Source: Candidatus Auribacterota bacterium | Lineage (GTDB): Bacteria; Auribacterota; Tritonobacteria; UBA1439 | Assembly (NCBI GenBank): GCA_026392035.1 | Contig: JAPLCX010000023.1 | Location: 1-40,982 of the forward strand | Length of the DNA stretch: 40,982 bases | Direction: 5' to 3' | Part shown: piece by piece, positions 1-40,982 of the stretch | How positions within the stretch are numbered: position 1 is the first letter of the stretch | Layout of the letters: the number at the start of each line of letters is the position of its first letter | Position numbers and translations under genes: made by a program | The notes under the pieces: generated by a model | What the model was told of the DNA's origin: nothing | Database searches by the model: none | What the model saw: only the letters and a program-made list of their open reading frames with translations

Positions 1-145
1 CCCGGGAGAACTAATACGCTCCGGCAACAGGCCGACTTTAAAATTGCCTGCTAATTTTATATACAAGGACGCATTCGAATATGCCATTACCAAAATCAGA
101 AAATTGAAAGTCTAATTCACCATTTTCACGCAGGTTTCAGGATTA

Positions 146-180
<35 letters not shown>

Positions 181-187
181 ACTATAT

Positions 188-1114
188 TCACACGTACTCT
201 TTCAGGAATGAGGTCACGCGCTTCCGGTACTCATCCGGCTCAAGGATCACGGCCTCGTTGTGGCGCGCGCCTGCAACAATCCACATCTGTTTTGAGGCGC
301 GGATGTGGTCATACAGCCAGCGCGCGTGGCGTGCGTCGATATAGCTGTCCTTTTTGCCGTGTATGATAAAAACGGGCGTCGTGCGATTTTCCCTCAGGGC
401 CAACTCCAGCGTGAGGAGCTTGCGGCCCAGCTTCCTCTGTGACGCCTTAAGCCCAAAGAAGCTCAGGTAGGCGATTAAAAAACCGGGGAGCCTGTTGGCA
501 ATCCACGGGGGGAAATAGATCGGGGCCCATTTGCGGATGTAACTCACGAGCGTCCCCATCGTGGAAAAGGCGCCATCGCACACCACCGCCTTGATCCCCG
601 GGCTCCTGCCGAGCACACAGAGGCACGTCGTCGCGCCCCGTGAAACCCCGAAAAGGCCGATCCTCTCCGGATCGACATCAGCCCGCCCCTGGACGTACGC
701 GATGGCGCCCAGAAGGTCAAAGTATTCATTCTCGCTCGCCCACTGGGTGGGGTTGTAATTCCCGTTCTTCTCAGCATGCTGACCCCGAAAATCGAACGAG
801 AAAATGTTGTACCCCTCTTCAAGGAGGAACGCGCAATACCGTTCGTAGGAATTGAGGCCCGCGCCGACCTCGTGAGCGAAGATGATCGTCCCCGCCCCTC
901 CCGTGGACGTGCAGGGGACAAAGACCCCTTTGAGCTCCACGCCGTCAAGGCTCACGAACTTGACCACCTCTCCGGCGATCTCCCATTTGGTCTGGGGCGC
1001 CGCGGAGACAGTTGAGTTGAGGAACACGTTCGTGATCAAGCGTACGTACTTGACCGTGAACATAACCGCACAGACGAGGAGCAATGCCGCCGCGGCATTG
1101 ATACACCAGCTCAT
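188..1114 (-). CDS. membrane-anchored alpha/beta hydrolase
   Basis: A 308-residue alpha/beta hydrolase, probably a serine esterase, amidase or thioesterase. Residues 5-22 form one hydrophobic segment that would anchor it in the inner membrane with the catalytic domain outside the cytoplasm. The nucleophile elbow is GVSRG (Ser158), the likely acid is Asp256 in HGKKDSY and the base His285 in GARHNE, so the triad looks complete. The oxyanion region is AHEVGAG near residue 80. The start ATG overlaps the TGA of the upstream SDR gene by four bases (tcat at 1111-1114 on the plus strand), so the two are translationally coupled. It is the last gene of the minus-strand run. The substrate cannot be told from sequence; a role in releasing or trimming the locus product is inference from position. 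Confidence 0.85.
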   Translation of the reverse strand: MSWCINAAAALLLVCAVMFTVKYVRLITNVFLNSTVSAAPQTKWEIAGEVVKFVSLDGVELKGVFVPCTSTGGAGTIIFAHEVGAGLNSYERYCAFLLEEGYNIFSFDFRGQHAEKNGNYNPTQWASENEYFDLLGAIAYVQGRADVDPERIGLFGVSRGATTCLCVLGRSPGIKAVVCDGAFSTMGTLVSYIRKWAPIYFPPWIANRLPGFLIAYLSFFGLKASQRKLGRKLLTLELALRENRTTPVFIIHGKKDSYIDARHARWLYDHIRASKQMWIVAGARHNEAVILEPDEYRKRVTSFLKEYV

Positions 1115-2100
1115 TGTTCTGTTTCCCCCGATAGCCCGGCGAGGCCGAAGCGCGCAACAGTTCTCATCATGCCGTCTTCAAAACCGAGGAGGCGATTCCC
1201 CAGGAGGGACTCGGCTCTATTTCGGGTACAGATAGTATCACAACGCGACATTCTGATCTGTTCCAAATTGAGCGTGCCCTCACGTCGGAGCAGCCGGGCG
1301 CCGAGGCCAACGAGATAGGCGACCGGATAGGGGATGCCCACGATGCGGCGCTGAAGGCCCAGTGCCTTGATCAGAAGAGCGGTAATCTCCCTGAGCGTGA
1401 GTACGCGGGGGCCTCCCACCTCCCATACCTCGCGGGGGCAGCCGGGGGCAGCAATCGCATCGGTGATGCAGGATACGAGGTCACCTATGAAGATCGGCTG
1501 GAGGCGATTGCGTCCCGAGCGGACAAGAGGCACTGCCCTCCGACCCGCGGCCATCCGGGAAAGCTTCTTGATGATTTTGCTGTCCCGGGCCCCTGTCGTT
1601 TTCCCGAAGACGAGCGAGGATCTGATGACGATATATTCCAGGCCCGACCGCCTGATTTCTTCTTCCGCCTCCCACTTGGTCTTCAAGTAGTTGTTGCCTG
1701 CCTCCCCTGAAGCGCCGATGGCGCTCAGATACACGACCCGCCCCGCTCCTCCCGGACGGGTAACCGCGCACTTCCTTTTCGAGCCGGGAATCGCGGCCCG
1801 AAACGCCCGGAGGAGCAGTTGGGTCTTGCGTGTGTGCATGTCTTGGTAACCGCCGCGCTTCGGACGCTCGATACTTCCCAGGAGGTGGACGATTGTTTCC
1901 ACCCCTTCCAATGCCCGCAGGAGAAGAGCCTCCTCCTCAAGATTCGCCTCAACCACCTGCGCCCCCATCTCCGCGAGAAACGCCTGCTCGTCGGCGCCGC
2001 ACCCCCTCCTGACAAGCGCGCGGACGGCTATCCCTTCCCCGCAGAGTTTCTCCACGAGGTGCACGCCCACGTACCCGTTCGCGCCGGTAATGAGAATCAT
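1111..2100 (-). CDS. atypical SDR / NAD(P)-dependent epimerase-like protein (NDUFA9-type)
   Basis: A Rossmann-fold protein of the atypical SDR (NDUFA9/NmrA-like) type. The start is placed at the ATG at 2100 because the protein then begins MILITGANGYVG with the dinucleotide-binding GxxGxxG motif at its N terminus. A longer frame to 2175 would translate a hairpin repeat and is unlikely. The middle holds YLSAIGA and then a YxxxK-like NYLKTK pair followed by WEAEE, and VIRSSLVFG as usual for this family. Length from 2100 is 329 residues. It overlaps the downstream hydrolase by ATGA. The reaction is unknown: redox on a sugar or lipid intermediate, or electron transfer, are both possible. Confidence 0.83.
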   Translation of the reverse strand: MILITGANGYVGVHLVEKLCGEGIAVRALVRRGCGADEQAFLAEMGAQVVEANLEEEALLLRALEGVETIVHLLGSIERPKRGGYQDMHTRKTQLLLRAFRAAIPGSKRKCAVTRPGGAGRVVYLSAIGASGEAGNNYLKTKWEAEEEIRRSGLEYIVIRSSLVFGKTTGARDSKIIKKLSRMAAGRRAVPLVRSGRNRLQPIFIGDLVSCITDAIAAPGCPREVWEVGGPRVLTLREITALLIKALGLQRRIVGIPYPVAYLVGLGARLLRREGTLNLEQIRMSRCDTICTRNRAESLLGNRLLGFEDGMMRTVARFGLAGLSGETEQ

Positions 2101-2174
2101 GAATTCAAATCCCAAACCTGCCATCCGGCAGGCAAGTTCCAAACTTGCCCGCCATAGGCGGGTCCCAAATCCCA
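2101..2174. repeat. triple-hairpin element bounded by CAAATCCCA direct repeats
   Basis: Three abutting 6-bp stem-loops: CCTGCC/GGCAGG (2117-2132), CAAGTT/AACTTG (2133-2147) and CCCGCC/GGCGGG (2148-2162). They are bounded by identical 9-mers CAAATCCCA at 2106-2114 and 2166-2174. The element sits immediately upstream of the SDR start codon at 2100, so it would be in the mRNA leader if transcription comes from 3230 onward. Confidence 0.85.
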
Positions 2175-2243
2175 ACGATCATGTAAAAGGCATCAAGCGT
2201 ACAGGCGCTCTTATTCATTCTCACACGTTCTCCGAGATACGAA

Positions 2244-3230
2244 TCACGAACCCCGGCTTTTGAACCATTCAATTGTTTCCTGAAGGGCTCTCTCAAACGG
2301 AATATCCGGGCCGTATCCAAGTTCGCGTCTCGCTTTTGAGATATCGAAGGTAAGGTGGGTGTACATGAATTTCAGCCTGAACCGGTTGAGGAGGGGGGCT
2401 GATTTCAGCCTCAAGACCTTCGCGGTCAGCTCACAGAACTTGCACACCATGACGGCGAGAGGGTACGGTATGCTCTTGCGGGGTTGCGCACACCCCATCC
2501 CGTTCGCGATCCTGGTGATCAGATCCCTGCGTGTGACTGATGCGCCGTCGGTAACATTGTATACCTGGCCCACGGCGCGCGATGACCCGGCCGCGAGGAG
2601 CAGCGCCTCCGCAAGATTCTTCGCATAGACGAGCGTGAATGGATTCAACCCCCCGGCAACGTACGCGTACCTCCCGTTTTTCAAATAGGTAAGAATACGC
2701 GGAAACATCTGGCGGTCGCGCGGGCCATACACGTAGGGCGCCCTGATGACCGTCACGGACAGGCCGGTCCGCCCTGCGGAATCCCAGAGGAGTTTCTCGG
2801 CTTCTATCTTTGTGGTGTTGTAGTTGTCGCCCGTGTACACAAATGGCGCCGACTCGTCCAGATTGTCCTGCCTGTCCATGCCCAGGACCACCATTGAGCT
2901 CGTGTACAGGAATCTCTTGATCCGGGCGGCGGCGCACGCCTTGAGCAACAGCTCGAGGCCGTGGACGTTCACGCGCCTCATTTCCTCAAGACTCGCCCAA
3001 TCACTCACCACCGCCGCGCAGTGAAATACGATGTCCACGCCTCGCACGGCGCCACCGAGCGACTCCTCATCCATGAGATCGCCAGGCCGGAGCTCCACGC
3101 CGAGCGACCGCAGAAAGGCCGTATCGCTCCCGGGACGGACAAGCGCCCTCACCCGATGCCCCTTCGACACCAGGAGTTCAGCAAGATTACTCCCCACGCA
3201 TCCCGTCGCTCCGGTCACCAGTGCATTCAT
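2244..3230 (-). CDS. extended SDR, 3-beta-HSD/epimerase family (OleD/HpnA-like)
   Basis: A 328-residue extended short-chain dehydrogenase. The start at 3230 is chosen because it follows GAGGAA at good spacing and opens with MNALVTGATGCVGSNL, the NAD(P)-binding glycine motif. Residues in order: the D at the end of beta-3 (GDLMDEES), FHCAAVVSDW, YTSSMVVLG with the catalytic Ser, YNTTK (catalytic Tyr and Lys), then RAPYVYGP and a C-terminal substrate domain ending in LGYGPDIPFERAL. This layout matches 3-beta-hydroxysteroid-dehydrogenase-like SDRs such as OleD of bacterial olefin synthesis and the hopanoid-associated HpnA. It probably oxidises or reduces a hydroxy/keto group of a lipid intermediate. 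The exact substrate is not readable. Confidence 0.87.
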   Translation of the reverse strand: MNALVTGATGCVGSNLAELLVSKGHRVRALVRPGSDTAFLRSLGVELRPGDLMDEESLGGAVRGVDIVFHCAAVVSDWASLEEMRRVNVHGLELLLKACAAARIKRFLYTSSMVVLGMDRQDNLDESAPFVYTGDNYNTTKIEAEKLLWDSAGRTGLSVTVIRAPYVYGPRDRQMFPRILTYLKNGRYAYVAGGLNPFTLVYAKNLAEALLLAAGSSRAVGQVYNVTDGASVTRRDLITRIANGMGCAQPRKSIPYPLAVMVCKFCELTAKVLRLKSAPLLNRFRLKFMYTHLTFDISKARRELGYGPDIPFERALQETIEWFKSRGS

Positions 3231-3248
3231 GATGTTATTTCCTCTTTT

Positions 3249-3377
3249 GCCGCAGATGAACGCGGATTTCCGCAGATATGAAAAACGGCCCGTGCTGCAA
3301 TTTCCACGCAACTCATGACATGCAATAACACATTGAATTATATCTACCTGCGTTTATCTGCGTGTATCCGCGGCTTA
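3249..3377. repeat. inverted 'cgcagatgaacgcggat' intergenic repeat pair
   Basis: The left arm (about 3249-3279) carries cgcagatgaacgcggatt; the right arm (about 3342-3374) is its inverted, degenerate relative reading tgcgtttatctgcgtgtat. The same family recurs at 8196-8267, 15241-15321, 23091-23150 and 26753-26775. It fills the gap between the hydrolase stop and the SDR start. Confidence 0.75.
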
Positions 3378-4220
3378 TCATCTGTGGTTGTCGAGCCACC
3401 TCACCAGGTCCTCGTAATACTCATCCCGGCACGGGCCAAACTCCAGCGTGTGCCTCGCCTTCTCATAGATTTTCATGACCTTGTCGCCACATGCGCATGA
3501 ATGGAAGAGCTCTTTCACCGCGCCATTGTCAACAATCTGATCGCGCCCGGCAAGGAGGAGGAGGAAGGGGATGCGTATGCCCGGGAATGCGCTTTTTGCA
3601 CACCGCTCCAATCTCCGGCTCTCGAGGAGGAACCTCGCGGTCACGCGCCTCAGGCCAAACGCGTCCTCTTCTATGTAGTTTTGTTCGTCCGGATCATCGG
3701 TAAAAAGCGCCGGATCATCCAGGGGGATTACGAATTCCCTATCGTTCTTAAAAAGCAGCGCCATCGCCACGGCGAGCTTTGTCCATGGCGCGTAATCGCG
3801 GAGTGAGACAAGGCCGGGCACGGCAAAAATAAGACTCTTCAATTGAACCCTGCCGGCGACGGCAACCGCAGCCGCCAGCCGCCCTCCCCACGATATTCCC
3901 AGGAGGTGGACCGGCTTCCCGGGGAGGTCTCGCCCCGCGAGGCTGATAAAATGCTCCACATCCCCGATCCATCGCTGATAGCTCACGGGGCCCCTCATCT
4001 CCCCCCGGTTGAGGCCGGAGCCCCGGCGATCGGGAAAGAGCACATGATACCCCTTGAGGCAAAGATGCGCGCAGGTTTCGTCGTACCATGCACCGTGGCT
4101 GCGGATGCCGTGGATGCCTATCACCACGCCCCTGGGCGTTCGGGGATTCCATTCACGGTAGCGGAGCTTGACTCCGTCAGCGGCTGATGTCTCCTTTATC
4201 TCAGGATTCAACTCCTCCAT
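3378..4220 (-). CDS. alpha/beta hydrolase (monoacylglycerol-lipase-like)
   Basis: A soluble alpha/beta hydrolase of about 280 residues with no signal peptide or membrane segment, so presumably cytoplasmic. Numbering from a GTG two codons earlier (4226), the nucleophile is Ser112 in GISWGG, the acid Asp229 in LAGRDQ and the base His259 in KARHTLE. The oxyanion loop is HGIRSHGAWY, and FPDRRGSGLN is the strand typical of lysophospholipase/monoglyceride-lipase-like proteins (Hydrolase_4). The ATG at 4220 is preferred over the GTG at 4226, though neither has a well-spaced ribosome site. It may act as a lipase, thioesterase or amidase for the locus product; that is inferred from neighbours only. 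Confidence 0.85.
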   Translation of the reverse strand: MEELNPEIKETSAADGVKLRYREWNPRTPRGVVIGIHGIRSHGAWYDETCAHLCLKGYHVLFPDRRGSGLNRGEMRGPVSYQRWIGDVEHFISLAGRDLPGKPVHLLGISWGGRLAAAVAVAGRVQLKSLIFAVPGLVSLRDYAPWTKLAVAMALLFKNDREFVIPLDDPALFTDDPDEQNYIEEDAFGLRRVTARFLLESRRLERCAKSAFPGIRIPFLLLLAGRDQIVDNGAVKELFHSCACGDKVMKIYEKARHTLEFGPCRDEYYEDLVRWLDNHR

Positions 4221-4287
4221 ATCCACCTATAGGGTTCTCGCAAGTAACTACTGAGCAGTAATGTCGCCGCCGGCGTCCTCATTCCAA

Positions 4288-4326
4288 CTCCTGGCTCCTG
4301 ACTCCTGAATTCTGGCTCCTGAGCAG
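4288..4326. repeat. CTCCTG tandem-like repeat
   Basis: About five degenerate copies of (a/g)CTCCTG separated by 0-6 bases, in the gap between the racemase-like gene and the hydrolase gene. No coding capacity. Confidence 0.7.
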
Positions 4327-4337
4327 TTACCTTTCGG

Positions 4338-5513
4338 TTACTGATGCAGTTCAAATTTCTCCACCGTGTACTTATTCAATCGGGCGCGGTCTACCGTAAT
4401 GCCAAATCCGATCCCGCCTAAAGGCGGCGCCCATCCGCCGTAGCCGAACGTCAGGTCCTCCGCAGTCAAATTTTCTTTGAGAAGGTATCGATCATACGAC
4501 CCCTCTCTATGGCGTATGCCGGGGACGAGAAATGCAAAGTGGCGTCCCGCAGCCGAAAGGATCCCCGTCTCACCAACCTGGCACCCGAGTTGATAGCCGA
4601 TTCCCTTGGCGCGGAGCTCAGCGGCCATGCTCAGGGAAGCGAGGAAACCGCCGCATTTAGACAGCCGGATATTTACCACGTCGCAGGAGCGGCTGTCAAC
4701 CGCGTGTTTCAATTGAGCGGGAGAACAGACGGATTCGTCCAGCATGATGGGGACGTTCACCCTGGCCCTGATGAACGGCAGATCGTCCCTGCACGCCGGC
4801 GCGAGCGGTTCCTCCACGGAAGAGATACCGAGAGCCGACAGGCGTGGAATCACTCTGAGCGCAGTCGGGGTATCCCATGCGCCATTCGCATCAACCCTGA
4901 TATCTATCCCACGCCCCAGGAGCATCCTGGCCATGCGCACCAGAGCCACATCCCGTTTTTCTCCCCACCCCACCTTGAGTTTGACGGCTCGAAAGCCGTA
5001 GAGGCGGTACGTGATCAAGGATGCGGCGACGCGGCGCGCCGAACCACCGGAACACACCGCGCTGTACCGCACCCTGGCGGACCGCTCACCACACGGCGTG
5101 AGCCCCCGGATATGCGCCGCGAGATCTCCCACGCCGGCGCAATGCGATTTCATGAGCGCGTCGAGCACACTGAGACCCAGGGCGCAGCGGGCGGCGCCAG
5201 GGAAAATCGCCCCGTCGCCTTCGGCAGCTCCCTCCCACTCCTGAAGACGGCTCAGCCCATGCGCCGGCGATCGCCACTCCCCGGCGAGAAAGGAATAGTC
5301 GAGCCTGGCCAGGTACCGCACGGAGGAGGCCGGTGTTTCCCCGGTGACATATTCGCGCGGCACCCCTTCCCCGAAACCGCTCACCCCGCCGTCCGTGAGC
5401 GCCTCAACCACCACATTCTCCGCCGTGCTGCGCGTGGAACGCGAATGGGCAAAGGCGACTTTTAACGGCAGTCGAACATGATAGACGGTGATTTTTGTGA
5501 TGCGCACGATCAC
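4338..5513 (-). CDS. enolase-superfamily (MR/MLE) racemase/epimerase; N-acylamino-acid racemase or dipeptide-epimerase-like
   Basis: A 391-residue enolase-superfamily enzyme. The N-terminal capping domain (residues 1-140) is followed by a TIM barrel with the KxK pair Lys178/Lys180 (VKLKVG), metal ligands Asp208 (VDANGAWD), Glu234/235 (VEEPL) and Asp259/Glu260 (LDES), and the opposite-face Lys286 (RLSKCGG). Two opposed lysines are characteristic of the muconate-lactonizing subgroup: cis,cis-muconate enzymes, o-succinylbenzoate synthase/N-acylamino acid racemase and Ala-Glu (dipeptide) epimerases. The start is GTG at 5513. With a GH3 acyl-amido synthetase two genes upstream, racemising an N-acyl amino acid is an attractive role, but this is inference. 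No other menaquinone gene is nearby, so MenC is unlikely. Confidence 0.85.
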   Translation of the reverse strand: MIVRITKITVYHVRLPLKVAFAHSRSTRSTAENVVVEALTDGGVSGFGEGVPREYVTGETPASSVRYLARLDYSFLAGEWRSPAHGLSRLQEWEGAAEGDGAIFPGAARCALGLSVLDALMKSHCAGVGDLAAHIRGLTPCGERSARVRYSAVCSGGSARRVAASLITYRLYGFRAVKLKVGWGEKRDVALVRMARMLLGRGIDIRVDANGAWDTPTALRVIPRLSALGISSVEEPLAPACRDDLPFIRARVNVPIMLDESVCSPAQLKHAVDSRSCDVVNIRLSKCGGFLASLSMAAELRAKGIGYQLGCQVGETGILSAAGRHFAFLVPGIRHREGSYDRYLLKENLTAEDLTFGYGGWAPPLGGIGFGITVDRARLNKYTVEKFELHQ

Positions 5514-5623
5514 ACCCCCGATGAGTGAAAAGATAGATACGCCGTTGAACTGATCTGAGGGCAGAACACCAATCGCTCTCGCGGAGGGATGCCCGCCTCT
5601 CTCGCCCGCGCGAGTGTACCTGC

Positions 5624-6415
5624 CTATGGAATCGGCACCGTCACATAGCCGAAATGGTACGCGCTGTTTGCGCTATCGAAATCCGCCTCGGTGAGCCCGA
5701 CATCCGTCCGAAGGCCGTCGTAGAGGTACTTCTCGAGCAATTCGCCGCTCCATCCGTAGCTGGTCACCGAGAGCGGGTATCCGGTTTCTCTATCGAGCGC
5801 GAGCACTGTTCTGTGCGCGGGATACCCCGCCTTGCGAGGAAGCGTGCGCTCGAACAGATGCACCGGGCGCCCCCCCACCTCTCTTGCGCCGAGATAGCGC
5901 ACGCGTAAATCGCCATTGCGCTGCGCCCGCTCACACATCTGCACGAGGAGCGTGATGGTATTCCCGAGACCGGATTCCGTGATGGGCCTCGAGTTTCTGC
6001 GCATGGCGAGCGCGCCCGTAGGGTGGAGGGCAAAGGTGGGTGCAAAATAGTTGATCATCCCACCAAGATGGACGAGGAGCCTCCCGTCGTGCTTCCCCTC
6101 TGCGTACAGAGCCTCCCTGCCCTTATCGATATCGCCGATCCATTTCATGTACACCATGAACGGCTTTTTAAACTTGAATAATATATCCTCCTCTCCATAC
6201 AGGACCCCCCCTACCCGCTGCTGCTTATGGAATGTGGCCGTGTAATCCTGAACCGTTTCGTAGTTCTTCTGCGCCAGGTGCAGGAGCTCAATGAGATCAG
6301 GCTCGTTCGCTCCCCCTTTCGCCACCGAAGCACCTCCCGCCCACAGGAGGCCGCAGAGGCACGCTCCGACGGCACGCGCCCCCACCCCCATGCGTTTCAG
6401 CTCACGCTCGTGCAA
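5624..6415 (-). CDS. DUF1571 protein, LolA-like, exported
   Basis: A 263-residue protein with an N-terminal export signal (basic MGVGAR followed by a hydrophobic AVGACLCGLLWAGG), so probably periplasmic. The body matches DUF1571: YTATFHKQQRVGG, then LFKFKKPFMVYMKW, GREALYAEG and YFAPTFALHPTG. This LolA/LppX-like half-barrel often binds lipid chains. The first codon is TTG (6413-6415), preceded by an AGGGGG site that overlaps the stop codon of the GH3 gene ten bases upstream, so translation is probably coupled. An internal ATG at 6391 is the alternative. A role in carrying a lipid product across the periplasm is inferred from fold and position. LolA-like genes also occur in arylpolyene-type clusters. 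Confidence 0.8.
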   Translation of the reverse strand: MHERELKRMGVGARAVGACLCGLLWAGGASVAKGGANEPDLIELLHLAQKNYETVQDYTATFHKQQRVGGVLYGEEDILFKFKKPFMVYMKWIGDIDKGREALYAEGKHDGRLLVHLGGMINYFAPTFALHPTGALAMRRNSRPITESGLGNTITLLVQMCERAQRNGDLRVRYLGAREVGGRPVHLFERTLPRKAGYPAHRTVLALDRETGYPLSVTSYGWSGELLEKYLYDGLRTDVGLTEADFDSANSAYHFGYVTVPIP

Positions 6416-6424
6416 TGATACCCC

Positions 6425-8161
6425 CTATCGTTGCGATGAGGCGCCCCGGTCTTCTCCTCGCCCCGCACCCGGTTCCCCGGCAATCTGAAATCGCGCGCAG
6501 TGGTCAAGGAGCGGGCTCAGGTAGGGATGCTTGTACTGCTCCATCCTCCCCCCGCTCTTTTCTATGTGAGCCCGCTTATCGCGCTCAAACGAGCCCTCGA
6601 TGATCACCCTCGCCACCGGCGCCCCCAATCGCCCGGAATCCCTCTTGTTTTTGTACTCCATGTTCAGTTCCCTGAGCTCCGCATCGAATCGCGCGCCGAT
6701 CGATGCCAGGAGCCGTTCACCCCGATCGCCCGCGAACACGCCGTCGGGACGCTCCTCCAGGAGGACGAAGTAAAACGGCGGCACGTCCCAGCCTGGGCAC
6801 ACGGTAAACTGGGGGACCGAAAAACCCAACTGGCGCTCACACGCACGAAACGCCTCTACCACCTGGTGTTCCGAAATCTTCTCCCCGGTCAATGAGCTGA
6901 TGCGGTTCCCCTTGTGGAGAAACTTCAGGATGGGCGTTTCACCGAAATAGCCGGTCACCTGTACCACGTCCGAGATATTATAGCGGAAAAAACCGGATGA
7001 GGTGGTGAGGATTATGTAGTACTTCTCCCCCTCTCGCAGCTCGTGCGCGAGGAGGGTGTCTCCGCCCGCGCGCTCCTCACCGTATGGTGTGAACTCATAG
7101 AAATGGCTTCCGATGTCGAGCACGCCCCCGCGCGCTCCATCCTCCAGCGGGATGGTCATCCGCCCCTCCGACGCGATAAGGCCGGGATCCCTCAGCGGCT
7201 TCGGACCCCAGTACTCCCTGACCAGGTCGAGCCATGGCGTGAGCGTCCCCCCTGTCCAGCATCCGATCACGTTGAGCTCCGGCCACACATCGCGGGGCAA
7301 CAGCCGGCCGCGTTGGGCGAGAAGCCGATCGAGCCGTGAAGCCAGCGAGCGCTTCCTGCCCACGCGCGAAGCGAGCGCGCGTCCCAATGCAGGGTCAAGC
7401 CGCTCCGACACGGAGAGTGTTCCATCATACCAATCCTTTATCATGCGCCCCGCATTTTTCTCCAAACAGGCTCCCAGCGCCACGAGCGTGCTCGGGTTTG
7501 CAGCAATCAGGAGAGAGATCTTATGCTGCATCGCCAGCAGCGCAATGCAGTAATACTTGGCGTCGTAGTCATCGATCAGGTACACGTCGGGTGAGAGCGC
7601 GTATTTGAGGTTGGCGATCCTATTCTGCGATTCGGCGACCAGGCCCGTAGCCGCACCGCAGGGCACCCCCCGCTCCGTTTCTCTCTCCCGGCTCGGAGAG
7701 ATAATGTGCAGAATCTTTTGATCGATGGCATGGGGGTGATCGGCGAGCAGGCCCATGCCCCAGATAAAGTTTCCCTGCGCGAGTTCCCTGCGATACCTCC
7801 CGGTCACCGGTACATACTTTGGCGTCGCCGTGGTTCCGCTGGTCATGGCGAACATGAGGAGTTTTTCACCAGGGGGGAAGAGGATGTTCCGCTCGCCGCG
7901 TATAATCCTCTCTATGTACGGAGCGAGCGCTTCATAACCGACTATCGGAACAGCCCTGCGGTATCCCTCCGGTGACGCGATCTTTGAAAACAGGAAGCGC
8001 CGCCCGTACTCGGTGCCCGAGGCATACCGGAGTTTCGCGAGGAGCATCGCCCGCTGTGCAGCGGCACAGTTCGCCGCAGCGCGCCGGAATGCCCTCTGCG
8101 CTCTTATCCCGTGCAATCTCGCCCATCCGTACACGAGGGGCGTGAGCACCGTCCTATACAT
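6425..8161 (-). CDS. GH3-family acyl-acid-amido synthetase
   Basis: A 578-residue member of the GH3 auxin-responsive-promoter family, ATP-dependent adenylating enzymes that join a carboxylic acid to an amino acid or amine. Visible motifs are the P-loop-like TSGTT (107-111) followed by ATPKYVPVT, then GCWTGGTLTP, the SEG of LIASEGRMTIPL, and LTTSSGFFRYNISDVVQVTG, which corresponds to the YRYxxGDxxxV motif near the C-terminal domain. It starts at ATG 8161 behind a TGGAG site. Bacterial members are common in candidate phyla and planctomycetes but their substrates are mostly unknown. Here it lies between a ketosynthase/methyltransferase set and an acyl-amino-acid-racemase-like gene, which suggests amidation of a fatty or polyketide acid. 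Confidence 0.9.
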   Translation of the reverse strand: MYRTVLTPLVYGWARLHGIRAQRAFRRAAANCAAAQRAMLLAKLRYASGTEYGRRFLFSKIASPEGYRRAVPIVGYEALAPYIERIIRGERNILFPPGEKLLMFAMTSGTTATPKYVPVTGRYRRELAQGNFIWGMGLLADHPHAIDQKILHIISPSRERETERGVPCGAATGLVAESQNRIANLKYALSPDVYLIDDYDAKYYCIALLAMQHKISLLIAANPSTLVALGACLEKNAGRMIKDWYDGTLSVSERLDPALGRALASRVGRKRSLASRLDRLLAQRGRLLPRDVWPELNVIGCWTGGTLTPWLDLVREYWGPKPLRDPGLIASEGRMTIPLEDGARGGVLDIGSHFYEFTPYGEERAGGDTLLAHELREGEKYYIILTTSSGFFRYNISDVVQVTGYFGETPILKFLHKGNRISSLTGEKISEHQVVEAFRACERQLGFSVPQFTVCPGWDVPPFYFVLLEERPDGVFAGDRGERLLASIGARFDAELRELNMEYKNKRDSGRLGAPVARVIIEGSFERDKRAHIEKSGGRMEQYKHPYLSPLLDHCARFQIAGEPGAGRGEDRGASSQR

Positions 8162-8195
8162 AGTTTCTGCTCCAGATAGTTATTAATGATATTGA

Positions 8196-8267
8196 AACAG
8201 GATACACGCAGATACACACAGATAACATGATTTTGAACTATCTGCGTTCATCTGTGTGAATCCTGTT
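8196..8267. repeat. 72-bp imperfect inverted repeat
   Basis: AACAGGAT at 8196-8203 pairs with ATCCTGTT at 8260-8267, and the arms continue inward with few mismatches for about 30 bases around a loop near atgattttga. The arms carry the cacagatgaacgcagat motif of the interspersed family. It separates the methyltransferase stop from the GH3 start. Confidence 0.85.
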
Positions 8268-8300
8268 CCTCTTAATAATTCCAAATCCCACATAGAAAGG

Positions 8301-8335
8301 GAGGGGGAGCGTGTGAGGGGGAGAGCGTGAGGGGG
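8301..8335. repeat. G-rich 14-bp tandem repeat
   Basis: Units GAGGGGGAGCGTGT (8301-8314) and GAGGGGGAGAGCGT (8315-8328) plus a partial third copy. Together with 8299-8301 this gives four runs of three to five G on the plus strand, just 3' of the methyltransferase stop codon. Confidence 0.75.
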
Positions 8336-8351
8336 CGATGCCAGTGCGATC

Positions 8352-9197
8352 CTATCGCTTCGATGCGACGACAATAGAATACACGCCGAGCGGATCGCTC
8401 CGTTGATGGAATTCACCAAAGCCGCACTCCTCAAATAACCTCAAAATCTTCCGAGGGGAGCGATAGTTCAGATGCCAGTTGAAAACCCTGCGCAGATAAC
8501 GGTCTACCCCGTGGGTATCGCGCATGCTGTTCACGAGAACGCTTCCGCCTGGGGGAAGCATGCGGTGGCTCACCTGAAAAAGCTCCTTCACCTGGTCATC
8601 CGTGAGGTATTCAAGGATGCCCACCATTTTCACGATATGTGGCACGACCTCCAGGAGGTGTTCAAGGTTGACCGCGTTCCCGGCGATGTAGCGCACCCGC
8701 CCCCTCAAACCCATCTCATCGGCCAATTTCTTGCCAAATTCAAACGCGTCGATGTCCTCGTCGATGCAATAGGCAAAAACCCTGTCGGTATTCGCATCTA
8801 CCATCGCCTCGAGCACGTTGAAGCCCGGCCCTGTGCCGATACCCACGATATGGACATCTCCCTGCACGCGATATTTATGGATGAGGTCCTTGAGCGCACT
8901 CACCGCCATCCGTCTGCGGTTGCGAGCGCTGAGCGTGAGCACCGCATCCTTGAGAATGCGCTTGTCGATCCAATCCCTCGGTTCTCGGTTCTCGTATGAT
9001 ATCCTCATGGCCCTCCATCCACCGGGCCGCAGGATCGATTCCTGCACGAGCGGGCTCCTGCTCGTGCTGAGAAAACCGGTGAGGATCTTTGCGGGGACAA
9101 TGTAATTCACCAGGGGATTCAAGATGGCGCGGTTGAATACCCTCTGGAGCAGGGGCAGCGTCTCATAGCGGATACCATCGATTTTAATGTACTTCAC
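8352..9197 (-). CDS. class I SAM-dependent methyltransferase
   Basis: A 281-residue Rossmann-fold methyltransferase. The SAM motif is VGIGTGPGFNVLEA (motif I), with CIDED as the acidic end of strand 2, GNAVNL as motif II, and a late LPPGGSVLVNSMRD motif. The N-terminal 90 residues carry YETLPLLQRVFNRA and other family-specific helices of unknown role. It starts at GTG 9197, six bases after the upstream ketosynthase stop, with the ribosome site inside that stop region. The acceptor is unknown; C- or O-methylation of a ketoacyl product is the natural inference. Confidence 0.85.
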   Translation of the reverse strand: MKYIKIDGIRYETLPLLQRVFNRAILNPLVNYIVPAKILTGFLSTSRSPLVQESILRPGGWRAMRISYENREPRDWIDKRILKDAVLTLSARNRRRMAVSALKDLIHKYRVQGDVHIVGIGTGPGFNVLEAMVDANTDRVFAYCIDEDIDAFEFGKKLADEMGLRGRVRYIAGNAVNLEHLLEVVPHIVKMVGILEYLTDDQVKELFQVSHRMLPPGGSVLVNSMRDTHGVDRYLRRVFNWHLNYRSPRKILRLFEECGFGEFHQRSDPLGVYSIVVASKR

Positions 9198-9203
9198 CGG
9201 AGA

Positions 9204-10493
9204 TCACCCCCCATGCCGGGCGAGCACCAGGCATACATTCTGGCCGCCGAATCCAAAGGAGTTCGAGAGCGCGATGCGGACGCTCGCCTCGCGCGCCCTG
9301 TTGGGCACGTAGTCGAGGTCACAGTCGGGATCGGGAAATTCCTGATTGATCGTGGGGGGGATGACGCCGCGCCCGATGGCGAGAAGGCAGACGGCGGCTT
9401 CGACCGCACCGGCGGCAGCGATGAGGTGTCCCATCATCGATTTGGTCGAACTCACCGGCACCTTTGTGCTGTGTTCGAGAAAAACCTTCTTAATCGCGAG
9501 CGTTTCAACTCTGTCATTGATCTGGGTTGACGTGCCGTGCGCATTGATGTAGTCCACCTGCTCCGGCCGGATGCCCGCATCCCGTATGGCGTTCTGCATC
9601 GCCTGGGCGGCCCCCCTCCCCTCGGGATGGATATCGGTAATGCGGTATGCATCGGAAGAACAGCCGTAGCCGAGGACCTCGCCGTAGATTTTTGCCCCCC
9701 GAGAAAGGGCGTGCCGCTCTTCCTCCAGGATGAGGATACCGGCCCCCTCGGCGAGCACAAATCCGTCCCGCTTGCGATCGAAGGGCCTGCTCGCTTTCTC
9801 GGGGTCATCGTTGCGGGTGGAGATCGCCGTGAGCAGGTTGAACCCGGCGAGGCCCATCGGATGAATCATCGAGTGAGCCCCACCCGTGAACATGACATCC
9901 GCATCGCCCCGCGCGATTATGCACGCCGCCTCCCCCATCGCCTGCGCGCTCGCGGCGCACGCGGTGAGACAGTTAGAGTTCGGCCCCTGCGCATTATACA
10001 CGTTTGCGATGTGGTATCCCGGCTTACTGGGCTCATACTCGATGTCCTTCTTGGCGTTGAGCATCTCAATGCCTTGGCGCAGGAATGTCGCCATATTCAC
10101 CGTATCCCCCTCCAGCGACTCGCAGATCCGGTGCGCCAACCAAGTGAAGCTCGGATCACCCTCGCCGCACCCGAGGTACACGCCTACCCGCACGGGATCG
10201 AGCGCGCATTCCTTGAGACCCGCATCGTCGTATGCCACGCGGGCCGCTGCGAGGGCAAACTGCGTGTGCACTCCAAGGGAATCAAGATCATCGCGCCGCC
10301 CCACCAATTCCACGGCATTAAATTCTTTCACCTGACCCGCAATCTTCGTGGGATAACCGGAGGCATCGAAACGCATGAGGCGCCCTATCCCGGAGCGGCC
10401 ATTCACAAGACTTTCCCAATTCTCCTCCACGCTGATTCCGAGAGGGGTGATGAGACCCATTCCGGTAACGACGACCCGCCGCCAATCACTCAT
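9204..10493 (-). CDS. beta-ketoacyl-ACP synthase, FabF/KAS II type, full catalytic triad
   Basis: A 429-residue condensing enzyme, slightly longer than FabF (about 413). It has the thiolase fold with nucleophile Cys179 (TACAAS), His319 (NAHGTST), Lys351 and His356 (SSTKSMMGH), and the gating loop NSFGFGGQN near the C terminus. It should perform decarboxylative Claisen condensation with malonyl-ACP. The start ATG at 10493 is six bases after the stop of a second, divergent ketosynthase. The two share the insertion around residues 115-165 (SFTWLAHRIC and following), which is not usual in housekeeping FabF, so they probably arose together and may form a heterodimer. No acyl carrier protein gene is visible in the window. 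Confidence 0.92.
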   Translation of the reverse strand: MSDWRRVVVTGMGLITPLGISVEENWESLVNGRSGIGRLMRFDASGYPTKIAGQVKEFNAVELVGRRDDLDSLGVHTQFALAAARVAYDDAGLKECALDPVRVGVYLGCGEGDPSFTWLAHRICESLEGDTVNMATFLRQGIEMLNAKKDIEYEPSKPGYHIANVYNAQGPNSNCLTACAASAQAMGEAACIIARGDADVMFTGGAHSMIHPMGLAGFNLLTAISTRNDDPEKASRPFDRKRDGFVLAEGAGILILEEERHALSRGAKIYGEVLGYGCSSDAYRITDIHPEGRGAAQAMQNAIRDAGIRPEQVDYINAHGTSTQINDRVETLAIKKVFLEHSTKVPVSSTKSMMGHLIAAAGAVEAAVCLLAIGRGVIPPTINQEFPDPDCDLDYVPNRAREASVRIALSNSFGFGGQNVCLVLARHGG

Positions 10494-10499
10494 CTTCGC

Positions 10500-11795
10500 T
10501 CAACTCACTTTCCGCAGCACAAGGCTCACGTTCTGCCCCATGAAGTCAAACGAATTGCACAGCGCACACGACACGGCTGCCGGCCGGGGCTGCGGGACAT
10601 AGTCCAGGTCACACTCAGGATCCCTCACTTCGTAGTTCATCGTGCAGGGGATCACCCGATGATGAATGGCCATCGCTGCCGAGATGAGCCCCATGGCTCC
10701 CGAAGCCGACGTCAGGTCGCCGATCTGGCCCTTAATTGAACTCACAGGGATTGAGTATGCCCGCCCACCCCAGACTTCCTTAATGGCCATCGTCTCCAAC
10801 CTGTCCGTAAAGGGGATTGAATTCCCATGGGCGCTGATGTAGTCGACCTCCGATGCCGCAATGCCCGCGTCCGCGACCGCAGCCCGCATGGCGCGTGATT
10901 TGCTTGACGTCTCGACCGCGCCCCCTGGGCTTCTCTGCATGTCCACCGAGCTTCCGTATCCGAGCAGTTCCGCGTAGATACGCGCCCCCCGCGCCCGCGC
11001 GTGTTCGATCTCTTCCAGGATGATGATCCCTGCCCCCTCCCCAATGACGAATCCGTCCCTCCTGGCGTCAAAGGGGCAACTCGCCATCTCGGGAAAATCG
11101 TTCCTCCGGGAGAGGACGCCAAGTTTGTGATAGCGGATCAGCTTGAGGGGGGTGATACATGAACTCGCCCCCCCCGTGATCACAATATCCGCCCCTCCCC
11201 GCGAAATGATGCGGGATGCTTCACCGATCGCATGCGCGCTCGCAGAACAGCCGGTGGTAATGGTGTTACTGGGCCCCTGGGCGTTATAATTAATCGAGAC
11301 ATGGGATGCGAGCATGTTGGGGAGCTGCTTGAGGAGCCAGAGGGGAAAGAGCAGGTGTATCCCCTCAGCGCCGAAGCGCGCCATATCGAATTGTCCAGCT
11401 CCATCCAGCGACCTCGCGATGGCCGGCGCGAGCTCGCATACATCGGTTGAGATCATTCCCGCGCCGAAGACCACACCTATCCGCGTGGGGTCAGGCTGGG
11501 GCTGGTCCAGCCGGGCATCCTCAGCGGCCTCTTTCGTCGCTGCAACGGCGAATTGCATGTCCCTCATCATTACCTTGAGGGACTTCCGTTTCTCAATGTA
11601 CTTGAGCGGATCAAAATCCTTCACCTCTGCCGCAATGGTGGTCGGAAACGTTGAGGCGTCGAAAAGCGAAATGTGCGAAACCCCCGATCTTCGGGCGATG
11701 AGATTCGACCAGTAGTCGTGCGTGCTCTGCCCGATGGGGCTGATCACCCCGATGCCCACGATGCCCACTCTTCTCTTATTCCCGGTCATTGCCAT
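10500..11795 (-). CDS. variant beta-ketoacyl synthase with the second catalytic His replaced by Asp
   Basis: A KAS II-like protein of about 431 residues if it starts at ATG 11795 (ATG 11789 is the alternative). The open frame runs up to 11969, but the added 58 residues are not family-like. Cys183 (TGCSAS), His323 (SAHGNS) and Lys355 (SSIK) are kept. The histidine of the KxxxGH motif is aspartate (Asp360, codon GAC at 10716-10718, in KGQIGDLT). The gating loop is NSFDFMGQN instead of NSFGFGG. These changes point to a specialised or non-elongating ketosynthase, perhaps partnering the canonical enzyme encoded six bases downstream as chain-length factors do, although chain-length factors usually lose the Cys instead. 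It is the first gene of the minus-strand run. Confidence 0.87.
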   Translation of the reverse strand: MAMTGNKRRVGIVGIGVISPIGQSTHDYWSNLIARRSGVSHISLFDASTFPTTIAAEVKDFDPLKYIEKRKSLKVMMRDMQFAVAATKEAAEDARLDQPQPDPTRIGVVFGAGMISTDVCELAPAIARSLDGAGQFDMARFGAEGIHLLFPLWLLKQLPNMLASHVSINYNAQGPSNTITTGCSASAHAIGEASRIISRGGADIVITGGASSCITPLKLIRYHKLGVLSRRNDFPEMASCPFDARRDGFVIGEGAGIIILEEIEHARARGARIYAELLGYGSSVDMQRSPGGAVETSSKSRAMRAAVADAGIAASEVDYISAHGNSIPFTDRLETMAIKEVWGGRAYSIPVSSIKGQIGDLTSASGAMGLISAAMAIHHRVIPCTMNYEVRDPECDLDYVPQPRPAAVSCALCNSFDFMGQNVSLVLRKVS

Positions 11796-12126
11796 CCCGT
11801 CCAGAATCGGTCCCTCATTGAACGCATCGGGGATCCGCCATCGCCAACCGAGTGTCTCCCCTCCCCATTGCGCTGCCCACGCCCGTTTTTGAGGAGCGCT
11901 GCCGGGAAAACAGGCCCACAGGGCCGATTTTAAATAATAGACCATATCACCCATGGAGTCAATCCGCAATGCCGATCCCCTTCATCTGGCGCGCGGCGAT
12001 TGGAATGCGCAATTGACCATAACTACCCCTTGAGCTCCCGTCTGTAACCCCGTATGATGACTGTATGCGGCAGAGGAGGAGGTGTGATTTCCCTCTGCCA
12101 TGATCGAACCCGGGAGGGGCAAGACT

Positions 12127-12363
12127 ATGAAGGCGAGGGTGGTTATAGACCGTATTGAGGGAGAGCTGGCAGTCCTTGAAGTTGAAGGAGAGGGGATCGT
12201 GGAGTGGCCCGTGAAGTTTCTCCCCCGGGGGATAAAAGAGGGGAATGTCCTCGACGTGGAATTTGTGATTAACCGCGAGGCAGAGGCCGCGCAGCGTGCA
12301 AAGATTTCAAAACTCCAGCAGGAGCTTCTCGATCGAACGAAGAAGATGGAAGAGAAACAGTAA
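12127..12363 (+). CDS. DUF3006 family small protein
   Basis: A 78-residue soluble protein. The ATG at 12127 is chosen because it follows GGGAGGGG at proper spacing. The sequence opens KARVVIDRIEGELAVLEVE, then IVEWPVKFLPRGIKEGNVL, which is the DUF3006 pattern of a small beta-barrel-like domain, and ends in a charged helix (QRAKISKLQQELLDRTKKM). Known relatives are often encoded beside ComEC-type or metallo-beta-lactamase-fold proteins. Here the gene is convergent with comEC, 131 bases tail to tail. Its biochemical role is unknown. Confidence 0.82.
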   Translation: MKARVVIDRIEGELAVLEVEGEGIVEWPVKFLPRGIKEGNVLDVEFVINREAEAAQRAKISKLQQELLDRTKKMEEKQ

Positions 12364-12495
12364 TGCAGCGATCGATGAACGGGCATTGCGCCCGCTCACA
12401 TTCCCCCGCGCCCTCCGCCACCGACTATCCGCTCGTTGAGCATGCAATCTCCTCCCCTGCCCCGCGTGATCGCGGCCTCTGTTCACAACGCCTCT
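12364..12495. other. convergent intergenic gap with two short GC hairpins
   Basis: Between the tails of the DUF3006 gene and comEC lie the stems CGGGC/GCCCG (12380-12394) and CCGCG/CGCGG (12462-12475). Neither has a T tract, so they are only possible bidirectional termination structures. Confidence 0.3.
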
Positions 12496-14937
12496 CTATC
12501 GGAAGGTGTGTATATCAATTTTCCTGCCGTCAGTGGTGAGCGTGATCGCGCCATGCACATCGGTACGGAGCACCACGCACCCTGCCTGCCTCAGGCGCGC
12601 GAGGGCTTCCGGTGAGGGATGCCCGAATTTATTGTTCTCGCCGGCACTGAGTATGGCCAACTTCGGCGACACCCGCCGCAAAAATTCATCGGTGCACGAG
12701 CTCTTTCCGCCATGGTGTCCTATCCTCAACACATCAGCCTTCAGGGGAAGGCCGCTCCTGCACAGCTCGCCTTCGGCCTCTTTTTCCATATCGGCGCAAA
12801 GCAGGATTTTCACCTCGCCGTATTCCGTGAGAAGCGCCACGGAATTATTGTTGAGGTCGGATTGCGCCCCGCTATGGGGATTCCGACCCGGGTTGAGAAC
12901 AGTGATGCTCACCCCATCTCCCCGCGCCAGGCGGTCGCCCCTCTCAACGGTATAGACCCTGATCCCCTTCGCATGCGCGAGGCCGAGCAGCTTCCTACAA
13001 TTGTCAGACGAGGGGGCCGTCCCCGTGAGCACCAATCTGCGCACGGAGAACTCCTGCAGCACCGTGAAAAGACCGTCGATGTGATCATCGTGCGGGTGTG
13101 TGAGGAGTACCGTATCAACCCTCGCCCGACCGAGAGCCTGGAGGAAAGGCCGCACGATCACCCTCCCCGCGGATACGCCGGCTTCCGGCCCCCCATCTAT
13201 GAGAAGGTTTTCTCCCCCGGGGAACTTAATATAGCTGGCATCACCCTGCCCCACGTCGAGGAAAACGATTGTCAGGAGCGGGTGTTCCCGGACGAAGGCA
13301 AACGGCAGGATTAATAGAACTGCGGCGGCAAGCAGCACCAGATACCGCTCCTTTTTACGCCACCCTCCCCAGATAAAAAGGCCACCTGCCGCAACGGCCC
13401 CATAGTAGGAAAAGAACTGAAACGGTCCAGGAGGGGGTACGTAGCGCCAGGAGCACGGAATGCGCGCAATCAAGGCAATCGCCTCGAACATGAGCCGCAC
13501 GACGCAATAATTCAGCCAGTTGATGAGCCCTGCAAGGGGAGAACTGATCAGCGAGCAGAATGCTCCTGAGAAGCCAAGGCACACCACGGCGAGCCCCGCC
13601 GGGATTACCACCATATTCCCGAGCAGCCCGAGGGATGTCACTATGTGAAATGAATAGGCGATCAGCGGGGTCATGCCGACCCACGTCGCGATCGATGTGG
13701 CGCAGAGCACCATCACCCGCTTCCCGAAATACCAGCGCAACCGTTCGCCTCGCCCCACGAGCAGTTGTCCAGGCAAGGGGCCGCATGGCCAGACTCGCAG
13801 AAAGAGGCTGTTGATTGGGCGGGCGAGCACGAGTATCGAAAGGACCGCCACGAATGAGAGCTGGAAACCGGCGTCGAATAACTGGAGTGGATTCAGCGCG
13901 AGGAGGATGAGGGCGGCTACCCCAAGTGAGTTAGTCGCGTCTCGCTGCCTGCTGAGGAACGGGGCCGCCAGGAACGCAATGAACATAACGGAGGCCCTCA
14001 GCACGGGAACCGCGAGACCGGTCAGCATGGCGTAGGCAGCAATGAGCGGGATGGTAATCAGTGCCGCGATCCGCTGGGGGACGCGCAGGAGCTTGAGCAG
14101 CGCGCCCACCATGAGATAAAAGAAACCGACGTGCAAGCCGGAGATCGCCAGGATATGCATCGTATTGGTGAGCTGAAAAGGCCTGTTGATCTCATCGCCA
14201 ATGTTCTCCCGATAGCCCAGTATCATTGCGAGGATGATCTGCCGCTCAGGGCCATCCGGCACCCCTCGTTCAAGCCCGCGGCGCAACCGTTCCCTGAGCC
14301 ACTCGGTCCATCGAAAAATCGCTCGTGCCCTCCCCGATTCGATGCACACTATCTGCGACTCGCCCCTCACGGCCAGAAAATAATCTATCCCGCGCCTGTG
14401 CCAGAACGCCCTCCGATCGAATTGCCCCGGGTTGGTCGCCCCCCGGATGCGGCGCAGCGTGCCGACTAACTGTAGCGAGTCACCGCAGGCAAGCTCAATC
14501 GGCCGGCCGGAGAGAAGGGTGATGCGCACCCGTCCGCACACGGGAATCCATCCGCGCGTTGTTTCGACCTCCCGCACGCCCATCGTCCCCACCGCCCTAT
14601 ATCGGGCAGAGCCCCTTCCCTCCCTCCCCTCCTCCCACTGACCGGCCGCCACAAGAATCCCCCGGACGCCTATGCGGGCTGATCGCTCGCCGAAGAGTAT
14701 TCTCAAATCACCGTGATCGAGCGCGCGCTCATAGCGCGCGCACGTGAAGAATCCCGCGAGAAAGGCGGCGAGCACTGTCATGCCAGTTGAGGGATGCGGC
14801 CATGGAAGGAGTGCGCCTCCACACGCAAAAACGAGCGAGAGGAACGCCGCGGGAACAAGGTACGCTGTCCCAAGCGAACGACAGAGCAGAATGCCGCCCG
14901 CGAAAGCCAACGCAAGATAGAACGCCGGTCTGCGCAT
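12496..14937 (-). CDS. comEC: ComEC/Rec2 competence DNA-translocation protein
   Basis: A polytopic inner-membrane protein of 813 residues from ATG 14937. That start is preferred to an upstream ATG at 15036 because GAGGGG lies eight bases before it and the first membrane helix (FYLALAFAGGILL) follows at once. Domains in order: N-terminal DUF4131-like region with a beta-rich OB-like segment, the multi-helix Competence domain (from MHILAISGLHVGFFY), and a C-terminal metallo-beta-lactamase domain with VGQGDASYIKFPGG, the metal motif THPHDDHIDG and GHHGGKSS. Known members form the channel that takes single-stranded DNA into the cytoplasm, and the C-terminal domain may be the nuclease. No other competence genes are in the window. 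Confidence 0.93.
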   Translation of the reverse strand: MRRPAFYLALAFAGGILLCRSLGTAYLVPAAFLSLVFACGGALLPWPHPSTGMTVLAAFLAGFFTCARYERALDHGDLRILFGERSARIGVRGILVAAGQWEEGREGRGSARYRAVGTMGVREVETTRGWIPVCGRVRITLLSGRPIELACGDSLQLVGTLRRIRGATNPGQFDRRAFWHRRGIDYFLAVRGESQIVCIESGRARAIFRWTEWLRERLRRGLERGVPDGPERQIILAMILGYRENIGDEINRPFQLTNTMHILAISGLHVGFFYLMVGALLKLLRVPQRIAALITIPLIAAYAMLTGLAVPVLRASVMFIAFLAAPFLSRQRDATNSLGVAALILLALNPLQLFDAGFQLSFVAVLSILVLARPINSLFLRVWPCGPLPGQLLVGRGERLRWYFGKRVMVLCATSIATWVGMTPLIAYSFHIVTSLGLLGNMVVIPAGLAVVCLGFSGAFCSLISSPLAGLINWLNYCVVRLMFEAIALIARIPCSWRYVPPPGPFQFFSYYGAVAAGGLFIWGGWRKKERYLVLLAAAVLLILPFAFVREHPLLTIVFLDVGQGDASYIKFPGGENLLIDGGPEAGVSAGRVIVRPFLQALGRARVDTVLLTHPHDDHIDGLFTVLQEFSVRRLVLTGTAPSSDNCRKLLGLAHAKGIRVYTVERGDRLARGDGVSITVLNPGRNPHSGAQSDLNNNSVALLTEYGEVKILLCADMEKEAEGELCRSGLPLKADVLRIGHHGGKSSCTDEFLRRVSPKLAILSAGENNKFGHPSPEALARLRQAGCVVLRTDVHGAITLTTDGRKIDIHTFR

Positions 14938-15484
14938 CCGCCGCCCCTCTTCCGGTACGGGCGATGATTGACGAGCGCTCGAACGCATCGCAGCTCGGGA
15001 TCGCTTTTTCAGACGGGTGAATGAGACGGGGAACATGCCACCGTTCAGGCCATGAAAGGGAATGCACTGTTACTTTCGCCTGCACCCGCCCCACGGGTGA
15101 ATTTTATCAAATGTCCCAGGCGAGAGCCGGGAATTCGGGCATCCACTGGCAGGGGCGTGAGTCATTATCCGCACGGGCATGAGCGTGCCGGAAGGGTAAG
15201 GGGTCACTTATAGAGGGGGGCCACTGATCCCGCTAAGCGGGACGGATTATGACGGATATTCACAGATGAAAAGAAAGCTTCATCTGCGGCCATCCGTGTG
15301 GTTATCCGTGAAAATCCGTGGCGAACATCATTTACCGTTACCCCTGCAAAACTGACCCATTACCCGGAAGGTAATTTATACAGGGAAACAAAACGTCAAA
15401 AATGATACTATGGTGCGATCAGGAATAACCGGGCGGGTCCACGCTCGCGGAGCGCCCGGGTCCGCCGTCTCATATGACTGCCAT
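14938..15484. other. divergent intergenic region, 547 bp
   Basis: It lies between divergent comEC and the lipoprotein gene and I see no convincing gene in it. It holds a small hairpin TCCCGC-taa-GCGGGA (15228-15242) and an interspersed-repeat block (15241-15321). Promoters for both flanking genes must lie here, but no clear -35/-10 pair stands out. Confidence 0.6.
15228..15321. repeat. hairpin plus 'cggattttcacggat' repeat block
   Basis: Stem TCCCGC/GCGGGA is followed by repeated acggat(t/a) words, then CACAGATGAA and its inverted mate TTCATCTGCGG around aagaaagc, then ATCCGTG words. It is the same family as at 3249, 8196, 23091 and 26753. Confidence 0.75.
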
Positions 15485-16426
15485 ATGAAAATAGCGTTCC
15501 ACGAATTCGCACTCACGGGAAAGGGAATCACCTCATTTCCGGCAGTGGCCATATGCCTCCTCATATCCGGCTGCGCCTCGAAGGCACCGCTCCACGCGGA
15601 TGCGCGCTACGAGCCCTATGAAAACCTCCTGGAAATCGTGAGCGATCTGCAACGGCATGCCAACGACAATGCCTACCGCTTCCCGGCCCCCCGCGACCCG
15701 AGCGGCCAGAACCTCTACAAGGCCAGCTTGATACGACTTCTCAACTTCGAAAAGATATACCCGCGGCGCATGCCCGACGTCGTGAACTTCAGCAAGGGGA
15801 TCTGCATGGAGCGGCTGCACGATTACGACGGCGCGCTGAGAGCCTTCAAGCACGTTGCCGAGAGCGATTCTCCGTTGAGGGAACAGGCGAGCAGCACAAT
15901 GGCGATTCTTGAAAAATTTAATGACCTCGCGAACTACCGTATCGAGAAAAATAATGTCAGCGATTATCTCACGGAACTGGAATTCAAGCTTGACACCTGG
16001 GGAAAGCTCATCGGCGAGGTGACGGGGACCCCGTACGAGTGGCTGGCGCGCGAGGATGAAGAGAAGGTCGAGCAGCACCTCGCGGAGTTCGTGGCGCAGA
16101 ATTATCTCGTCATCAAGAATGGCATCGAGAACGCACTCAATCTCTACCGACAGTTGACGATCAAACACGCCCAGAGCAAGAACATCAATCTCCACTACCT
16201 GAACTGGGCGGACTTCTGCGCCCTTCTCTCGAGGCGCTACGCGCAGGAAGCAGATCCGCGGAGCCTCGAATTCGACATGGAGACGTTCAACAAAACAGCG
16301 GATGCCGCGATACGCCTCTACAGCCTCGTCGCACAAAAAGACGGGGCAACAGAAAAAGTGGAGGCACTCGGGAAGCTCCAGGCCTTCAACGCGTTCATCG
16401 CGAAGATTCAGGGTGAGAGCGAATGA
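15485..16426 (+). CDS. predicted lipoprotein with helical repeats
   Basis: A 313-residue protein of unknown function. From ATG 15485 it has a lipoprotein signal: basic start, hydrophobic SFPAVAICLL and lipobox ISGC with Cys30 as the lipidated residue. The upstream ATG at 15410 would bury this signal behind 25 residues and is not preferred. The mature part is helical with a TPR-like pair around FSKGICMERLHDYDGALRAFKHV, as in BamD-type or cell-envelope scaffolds. The stop overlaps the ATG of the next gene (ATGA at 16423-16426), so the two proteins are made together and probably work together at the outer membrane. Confidence 0.75.
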   Translation: MKIAFHEFALTGKGITSFPAVAICLLISGCASKAPLHADARYEPYENLLEIVSDLQRHANDNAYRFPAPRDPSGQNLYKASLIRLLNFEKIYPRRMPDVVNFSKGICMERLHDYDGALRAFKHVAESDSPLREQASSTMAILEKFNDLANYRIEKNNVSDYLTELEFKLDTWGKLIGEVTGTPYEWLAREDEEKVEQHLAEFVAQNYLVIKNGIENALNLYRQLTIKHAQSKNINLHYLNWADFCALLSRRYAQEADPRSLEFDMETFNKTADAAIRLYSLVAQKDGATEKVEALGKLQAFNAFIAKIQGESE

Positions 16427-18543
16427 GGAGAATTTTCGACCTCTCTTTTTTCACCGCGCTGGCGCTCATGGCATGGCTTCGTCTCCCGCAGGGTTCCTGC
16501 CACGCATCCGAAAGCCCCACGCCCCCTGCCGCTCCGCGCTCTCCGTCCTCCGACATTGAGCAGCACGTCTGCCGCGCGATCTCGTTCGCCTATCTCAATA
16601 AATCGGAAGACCTCGAGAAAGAGTACCTCTTTTTCAAGGGCATGGACAACTTCATGAACGAACAGGGGCACGCGGCCACCGGCCTGAGCGACAACCTTCT
16701 TGATCTGATGCTGAGCGGCATCAGGGACCGGGATGAGTTCATGGAGGCCCAACGCACGATCCTCAGTGAGGCCCCTGATGAGGAACTGCGGCGCCGGGTA
16801 AATTTCAGGCTCACCGACGAGGTCAGCAGCGCCAATTCGCTCCTCGCCACGGATCGCTACAACCGCTTCGCGTTCATATTCAATACGTTCGTGAGGCCGC
16901 TGAGTCTTCTCGCGGTCGGCTATTTCCCCGCGCTGATTGATTCGGGTGTCGCAACGCTGCTCAACTTCAGCAAACTCACGGAGCTCAGCGTTGAAGAGAA
17001 GAAGGCGCTCGTCCTCTACAAGCAGTTCCTGGATCAGTACCCCCATAGCGACAAGGCAGAACTCCTCCGCCACCGCGCCACGGCGCTCGATCAGAAGCGC
17101 ATCAAGAGCTGCTACGAGCGTGAGCTCGCGCTCGCCGAGGAGCAGATATCCAAAGGCAACTTCTGGCAGGCGCAGCAATATTTCAAGAACGCCCTCGCAT
17201 ATTGCCCAGGGGCCGGCAAGGCATCCGAGGGGCTCACGCGGGCGCGGGAGTTAGAGTCACAGAGGAACAGGCTCAAGGGAAAAACACTCGAACCCGCAGA
17301 CAAAACCAGGGAGCTCACCCCCGATGAGGCAGAAGCTGATTACCTGAATATCCTCTACGGCGCCGTGGCGGGCGATCCCGACGCAATGATCCGTGAAGCG
17401 GATACGCTGATCAACCGTCACCCGAAGAGCCCGTATGTCCCCCACGCGCTCTACGCCGTCGCGGTCGCCCGTGATATGGATGGGGATCGCGAGGCGGCCA
17501 TGGAAATCATGCGGAGGATCGCCGGGAAGTACCCCGCCTCTCATATCGGGCGGCACGCGCGCGCGTACCTCGCCGACCCCGAGTACAACCTCCACCTCGC
17601 GTTCCAGCGTTCGAAAATGCAGCACGGTAAGCAGACCACAAAGTACATCGCGATGGGACCCGATTTTGCCAAATCGAACGTTATCCTTGGCACCTCGCGT
17701 GTCATCACCCAGGGGCTCGAAGCATTCCAGAGCCTGGGGACATTCAACGTGATCGCGCTGGTCCTCCGCGGCGTGAACTCGTTCACAAAAAATCCCGTCT
17801 CCGAACAGGAGATTATTGACTCCGGCCTCAACTACCTGCGCCGCTATCCTGATTCACCTGCTGCACCGGAAGTACACCTCAGGCTCGCCGGGGCCTATGC
17901 CAAGAGGCAGAATCTTTCGAAGGCGGTCTATCACTACGCGGCGAGCGGAAGGGTTTCCCACAGGACGCTTGAGAAGCTCCGCGAGAAGGCGGCCCAGCAG
18001 TACCTCGATTTTGCCAACGCGACGGAGAACCCACAGGAAAAACTCCGGTGCTACGAAACCATCCTTGACGACTATCCCCGCAGCAAGGCAGCGGCAAAGG
18101 CACTTGAGGCGCTCTCCGCGCTCGAAAAGGTGAAGGAGCCCCTCTTCACGCTCGACAAGGCGACCCTCGTCGAGTACCCGATCGTGTTCAAGCTCACGGC
18201 GCTGCATATCGGTCCGCATCTGCTCGATGGGAATCTTGAGAATGGTGAACTGGATTCAAAAGGCCTGTACTCTCCCCGGCGCGGGAAAATCACCCTCGTG
18301 TTCAAAGAGCAAAAGGGCGTGCGAGAAGAGACGATCGATATCGACTACCCAACGTACAAAGGGCTCATGGCGTTCGCGGAAGAGATCAGCTACAGGAAGG
18401 GTCTGAGCGAAAAGACGGGCAAGCAGGTCGCGAGCAAGTTCCCCGTCGAGTTCAGGGGAACGGTCGGCGACGACGGCGTGTTCGTGTATCCCCGCCTCAA
18501 AATCAAGGAGTATCAGGAGAAGGATCTGTATCTGTATAAATGA
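16423..18543 (+). CDS. exported TPR-repeat protein
   Basis: A 706-residue protein with an N-terminal signal peptide (MRRIFDLSFFTALALMAWLRL, then a likely AXA-type cleavage near CHASE). Several tetratricopeptide-like repeats are visible, for example KQFLDQYPHSDKAELLRHRA, ADTLINRHPKSPYVPHALYA, LNYLRRYPDSPAAPEVHLRL and YETILDDYPRSKAAAKALEA. These resemble the outer-membrane-assembly/cell-division TPR class (BamD, YbgF). The last 130 residues form a separate, beta-rich domain (LYSPRRGKITLVFKEQ). It overlaps the preceding lipoprotein gene by four bases. The partner and substrate are unknown; scaffolding of an envelope complex is the best guess. Confidence 0.75.
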   Translation: MRRIFDLSFFTALALMAWLRLPQGSCHASESPTPPAAPRSPSSDIEQHVCRAISFAYLNKSEDLEKEYLFFKGMDNFMNEQGHAATGLSDNLLDLMLSGIRDRDEFMEAQRTILSEAPDEELRRRVNFRLTDEVSSANSLLATDRYNRFAFIFNTFVRPLSLLAVGYFPALIDSGVATLLNFSKLTELSVEEKKALVLYKQFLDQYPHSDKAELLRHRATALDQKRIKSCYERELALAEEQISKGNFWQAQQYFKNALAYCPGAGKASEGLTRARELESQRNRLKGKTLEPADKTRELTPDEAEADYLNILYGAVAGDPDAMIREADTLINRHPKSPYVPHALYAVAVARDMDGDREAAMEIMRRIAGKYPASHIGRHARAYLADPEYNLHLAFQRSKMQHGKQTTKYIAMGPDFAKSNVILGTSRVITQGLEAFQSLGTFNVIALVLRGVNSFTKNPVSEQEIIDSGLNYLRRYPDSPAAPEVHLRLAGAYAKRQNLSKAVYHYAASGRVSHRTLEKLREKAAQQYLDFANATENPQEKLRCYETILDDYPRSKAAAKALEALSALEKVKEPLFTLDKATLVEYPIVFKLTALHIGPHLLDGNLENGELDSKGLYSPRRGKITLVFKEQKGVREETIDIDYPTYKGLMAFAEEISYRKGLSEKTGKQVASKFPVEFRGTVGDDGVFVYPRLKIKEYQEKDLYLYK

Positions 18544-18734
18544 CAGATTAAACCCCAGACGGAAAATCACCTGCCGGCATGCAAATCTCGATCGAGACGG
18601 TGATGAAAATGAGCTCGATCAGCACAACGATATGATCTACTCAATCCCCTCAACCCCCCACAGAATGAATGCTATTAAAACCGCACCGTTGAGGGGTACA
18701 GCAGCATGAGCCTTCTCCCCGCGCCCCGTCGCCA

Positions 18735-19964
18735 CTAGAGGCTCCTCAAACGATCCAGGGTGTACCGGAAAGGGGCGCCGATAAGTCTGTTCACGCTGGC
18801 CTCGTCCAAATTCAGGATTTTGGCCACGCGGACGATCTCCCAGCTCAGCTTCGTGTGAGAAATCCAGCGATTGTCCGTGCAGATCGCCACCGGCACTCCC
18901 TCATCCAGGAATATGCCCAGGGGATGTTCCTTGATCGAGCGGACAGTGCCCGTGTGGATGTTGCTCGAGGGGCATACCTCCACGAGAATATTCTCCACGC
19001 GGAGGCGCTCCCGCAGTTTTCGCTGCCGTTCGGAAATCTTCTGAACCCGCTTCCGGTCATAGGGCCTGCCGTTCACATCATCTCTCCCGAGCAGCGTTGC
19101 GGCGTTGATGCCGGCAGCAAGGCCATGGCCGATTCTCTTTGCCCCCAGAACGTCGATAACTTCCCCGATGAGCGCTATCCCATCCTCGAGCGACTTATAG
19201 GCTTCTCCCGCGTGGCAGACAATGGGCAACCCTGCATCGCGCGCACGCCCGAAGATCTCCGCATATCTCTCCGGACGGAAGCCAATCTCATTGCCGGCAC
19301 TGTCAACCCCCTTGATGAGGCCGCCCACGGAGGGATCATGTGCTGCTTCGAGAGACTCATCGAGTATCCTTTCTGCAAGAGACGGCTCATGATCTTTAAT
19401 AAGGCAGAGCAGGAGCGCCGCCTCGAGATCCGGATATTTCTCGCGCGCCTCACCTATCCCCCTCGCGAGCGATTTAATATAGTTCTCCGGTGTGATTGCC
19501 CCTCCGAGCATCCAGGGATTAAAACGGATTTCAAGATAGCGCACGCCTTCGCGGTAATTATCCTCGCACACTTCAAAAGCCACTGTGCGTATGCCGTACT
19601 CTGTTGCAATGACTGTCTTGGGCAAGGCGTACGCACGCATGTAGTCGGAAAGGCTTCCATTTTGCACGCGATACTCGAGGTAGTGCTTTACCTCGCTCAT
19701 CACACCATGCACGATATTGCCCGCGATCGAGGGGCCGAATCGTTCAGCGCAGAGGCCCCAGTCGAGATCGGGAGTGGATTGCGCAAGGTGTTTGAGCGTC
19801 TCCGGCCTCATGGAACCGTCCAAATGGCAGTGGAGCTCAGCCTTCGGCGTCTCGATCACGCGCGCGAGGATATCTTCCCAGCGCGTTAATTCCCGCGCGT
19901 CCTCCCCGCTGCACAGCTTTTTCAGGAAAATGCGGTCATTCGCATCTGGTACGTTTGTACTCAA
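18735..19964 (-). CDS. adenosine deaminase family protein
   Basis: A 409-residue metal-dependent amidohydrolase of the adenosine/AMP deaminase fold. Metal and catalytic motifs are His45/His47 (KAELHCHLDG), His251 and Glu254 (CHAGEAY), His280 (RIGHG) and Asp364 (CTDNRWIS). VCPSSNI is also diagnostic. It should hydrolyse adenosine, or a related purine nucleoside or modified base, to the inosine form. It is longer than typical bacterial adenosine deaminases (about 330-350): 30 extra residues at the N terminus and a basic insert of roughly 40 residues (281-325) between RIGHG and the CPSSN strand. It lies 21 bases downstream of the site-2 protease gene and may share its transcript. Confidence 0.85.
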   Translation of the reverse strand: MSTNVPDANDRIFLKKLCSGEDARELTRWEDILARVIETPKAELHCHLDGSMRPETLKHLAQSTPDLDWGLCAERFGPSIAGNIVHGVMSEVKHYLEYRVQNGSLSDYMRAYALPKTVIATEYGIRTVAFEVCEDNYREGVRYLEIRFNPWMLGGAITPENYIKSLARGIGEAREKYPDLEAALLLCLIKDHEPSLAERILDESLEAAHDPSVGGLIKGVDSAGNEIGFRPERYAEIFGRARDAGLPIVCHAGEAYKSLEDGIALIGEVIDVLGAKRIGHGLAAGINAATLLGRDDVNGRPYDRKRVQKISERQRKLRERLRVENILVEVCPSSNIHTGTVRSIKEHPLGIFLDEGVPVAICTDNRWISHTKLSWEIVRVAKILNLDEASVNRLIGAPFRYTLDRLRSL

Positions 19965-19985
19965 AAATGCGCCCTCAGCGATAGG

Positions 19986-21074
19986 TTAGAACCCCCCCTG
20001 GAACGTGATCGGGATAGGGACAACACAGAGAATTAAAATAACCATCGTCAGGAGCGCGATGATTATTCTCCCCCGATTGAGAGGGGTCACATCATTGAGG
20101 GGTGGCGCGTGATATGGCCCGAGGAGTATTACGAGGAATGCCCACAGGAACCACCCCTGCCACAGGAACCACCCCATGATAAGGAGGGCAGCGATAGTCA
20201 TCCGGGCGACGAGCGAGTGCCAGCGACCGAGCACTGCATAGAGCACGTGTCCGCCGTCAAGCTGACCCACGGGCATGAGGTTGAACGCGGTGATCAGGAG
20301 CCCCACCCAGCCGGCGAAGGCGACGGGATGGAGCATCACCGTTTTACCCTCGGGCAGATGGCCCTTGGTGAAATACGTCATAAGCATGGTCATCAGAGAG
20401 TCCCCGAACTCGGTCACACCCCTCTTCACCACGGGCGAGAGGTCAACGACTTCGGAAAGAGACAACCCCACACCGAGCGCGACGAGGGCGACAATGAAAC
20501 CGCAGATGGGGCCGGCAGCGCCAATATCGAGCAGGCCTTTCCTATCAGGAACGGGCGACTTGGTCTTGATGACGGCGCCGAATGTGCCGATGATGGTCGG
20601 GCCGGGGATAAAATAGGGGAGCGTCGCCTTGACACCATGGAAGGAGGACATGAGGTAGTGGCCAAACTCATGCACCGCCAGGATGGCGAGGATGCTGACG
20701 GAAAAGGGGAGACCTGCGCTGAACCGTTCTGGCTGAGCGATGAGGTCAACCCCCGCCAACCCGGCACCGACGACCAACGTGGAGATCACCGTGAGCACAA
20801 AGAGCAGCAGGTTGATCAGCGGATTCGATGGCGAGGGATACGTCTCTGGCACGACCCGCACCTCATAACTGCTGCCGCGGCGAGCGATCATCGGGACAAA
20901 CCCCATGCGCCCCAGCCTCTCTCTCATCCATCCGAATGCCTCTTCCGCAGACGGAATGAAGTCACCCCGGAAAACGAGCGCATCCCTTTTTATCAGCGCT
21001 TCGTCTATCGTCATGATATCTTCAAGCACAACCCGCAATTGAACCGCGATGAGCTTTATGTCATGCGCATCCAT
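19986..21074 (-). CDS. site-2 protease family membrane metalloprotease (EGY/S2P-like, M50)
   Basis: A 362-residue polytopic intramembrane protease. After an 80-residue soluble N-terminal domain, hydrophobic segments begin near residue 86. The zinc motif HEFGH (135-139) sits at the start of a helix and the second motif NLMPVGQLDGGH (265-276) supplies the Asp ligand at 273. The GLPFSVSILAILAVHEFGHY context and the N-terminal domain resemble plant/cyanobacterial EGY proteases more than RseP, as there is no PDZ insertion. The substrate is not evident; no anti-sigma factor lies nearby. Confidence 0.88.
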   Translation of the reverse strand: MDAHDIKLIAVQLRVVLEDIMTIDEALIKRDALVFRGDFIPSAEEAFGWMRERLGRMGFVPMIARRGSSYEVRVVPETYPSPSNPLINLLLFVLTVISTLVVGAGLAGVDLIAQPERFSAGLPFSVSILAILAVHEFGHYLMSSFHGVKATLPYFIPGPTIIGTFGAVIKTKSPVPDRKGLLDIGAAGPICGFIVALVALGVGLSLSEVVDLSPVVKRGVTEFGDSLMTMLMTYFTKGHLPEGKTVMLHPVAFAGWVGLLITAFNLMPVGQLDGGHVLYAVLGRWHSLVARMTIAALLIMGWFLWQGWFLWAFLVILLGPYHAPPLNDVTPLNRGRIIIALLTMVILILCVVPIPITFQGGF

Positions 21075-21129
21075 GTGTGAGTTTTAGATTCCGGTTATGT
21101 GGTTGTGTGGACTGGGCTGCTCTTGCTGT

Positions 21130-21819
21130 TCAGAATTTTGGGATGCGAGGCTTGTTATCCCTTCTGTCCTGCCCCTTGGCACCTGATATCGGTGATTGCT
21201 GATCTTTGATTTCGGCCTGGTAGAGATACTTCTCGAGGGCCATGAGCGCTTTCTCCATTGCCCGTGCCCTGTGGCTGATTCTATTCTTGATCCTCGGGGG
21301 AAGCTCCGCAAAGGTCTTATTGTACTCAATCGGTTGGAACAGGGGATCGTAGCCAAATCCGCTGCTCCCCCGTTCCCTGAGCACAACGATTCCCGGACAG
21401 CTCCCCTCGACGACGTCAATCAGTCTCTCGGGATTGGCGATTGCGATATAACAGACAAAGCGCGCCTGGCGCCGGCGTTCAGGAATGTCACGGAGGAGGG
21501 CGAGGAGCTTCTCATTATTCTCTTTGTCCGTGGCGCCCTCTCCGGAGAAACGCGCCGAAAGAATTCCCGGACGGCCCGCGAGGGCGTCCACCTCCAGACC
21601 CGAATCATCCCCGATCGCGAGCTTCCCTGTCGCTCGGGCAACGGACAACGCCTTTTTGGCTGCATTTTCGCTGAAGCTCCGGCCATCTTCAGCGACCTCG
21701 GCATTGCCAGGAAAATCGACGAGCGAGAGAATGTTGAGCTCAAGATTGGACCTCTGGAGCATTCCCTTGAGTTCCCGCACCTTGTTCTTGTTTCGCGTCG
21801 CGATCACGAGGTCTGTCAC
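21130..21819 (-). CDS. rdgB: dITP/XTP pyrophosphatase (RdgB/HAM1)
   Basis: Cleans the nucleotide pool by hydrolysing dITP, ITP and XTP to monophosphates. The sequence opens with [13 protein letters not shown] (substrate-binding SxNxxK-type motif), then [21 protein letters not shown] (Asp71/Asp72 catalytic) and ILSARFSGE, with the late [10 protein letters not shown] and SHRARAMEK motifs. It starts with GTG at 21819, overlapping the TGA of rph by four bases. At 229 residues it is about 30 longer than E. coli RdgB. The extra C-terminal tail after YLYQAE ([14 protein letters not shown] and on) is low in complexity and looks like translated intergenic repeat. Confidence 0.93.
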
Positions 21820-22547
21820 AATCTGCCTTCCAGGATCTTCATTTGCGTTGCAATAAGGGCATCGATGCCCTTTCGCGCCATTGCAACCATTGACACCATC
21901 TCTTCGGCGGTGAACGGCGCAGATTCAGCAGTCCCCTGAATCTCGATAAACCGTCCGCTCTCCGTCATCACCAGGTTCATATCCACCTCTGCGCGGCAAT
22001 CCTCTTCGTAGTTCAGATCGAGCAACAGCGCCCCCCCAACCTTTCCCACGCTCACGGCGGCAATCGCCTCCCGGACGGGGTTCCCCGCTATCTTCCCCTC
22101 GTCCCTGAGCTTCCTGAGGGCGAGCTCCAACGCCACAAAACCGCCCGTGATCGCCGCTGTCCTTGTTCCGCCATCAGCCTGCAATACATCGCAGTCGATC
22201 CAGATGGTACGCTCGCCGAGCTGATTCAAATCCACAACAGCCCGGAGCGCCCGCCCGATCACGCGCTGAATCTCATGCGTCCTCCCCGCGATCTTCCCTC
22301 TCGTCGCCTCCCGCGCGGTCCTCTTTGGAGATGAAAACGGCATCATGGAATACTCGCACGTGATCCACCCCCCGGGGCGTTTTTGCTCTCTCATCCAACG
22401 TGGGGCGGCCTCCTCCATAGATGCCGCGCAGATAACCTTGGTATCGCCGAACTCGACCAACACCGAGCCGAGGGGGTATTTCACGAAATCTCTTGTGATT
22501 CTCACGGGGCGCAACTCATCATTCGCCCGCCTGTCTTTTCTTTGCAT
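21816..22547 (-). CDS. rph: ribonuclease PH
   Basis: A 243-residue phosphorolytic 3'-to-5' exoribonuclease that trims tRNA and other RNA ends. ATG 22547 is chosen because GAGGGA lies six bases upstream and the protein begins with the family start [19 protein letters not shown]. Conserved elements include [45 protein letters not shown] and [19 protein letters not shown]. It overlaps rdgB by GTGA, a common rph-rdgB operon. A tRNA-Arg gene lies on the same strand 55 bases upstream. Confidence 0.96.
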
Positions 22548-22602
22548 TATCTTCCCTCTATTTCTAGAAACCAGCAACCAGTAACTGTAGTTGCCGCAGT
22601 AA

Positions 22603-22679
<77 letters not shown>

Positions 22680-22691
22680 CTTGACTACCGC

Positions 22692-22751
22692 GACTCGTGG
22701 TCGGTCACTCGTGACCCGTCACAAAAATCCATTGCTTCCGAACCACGAGTC
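22692..22751. repeat. 10-bp perfect inverted repeat (gactcgtggt/accacgagtc)
   Basis: Arms at 22692-22701 and 22742-22751, with further degenerate 'cactcgtgaccc' and 'cacgaac' words inside and after. It lies between the tRNA and the 42-residue ORF and is possibly another dispersed intergenic repeat. Confidence 0.65.
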
Positions 22752-22772
22752 ACAAGCCCCAAATCACGAACA

Positions 22773-22901
22773 TCACTCTTTCTTCAAGAAATTAGCCAGC
22801 GCAATACTGTCGAGCGAAATCAGGAAGCAGAGCAGCAGCAAATCCTGTGGAGTATCAATCTTGCCGATCAACCTCGCCAGGATGAAAAGAATCGTTCCCA
22901 T
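22773..22901 (-). CDS. 42-residue hydrophobic membrane peptide
   Basis: A very short gene with an excellent ribosome site: GAGAGGAGG ends about six bases before ATG 22901. The product is 42 residues: MGTILFILARLIGKI, a short polar stretch (DTPQD), then LLLLCFLISL and a tail ending LKKE. It therefore has one amphipathic N-terminal segment and one membrane helix. Nothing in it matches a family I know. It is followed by an inverted repeat and then the tRNA-Arg/rph/rdgB genes on the same strand. Small single-helix proteins like this may modulate membrane enzymes or act as hydrophobic toxins; which, if either, cannot be said. Confidence 0.55.
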   Translation of the reverse strand: MGTILFILARLIGKIDTPQDLLLLCFLISLDSIALANFLKKE

Positions 22902-23003
22902 ACACGCCTCCTCTCATTGGTTAATGGGCCTGTTTACTCAGGCTCGGAATGCTGTTTTCACACCCTTCTATAAGTTTAATATAATGAGAGGTTTCTGACA
23001 ACC

Positions 23004-23032
23004 GTTCACTTCCCCACTGTTCACTTCCCCAC
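23004..23032. repeat. direct repeat of gttcacttccccac
   Basis: The 14-mer occurs at 23004-23017 and again at 23019-23032 with one base between. Confidence 0.85.
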
Positions 23033-23090
23033 GGCTTTCCCTGCTTTTAGAAAAGAAATGAATTTCCACCACGGAGAATTCCATAAGTTT

Positions 23091-23150
23091 AACCGTGGAT
23101 TATGCGGATTAATTTTAACCACGGATAAACACAGATAGATACAGATTATT
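23091..23150. repeat. 'aaccacggataaacacagat' interspersed repeat
   Basis: The words accgtggattatgcggatta and accacggataaacacagat lie in partly inverted orientation. The block belongs to the dispersed family also seen at 3249, 8196, 15241 and 26753. Confidence 0.75.
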
Positions 23151-23198
23151 ACCCCTTTTAGAAACTAGTGTCTTGTCACGGAAATTCCCAGCATATGT

Positions 23199-23282
23199 CT
23201 GTCATCGCGAGCGAAAGCGAAGCGATCTCAACATATTGGCAATCATGAGATTGCTTCGTCGCTACGCTCCTCGCAATGACAG
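23199..23282. repeat. GTCATTGCGAGG-type hairpin repeat
   Basis: The left arm starts ctgtcatcgcgagcg and runs to cgatctca (23230). The right arm, from gagattgcttcgtcgc to gcaatgacag, is its inverted degenerate copy. Together they form a stem of about 32 bp around acatattggcaatcat. Elements of this sequence type are scattered in the intergenic DNA of many unrelated bacteria. Confidence 0.85.
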
Positions 23283-23407
23283 GACTTTTGAATGCTACTT
23301 CCGAGACACCACACTAGAAACGAGAGACTGTTGTTGCTGTTTTAAAGTCCTCCGTGCCTCCGTGTCAGATTACACAATAAAACATATAACGATTCGCCGC
23401 GGCAAGA

Positions 23408-24502
23408 CTACACGAGACTCCTGAGCACCTCGATTCCGCGATCGAGCGTACGATCCGAGGCGGCGAAGGAAATTCTGAAATGAGTATCCCGCTCCGAAAA
23501 GACGGAACCGGGTACGATGATGAGTTTCTTCTCGATTGCTCTCTGCGCGAATGCGCTGCCGCTGCCCCCGGGCGCTTCGGGGAAGAGATAGAACGCACCG
23601 CGGGGACGCACGAAACGGTACGTCCCCCTCAATCCCTCGCACACCATGTCCCTTTTTCTCCTGTATTCCATGAGACGGGCGCCCATATCCACCCCGAGGG
23701 CGCCGAGGACACCGTGCTGCAAAACCGAGGGAGCGCAGATGAACGAGTACTGCTGGAGTTTGATCATCTCCCCGATTACCTCGCGGGGTCCCGCTGCATA
23801 GCCGATACGCCAGCCCGGCACGCCAAAGGTCTTCGAGTAACCGCCGAGAACGAGGGCGGACTCAGAATATCTCCCCATGCATTCGTGAGCAACATCATAC
23901 GCAAAGAAATCGTAGACCTCGTCAGAAAGAACTACTACCCCCCATTTCGCGGCCAGGGCGGCGATGCTCCTGAGCTGCGCCCCATCGATGAGTGCGCCCG
24001 TGGGGTTGCAGGGATTGTTGATGATGACGAGCCTTGCACCTTCCCGCATGGCATGTTCCAGCCTTTCGGCGGTGATGTCGAAATCGGGGTACGTGTCCAG
24101 GAAAACCGGTACTGCCCCGACGAGCGCGCACAGGTGCTTGTAAATCACGAAATAGGGATCTGGTATAATAACCCTATCCCCTGGGTTGACGAGGACGAGG
24201 AAGGCGAGCATGATGCCGCCAGCCACGCCGGAAGTAATCATGACCTCTTCCGGCTCAAAGCCTTTGCGTTCTCTGAGATAGTGCCTCACCTCGGCCCTGA
24301 GCTCCTCCAGTCCCTGCGTGAGGGTATAACGATTATAGCCACTGTGGAGTGCCGTGAGTGTAGAACGTATGACCTCTTGCGGCGGCGCATAATCAGGCTG
24401 GCCGATGCTCAGGTTGATAGGGTCATCAATCTGCTGGGCGAGATCGAATGCCTTCCTGATCCCCGAGGAATCTATCTCCCTCATGCGATCCGCAATACGC
24501 AT
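23408..24502 (-). CDS. PLP-dependent class I/II aminotransferase
   Basis: A 364-residue fold-type I aminotransferase, close in pattern to aspartate/aromatic aminotransferases of the AspC/PatA kind. ATG 24502 is chosen because AGGAAGGA lies just upstream and the protein then starts MRIADRMREIDSSGIRKAF. Landmarks are NLSIGQPDY, YTLTQGLEELR, SGVAGGI (phosphate binding), NNPCNPTG, LSDEVYDFF and the Schiff-base lysine in GGYSKTFGVPGWRIGY, plus the C-terminal Arg region FRISFA. The amino donor and acceptor cannot be fixed. It lies 123 bases downstream of a cupin gene. Confidence 0.9.
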   Translation of the reverse strand: MRIADRMREIDSSGIRKAFDLAQQIDDPINLSIGQPDYAPPQEVIRSTLTALHSGYNRYTLTQGLEELRAEVRHYLRERKGFEPEEVMITSGVAGGIMLAFLVLVNPGDRVIIPDPYFVIYKHLCALVGAVPVFLDTYPDFDITAERLEHAMREGARLVIINNPCNPTGALIDGAQLRSIAALAAKWGVVVLSDEVYDFFAYDVAHECMGRYSESALVLGGYSKTFGVPGWRIGYAAGPREVIGEMIKLQQYSFICAPSVLQHGVLGALGVDMGARLMEYRRKRDMVCEGLRGTYRFVRPRGAFYLFPEAPGGSGSAFAQRAIEKKLIIVPGSVFSERDTHFRISFAASDRTLDRGIEVLRSLV

Positions 24503-24547
24503 ATGATCCTTCCTGCAAACCTTCTTAACCAGCAATCGAAGCAGTAA

Positions 24548-24625
24548 TAGCGAACCGGCGAGCTGGAGAGTCGGCGAATTATCGTCGTCGCCGATTCCCC
24601 GTTTCGCCCATTCGCCATCTCGCAC
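24548..24625. repeat. 'cggcgagtcggcga' repeat, copy A (3' side of cupin gene)
   Basis: A degenerate inverted arrangement of cggcga(g/a) words with gattccccgtttcgcccattcgcc on the other arm. A related copy lies at 25057-25138, so the cupin gene is bracketed by the two. Confidence 0.65.
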
Positions 24626-25030
24626 TCACGCGTGCCCGATCTCCGAGATGAGGGGCACTCGTTCCTTCCTATCGCTTTTTCCCGCCCGGTCGACGAAACA
24701 CACGATAAATGTGTCACTCATCCCCGTATTGACAAATGCGTGGGCGATACCGGGCGCAATCTTCACCCGCGCGCACTCACTCTCCTGGAATTGGATCTGT
24801 TCCTGCCGACCCATCCGATCCTGGACCACCAGTTTTATATGACCGGAAAAACAAACATACTCTGTTGCGGCGAGGTGGCGGTGGTTCCCGCGCACCGCGC
24901 CCGGTTTCATAGTGGCCACGTGAACGTTCAATACCTTACCCACCCTGAGCATCCGGGAAGTGAGCGGCTCAAACACTACCCCGCGGGGGTCCCGGTGTCC
25001 CGTGAGGCGTTCTATCTTGACCCCTCTCAT
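24626..25030 (-). CDS. small cupin-domain protein
   Basis: A single-domain cupin of 134 residues from ATG 25030, which has GGAGGG about ten bases upstream; a GTG at 25039 is the alternative. The metal-binding cupin motif 1 is RGNHRHLAATEYVCFSG and motif 2 lies around IAPGIAHAFVNTG. It resembles the small sugar-nucleotide-isomerase or WbuC/FdtA-like cupins and could bind a metal and a small sugar or polar ligand, but no partner pathway is visible. It is bracketed by two related repeats and has no clear operon partner besides the downstream aminotransferase. Confidence 0.75.
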   Translation of the reverse strand: MRGVKIERLTGHRDPRGVVFEPLTSRMLRVGKVLNVHVATMKPGAVRGNHRHLAATEYVCFSGHIKLVVQDRMGRQEQIQFQESECARVKIAPGIAHAFVNTGMSDTFIVCFVDRAGKSDRKERVPLISEIGHA

Positions 25031-25056
25031 TACAGTCACTCCCTCCGGTGATGGAT

Positions 25057-25138
25057 CGAAACGGCGAGCCGGAGATTCGGCGAGTCGGCGATAATATTAA
25101 TTCGCCGTTTCTCCGTTTCACCGTATCGCCGGTTCAGT
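25057..25138. repeat. 'cggcgagtcggcga' repeat, copy B (5' side of cupin gene)
   Basis: Words aacggcgagccggag, ttcggcgagtcggcgataa and, inverted, ttcgccgtttctccgtttcaccg, around ataatatt. It is similar to copy A at 24548-24625 and abuts the stop codon of htpX at 25140. Confidence 0.65.
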
Positions 25139-25139
25139 A

Positions 25140-26033
25140 TCACATCGCCTCCAGTGCCTTGATTCGCTCTTCGATAGGAGGATGTGTCGAGAATAGTTTA
25201 TTGATGACGCCGCCATGTTCCTTCAGTGGATTGACAATATACATATGAGCGGTTGCCTTGTTGGCCGCCTCCAACGGCTCGGTATCGGCATCCAATTTGC
25301 GAAGCGCGTCAGCGAGACCCGTGGGATAACGGGTGAGCATGGCTCCACTCGCGTCAGCAAGGAATTCCCTCTTTCTCGAAATGGAGAGCCTGACGAGCTG
25401 GGCGATGATCGGGGCGAGGATGGCGAGCACCAGGCCGACGACTAGGAGGATTACCTGTGCCTGTCCCCCCCCCTCCTCCCGGCGCCGCCTGCCTCCGCCC
25501 CATAAAAAGCTGCGCAGTATCCAGTCGCTGAGCAGCGCCACGACTCCGACCATCACCACGACGAGCGAGCCGAATAGGATATCGTAGTTCTTCACGTGCG
25601 AGAGCTCATGAGCGATCACCCCCTCGATCTCAAGCCTGTTGAGCTTCTGAAGGAGGCCGGTGGTCACGCAGACGACCGAGTGCTCAGGGTTTCGCCCCGT
25701 TGCAAATGCGTTGGGCGCAGTGTCTTCAATGACATAGACCCTGGGGGCCGGAATCCCCGCTGCGATTGCGAGGCCCTCCACAGCATGAAACAGGTGAGGA
25801 AATTCATGTTTCTCGAGCGGCCTTGCCCTGCTTATGGCAAGGACAATGCGGTCGCTATAGTAGTAGCTCGCGAAGGCCCAGAGGGTCGCAATGAGCACCG
25901 CCAGGACTATTCCCCCATTCCCGAGGGCGCTCAATTGACCGAATACCCATCCGAGGAAGCCGACAAAGAGCACAAATAGGACGCAGAGAATTATGGAATT
26001 CCGCTTATTTTTAGATATCTGTTCGTAAATCAT
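25140..26033 (-). CDS. htpX: HtpX-like M48 membrane metalloprotease
   Basis: A 297-residue inner-membrane zinc protease involved in membrane-protein quality control in characterised bacteria. Two N-terminal membrane helices (about 12-32 and 40-57), then the zinc motif HELSH (142-146), a second pair of helices (about 153-176 and 193-215) split by a basic/acidic loop (GGGRRRREEGGG), and the third zinc ligand Glu223 in RKREFLADASG. The C terminus has STHPPIEERIKAL. It is in the same orientation as lemA (26825-27373), its frequent neighbour, but an AT-rich orphan gene sits between them. Confidence 0.94.
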   Translation of the reverse strand: MIYEQISKNKRNSIILCVLFVLFVGFLGWVFGQLSALGNGGIVLAVLIATLWAFASYYYSDRIVLAISRARPLEKHEFPHLFHAVEGLAIAAGIPAPRVYVIEDTAPNAFATGRNPEHSVVCVTTGLLQKLNRLEIEGVIAHELSHVKNYDILFGSLVVVMVGVVALLSDWILRSFLWGGGRRRREEGGGQAQVILLVVGLVLAILAPIIAQLVRLSISRKREFLADASGAMLTRYPTGLADALRKLDADTEPLEAANKATAHMYIVNPLKEHGGVINKLFSTHPPIEERIKALEAM

Positions 26034-26037
26034 ATAT

Positions 26038-26066
26038 TAAATCCCAAATCCAAAATCCAAAAATGA
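26038..26066. repeat. 'aaatcccaaatccaaaatcc' tandem words
   Basis: Degenerate 8-bp copies (aaatccca, aaatccaa, aatccaaa) between the htpX start and the 3' end of the orphan gene. Similar words occur at 2106-2174 and 8277-8289. Confidence 0.65.
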
Positions 26067-26091
26067 AAAAGAGGATATATTTCTTTCCTTA

Positions 26092-26604
26092 TCATGGTTT
26101 TGGATATTTCATGGCGAGGTTAGATGATTGAATCAACAATATGCCTAAAAGATTACATAATGATATTCCGAAAACGATTATATAAGCAATACTCGCGAGA
26201 AGACTTCCTCCTCGTTTGCTAAAATACTTATTTCCTAATACCACAAAAGCAATCAGAATAAGAACAAACAAAGCTGTGGGTTCCAAACGCATTGAAAGAA
26301 CTCCCCACGCCGTAGACCTATCCCAAGGCATTTTAATCTTCTTAACTATTCCATTGTCATAGTAAATTACTGCAGACGTATCACTGTCCAAGAAACATAA
26401 GGGAACTAGGAATGCGATTCCACCGTCTTTGGCACTTCTTCCCGGGCGCTCCAGCAGCTTATTGGCCTCAGCTATCGTCATGTCAGGACGGATCAATTGA
26501 AATCGTCTTAAGAAAAAGAAAGAGCGAAGAGGATATATTAACCCCACCGCCAAATTAAAAACCATGCAAATAGCAAAAAGAGAGGTCAGTCTTTTACGAT
26601 CCAT
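26092..26604 (-). CDS. hypothetical membrane protein, AT-rich
   Basis: A 170-residue protein that I do not recognise. It has an N-terminal membrane helix (about 9-25), a soluble stretch of about 75 residues including RPDMTIAEANKLLERPGRS, and two C-terminal helices (about 110-124 and 135-158). The IRPDMTIAEANKLLERPG stretch is reminiscent of BamE/SmpA-type 'MTxxEVxxLLGxP' motifs, which is suggestive only. Base composition is clearly more AT-rich than the flanking htpX and lemA genes, and the gene is flanked on both sides by repeat words, so it may be a late arrival in a lemA-htpX operon. Confidence 0.6.
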   Translation of the reverse strand: MDRKRLTSLFAICMVFNLAVGLIYPLRSFFFLRRFQLIRPDMTIAEANKLLERPGRSAKDGGIAFLVPLCFLDSDTSAVIYYDNGIVKKIKMPWDRSTAWGVLSMRLEPTALFVLILIAFVVLGNKYFSKRGGSLLASIAYIIVFGISLCNLLGILLIQSSNLAMKYPKP

Positions 26605-26642
26605 TTAATCCCGCGGCATAGAGGTACTAGAGCCAAGGTAAG

Positions 26643-26722
26643 CATCCTCCCCCCTTTATGAAGGAGGATTGAGGAGGGGGATATCTTTTCCCCCATCCTG
26701 ACTTTCCCCCGCAAGGGGGAAG
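26643..26722. repeat. C/G-run hairpin repeat
   Basis: Words cctcccccctttatgaaggaggatt and gaggaggggg, then the perfect stem TTCCCCC-gcaa-GGGGGAA (26704-26721). A shorter relative, cctcccccttcgatgggggaag, is at 27463-27484. Confidence 0.75.
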
Positions 26723-26752
26723 CAAATTATTTTACCTCGTGCAGCAATCAGT

Positions 26753-26819
26753 ATTCATCCGCGCAAATCCGCGGCAAAAAATCGATATTCTCCGTGTTCT
26801 CCGTGCCTCCGTGGTGAAA
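26753..26819. repeat. 'catccgcgcaaatccgcgg' and 'tctccgtgcctccgtgg' repeat words
   Basis: A member of the dispersed cagat/ccgcgg family, followed by ctccgtgttctccgtgcctccgtgg. The latter is also seen at 23349-23365. Located just 3' of lemA. Confidence 0.65.
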
Positions 26820-26824
26820 AATAA

Positions 26825-27373
26825 TTAAAATTTCACCTTCACCGGCTCGCGGGCTGCTGCTTCCTCTATCTCGAAATACTCCTTCTCCGGGAACTTGAAC
26901 CACTGCGCGATCAGGCTCGATGGGAAGACCTCACGCGTGGTATCATAAGTCATCACCGAATCGTTGTAAAACTGCCGCGAGTAGGCGATCTTGCTCTCCG
27001 TTCCGGCGAGTTCCTCCTGGAGCATCAGGAAGTTCTGGTTCGCCTTGAGCTCCGGGTAATTCTCTGCGACCGCGAAGAGCGACTTCAACGCGCCGGTGAG
27101 CATATTCTCCGCCTGCCCCTGCTCCCCCACCGTCGAGGCATTGATGGCCTTCGTGCGCGCCTCCGTCACTTTCTGGAACACCTCCCGCTCGTGAGCCGCG
27201 TACCCCTTTACCGTCTCGATCAGGTTGGGAATCAGATCGTACCGCCTTTTGAGCTGCACGTCGATCTGCGACCAGGCGTTCTCTATCCTGTTCCTCAACC
27301 TCACGAGCCTGTTATAGGCAACAACCACGTACAGGACTATAACCGCAACAACCGCAAGGATGATCTTGCCCAT
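26825..27373 (-). CDS. lemA: LemA family protein
   Basis: A 182-residue membrane-anchored coiled-coil protein. One N-terminal helix (residues 3-20) is followed by the family signature [43 protein letters not shown], then [23 protein letters not shown] and [22 protein letters not shown]. The role is unknown, but it is commonly encoded with HtpX, as here. A ribosome site AGGAGGC precedes ATG 27373. Confidence 0.95.
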
Positions 27374-27532
27374 CTGAGCCTCCTTTCTCTTTTATCACAT
27401 GACGAGCGTATTATATCATAATCTCGTGCTCTTCCATCCTGTATGGCCAAACCCGGAAAATACCTCCCCCTTCGATGGGGGAAGCAAGGTGGGGATGAAC
27501 TACTCAGTAACGCATGCGGGTGGGATCATCGC

Positions 27533-28063
27533 CTACCGTGCGTAGAGATCGTTCCCTTTGCAGTCAATGGCGACGATCGCAGGAAAGTTCTCCACCGCGA
27601 GCTCGGTAATCGCCTCGGCGCCAAGATCCTCATAGGCAACAACCCTCGCTTTCTTGACACGTGCGGCGAGGAGCGCCCCCGCGCCGCCCACCGCCGCGAA
27701 ATACACAGCCCCATGCTTCTTCATCGCATCGATCACTTCCTTGCTCCTCGGCCCCTTCCCGATCATCCCCTTCAGGCCGAGCTCCATCGTCTTCGGGGCG
27801 AACGCGTCCATCCGGTAGCTCGTGGTCGGCCCCACCGAACCGATCGGTTTTCCCGGCGGCGCCGGAGAAGGGCCAGCATAGTAAATAATCTGGCCCTCCA
27901 GCTCAACCGGCGGCTTCTCCCCCTTGGCCACGGCCTCCGTGAGTCTCTGGTGTGCCGCATCGCGAGCCGTATAGATGATCCCCGTGATGAGGACGCTGTC
28001 GCCGGCCCTTAATTTACCCACGACCTCATCTGTGAGTGGAGTCCGTATCTCTATAGCTGACAT
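27533..28063 (-). CDS. fumB: class I (Fe-S) fumarate hydratase / hydro-lyase, beta subunit
   Basis: A 176-residue C-terminal-type subunit of the iron-sulfur fumarate hydratase / L-tartrate dehydratase family, catalysing fumarate to malate with the alpha subunit. Family marks are TPLTDEVVGKLRAGDSVLITG, YTARDAAHQRL, YYAGPSPAPPGKPIGSVGPTTS, MIGKGPRS and a final AIDCKGNDLY. A strong AAGGAGGT site precedes ATG 28063. The alpha gene, normally immediately upstream, lies 9.4 kb away at 37528-38370 in the same orientation, with a restriction/toxin island between them. Only 21 bases separate it from the res stop. Confidence 0.92.
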   Translation of the reverse strand: MSAIEIRTPLTDEVVGKLRAGDSVLITGIIYTARDAAHQRLTEAVAKGEKPPVELEGQIIYYAGPSPAPPGKPIGSVGPTTSYRMDAFAPKTMELGLKGMIGKGPRSKEVIDAMKKHGAVYFAAVGGAGALLAARVKKARVVAYEDLGAEAITELAVENFPAIVAIDCKGNDLYAR

Positions 28064-28084
28064 ATCATACCTCCTTGAAAGATT

Positions 28085-30814
28085 TTATCCCTCCCGTGAC
28101 TGTTTCGGGGCAGCCCCGTCGCAAAATACGTAGGTCGCGGTCAACCCCTGGAGTGTCTTGTTGTCCTCAATTTCATCATGCGGTATCAGCAGATACGACC
28201 ACGGTTTGCCGCCGTGTTTGCGCTCGTGCTCCGTAGCGTACCTGCACCATTCCGCCGCGGCACTGGCCTTGGCTTGCACCTCTTCATCCGCTATCTCATT
28301 CGCGGCCTTCGGCTCACAAAGAAACTTCGCCGTCTCGGTCTCGACCACGAAATCCGGCTCGTAGGACGCCTCACTCGCGTAGTGAATCTGGAAGTCGCCT
28401 TTTGCGGGTTTGAACCATTTCAGGACATCCTTGTCGTTTTCCAGAATGACCGCGAAGCGACGCTCCGAGTCCGAATCGAACTTCTGGACCCGGTAAAGGC
28501 ACTTCCCGAACCCGGCAAAGAGCATCTTGCGAATGTCCTGTTTGTTCGAGACCGGCGCGCGGAAATCCCGCTCGGTTTCCCCGGCGGGGGCCGAGTAGTT
28601 GTTGGGGCGCATCGTCGTGAAACCCTTGCTCACGTGCGCTTCATAAGCCGCCGCCTTCTCCTGGTAGTGTTCTTGCATCTGGGCGTGGATCATGCTCACC
28701 AATGCCTGCTTGTGGTACTGAACGCCATTCAATACCTCGTCCTCATTTTTTAGATATAACCGTAAATGCGCCACAACTTGCCCGGCCAGTTTGTAGAGCA
28801 GCCCCGCGTGGTCGTCGTAGCAAATGTCGTTGAAGTCAATAAGACCGCGCACGAGGTAGTCTTCGAGCTTCTCCTCCGGCACAATACCGGTGCCACTCAA
28901 GAGCCGATGCTGTTCCCGCCGGTGCAGTTCCTGAATAAGAATCTCGTTGTCCACCGGCTGAAGGCGGATGCCGTTGAGGTTAAGTCTGAACTCCCGATAG
29001 CCTCGCGTCACATCGCCCACGGGCTGGATCGTGATCCGGGGGATATCAATCGAAAGCTCGTTCCGGAGCATGATGGTCCTGGCCACGACCTCGGCCACAT
29101 TGACTTTCTCCCCTACCCCTTCCAATTCTCCCTGGGCCGGGGTAATGATTTCCTTCACTTTCTCGACAATCTGTTTCTGAATTTCCGGCTTGGTCAGGTC
29201 GGACGAACGCGGCAGGCGTTCGTACTCACGTCGAATGACCTCCAGCGTGGCCTTCGCCGCCTCCTGTTGCCCGGGCGAATCGAAGAGGAGCCTTTGCTGG
29301 GAGGGCGCCCCCCCATTCTTTCTATACGTGGAAGTGGACTCGTTCATACGATTCACAATCTCCGGTTCGGCCACCACCACCTTGGACCGCTCGTCGTTGA
29401 CGTAAACGACCTTCAGGCCACCCCGGATGACGGAATCCGGGCTATTGGCGTAATCCACAATCTCCTGAAACTTGTCGTGCGATACGATGGTCAAACGGTC
29501 CACCGCGCCCACGCCCGTCCGCTTTCCATAGGGCAGACGCAGACCGCGGCCGATGGACTGCTCCACGAGCGTTTTCGAGCTCGCAGCCCGGAGAGGGACT
29601 ATGGTATAGAGGTTTGTGACGTCCCAGCCTTCCTTGAGCATGTTGACGTGGATAACGATTTCCGTCGGGTTCTCCGGTTTTTCCACGTTGATGAGCTGCT
29701 CGATGGTCTCGTCCTTCTCCTCGCCGCTCTGCTTCGAATGGACCTGGATAACTTTGCCCTTATAGCGGCCCTCGAAGAAATCCTTCTCCCCGATTGCATT
29801 CATGAGGGCGTCGGCATGACCGGTATCCCGCGCGATCACCAGCATAAAGGGCTTCACGATGGGCTTGCCGTTCTCTCGAGCGTAAACCTCCAGTTCGACT
29901 TTGGTGTTCTCGTGAATGCGAACGCCATCCTCGAGTTTCAGCCGCTCCAGCCCGGCCTCGTCATAGTTCCGGGCATCGAAGTTCTCGCGGGTCGCCACGG
30001 CGGGTTCCTTGACGAACCCATCCGTCATGGCGTTCGACAGCGGATAGCTGTAGATGACGTTCTGGAAAGGCTGGGTGCCGCCGCCGCGTTCCACGTGCGG
30101 CGTGGCGGTAAATTCCAGGCCCAGGATGGGCGCAAGCTCGCTGATGGCCTTCATCCCCGCCGATGCCCGATAGCGGTGGGACTCGTCCATGAGAAGCACA
30201 AGATCGTCCAGCTTCGATAGGTAATCGAAATAGCTCTGCCCGATGTATTCCTGAAGCCGTCGGAAACGCGGGACATTGCTTTTGGCCGCGCCCTTGGGCG
30301 TCTCGATGCTCGTGATCTTCGAGATGTTGAAGATATTGACGTGCACCCTCTCATCCTCGCCAAAGAGCGTCCTGGCCCTAACGCCGCGTCCGCTCTCATA
30401 GTTGTCGCCGGTGATGATCTCCGGCGGTTCGACCGCGAACTCGGCGATGCCTTGGAATACATACTTGGGTGTATTGGGAGTGAAGTCGGCGATGAGCTTG
30501 TTGTAGATGGTCAGGTTCGGTGCGAGCACGAAGAAGTGCCGGATGCCCTCGGCCTTGTAAAGGTAGGCGATGAACGCGCCCATGAGGCGCGTCTTGCCCA
30601 CGCCCGTCGCCAGGGCGAAGCAGAGCGAGGGAAAGTCCCTTTCGAAGTCGGCGACTGTCGGGTACTCGGCTTGAATCGCCTTGAGCGTCCCGGCAATATC
30701 GGCGTTCTTCTCCATCGGGACGATGTCGCAGAGCCGGGCGAGAATCTCCAGCGAATCACGCTGGGGGGGCCGGAGGCTGAGGCGGTTGGCGATGGTGTTG
30801 ACGTGCGGATTCAT
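28085..30814 (-). CDS. res: type III restriction enzyme Res subunit (DEAD-box helicase-nuclease)
   Basis: A 909-residue superfamily 2 translocase with a C-terminal nuclease. Motif I is ATGVGKT (69-75), motif II DESH (210-213), motif III FTATPH (235-240), and motif VI lies in LVEQSIGRGLRLPYG. The PD-(D/E)xK nuclease is near the end: PD (820-821), then Glu834-Pro-Lys836 in LCEPKA. It would cut DNA when Mod-bound complexes at unmethylated sites meet. The ATG overlaps the stop of the YhcG-like gene by four bases, so mod, the nuclease and res are one coupled operon. Confidence 0.9.
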   Translation of the reverse strand: MNPHVNTIANRLSLRPPQRDSLEILARLCDIVPMEKNADIAGTLKAIQAEYPTVADFERDFPSLCFALATGVGKTRLMGAFIAYLYKAEGIRHFFVLAPNLTIYNKLIADFTPNTPKYVFQGIAEFAVEPPEIITGDNYESGRGVRARTLFGEDERVHVNIFNISKITSIETPKGAAKSNVPRFRRLQEYIGQSYFDYLSKLDDLVLLMDESHRYRASAGMKAISELAPILGLEFTATPHVERGGGTQPFQNVIYSYPLSNAMTDGFVKEPAVATRENFDARNYDEAGLERLKLEDGVRIHENTKVELEVYARENGKPIVKPFMLVIARDTGHADALMNAIGEKDFFEGRYKGKVIQVHSKQSGEEKDETIEQLINVEKPENPTEIVIHVNMLKEGWDVTNLYTIVPLRAASSKTLVEQSIGRGLRLPYGKRTGVGAVDRLTIVSHDKFQEIVDYANSPDSVIRGGLKVVYVNDERSKVVVAEPEIVNRMNESTSTYRKNGGAPSQQRLLFDSPGQQEAAKATLEVIRREYERLPRSSDLTKPEIQKQIVEKVKEIITPAQGELEGVGEKVNVAEVVARTIMLRNELSIDIPRITIQPVGDVTRGYREFRLNLNGIRLQPVDNEILIQELHRREQHRLLSGTGIVPEEKLEDYLVRGLIDFNDICYDDHAGLLYKLAGQVVAHLRLYLKNEDEVLNGVQYHKQALVSMIHAQMQEHYQEKAAAYEAHVSKGFTTMRPNNYSAPAGETERDFRAPVSNKQDIRKMLFAGFGKCLYRVQKFDSDSERRFAVILENDKDVLKWFKPAKGDFQIHYASEASYEPDFVVETETAKFLCEPKAANEIADEEVQAKASAAAEWCRYATEHERKHGGKPWSYLLIPHDEIEDNKTLQGLTATYVFCDGAAPKQSREG

Positions 30815-32079
30815 TTCGCACCCCTGTTCCGCTTCGGCGCGGAAAGCGCCCTCACCTCGCGCCGGAGTTCGGCCTGGAGTTCGGCCTCGCTCGGAAGATA
30901 TAGTTTGTACCGGCTGGCGAATATCTTCTTCTGCTGATCTTTACCCAGCGTATATCGGACGACGGCATCGTTCTTGTCCGCGCAGAGAATCAGCCCCAAT
31001 GTCGGATTGTCGCCCTCTGTCCGGCGTTCGCGGTCGTAGTAGTTAACATAAAGCTGGAGCTGGCCCAGATCCTGATGCGTGAGTTTGCTGGTCTTGAGGT
31101 CAATGATGATGTAGCACTTCAGAATGGTGTGGTAGAAGACGAGGTCGATGTAGAAGTGGTCGCCGTCCAGCGTAAGCCGTTCCTGCCGGGCCACGAAGGC
31201 AAAGCCCTTGCCCAGCTCCAGCAGGAAGATTTGCAGATTGCTGATCAACGCCTCCTCAAGATCGGTCTCCACCAGTTTCGGTGACTCCGGTAGGCCCAGG
31301 AACTCCATGACAACCGGGTCTTTGAAGACATCGGCCGGTCTCTGGACCTCGTGCCCCTTGGTTGCCAGTCGCATCAATCCTTTCTTGTCCCGGCTCAAGG
31401 CCAGACGCTCATAGAGAAGGCTGTTGATCTGCCGTTCCAGTTCCCGCGCTGCCCAGTTGTTCTTGATGGCTTCGATCTCGTAGAACGCGCGAGCCTCCGC
31501 CTTGTCCACGCGCAACAGCGTCCGGTAGTGCGTCCAGGACAGGTTGGGGTGCAGGAATCCTGGTTGCCAGGATTGGCTACGCGGCGCGTAGCCTTTCGTG
31601 ATACCGCCAGCCAGCGGCTCTATCAGAAAAAGGCCGCGCTCCGCGTCGAAAATCGCAGGCGCGCTGGATTTCCGAGGCGGTGCGTCGGATTTCCCACGCG
31701 GCGCGTGGGAAATCTTCGGCCCATCGTCGCCAAGCTGGTTGCGAGATTCCCCACGCACTGCGTGGGGAATCCGGCTCTCGACAAGATTGGGGTAAGTCAG
31801 ATAAAAGTCCCGAAAGTGTTCGAGGTTGTTGACCGAATAGCCTCTGCCGAAATCCTTCTCCATCCTGGTGGAAAGGTCCGCGATTAAGCGCGCGCCATAA
31901 TCGGCTCTCTTTCCGCCCCTCTGCACTTCCTCCACGATCTCCCGTCCGATCAGCCAGTTGGCCACCACTTGGGTCGTGTTCACCGAGCGGGCCACGGTGC
32001 TTCTGGCGAAATCCAGTATCTGCCGGATGCGTTCATACATCTGCAACGATGGTTTCGATAAGCCTGTTTTTAGTTTCAC
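30811..32079 (-). CDS. YhcG-like PD-(D/E)xK nuclease (DUF1016) with palindrome-encoded insert
   Basis: A 422-residue protein with the DUF1016 N-terminal helical domain (ANWLIGREIVEEVQRG, then FGRGYSVNNLEHFRDFY) and the C-terminal nuclease domain (FYIDLVFYHTILKCYIIIDLK, with the acidic and DLK residues). E. coli YhcG is about 375 residues. The extra length is largely residues 101-175, encoded by DNA made of palindromes (31556-31771), giving repeated IPHAVRGES / ISHAPRGKS / YAPRSQS peptides. It starts with GTG 32079, overlapping the mod stop (GTGA), and its stop overlaps the res start. DUF1016 nucleases are often found with restriction systems. Placement inside a mod-res operon suggests an accessory nuclease or regulator; the role is unproven. 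Confidence 0.87.
   Translation of the reverse strand: MKLKTGLSKPSLQMYERIRQILDFARSTVARSVNTTQVVANWLIGREIVEEVQRGGKRADYGARLIADLSTRMEKDFGRGYSVNNLEHFRDFYLTYPNLVESRIPHAVRGESRNQLGDDGPKISHAPRGKSDAPPRKSSAPAIFDAERGLFLIEPLAGGITKGYAPRSQSWQPGFLHPNLSWTHYRTLLRVDKAEARAFYEIEAIKNNWAARELERQINSLLYERLALSRDKKGLMRLATKGHEVQRPADVFKDPVVMEFLGLPESPKLVETDLEEALISNLQIFLLELGKGFAFVARQERLTLDGDHFYIDLVFYHTILKCYIIIDLKTSKLTHQDLGQLQLYVNYYDRERRTEGDNPTLGLILCADKNDAVVRYTLGKDQQKKIFASRYKLYLPSEAELQAELRREVRALSAPKRNRGAK
31556..31771. repeat. four palindromes within the YhcG-like gene
   Basis: Aatcctgg/ccaggatt (31556-31574), ggctacgcg/cgcgtagcc (31575-31593), a 13-bp-arm palindrome gatttcccacgcg/cgcgtgggaaatc (31688-31714) and a second, gattccccacgca/tgcgtggggaatc (31745-31771), plus a decayed copy near 31667-31690. 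All arms are perfect and one to three bases apart. All are in frame with the gene. Confidence 0.9.
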
Positions 32080-33779
32080 GGTTTCTTCTCCTGCGGCGGA
32101 AGGTCAAAAAGCGATGGTTGCTGGATCTGCGCCCGCCGCTCTGCTTTCGTGCGTGTTTTCTTCTTTTGCTCATCCGCGGTCATCTGCGCAATCGGAGGTT
32201 CCTCTCTGATCGGCAGATTCTCAATCTCCAAGCTATAGTCGTCCTTGCCCCATTCGCAACGGGTCAGGACAGCCTTTGGAATTTTCTTCACCGTCAAATT
32301 GGGAAAATCGTCGAGGCTCTTTACCCGGAACGCCCCGCACATAATGAGGAGCGAGCGGCCTTCGCCCACCTCGTCCGAAAGCTTCTGTAGTTGCTCGCGG
32401 GTGAGCGTTTGAGTAGTCACATAGATGAAATCGTTCTCGGTGGAATGGCCGTGTTGCCAGTACACCGTCTCGCTCGGGGCATAGCTAAAGCCCTCCAGCT
32501 TGCAAATCGCCTCAGCCAGCATGGCGGGATTGTACTCCTTGCTGATGACCCAGTTGCCGAACTGGTCCTTCTCGAGAAGGGACGGCCCAAGGCGATAGTA
32601 GCGGAATCCGCCGCCGCCTTTCCAGCCCACGGCCCCCGTGATTCCGCCCTTGTCCTCGCCGTCGATGACCTTCTTCAGCCGCGGGATAATATGCGTGTGG
32701 CAGTGCTCGCCAAGTTCCACCATGATCCATCGGCGCCCCATCTTGTGCGCTACTGCTCCTGTGGTGCCTGAACCAGCGAAGGAGTCGAGGACCAAGTCCC
32801 CCGGACGGCTGCCCAGTTCGAGGATGCGCTGGAGAAGGCGTTCCGGTTTTGGGGTCGAAAACACATCTTCAGTATTGAAGGCAATGGCTTCTTTTTTCGC
32901 ATCCTGGTTGTGGCCAACCTCTTCATGAAGCCAGATGGTTTTGCAGACAGCACCTTGCTTCACCTCTGAGAGAAACCGCTTGATTCGAGGAACATTGGTT
33001 CCCTTGGGACCAAACCAAATACGATTATCCTTTTTGTATTCTTCAAGTCGTTGTTTTGAAAGGCGCCAACAAGAACCACCTGGAGGATTTACTATTCGCC
33101 CAGAAGGAGTTGTAATAGAGTAATCATATTCTGCAGAATAAGTTTTTACATCAAGGCCACCAGACATCCATTTTCCACGAGGGTCGTTATCTGGATTTTT
33201 ATAACGCGCGTTCATTTCATCAGTACGTGGCAAGGGAAAGGGCCTCCAGATTTCTTTGTTCTTTGCAAAAACTAAAATGTGGTCGTGGCTATCAGACAGC
33301 CACTTAGCATCATTCTGTGGTGAAAATTTCTTTTGCCAAATGGCATTTGCCACAAAGTGTTGTCGTCCAAAAACCTCGTCACATAGCACCTTCAAGTAGT
33401 GACATTCGTTGTCGTCAATGGTCATCCAAAGAGAGCCATCCACTGCAAGTAAACGATGGACAAGCTCCAACCGATCTCGCATGAGCGACAACCAAAGCGA
33501 ATGCTCGATCCCGTCGTCGTATTGCTTGAACGCCGAGCCGGTGTTGTAGGGCGGGTCTATGAAGACGCACTTGATCTTCCCCGCGAACTCCTGCTCCAGC
33601 GCCTTGAGGGCGAGGAGGTTGTCGCCGAAGATGAGCCGATTGTCGAAAAGGTCGCTCTTGCCGGTTCGGAATAACGCGTGGTGGGACTTGGCCGGATCTT
33701 CGACAAGGATGCGCGGCTCCAGCTTCGGCCGGTTCTCCTTCCCGATCCAGGTTAGCTCTAACTTTTGCTTATTATTCAT
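32076..33779 (-). CDS. mod: type III DNA methyltransferase Mod subunit (beta-class, N6-adenine/N4-cytosine)
   Basis: A 567-residue DNA methyltransferase. The catalytic DPPY (75-78, IDPPYNTGSAF) precedes the SAM-binding FAGSGTTG (334-341), the order of beta-class enzymes such as type III Mod. The target-recognition region lies between them (about 110-300) and its DNA is far more AT-rich than both ends of the gene: 22 G/C of 60 at 33001-33060 against 40 of 60 at 32761-32820. In type III systems Mod recognises the site and protects it by methylating one strand. Its stop overlaps the GTG of the nuclease gene. A TATAAT box lies 97-102 bases upstream of the ATG. Confidence 0.93.
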   Translation of the reverse strand: MNNKQKLELTWIGKENRPKLEPRILVEDPAKSHHALFRTGKSDLFDNRLIFGDNLLALKALEQEFAGKIKCVFIDPPYNTGSAFKQYDDGIEHSLWLSLMRDRLELVHRLLAVDGSLWMTIDDNECHYLKVLCDEVFGRQHFVANAIWQKKFSPQNDAKWLSDSHDHILVFAKNKEIWRPFPLPRTDEMNARYKNPDNDPRGKWMSGGLDVKTYSAEYDYSITTPSGRIVNPPGGSCWRLSKQRLEEYKKDNRIWFGPKGTNVPRIKRFLSEVKQGAVCKTIWLHEEVGHNQDAKKEAIAFNTEDVFSTPKPERLLQRILELGSRPGDLVLDSFAGSGTTGAVAHKMGRRWIMVELGEHCHTHIIPRLKKVIDGEDKGGITGAVGWKGGGGFRYYRLGPSLLEKDQFGNWVISKEYNPAMLAEAICKLEGFSYAPSETVYWQHGHSTENDFIYVTTQTLTREQLQKLSDEVGEGRSLLIMCGAFRVKSLDDFPNLTVKKIPKAVLTRCEWGKDDYSLEIENLPIREEPPIAQMTADEQKKKTRTKAERRAQIQQPSLFDLPPQEKKP

Positions 33780-33875
33780 CGTTCAATTCCCATGCATGTC
33801 AGAGGCCGGCTTGCCTGCCACAGTCCCGATCTCTCCAGATTGATTATTCCGCTACTCTGTCAACTCGATTGAGTG

Positions 33876-33904
33876 ATTATATCATCGTAGTCTTGTCACG
33901 ATAA
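33876..33904 (-). promoter_or_regulatory. putative promoter of the mod-nuclease-res operon
   Basis: Consensus -10 TATAAT (33881-33876), a 17-base spacer and a weak -35 TTATCG (33904-33899), which would give a leader of about 90 bases before mod. The perfect -10 is the main support. Confidence 0.35.
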
Positions 33905-34312
33905 CTTCAGTTGATGCAATATCGCACGGCACCGAAAAGCCTGTATGAGACAATAACCGGAAGTCGGACGATAATGCGCGGTGCGCACCAGATTGAGGCG
34001 ATGGAGCACCTGACTGCGGCCACAACGAATCCGTACTGAGAAGATCTGCTTGGAAACAGAGGCTGAAATATGAACAACATCTTTCTCGCGATTAAAACCA
34101 TTGAGATGCCCAATTCGAGGATCGCGGTAATCGTGCGGTTCAACTCGCTCGTTCTCTTGGTAGGTAATTTGTACATCTCCATTGACCCTTAGAACGGTGC
34201 CAACTCCATAATTCATAAGGACTCCGCTTCCCAATAATTTAAACCCAATCCATGGAGGGTCAGGGATCTCCGGCTGCGGGTCACTGAAACGCATCTCAGC
34301 CTCAAGCCGCAT
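33896..34312 (-). CDS. open frame continuing the upstream gene past a TGA; hypothetical
   Basis: A 138-codon frame in exactly the same phase as the gene at 34352-34981. The intervening 39 bases (34313-34351) are open, so only the single TGA at 34352-34354 separates the two. The first half (WIGFKLLGSGVLMNYG, VLRVNGDVQITYQENERVEP) looks protein-like; the last third is rich in Arg, His and Cys and less convincing. No ribosome site precedes its ATG. It may be the remainder of a gene split by a nonsense mutation, a separately initiated gene, or non-coding. No family recognised. Confidence 0.35.
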   Translation of the reverse strand: MRLEAEMRFSDPQPEIPDPPWIGFKLLGSGVLMNYGVGTVLRVNGDVQITYQENERVEPHDYRDPRIGHLNGFNREKDVVHISASVSKQIFSVRIRCGRSQVLHRLNLVRTAHYRPTSGYCLIQAFRCRAILHQLKLS

Positions 34313-34351
34313 ATTGGACTGCTCTCCTGTATGAGCAAGGGCAAAAGAATG

Positions 34352-34981
34352 TCAGAAGATAAAAGGCGCACCGAACTCCAAACCCCCATCGGGCCTTTGA
34401 TAGCGGTGACACAACGGCGGTGTAATAAGCAGCTCTGCGTGCTTTGGGTATTCGAAAGGGAACGCAGGAGGGCGTGGGTAACGCGTGACTTCGGAGAGAG
34501 GCAAAGTCGAAAGGCTCCAGATAAAAGCCTGCTCAGCCTGGTTTCTGAGATTAGCAAGCCCTGAGGGACTAAGTGTGTACCGGAGCACCCTCGCCGGCAG
34601 AAGGTTAAACGGAATAGGTTTTGCGCTACACGCATTTTGGAGTACAAGAACCTGGGGACGCAAACGCCATGCGGCAGCGACACCAAGCTCCATCATGACC
34701 GATGGATTTTCTCTCGTGACGTCGAAGATTAAGAGTTCAGCATGATACAGAGCGTTCCAAATTTCATCGTGAATAATGCTCGGTCTTGTAGAAGTTATCG
34801 CCCTTTCAAGATGGCCTTGTGCGCCAGCAACACGACATGCTGTTTCCAGTGCGCTTCGCAACTGGACTTCGACGAGTTCAAATTCGGGATCGGAGGGTGA
34901 AAGAAAGTACGCATTGATCCGGCCTGGACTCATTTCGAAGGGGGTGGGTCTTGGAAGATTATCATTCGGCCAAACAGTCAT
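34352..34981 (-). CDS. nucleoside 2-deoxyribosyltransferase / TIR-like Rossmann-fold protein
   Basis: A 209-residue protein. The central part, IHDEIWNALYHAELLIFDVTRENPSVMMELGVAAAW followed by PIPFNLLPARVLRY, fits the pattern 'I...I..AdliiaDvT..NPnVmyELG.Aha....' seen in nucleoside 2-deoxyribosyltransferase/TIR-like proteins, where the Glu of ELG is the putative catalytic residue. Such domains serve as NAD- or nucleotide-cleaving effectors in several anti-phage systems, so a defence role is plausible given its neighbours; this is inference. A good ribosome site (GGAGAGG) precedes ATG 34981, and a 10-bp perfect hairpin lies in the leader at 35033-35057. The frame continues after its TGA stop. 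Confidence 0.6.
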   Translation of the reverse strand: MTVWPNDNLPRPTPFEMSPGRINAYFLSPSDPEFELVEVQLRSALETACRVAGAQGHLERAITSTRPSIIHDEIWNALYHAELLIFDVTRENPSVMMELGVAAAWRLRPQVLVLQNACSAKPIPFNLLPARVLRYTLSPSGLANLRNQAEQAFIWSLSTLPLSEVTRYPRPPAFPFEYPKHAELLITPPLCHRYQRPDGGLEFGAPFIF

Positions 34982-35032
34982 CGCGGAACCTCTCCTCTAC
35001 AAGCAGCTTCTCATATTTAGTCAGACCATCAG

Positions 35033-35057
35033 AACTATCCGGGATTTCCGGATAGTT
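35033..35057. repeat. perfect 10-bp stem-loop in leader
   Basis: AACTATCCGG (35033-35042) and CCGGATAGTT (35048-35057) around a 5-base loop, 52 bases upstream of the deoxyribosyltransferase-like gene. There is no T tract, so it is not a standard terminator. Confidence 0.75.
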
Positions 35058-35128
35058 GCTCCAGATCTCAACTCGCCCTCCTCTCAAATATCCTATAAAT
35101 GATTATTGACGGGCCGAACGACTTTCTG

Positions 35129-35148
35129 GAATAGATCTCAATCTATTC
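35129..35148. repeat. 8-bp perfect stem-loop downstream of fic
   Basis: GAATAGAT (35129-35136) and ATCTATTC (35141-35148) around CTCA, 58 bases after the fic stop codon. It could contribute to 3'-end stability or termination, but lacks a T tract. Confidence 0.6.
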
Positions 35149-35206
35149 ATGCTGGAGCGGGTTAAACCCACGCTACGATTTTGACACAGTTAGAATCCTT
35201 ACCGTC

Positions 35207-36394
35207 TCAGGACAGGAAACTGTGCGTTTTGGCTTTCGGCATCTCCTTCACGCTCTTGAAAAATTCCGTCTCTGTGATTTCTGTCGGCCATTCGAGCCTC
35301 GCAAAAAATTCGTACCGGTTTTCCGGCAGTTTCCGATAGCTAATCGCTCGCAGATAGAGCAGGTAATTGATGTCCCGTATCAAGGCCTTGTACGGGTTCT
35401 TCAACGGCTTGTAGATTGCGGCCGTCCGCTCCGCCAAGATCTCCAGCATCATTGAGTCCACACTCAGAAGCAGTTTCAGTACCTCAATATGTCTTTCGGC
35501 AATGACACGCTTTCTCGTGGTTCGCAGACGATTGAATAAATTGAACATAACGTCGCGGAACAGGGCTCTGGCAACATTCTTTCGGATCTCGGCGAACAGC
35601 CGGTTGCATTGGGTTTCTATGCCTTTTAGTCCAAAAACCAAGAAGGGTGTCATGTCGTTACCCGCGGCGCGAACCTCGGCCAGCGACTTCAGGTAGTTGT
35701 TTTTCTCTTCGTAGTAATAGTTGGACATTGCAATGAAGAGGGTATCTCGCAGACCCACTCTCTGCAACATCAATGCCTCCATGGCGCGCGCTGTCCGTCC
35801 GTTGCCGTCACAAAATGGATGCATCGCGGCAAAGTGGTAATGAAGCGCCAGTGCCTGGATAAGCGGATCGTGTCCTCGGAATTCGTTTTGGACCGAATCA
35901 CACAATGCATTGAACGCCGCTTCGCACTCCTCGCCGCCTTCGGCGCCGCGATGTGATGGCGTTCCGAACGTAACATTTACGTCCTTCCGCCTCAGTTCGC
36001 CCGGTGCACAATGGTCGTCGTCGGCGCCGGTGATAATCATTCGGTGAACTTCGCGGATCAAGTTATTGTTTACGGGGCGATCCGCCGGCAACTTGGCGAT
36101 CCAACGATATGTAAGCACGGCCGCCGCGGCCTGCCGCTGGGAACGTGTGTGCAACTGCTCGGGCGTCTCGGCCATGGCTGCGTCCAGTTCCTTCTCCGTG
36201 AAATCTGCCCCTTCTATGCGCGAAGTTCCGGCAACCTCCCGCTTGAGTTGAACAACCTGCAACTGGTCGATCCAGCTTCGCTGGTAGGGGATATTGGTTA
36301 GGGAAAGTATCGCCGCCTTGGCGGCCATGAGCGGATTCGCTATCTTTGTAAAATCGTATCTGATCCAATTGTCTGGGATTTCGTACTTAATCAT
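35207..36394 (-). CDS. Fic-domain protein (putative AMP transferase), self-inhibited class
   Basis: A 395-residue Fic protein. The N-terminal region carries the inhibitory-helix motif (S/T)xxxE(G/N) as T57-SRI-E61-G62, and the core motif is HPFCDGNGRTAR with catalytic His192. The C-terminal 110 residues look like a winged-helix DNA-binding domain. Proteins of this class transfer AMP (sometimes other groups) to protein hydroxyls and are held off by their own N-terminal Glu (class II). It lies between the XRE/ImmA pair and the deoxyribosyltransferase-like gene. No Shine-Dalgarno is seen before ATG 36394, but a consensus -10 is only six bases upstream, suggesting a leaderless message. Confidence 0.9.
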   Translation of the reverse strand: MIKYEIPDNWIRYDFTKIANPLMAAKAAILSLTNIPYQRSWIDQLQVVQLKREVAGTSRIEGADFTEKELDAAMAETPEQLHTRSQRQAAAAVLTYRWIAKLPADRPVNNNLIREVHRMIITGADDDHCAPGELRRKDVNVTFGTPSHRGAEGGEECEAAFNALCDSVQNEFRGHDPLIQALALHYHFAAMHPFCDGNGRTARAMEALMLQRVGLRDTLFIAMSNYYYEEKNNYLKSLAEVRAAGNDMTPFLVFGLKGIETQCNRLFAEIRKNVARALFRDVMFNLFNRLRTTRKRVIAERHIEVLKLLLSVDSMMLEILAERTAAIYKPLKNPYKALIRDINYLLYLRAISYRKLPENRYEFFARLEWPTEITETEFFKSVKEMPKAKTHSFLS

Positions 36395-36400
36395 GTCACT

Positions 36401-36428
36401 ATTATAGCAGATTTCATTTCCGCATCAA
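36401..36428 (-). promoter_or_regulatory. putative fic promoter giving a leaderless transcript
   Basis: -35 TTGATG (36428-36423), a 16-base spacer and a perfect -10 TATAAT (36406-36401). Transcription would be expected to start at or next to the A of the fic ATG (36394). Confidence 0.5.
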
Positions 36429-36481
36429 TGCCAATATTGACTAGCTGTATCTATTTGCATAATAGTCTGTTATAGCTTACA

Positions 36482-37009
36482 TTAATCTGCTTTGAACTCA
36501 TTCATAGTCACCATCATTTCCAACTCGTTTCCTGCAAATCCTCTGCCTTTAGCTGTCAGTTGATGCTTCTGCAATGAGCTTCTCGGTTTGCCAGAAATGG
36601 GAGATTCCAGCCAGTTATAATCCTCTTCCGAGATAAGTGCAAGATCCTGTTTCCACCTGGCAATAGAATCAATCGTTTTCCAGTAGGCCAGTAGCCATTC
36701 ACGATGTAAAACCCAATGAGCGATCTCGTGTGCCAAAGAATACCTATAAAAACTAGTTTGATTATTGTATTGGTTGGCATCAACCGAAATAATAAGCCGG
36801 TCGGAACACAAACCAATTTGAGCAGGTGTTCCACATTCATCGTGAACTCCTGCCACAATCCTAAGTTCTATCCCTAAATCAAACTCCGCAATCTCCTCAA
36901 TATCCAGAGGATAGCTGCGCTCTGCCAAATGATACTCATCGGCAAACCCATCAGCCTTACCCGCAATCTGCTCCCATGTGAGATACGGGCGTTTGGGAAG
37001 TTGTAGCAT
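36482..37009 (-). CDS. ImmA/IrrE-family metallo-endopeptidase
   Basis: A 175-residue zinc protease with HEIAH at 94-98 inside YRYSLAHEIAHWVLH, the ImmA/IrrE (DUF955) signature. Known members cleave a partner XRE-type repressor to derepress genes. The ATG at 37009 is three bases downstream of the stop of an XRE regulator, the classic two-gene arrangement. It therefore most likely inactivates that regulator upon a stress signal, or acts with it as a toxin-antitoxin-like pair. Confidence 0.88.
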   Translation of the reverse strand: MLQLPKRPYLTWEQIAGKADGFADEYHLAERSYPLDIEEIAEFDLGIELRIVAGVHDECGTPAQIGLCSDRLIISVDANQYNNQTSFYRYSLAHEIAHWVLHREWLLAYWKTIDSIARWKQDLALISEEDYNWLESPISGKPRSSLQKHQLTAKGRGFAGNELEMMVTMNEFKAD

Positions 37010-37012
37010 AAA

Positions 37013-37399
37013 CTACGCCCTTCGCAGTTTTTCCACTAATCGATCAAGTTCTTCTGGCGTCGGACGTTGCCTCCGCAACGTGCGGAAAAAAATTGGCAGC
37101 ATCTTTATCACTTCCTTGTCGGACAACAAGTCGCGAGGAATAATTCCCCTATCCGCTGCAGCCAGATCAGAGAACCTATACCATTTGTCAGTGCCCTTTT
37201 TAATCTCAAGCGCCGCGGCATAGCGCTCCAGAATGTCGCTGTCCTGCGGTGGCGGCCAGATACTCCGCTCTATCTTGCTGATGTTTCCCGGATCGGCCTG
37301 CGCTCGCTTACAGAACTCCCGTAATGTGATCCTCTTCTCGAATCTGAGCGCTTTAAGATACTCCCCAAAATGTTGGAAGGCCCCCTTTCCCCCCTTCAC
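37013..37399 (-). CDS. XRE-family helix-turn-helix regulator
   Basis: A 128-residue DNA-binding protein. An N-terminal HTH_XRE domain spans roughly 10-65: FGEYLKALRFEKRITLREFCKRA, then ADPGNISKIERS as turn and recognition helix. The C-terminal part (LLSDKEVIKMLPIFFRTL) probably dimerises or contacts the protease. It starts with GTG 37399 behind a near-perfect AGGAGGTGA site. The upstream 31 bases hold three copies of an 8-bp word likely to be its own operator. It is paired with the ImmA peptidase. Confidence 0.88.
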   Translation of the reverse strand: MKGGKGAFQHFGEYLKALRFEKRITLREFCKRAQADPGNISKIERSIWPPPQDSDILERYAAALEIKKGTDKWYRFSDLAAADRGIIPRDLLSDKEVIKMLPIFFRTLRRQRPTPEELDRLVEKLRRA

Positions 37400-37412
37400 A
37401 AATCACCTCCTC

Positions 37413-37443
37413 ATGTTGTAATGTTGTAATAACACTACAACAT
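37413..37443. promoter_or_regulatory. putative operator/promoter of the XRE-ImmA pair
   Basis: The 8-mer ATGTTGTA is repeated directly at 37413-37420 and 37421-37428 and inverted as TACAACAT at 37436-37443. On the minus strand a -35 (TTGATT), 17-base spacer and -10 (TAGTGT) overlap these words. This is a typical layout for an autoregulated repressor. Confidence 0.55.
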
Positions 37444-37527
37444 ATTTTGTATTAAATCAACAACAATTTCCCTACATATAGCCACAAAATCACGCAATGT
37501 GTTTGCCGAGTCAGCCCATGCACACTT

Positions 37528-38370
37528 TCAAAGCACACGCACCCCATGCCTGTACGCATGGCAGCAAATATTCACGGCAACCGGCATGCCGGCGATGTGC
37601 GTCGCAAAGTCATTCACATGAACCGCAAGCGCGGTAGTGGTGCCTCCCAGCCCCTGGGGTCCTATTCCTGTCTTGTTGATTTCCTCAAGGAGATCCTCCT
37701 CAAGCTTCGCGAGATCCTCCTTTGTGCTCTTTCCCCCGAGCGGCCTCGTCAATGCTTCTTTAGCCATTATCGCCGCCTTTTCAAATGTCCCCCCGATGCC
37801 AACGCCTACCACGATCGGGGGGCAGGGATTCCCTCCCGCCTTCTTCACGCACTCGACCACGAAATCCTTAACTCCCTTGTATCCCTCCGTCGGTTTCAGC
37901 ATCTTCACAAAACTCATGTTCTCGCTGCCGAATCCCTTGGGGGCGACGGTGATCTTGACCTTGTCCCCTGGAACTATCCGCGTATGGATCACCGCCGGTG
38001 TGTTATCACCGGTGTTGCCCCTTGCGATCGGATGCTTCACGACAGATTTTCGTAGATACCCTTCTTTATACCCCTGCCGCACACCCTCATTCACCGCTGA
38101 TTCGAGGTCGCCGCCGACAAGGTGCGCCTCCTGTCCTATCTCCAGAAAGACGATCGCCATCCCCGTGTCCTGGCAGATGGGGAGCCTCTCTTCCCGTGCG
38201 ATACGCGCGTTCTCGAGGAGTGTTTTGAGCACTTCCTGGCCGACTGAGGACTTTTCACTTTTGAGTGCTTTTTTGAATGCTTCAAGCACATTCTCATCTG
38301 CGATGATATTTGTCTCGATACACAATTCCTTCACCGCACGGGTAATTTCCTTGACGTCAAGTTCTCTCAT
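37528..38370 (-). CDS. fumA: class I (Fe-S) fumarate hydratase / hydro-lyase, alpha subunit
   Basis: A 280-residue catalytic subunit that binds the [4Fe-4S] cluster. ATG 38370 is chosen because GGAGGG precedes it; the upstream in-frame start at 38430 has no such site. Cluster cysteines are expected in LPICQDTG, GGNPCPPIVVG and AVNICCHAYRH; all three are present. GIGPQGLGGTTTALAVHV is also characteristic. It works with the beta subunit, whose gene is 9.4 kb downstream instead of adjacent. The alpha gene is complete and looks functional. It is divergent from the beta-helix protein gene, sharing a 117-bp promoter region. Confidence 0.93.
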   Translation of the reverse strand: MRELDVKEITRAVKELCIETNIIADENVLEAFKKALKSEKSSVGQEVLKTLLENARIAREERLPICQDTGMAIVFLEIGQEAHLVGGDLESAVNEGVRQGYKEGYLRKSVVKHPIARGNTGDNTPAVIHTRIVPGDKVKITVAPKGFGSENMSFVKMLKPTEGYKGVKDFVVECVKKAGGNPCPPIVVGVGIGGTFEKAAIMAKEALTRPLGGKSTKEDLAKLEEDLLEEINKTGIGPQGLGGTTTALAVHVNDFATHIAGMPVAVNICCHAYRHGVRVL

Positions 38371-38442
38371 GGCCCCCTCCATAACCGACCTATTACCATC
38401 CTTTACACTTTTATGATGCGGATTTCTCATCTATATGGTACT

Positions 38443-38473
38443 ATTATAATATAAGTTTATCCGCAAAATGCAA
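38443..38473. promoter_or_regulatory. bidirectional promoter region
   Basis: On the minus strand a -35 TTGCAT (38473-38468), 16-base spacer and -10 TATTAT (38451-38446) face fumA. On the plus strand a TATAAT at 38445-38450 lies 38 bases before the beta-helix gene. The block is AT-rich in a GC-rich setting. Confidence 0.35.
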
Positions 38474-38487
38474 GGGAGGAGTATGTT

Positions 38488-39975
38488 ATGAAAAACCCCG
38501 CGCGTATCTTCCTCAATATGTGCCTTGTGTTATCCATCACCGTTACTGCTGTTCAGTCAGCCGAGAAATATGTGACCACCACGGGGAGCAATAGCCCCGG
38601 CGGCGGGACGCAGGAAAATCCATGGGCTACCATTAAATATGCCCTCTCGCGTGTGAGCGGATCCGTAGATGACCCTGTGACCATATGCGTCGCACAGGGG
38701 ACATACTACGAGTACGAGATTAGCATGAAACCATATGTTTCAATATACGGTGGATATGATCCCTCGACATGGGAGAGAAATATCATCGCTTATCAGACAA
38801 TCGTCGATGGGCAATATGGTGCCGGATCAGATCCCGATATTTTTAACGGCGCAGACAACGCTGTCCTGGATGGCCTGACTATTCAAAACTCTACTGATGA
38901 TGGCGTCGACTGCAATACAAAATCCCCTACAATCACCAATTGTCATATTTTGCAATGTATTAAAGGCAATGGTAGAGGGATCGCTGGGGAGACCGGGGTA
39001 CCGATCATTCGTAACAATATTATTGAAGGAAACAGATATGGAATAGAAAGTCACCTGCAATCTCTGGGTACCGTAATCATAGAAAATAATTTGATTATCG
39101 GATCAATCACTTATGGTATATATGTGTCCTCAAACGCGCGTATAATAAATAACACCATTGACAATAATATAAGCGATAATATTTACGTTGGCTCCGGAGG
39201 CACTGCTGTCCCCACGATGTTGATTCAGAACAACAATATCACCAGAAGTCACAGCGATGGGATCTATATCAGTACCAGTATCTTAGCCACAGGGATAACT
39301 ATCAACTATAACAATGTGTGGGCCAACCAGAGTGAAAATTATCGGGGGCTTGCTGCCGCTGGCAAAAATGATATATCACAGGACCCTAGATACGTACTTC
39401 CTCTCCCGCAAACAGGTTCCTCGACCGATTATGATTACCACCTGAAATCAAACTCACCTTCGAGAGACAAGGGAACTAACGATGGTGCGCCTGAGGATGA
39501 CCTCGATGGGAACCCGCGACCTCGAGATGGGAAAACAGACATTGGCTGCTATGAATACCAACCGCCCCCGCCGACTCCAACTCCGCAACCGCCTCCGCCA
39601 CCACCGCCGTTTGAAGTGCGCGTGAACAGCAATTCACTGTCAACCGGAGGACCTTTTAGAGTTGATGTGACAGTACCTCCCTGCGGCCAGGCTTTCGATG
39701 CGTGGGGTGTGATCAAAGGGCAAGGAGTGTTGTACTCTTTTGTCCTCAACAAACCCGGTCAGCTCAGGAGGGGCGCTGCTCCTCTGATACAAGGAGTGTC
39801 TCGCTTATCAAATGTATATGAGGGCTGCCTCTGCAATTTGCCTGCCATTCCCGCAGGGGCTGAGGGCCAGTACTCCGTTATCGTCGGTCTTGTCTCCACG
39901 GGCGTCAAACCAAGAAGTATCAATGACACCCTACCCGGCTACGCCGATCAAGAGCAGGTCACCGTAGGTCAGTAG
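38488..39975 (+). CDS. secreted right-handed beta-helix protein with proline-rich linker and C-terminal beta domain
   Basis: A 495-residue exported protein. It has a signal peptide (MKNPARIFLNMCLVLSITVTAVQSA), then a DUF1565/pectate-lyase-like parallel beta-helix (about 26-355) with many short repeats such as PIIRNNIIEGNRYGI, VIIENNLIIGSITYGI and ARIINNTIDNNISDNI, ending with the SPSRDKGTN ... DIGCYEY motif common after such helices. A proline-rich linker (360-375, mostly Pro with Thr and Gln) leads to a C-terminal domain of about 120 residues related to the C terminus of the convergent gene at 40091. A GGGAGGAG site precedes ATG 38488. It is probably a cell-surface or matrix protein binding or modifying polysaccharide; no catalytic site is evident. 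Confidence 0.85.
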   Translation: MKNPARIFLNMCLVLSITVTAVQSAEKYVTTTGSNSPGGGTQENPWATIKYALSRVSGSVDDPVTICVAQGTYYEYEISMKPYVSIYGGYDPSTWERNIIAYQTIVDGQYGAGSDPDIFNGADNAVLDGLTIQNSTDDGVDCNTKSPTITNCHILQCIKGNGRGIAGETGVPIIRNNIIEGNRYGIESHLQSLGTVIIENNLIIGSITYGIYVSSNARIINNTIDNNISDNIYVGSGGTAVPTMLIQNNNITRSHSDGIYISTSILATGITINYNNVWANQSENYRGLAAAGKNDISQDPRYVLPLPQTGSSTDYDYHLKSNSPSRDKGTNDGAPEDDLDGNPRPRDGKTDIGCYEYQPPPPTPTPQPPPPPPPFEVRVNSNSLSTGGPFRVDVTVPPCGQAFDAWGVIKGQGVLYSFVLNKPGQLRRGAAPLIQGVSRLSNVYEGCLCNLPAIPAGAEGQYSVIVGLVSTGVKPRSINDTLPGYADQEQVTVGQ

Positions 39976-40090
39976 ACGTTGTATATAATTCCTTCCCTTT
40001 AAAGAAATTACAGAAGAATCCGTCCCGCTGCGGAGAAATTAATACTCAACGGCCGGAGGGTGTTGGAGTTGCCTGCAACGTCTACAACTT

Positions 40091-40982
40091 CTATCGGGCC
40101 ACTGAGAAATCTACCCGCGCGATATTGCTGAAGAGATCCCGCAGTGTGCCCTGGGGCGGTCTGTAGAGCGCCGCGGAGAGGGCGTAGCTACCCGGCATGA
40201 CGTTCGGCGGCACAGGGAAGCTGAAGAGGCTGCGCATCGGCGTCTGCCGCAGCGTGACATTCCTGTAGACAGGCACCGCAGCACGGCTCCATGAGCCGCG
40301 CCCCGTCAGGTAGAAGCGCAGACCGCCGGGCACTTCTGCCCAGAAGAAAAGATCACCTGTGTGGGTGTAGGGGAAAGTGCCCTTTTGAATCGCGTAGCTG
40401 ACATGGAGGACGGAGGAACCCGCCGTGTAGCTGCTCGCATCAGTGGAGAGCGTGATTGTGGGTCCCCCTGTTACGGAGACCAGGGCTCCGCGCGGGTTGT
40501 TCGCTACTGTCGGGCGTACGCCGCAGCCGATGGCATACACCTCCTCCTGCGTTTTATAATTTCCGAGCGCGTCGTGGATTTCGAATATGCTCTTGCCCGT
40601 GGACCATTGCCCGCTGCCCACGATGATCTCATCATAATCCTTCGGCGCTGCTCCCCCCGCTCCTATCTCCTCAGAGATAATGTTGCCCGCCGCGACCCAT
40701 ATCTCTCCCTTTGTCTGATAGCGGGTAAAAGTATTGAATGACCGCAGCAAATCGCCCTGGCCGTTCAGGACCAGCACACCGGAGACTCCCACCACCCCCA
40801 CCCCCACAATGATCTCCTCCCCGCTCTCGGGGGCCACATCCCCGCCCGCCACCGAAAAACCGCTCAGGAAGCTGGCGCCCAGGTAGCGGCTGAGGTCGAG
40901 CACCCTGATGAGGCTGCCGTCGACACCGCTGTATATCAGTATCGTCGGAGGCCCTGCCTTTAAATAGGGTATGCCGCGCGGT
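40091..40982 (-). CDS. partial surface protein with FG-GAP/VCBS-like repeats and C-terminal beta domain (5' end outside window)
   Basis: The frame is open to the window edge, so the true start lies beyond 40982; 296 codons are seen. The N-terminal visible part has beta-propeller-like repeats (VDGSLIRVLDLSRYLG, GGDVAPESGEEIIVGVGV, APKDYDEIIVGSG) typical of FG-GAP/VCBS proteins, where short Asp/Gly loops may bind calcium. The last 120 residues (from about TITLSTDASSYTAG to DFSVAR) align by pattern with the C terminus of the beta-helix protein encoded convergently 115 bases away. Both are likely extracellular. A role in adhesion or surface display is inference. Confidence 0.75.
   Translation of the reverse strand, partial: PRGIPYLKAGPPTILIYSGVDGSLIRVLDLSRYLGASFLSGFSVAGGDVAPESGEEIIVGVGVVGVSGVLVLNGQGDLLRSFNTFTRYQTKGEIWVAAGNIISEEIGAGGAAPKDYDEIIVGSGQWSTGKSIFEIHDALGNYKTQEEVYAIGCGVRPTVANNPRGALVSVTGGPTITLSTDASSYTAGSSVLHVSYAIQKGTFPYTHTGDLFFWAEVPGGLRFYLTGRGSWSRAAVPVYRNVTLRQTPMRSLFSFPVPPNVMPGSYALSAALYRPPQGTLRDLFSNIARVDFSVAR

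Follow-up and report, generated by a model that had tools for sequence, protein, structure and literature searches.

A candidate chain-length-factor-like ketosynthase partner with aspartate at the second catalytic histidine position in Candidatus Auribacterota

What role might a FabF-like protein have that keeps its nucleophilic cysteine, carries an aspartate in place of its second catalytic histidine, and is encoded next to a paralogue with a complete active site? The question is raised by a contig of a draft Candidatus Auribacterota genome (GCA_026392035.1, JAPLCX010000023.1), whose 40,982 nucleotides were analysed as a whole and are called the window here. The gene for this protein, KS-beta, occupies positions 10500 to 11795 of the minus strand, from an ATG at 11795 to a TGA at 10502-10500, and encodes a FabF-fold protein of 431 amino acids with the motifs GCSASAH (Cys183), AHGNS (His323), IKGQIGD (Lys355 and Asp360) and NSFDFMGQN. 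In alignment with E. coli FabF, Cys183 (codon 11247-11249) corresponds to Cys163, His323 to His303, Lys355 to Lys335, and Asp360 to His340; codon 360 is GAC (10716-10718, read from 10718 to 10716). That alignment offers no alternative histidine for the second-histidine site, and a misalignment was ruled out by the gap-free alignment of the KxxxGD block. The first-pass annotation had described a protein with its cysteine and first histidine kept, the second histidine changed to aspartate and an NSFGFGG gate altered to NSFDFMG, and the sequence agrees with it on all of these points. In the gate, FabF Gly399 is replaced by Asp and Gly401 by Met, while Phe400, Gly402 and Asn404 are retained together with the partner residue Asp265; the gating phenylalanine thus survives, and it is the hinge of the gate that has changed. 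Two further replacements, absent from the first-pass annotation, are those of FabF Thr305 by Asn and Thr307 by Ile.

KS-beta therefore lacks the features of a condensing FabF homodimer subunit, having Cys-His-Asp rather than Cys-His-His and DFMG rather than GFGG, and its score of 410 bits against the NCBIfam fabF model is under that model's cut-off of 493.75. Its AF2 model (pLDDT 90.2) has the thiolase-type KS fold with a TM-score of about 0.9 to FabF, and the 50 best PDB matches to the model are nearly all FabF, the remainder being mitochondrial KSs. The PDB entries 9s5h and 9s5i contain two KS-like chains.

The neighbouring gene, KS-alpha (9204 to 10493, minus strand), starts 6 bp downstream of KS-beta on the same strand, an order that is constant in the family. 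As the first-pass annotation had stated, it encodes a paralogue with the normal catalytic set: the motifs TACAAS, AHGTS, KSMMGH and GFGG are complete, and its fabF score of 504 bits is over the cut-off. An intact Cys-His-Lys-His set is present in all 32 KS-alpha sequences compared, and an intact KS-alpha was found in every genome examined for it. The two genes are unlinked in Pirellulales and still co-occur there, KS-alpha (58-59% identity) lying on another contig. An AF2 model of a fused KS-beta-KS-alpha chain, made by reading through the in-frame TGA at 10500-10502 (7 rows), was uninformative, with a pLDDT of 43.7 and a pTM of 0.36.

Since the locus comes from a contig of a draft genome and GAC is one base from CAC, Asp360 might be thought to reflect a sequencing error, a misassembly or a decaying pseudogene. 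The first-pass annotation had recommended checking whether homologues keep the aspartate. KS-beta orthologues are present in all five other genomes of the same family at 70-74% identity, and each has Cys-His-Lys-Asp, none a histidine at this site, in an intact frame within the same operon, with a gate consensus of NSFD[FY][ML]GQN and an intact KS always adjacent (5/5). Constraint on KS-beta is close to that on KS-alpha (216 of 431 columns invariant across the family versus 235 of 428; same-family identity of KS-alpha 72-77%), and the gene is thus not a pseudogene. The five orthologues refute the error reading, which we regard as having next to no probability left; on this comparison the unusual active site is a lasting feature of the bacterial family, neither an error nor a recent mutation. 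Outside the family, other KS-beta proteins have His, Asn, Phe or Tyr at this position.

A motif pattern taken from the KS-beta family alignment, run against 84,980 species genomes, gave 63 loci, which belong to Auribacterota, Planctomycetota and Omnitrophota. In a tree of 104 rows, obtained by a quick search without bootstrap, KS-alpha forms a clade of 32 rows (support 95) and KS-beta one of 46 rows (support 99), and a common ancestor of the two apart from FabF has a support of 83 only. One basal KS-beta branch consists of 14 Planctomycetota rows with an intact Cys-His-Lys-His set; the remaining 32 rows, all of them degenerate, group in one subclade (support 96). The sister lineage L042, whose cluster is otherwise similar, shares the aspartate and has lost the cysteine (Ala-His-Lys-Asp); most Omnitrophota have [Ala/Ser/Pro/Thr]-[Ser/Ala/Cys]-Lys-Phe, Pirellulales have Glu-[His/Asn]-Lys-Asn, and Gemmataceae, including Limnoglobus roseus, have Asp with His or Ser and Asn. 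By parsimony, the cysteine was lost at least five times and His340 at least three times within KS-beta. Because L042 has the aspartate without the cysteine, the change of His to Asp probably preceded cysteine loss in its lineage. The KS-beta clade thus presents a graded series, from intact Planctomycetota proteins through Auribacterota (Cys kept, His changed to Asp) to proteins without Cys and both His, in most cases beside an intact KS-alpha, and it touches on the question of how chain-length factors (CLFs) arose from working ketosynthases. Read against these relatives, the window's KS-beta is one step in a piecemeal loss of catalytic residues and a variant of a known enzyme type.

Several loci in this material deserve separate mention. 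In the Planctomycetota loci L078-L084 both subunits of the pair have the full catalytic set, possibly a stage before decay; in the Pirellulales loci L126-L133, KS-beta has Glu at the cysteine position and Asn at the second histidine, with KS-alpha on a different contig. The window's own genome encodes a third unusual ketosynthase (G000:C80, L159:6865-8130, minus strand; motifs GCSTAID, AHGNS, KSMTGQ and NSHSVGG) that keeps Cys, the first His and Lys and has Gln as its second His; it has no KS partner, overlaps a B12-radical SAM gene and lies near a FadL/TodX-type porin.

In KS dimers, residue 133 of one monomer extends to the pocket of its partner. At this position (FabF Phe133; Trp153 in the window, codon 11337-11339, minus strand) all 46 KS-beta rows have Trp, and KS-alpha has mostly Lys, Arg or others. 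Position 108, which lies where the acyl pocket ends and is a gating isoleucine of that pocket in FabF (PMC7138838), is Glu, Asp or Lys in 32 of 32 KS-alpha rows and nearly always aliphatic or Met in KS-beta. Both Trp133 in beta and the charge at position 108 of alpha are fixed even where KS-beta is still intact, so the asymmetry seems older than the catalytic loss, which suggests that the dimer was asymmetric before KS-beta lost catalysis.

We consider it probable (roughly 0.72) that KS-beta forms a heterodimer with KS-alpha as its CLF-like subunit, in a pathway of the highly reducing type II polyketide kind or one for specialised fatty-acyl chains; KS-beta is most likely a non-elongating partner that still carries its cysteine. 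A non-elongating role in a KS/KS heterodimer had been one of the possibilities raised by the first-pass annotation, and comparison supports it well through the fixed pairing with an intact alpha subunit, the beta clade and the asymmetric interface residues. KS-beta, with its FabF-like fold, would pair with KS-alpha, which would be responsible for every acyl transfer, for malonyl decarboxylation and for condensation, and Trp153 would close or shape the KS-alpha acyl tunnel as a pocket floor, limiting chain length. KS-beta itself should be unable to condense, because a carboxylate stands at the site of the malonyl-decarboxylating histidine and the gate and oxyanion loop is disturbed by the Gly-to-Asp and Gly-to-Met changes. 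Asp360 should repel the carboxylate of the malonyl group and could not serve as the decarboxylating/oxyanion histidine. Half of the oxyanion hole is supplied by the Phe400 amide in FabF (PMC7138838), so the loop change would be expected to disturb it; the crosslinking of a FabF G399A mutant equals that of wild type (PMC7138838), and therefore replacing this Gly by Asp is not necessarily fatal by itself. Cys183 would be a leftover or structural residue, already gone in the sister lineage.

The retained cysteine is the basis of two other readings. KS-beta might be an active transacylase, in which a His323-activated Cys183 takes a starter acyl group from ACP or CoA and passes it to KS-alpha or ACP, Asp360 and the altered gate preventing malonyl decarboxylation and self-condensation. 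Consistent with this, Cys183, His323, Lys355 and Asp360 are invariant in the six family members, the counterparts of FabF Asp265, Asn404, Phe400 and Gly402 are largely kept in the family, and non-condensing KS-like proteins with Cys, His and Asp exist: mupirocin MupB is reported to have a Cys-His-Asp triad with no link to condensation (PMC10098928), and CerJ/ChlB3 are KSIII-like acyltransferases with Cys113, His296 and Asp301 (PMC9573744). However, about half of all KS-beta positions are invariant, so that cysteine retention is weak evidence; the nearest aspartate-bearing relative, L042, has Ala for Cys, its cluster being similar in other respects; the loop from which half of the oxyanion hole comes has changed; and the CerJ/ChlB3 triad, made of the second histidine and an aspartate five residues on, is arranged differently. 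We hold a transacylase to be rather unlikely, and its more specific form, in which the Auribacterota protein was repurposed as a Cys-His-Asp transacylase that loads a dedicated starter onto KS-alpha and so gives the heterodimer a priming and an elongating centre, to be about as unlikely.

The presence of nucleophile, first histidine and lysine might also be taken to mean that KS-beta condenses or decarboxylates malonyl groups by an alternative mechanism, with Asp360 substituting for His340. Against this, both histidines are indispensable for malonyl decarboxylation according to Rattray et al. 2009, citing mutagenesis (PMC2649909), the aspartate also occurs without the cysteine in L042, and every genome examined for it has an intact KS-alpha; we judge this very improbable. 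KS0 domains and CerJ/ChlB3 are comparable in that they combine a KS fold with changed catalytic residues and do not condense. What is lost in KS0 domains is the first His, that of the HGTGT motif (PMC4661987), and this identity was rejected since KS-beta keeps His323; identity with CerJ/ChlB3 was rejected because KS-beta is of the FabF type and has its Asp at the second-histidine position itself, not five residues later.

The CLF-like reading can be set against known pairs. KS/CLF heterodimers of type II polyketide synthases (PKSs; actinorhodin type, and the aromatic KS/CLF of Streptomyces plasmids, L140/L141) likewise combine an intact KS with a residue-losing KS-fold partner, encoded by adjacent genes, with ACP and KR in the pathway. 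The window has neighbouring KS genes, one intact subunit and a partner without one catalytic histidine (Asp360); it differs in that the beta gene is upstream of alpha, the cysteine and first histidine are kept, and FabA-like dehydratases belong to the pathway. CLFs usually lack the cysteine and the first histidine, and the first-pass annotation had used the kept cysteine to distinguish KS-beta from them. All six family members, the window's protein included, do have the cysteine, but that contrast fails at the family level: L042 has the aspartate without it, and it is absent from most other degenerate beta proteins, so that its retention seems to mark one stage of a CLF-like series. In the best tree KS-beta groups with planctomycete KSs apart from the Streptomyces CLFs, a placement that is not significant; an AU test did not reject KS-beta and actinobacterial CLFs as one clade (p-AU 0.144), and for this reason we do not claim an origin independent of actinobacterial CLFs.

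Highly reducing type II PKSs (aryl polyene ApeO-ApeC, ishigamide Iga11-Iga12) share a KS pair with KR and hotdog dehydratases and make unsaturated chains, and they and the type II PKS-like cispentacin AmcF-AmcG also have a catalytically disabled partner. ApeC (240 aa in E. coli CFT073) is roughly half length, whereas KS-beta has full length and an active site that can be recognised, and the tailoring genes here (GH3, MR_MLE, DUF1571) are different. Rattray et al. 2009 (PMC2649909) described FabF paralogues from planctomycetes in which active-site residues are substituted (R. baltica NP_866153 and NP_865682; K. stuttgartiensis Kuste3606, Kuste2805 and Kuste3348). The residues given there for NP_866153 (Glu163, His298, Leu300, Asp302, Lys328, Asn333) match the Pirellulales KS-beta rows (E, H, HGLSD, K, N), compared by this published signature alone. 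That study viewed the paralogues as possible recruiters of unusual substrates, not as beta subunits belonging to a pair, and no Cys-His-Lys-Asp protein is among them; the divergent paralogues of 2009 would now gain a concrete role. KS-CLF-like pairs have been catalogued in Planctomycetes and Omnitrophica, many of the non-actinobacterial ones being classed as FAS-FAS pairs, and the parts of that catalogue consulted list no Auribacterota and give no active-site residue analysis (PMC10132072). Ladderane-type clusters have been reported in non-anammox phyla including Omnitrophota (PMC9902471).

In Planctomycetota and Omnitrophota, genes for a FabA-like dehydratase (DH1), KR, ACP and a second FabA-like dehydratase (DH2), sometimes with a phosphopantetheinyl transferase, lie immediately upstream of KS-beta; this DH1-KR-ACP-DH2-KSb-KSa synteny is extended in many of them by abH/GH3. 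KR, hotdog dehydratase and ACP adjoin the KS pair in L042-L045, L077 and L156-L158. In the window's family the set is on a contig other than that of the KS pair: in the window's genome contig C97 carries DH1-KR-ACP-ACPS-DH2 at a distance of about 8 kb from the housekeeping fabF/acpP, and in three relatives it is likewise away from the pair. KR, hotdog dehydratases and ACP are thus available to the pathway, as in highly reducing type II PKSs. No enoylreductase was recognised in the KS-pair clusters, and an unsaturated chain is therefore likely.

All genes of the window's operon are on the minus strand. KS-beta and KS-alpha are followed by a methyltransferase (Methyltransf_20, 8352-9197), a GH3-type acyl-adenylating amide ligase (6425-8161), a DUF1571 protein (5624-6415; its L044 homologue also matches LolA_like), an enolase-superfamily racemase/epimerase-like enzyme (MR_MLE, 4338-5513), a lysophospholipase-like hydrolase (Hydrolase_4, 3378-4226), two NAD-dependent SDRs (2244-3311, HpnA/OleD-like, and 1111-2175) and an alpha/beta hydrolase (188-1114) that is directly behind KS-alpha in related clusters. 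The GH3 ligase, MR_MLE enzyme, DUF1571 protein and hydrolases of this stretch (188-8161) are conserved behind the KS pair. GH3 enzymes make acyl amides; the nearest NCBIfam model to this one is lyso-ornithine lipid synthetase, and the match is far under its cut-off. The gene content suggests a so far uncharacterised product, an N-acyl amino acid or acyl amide; its chain would probably be polyene-like, and the GH3 enzyme would then couple it to an amine or amino acid. The same genes flag such a pathway in poorly known phyla.

Elsewhere in the window, two adjacent plus-strand genes (15410-18543) encode proteins of 338 and 706 amino acids, the former with no Pfam match and with conserved homologues in L038 and L040, the latter with a weak TPR match only. 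A minus-strand gene at 28085-30814 has ResIII, helicase and RE_endonuc domains and resembles a type III restriction subunit.
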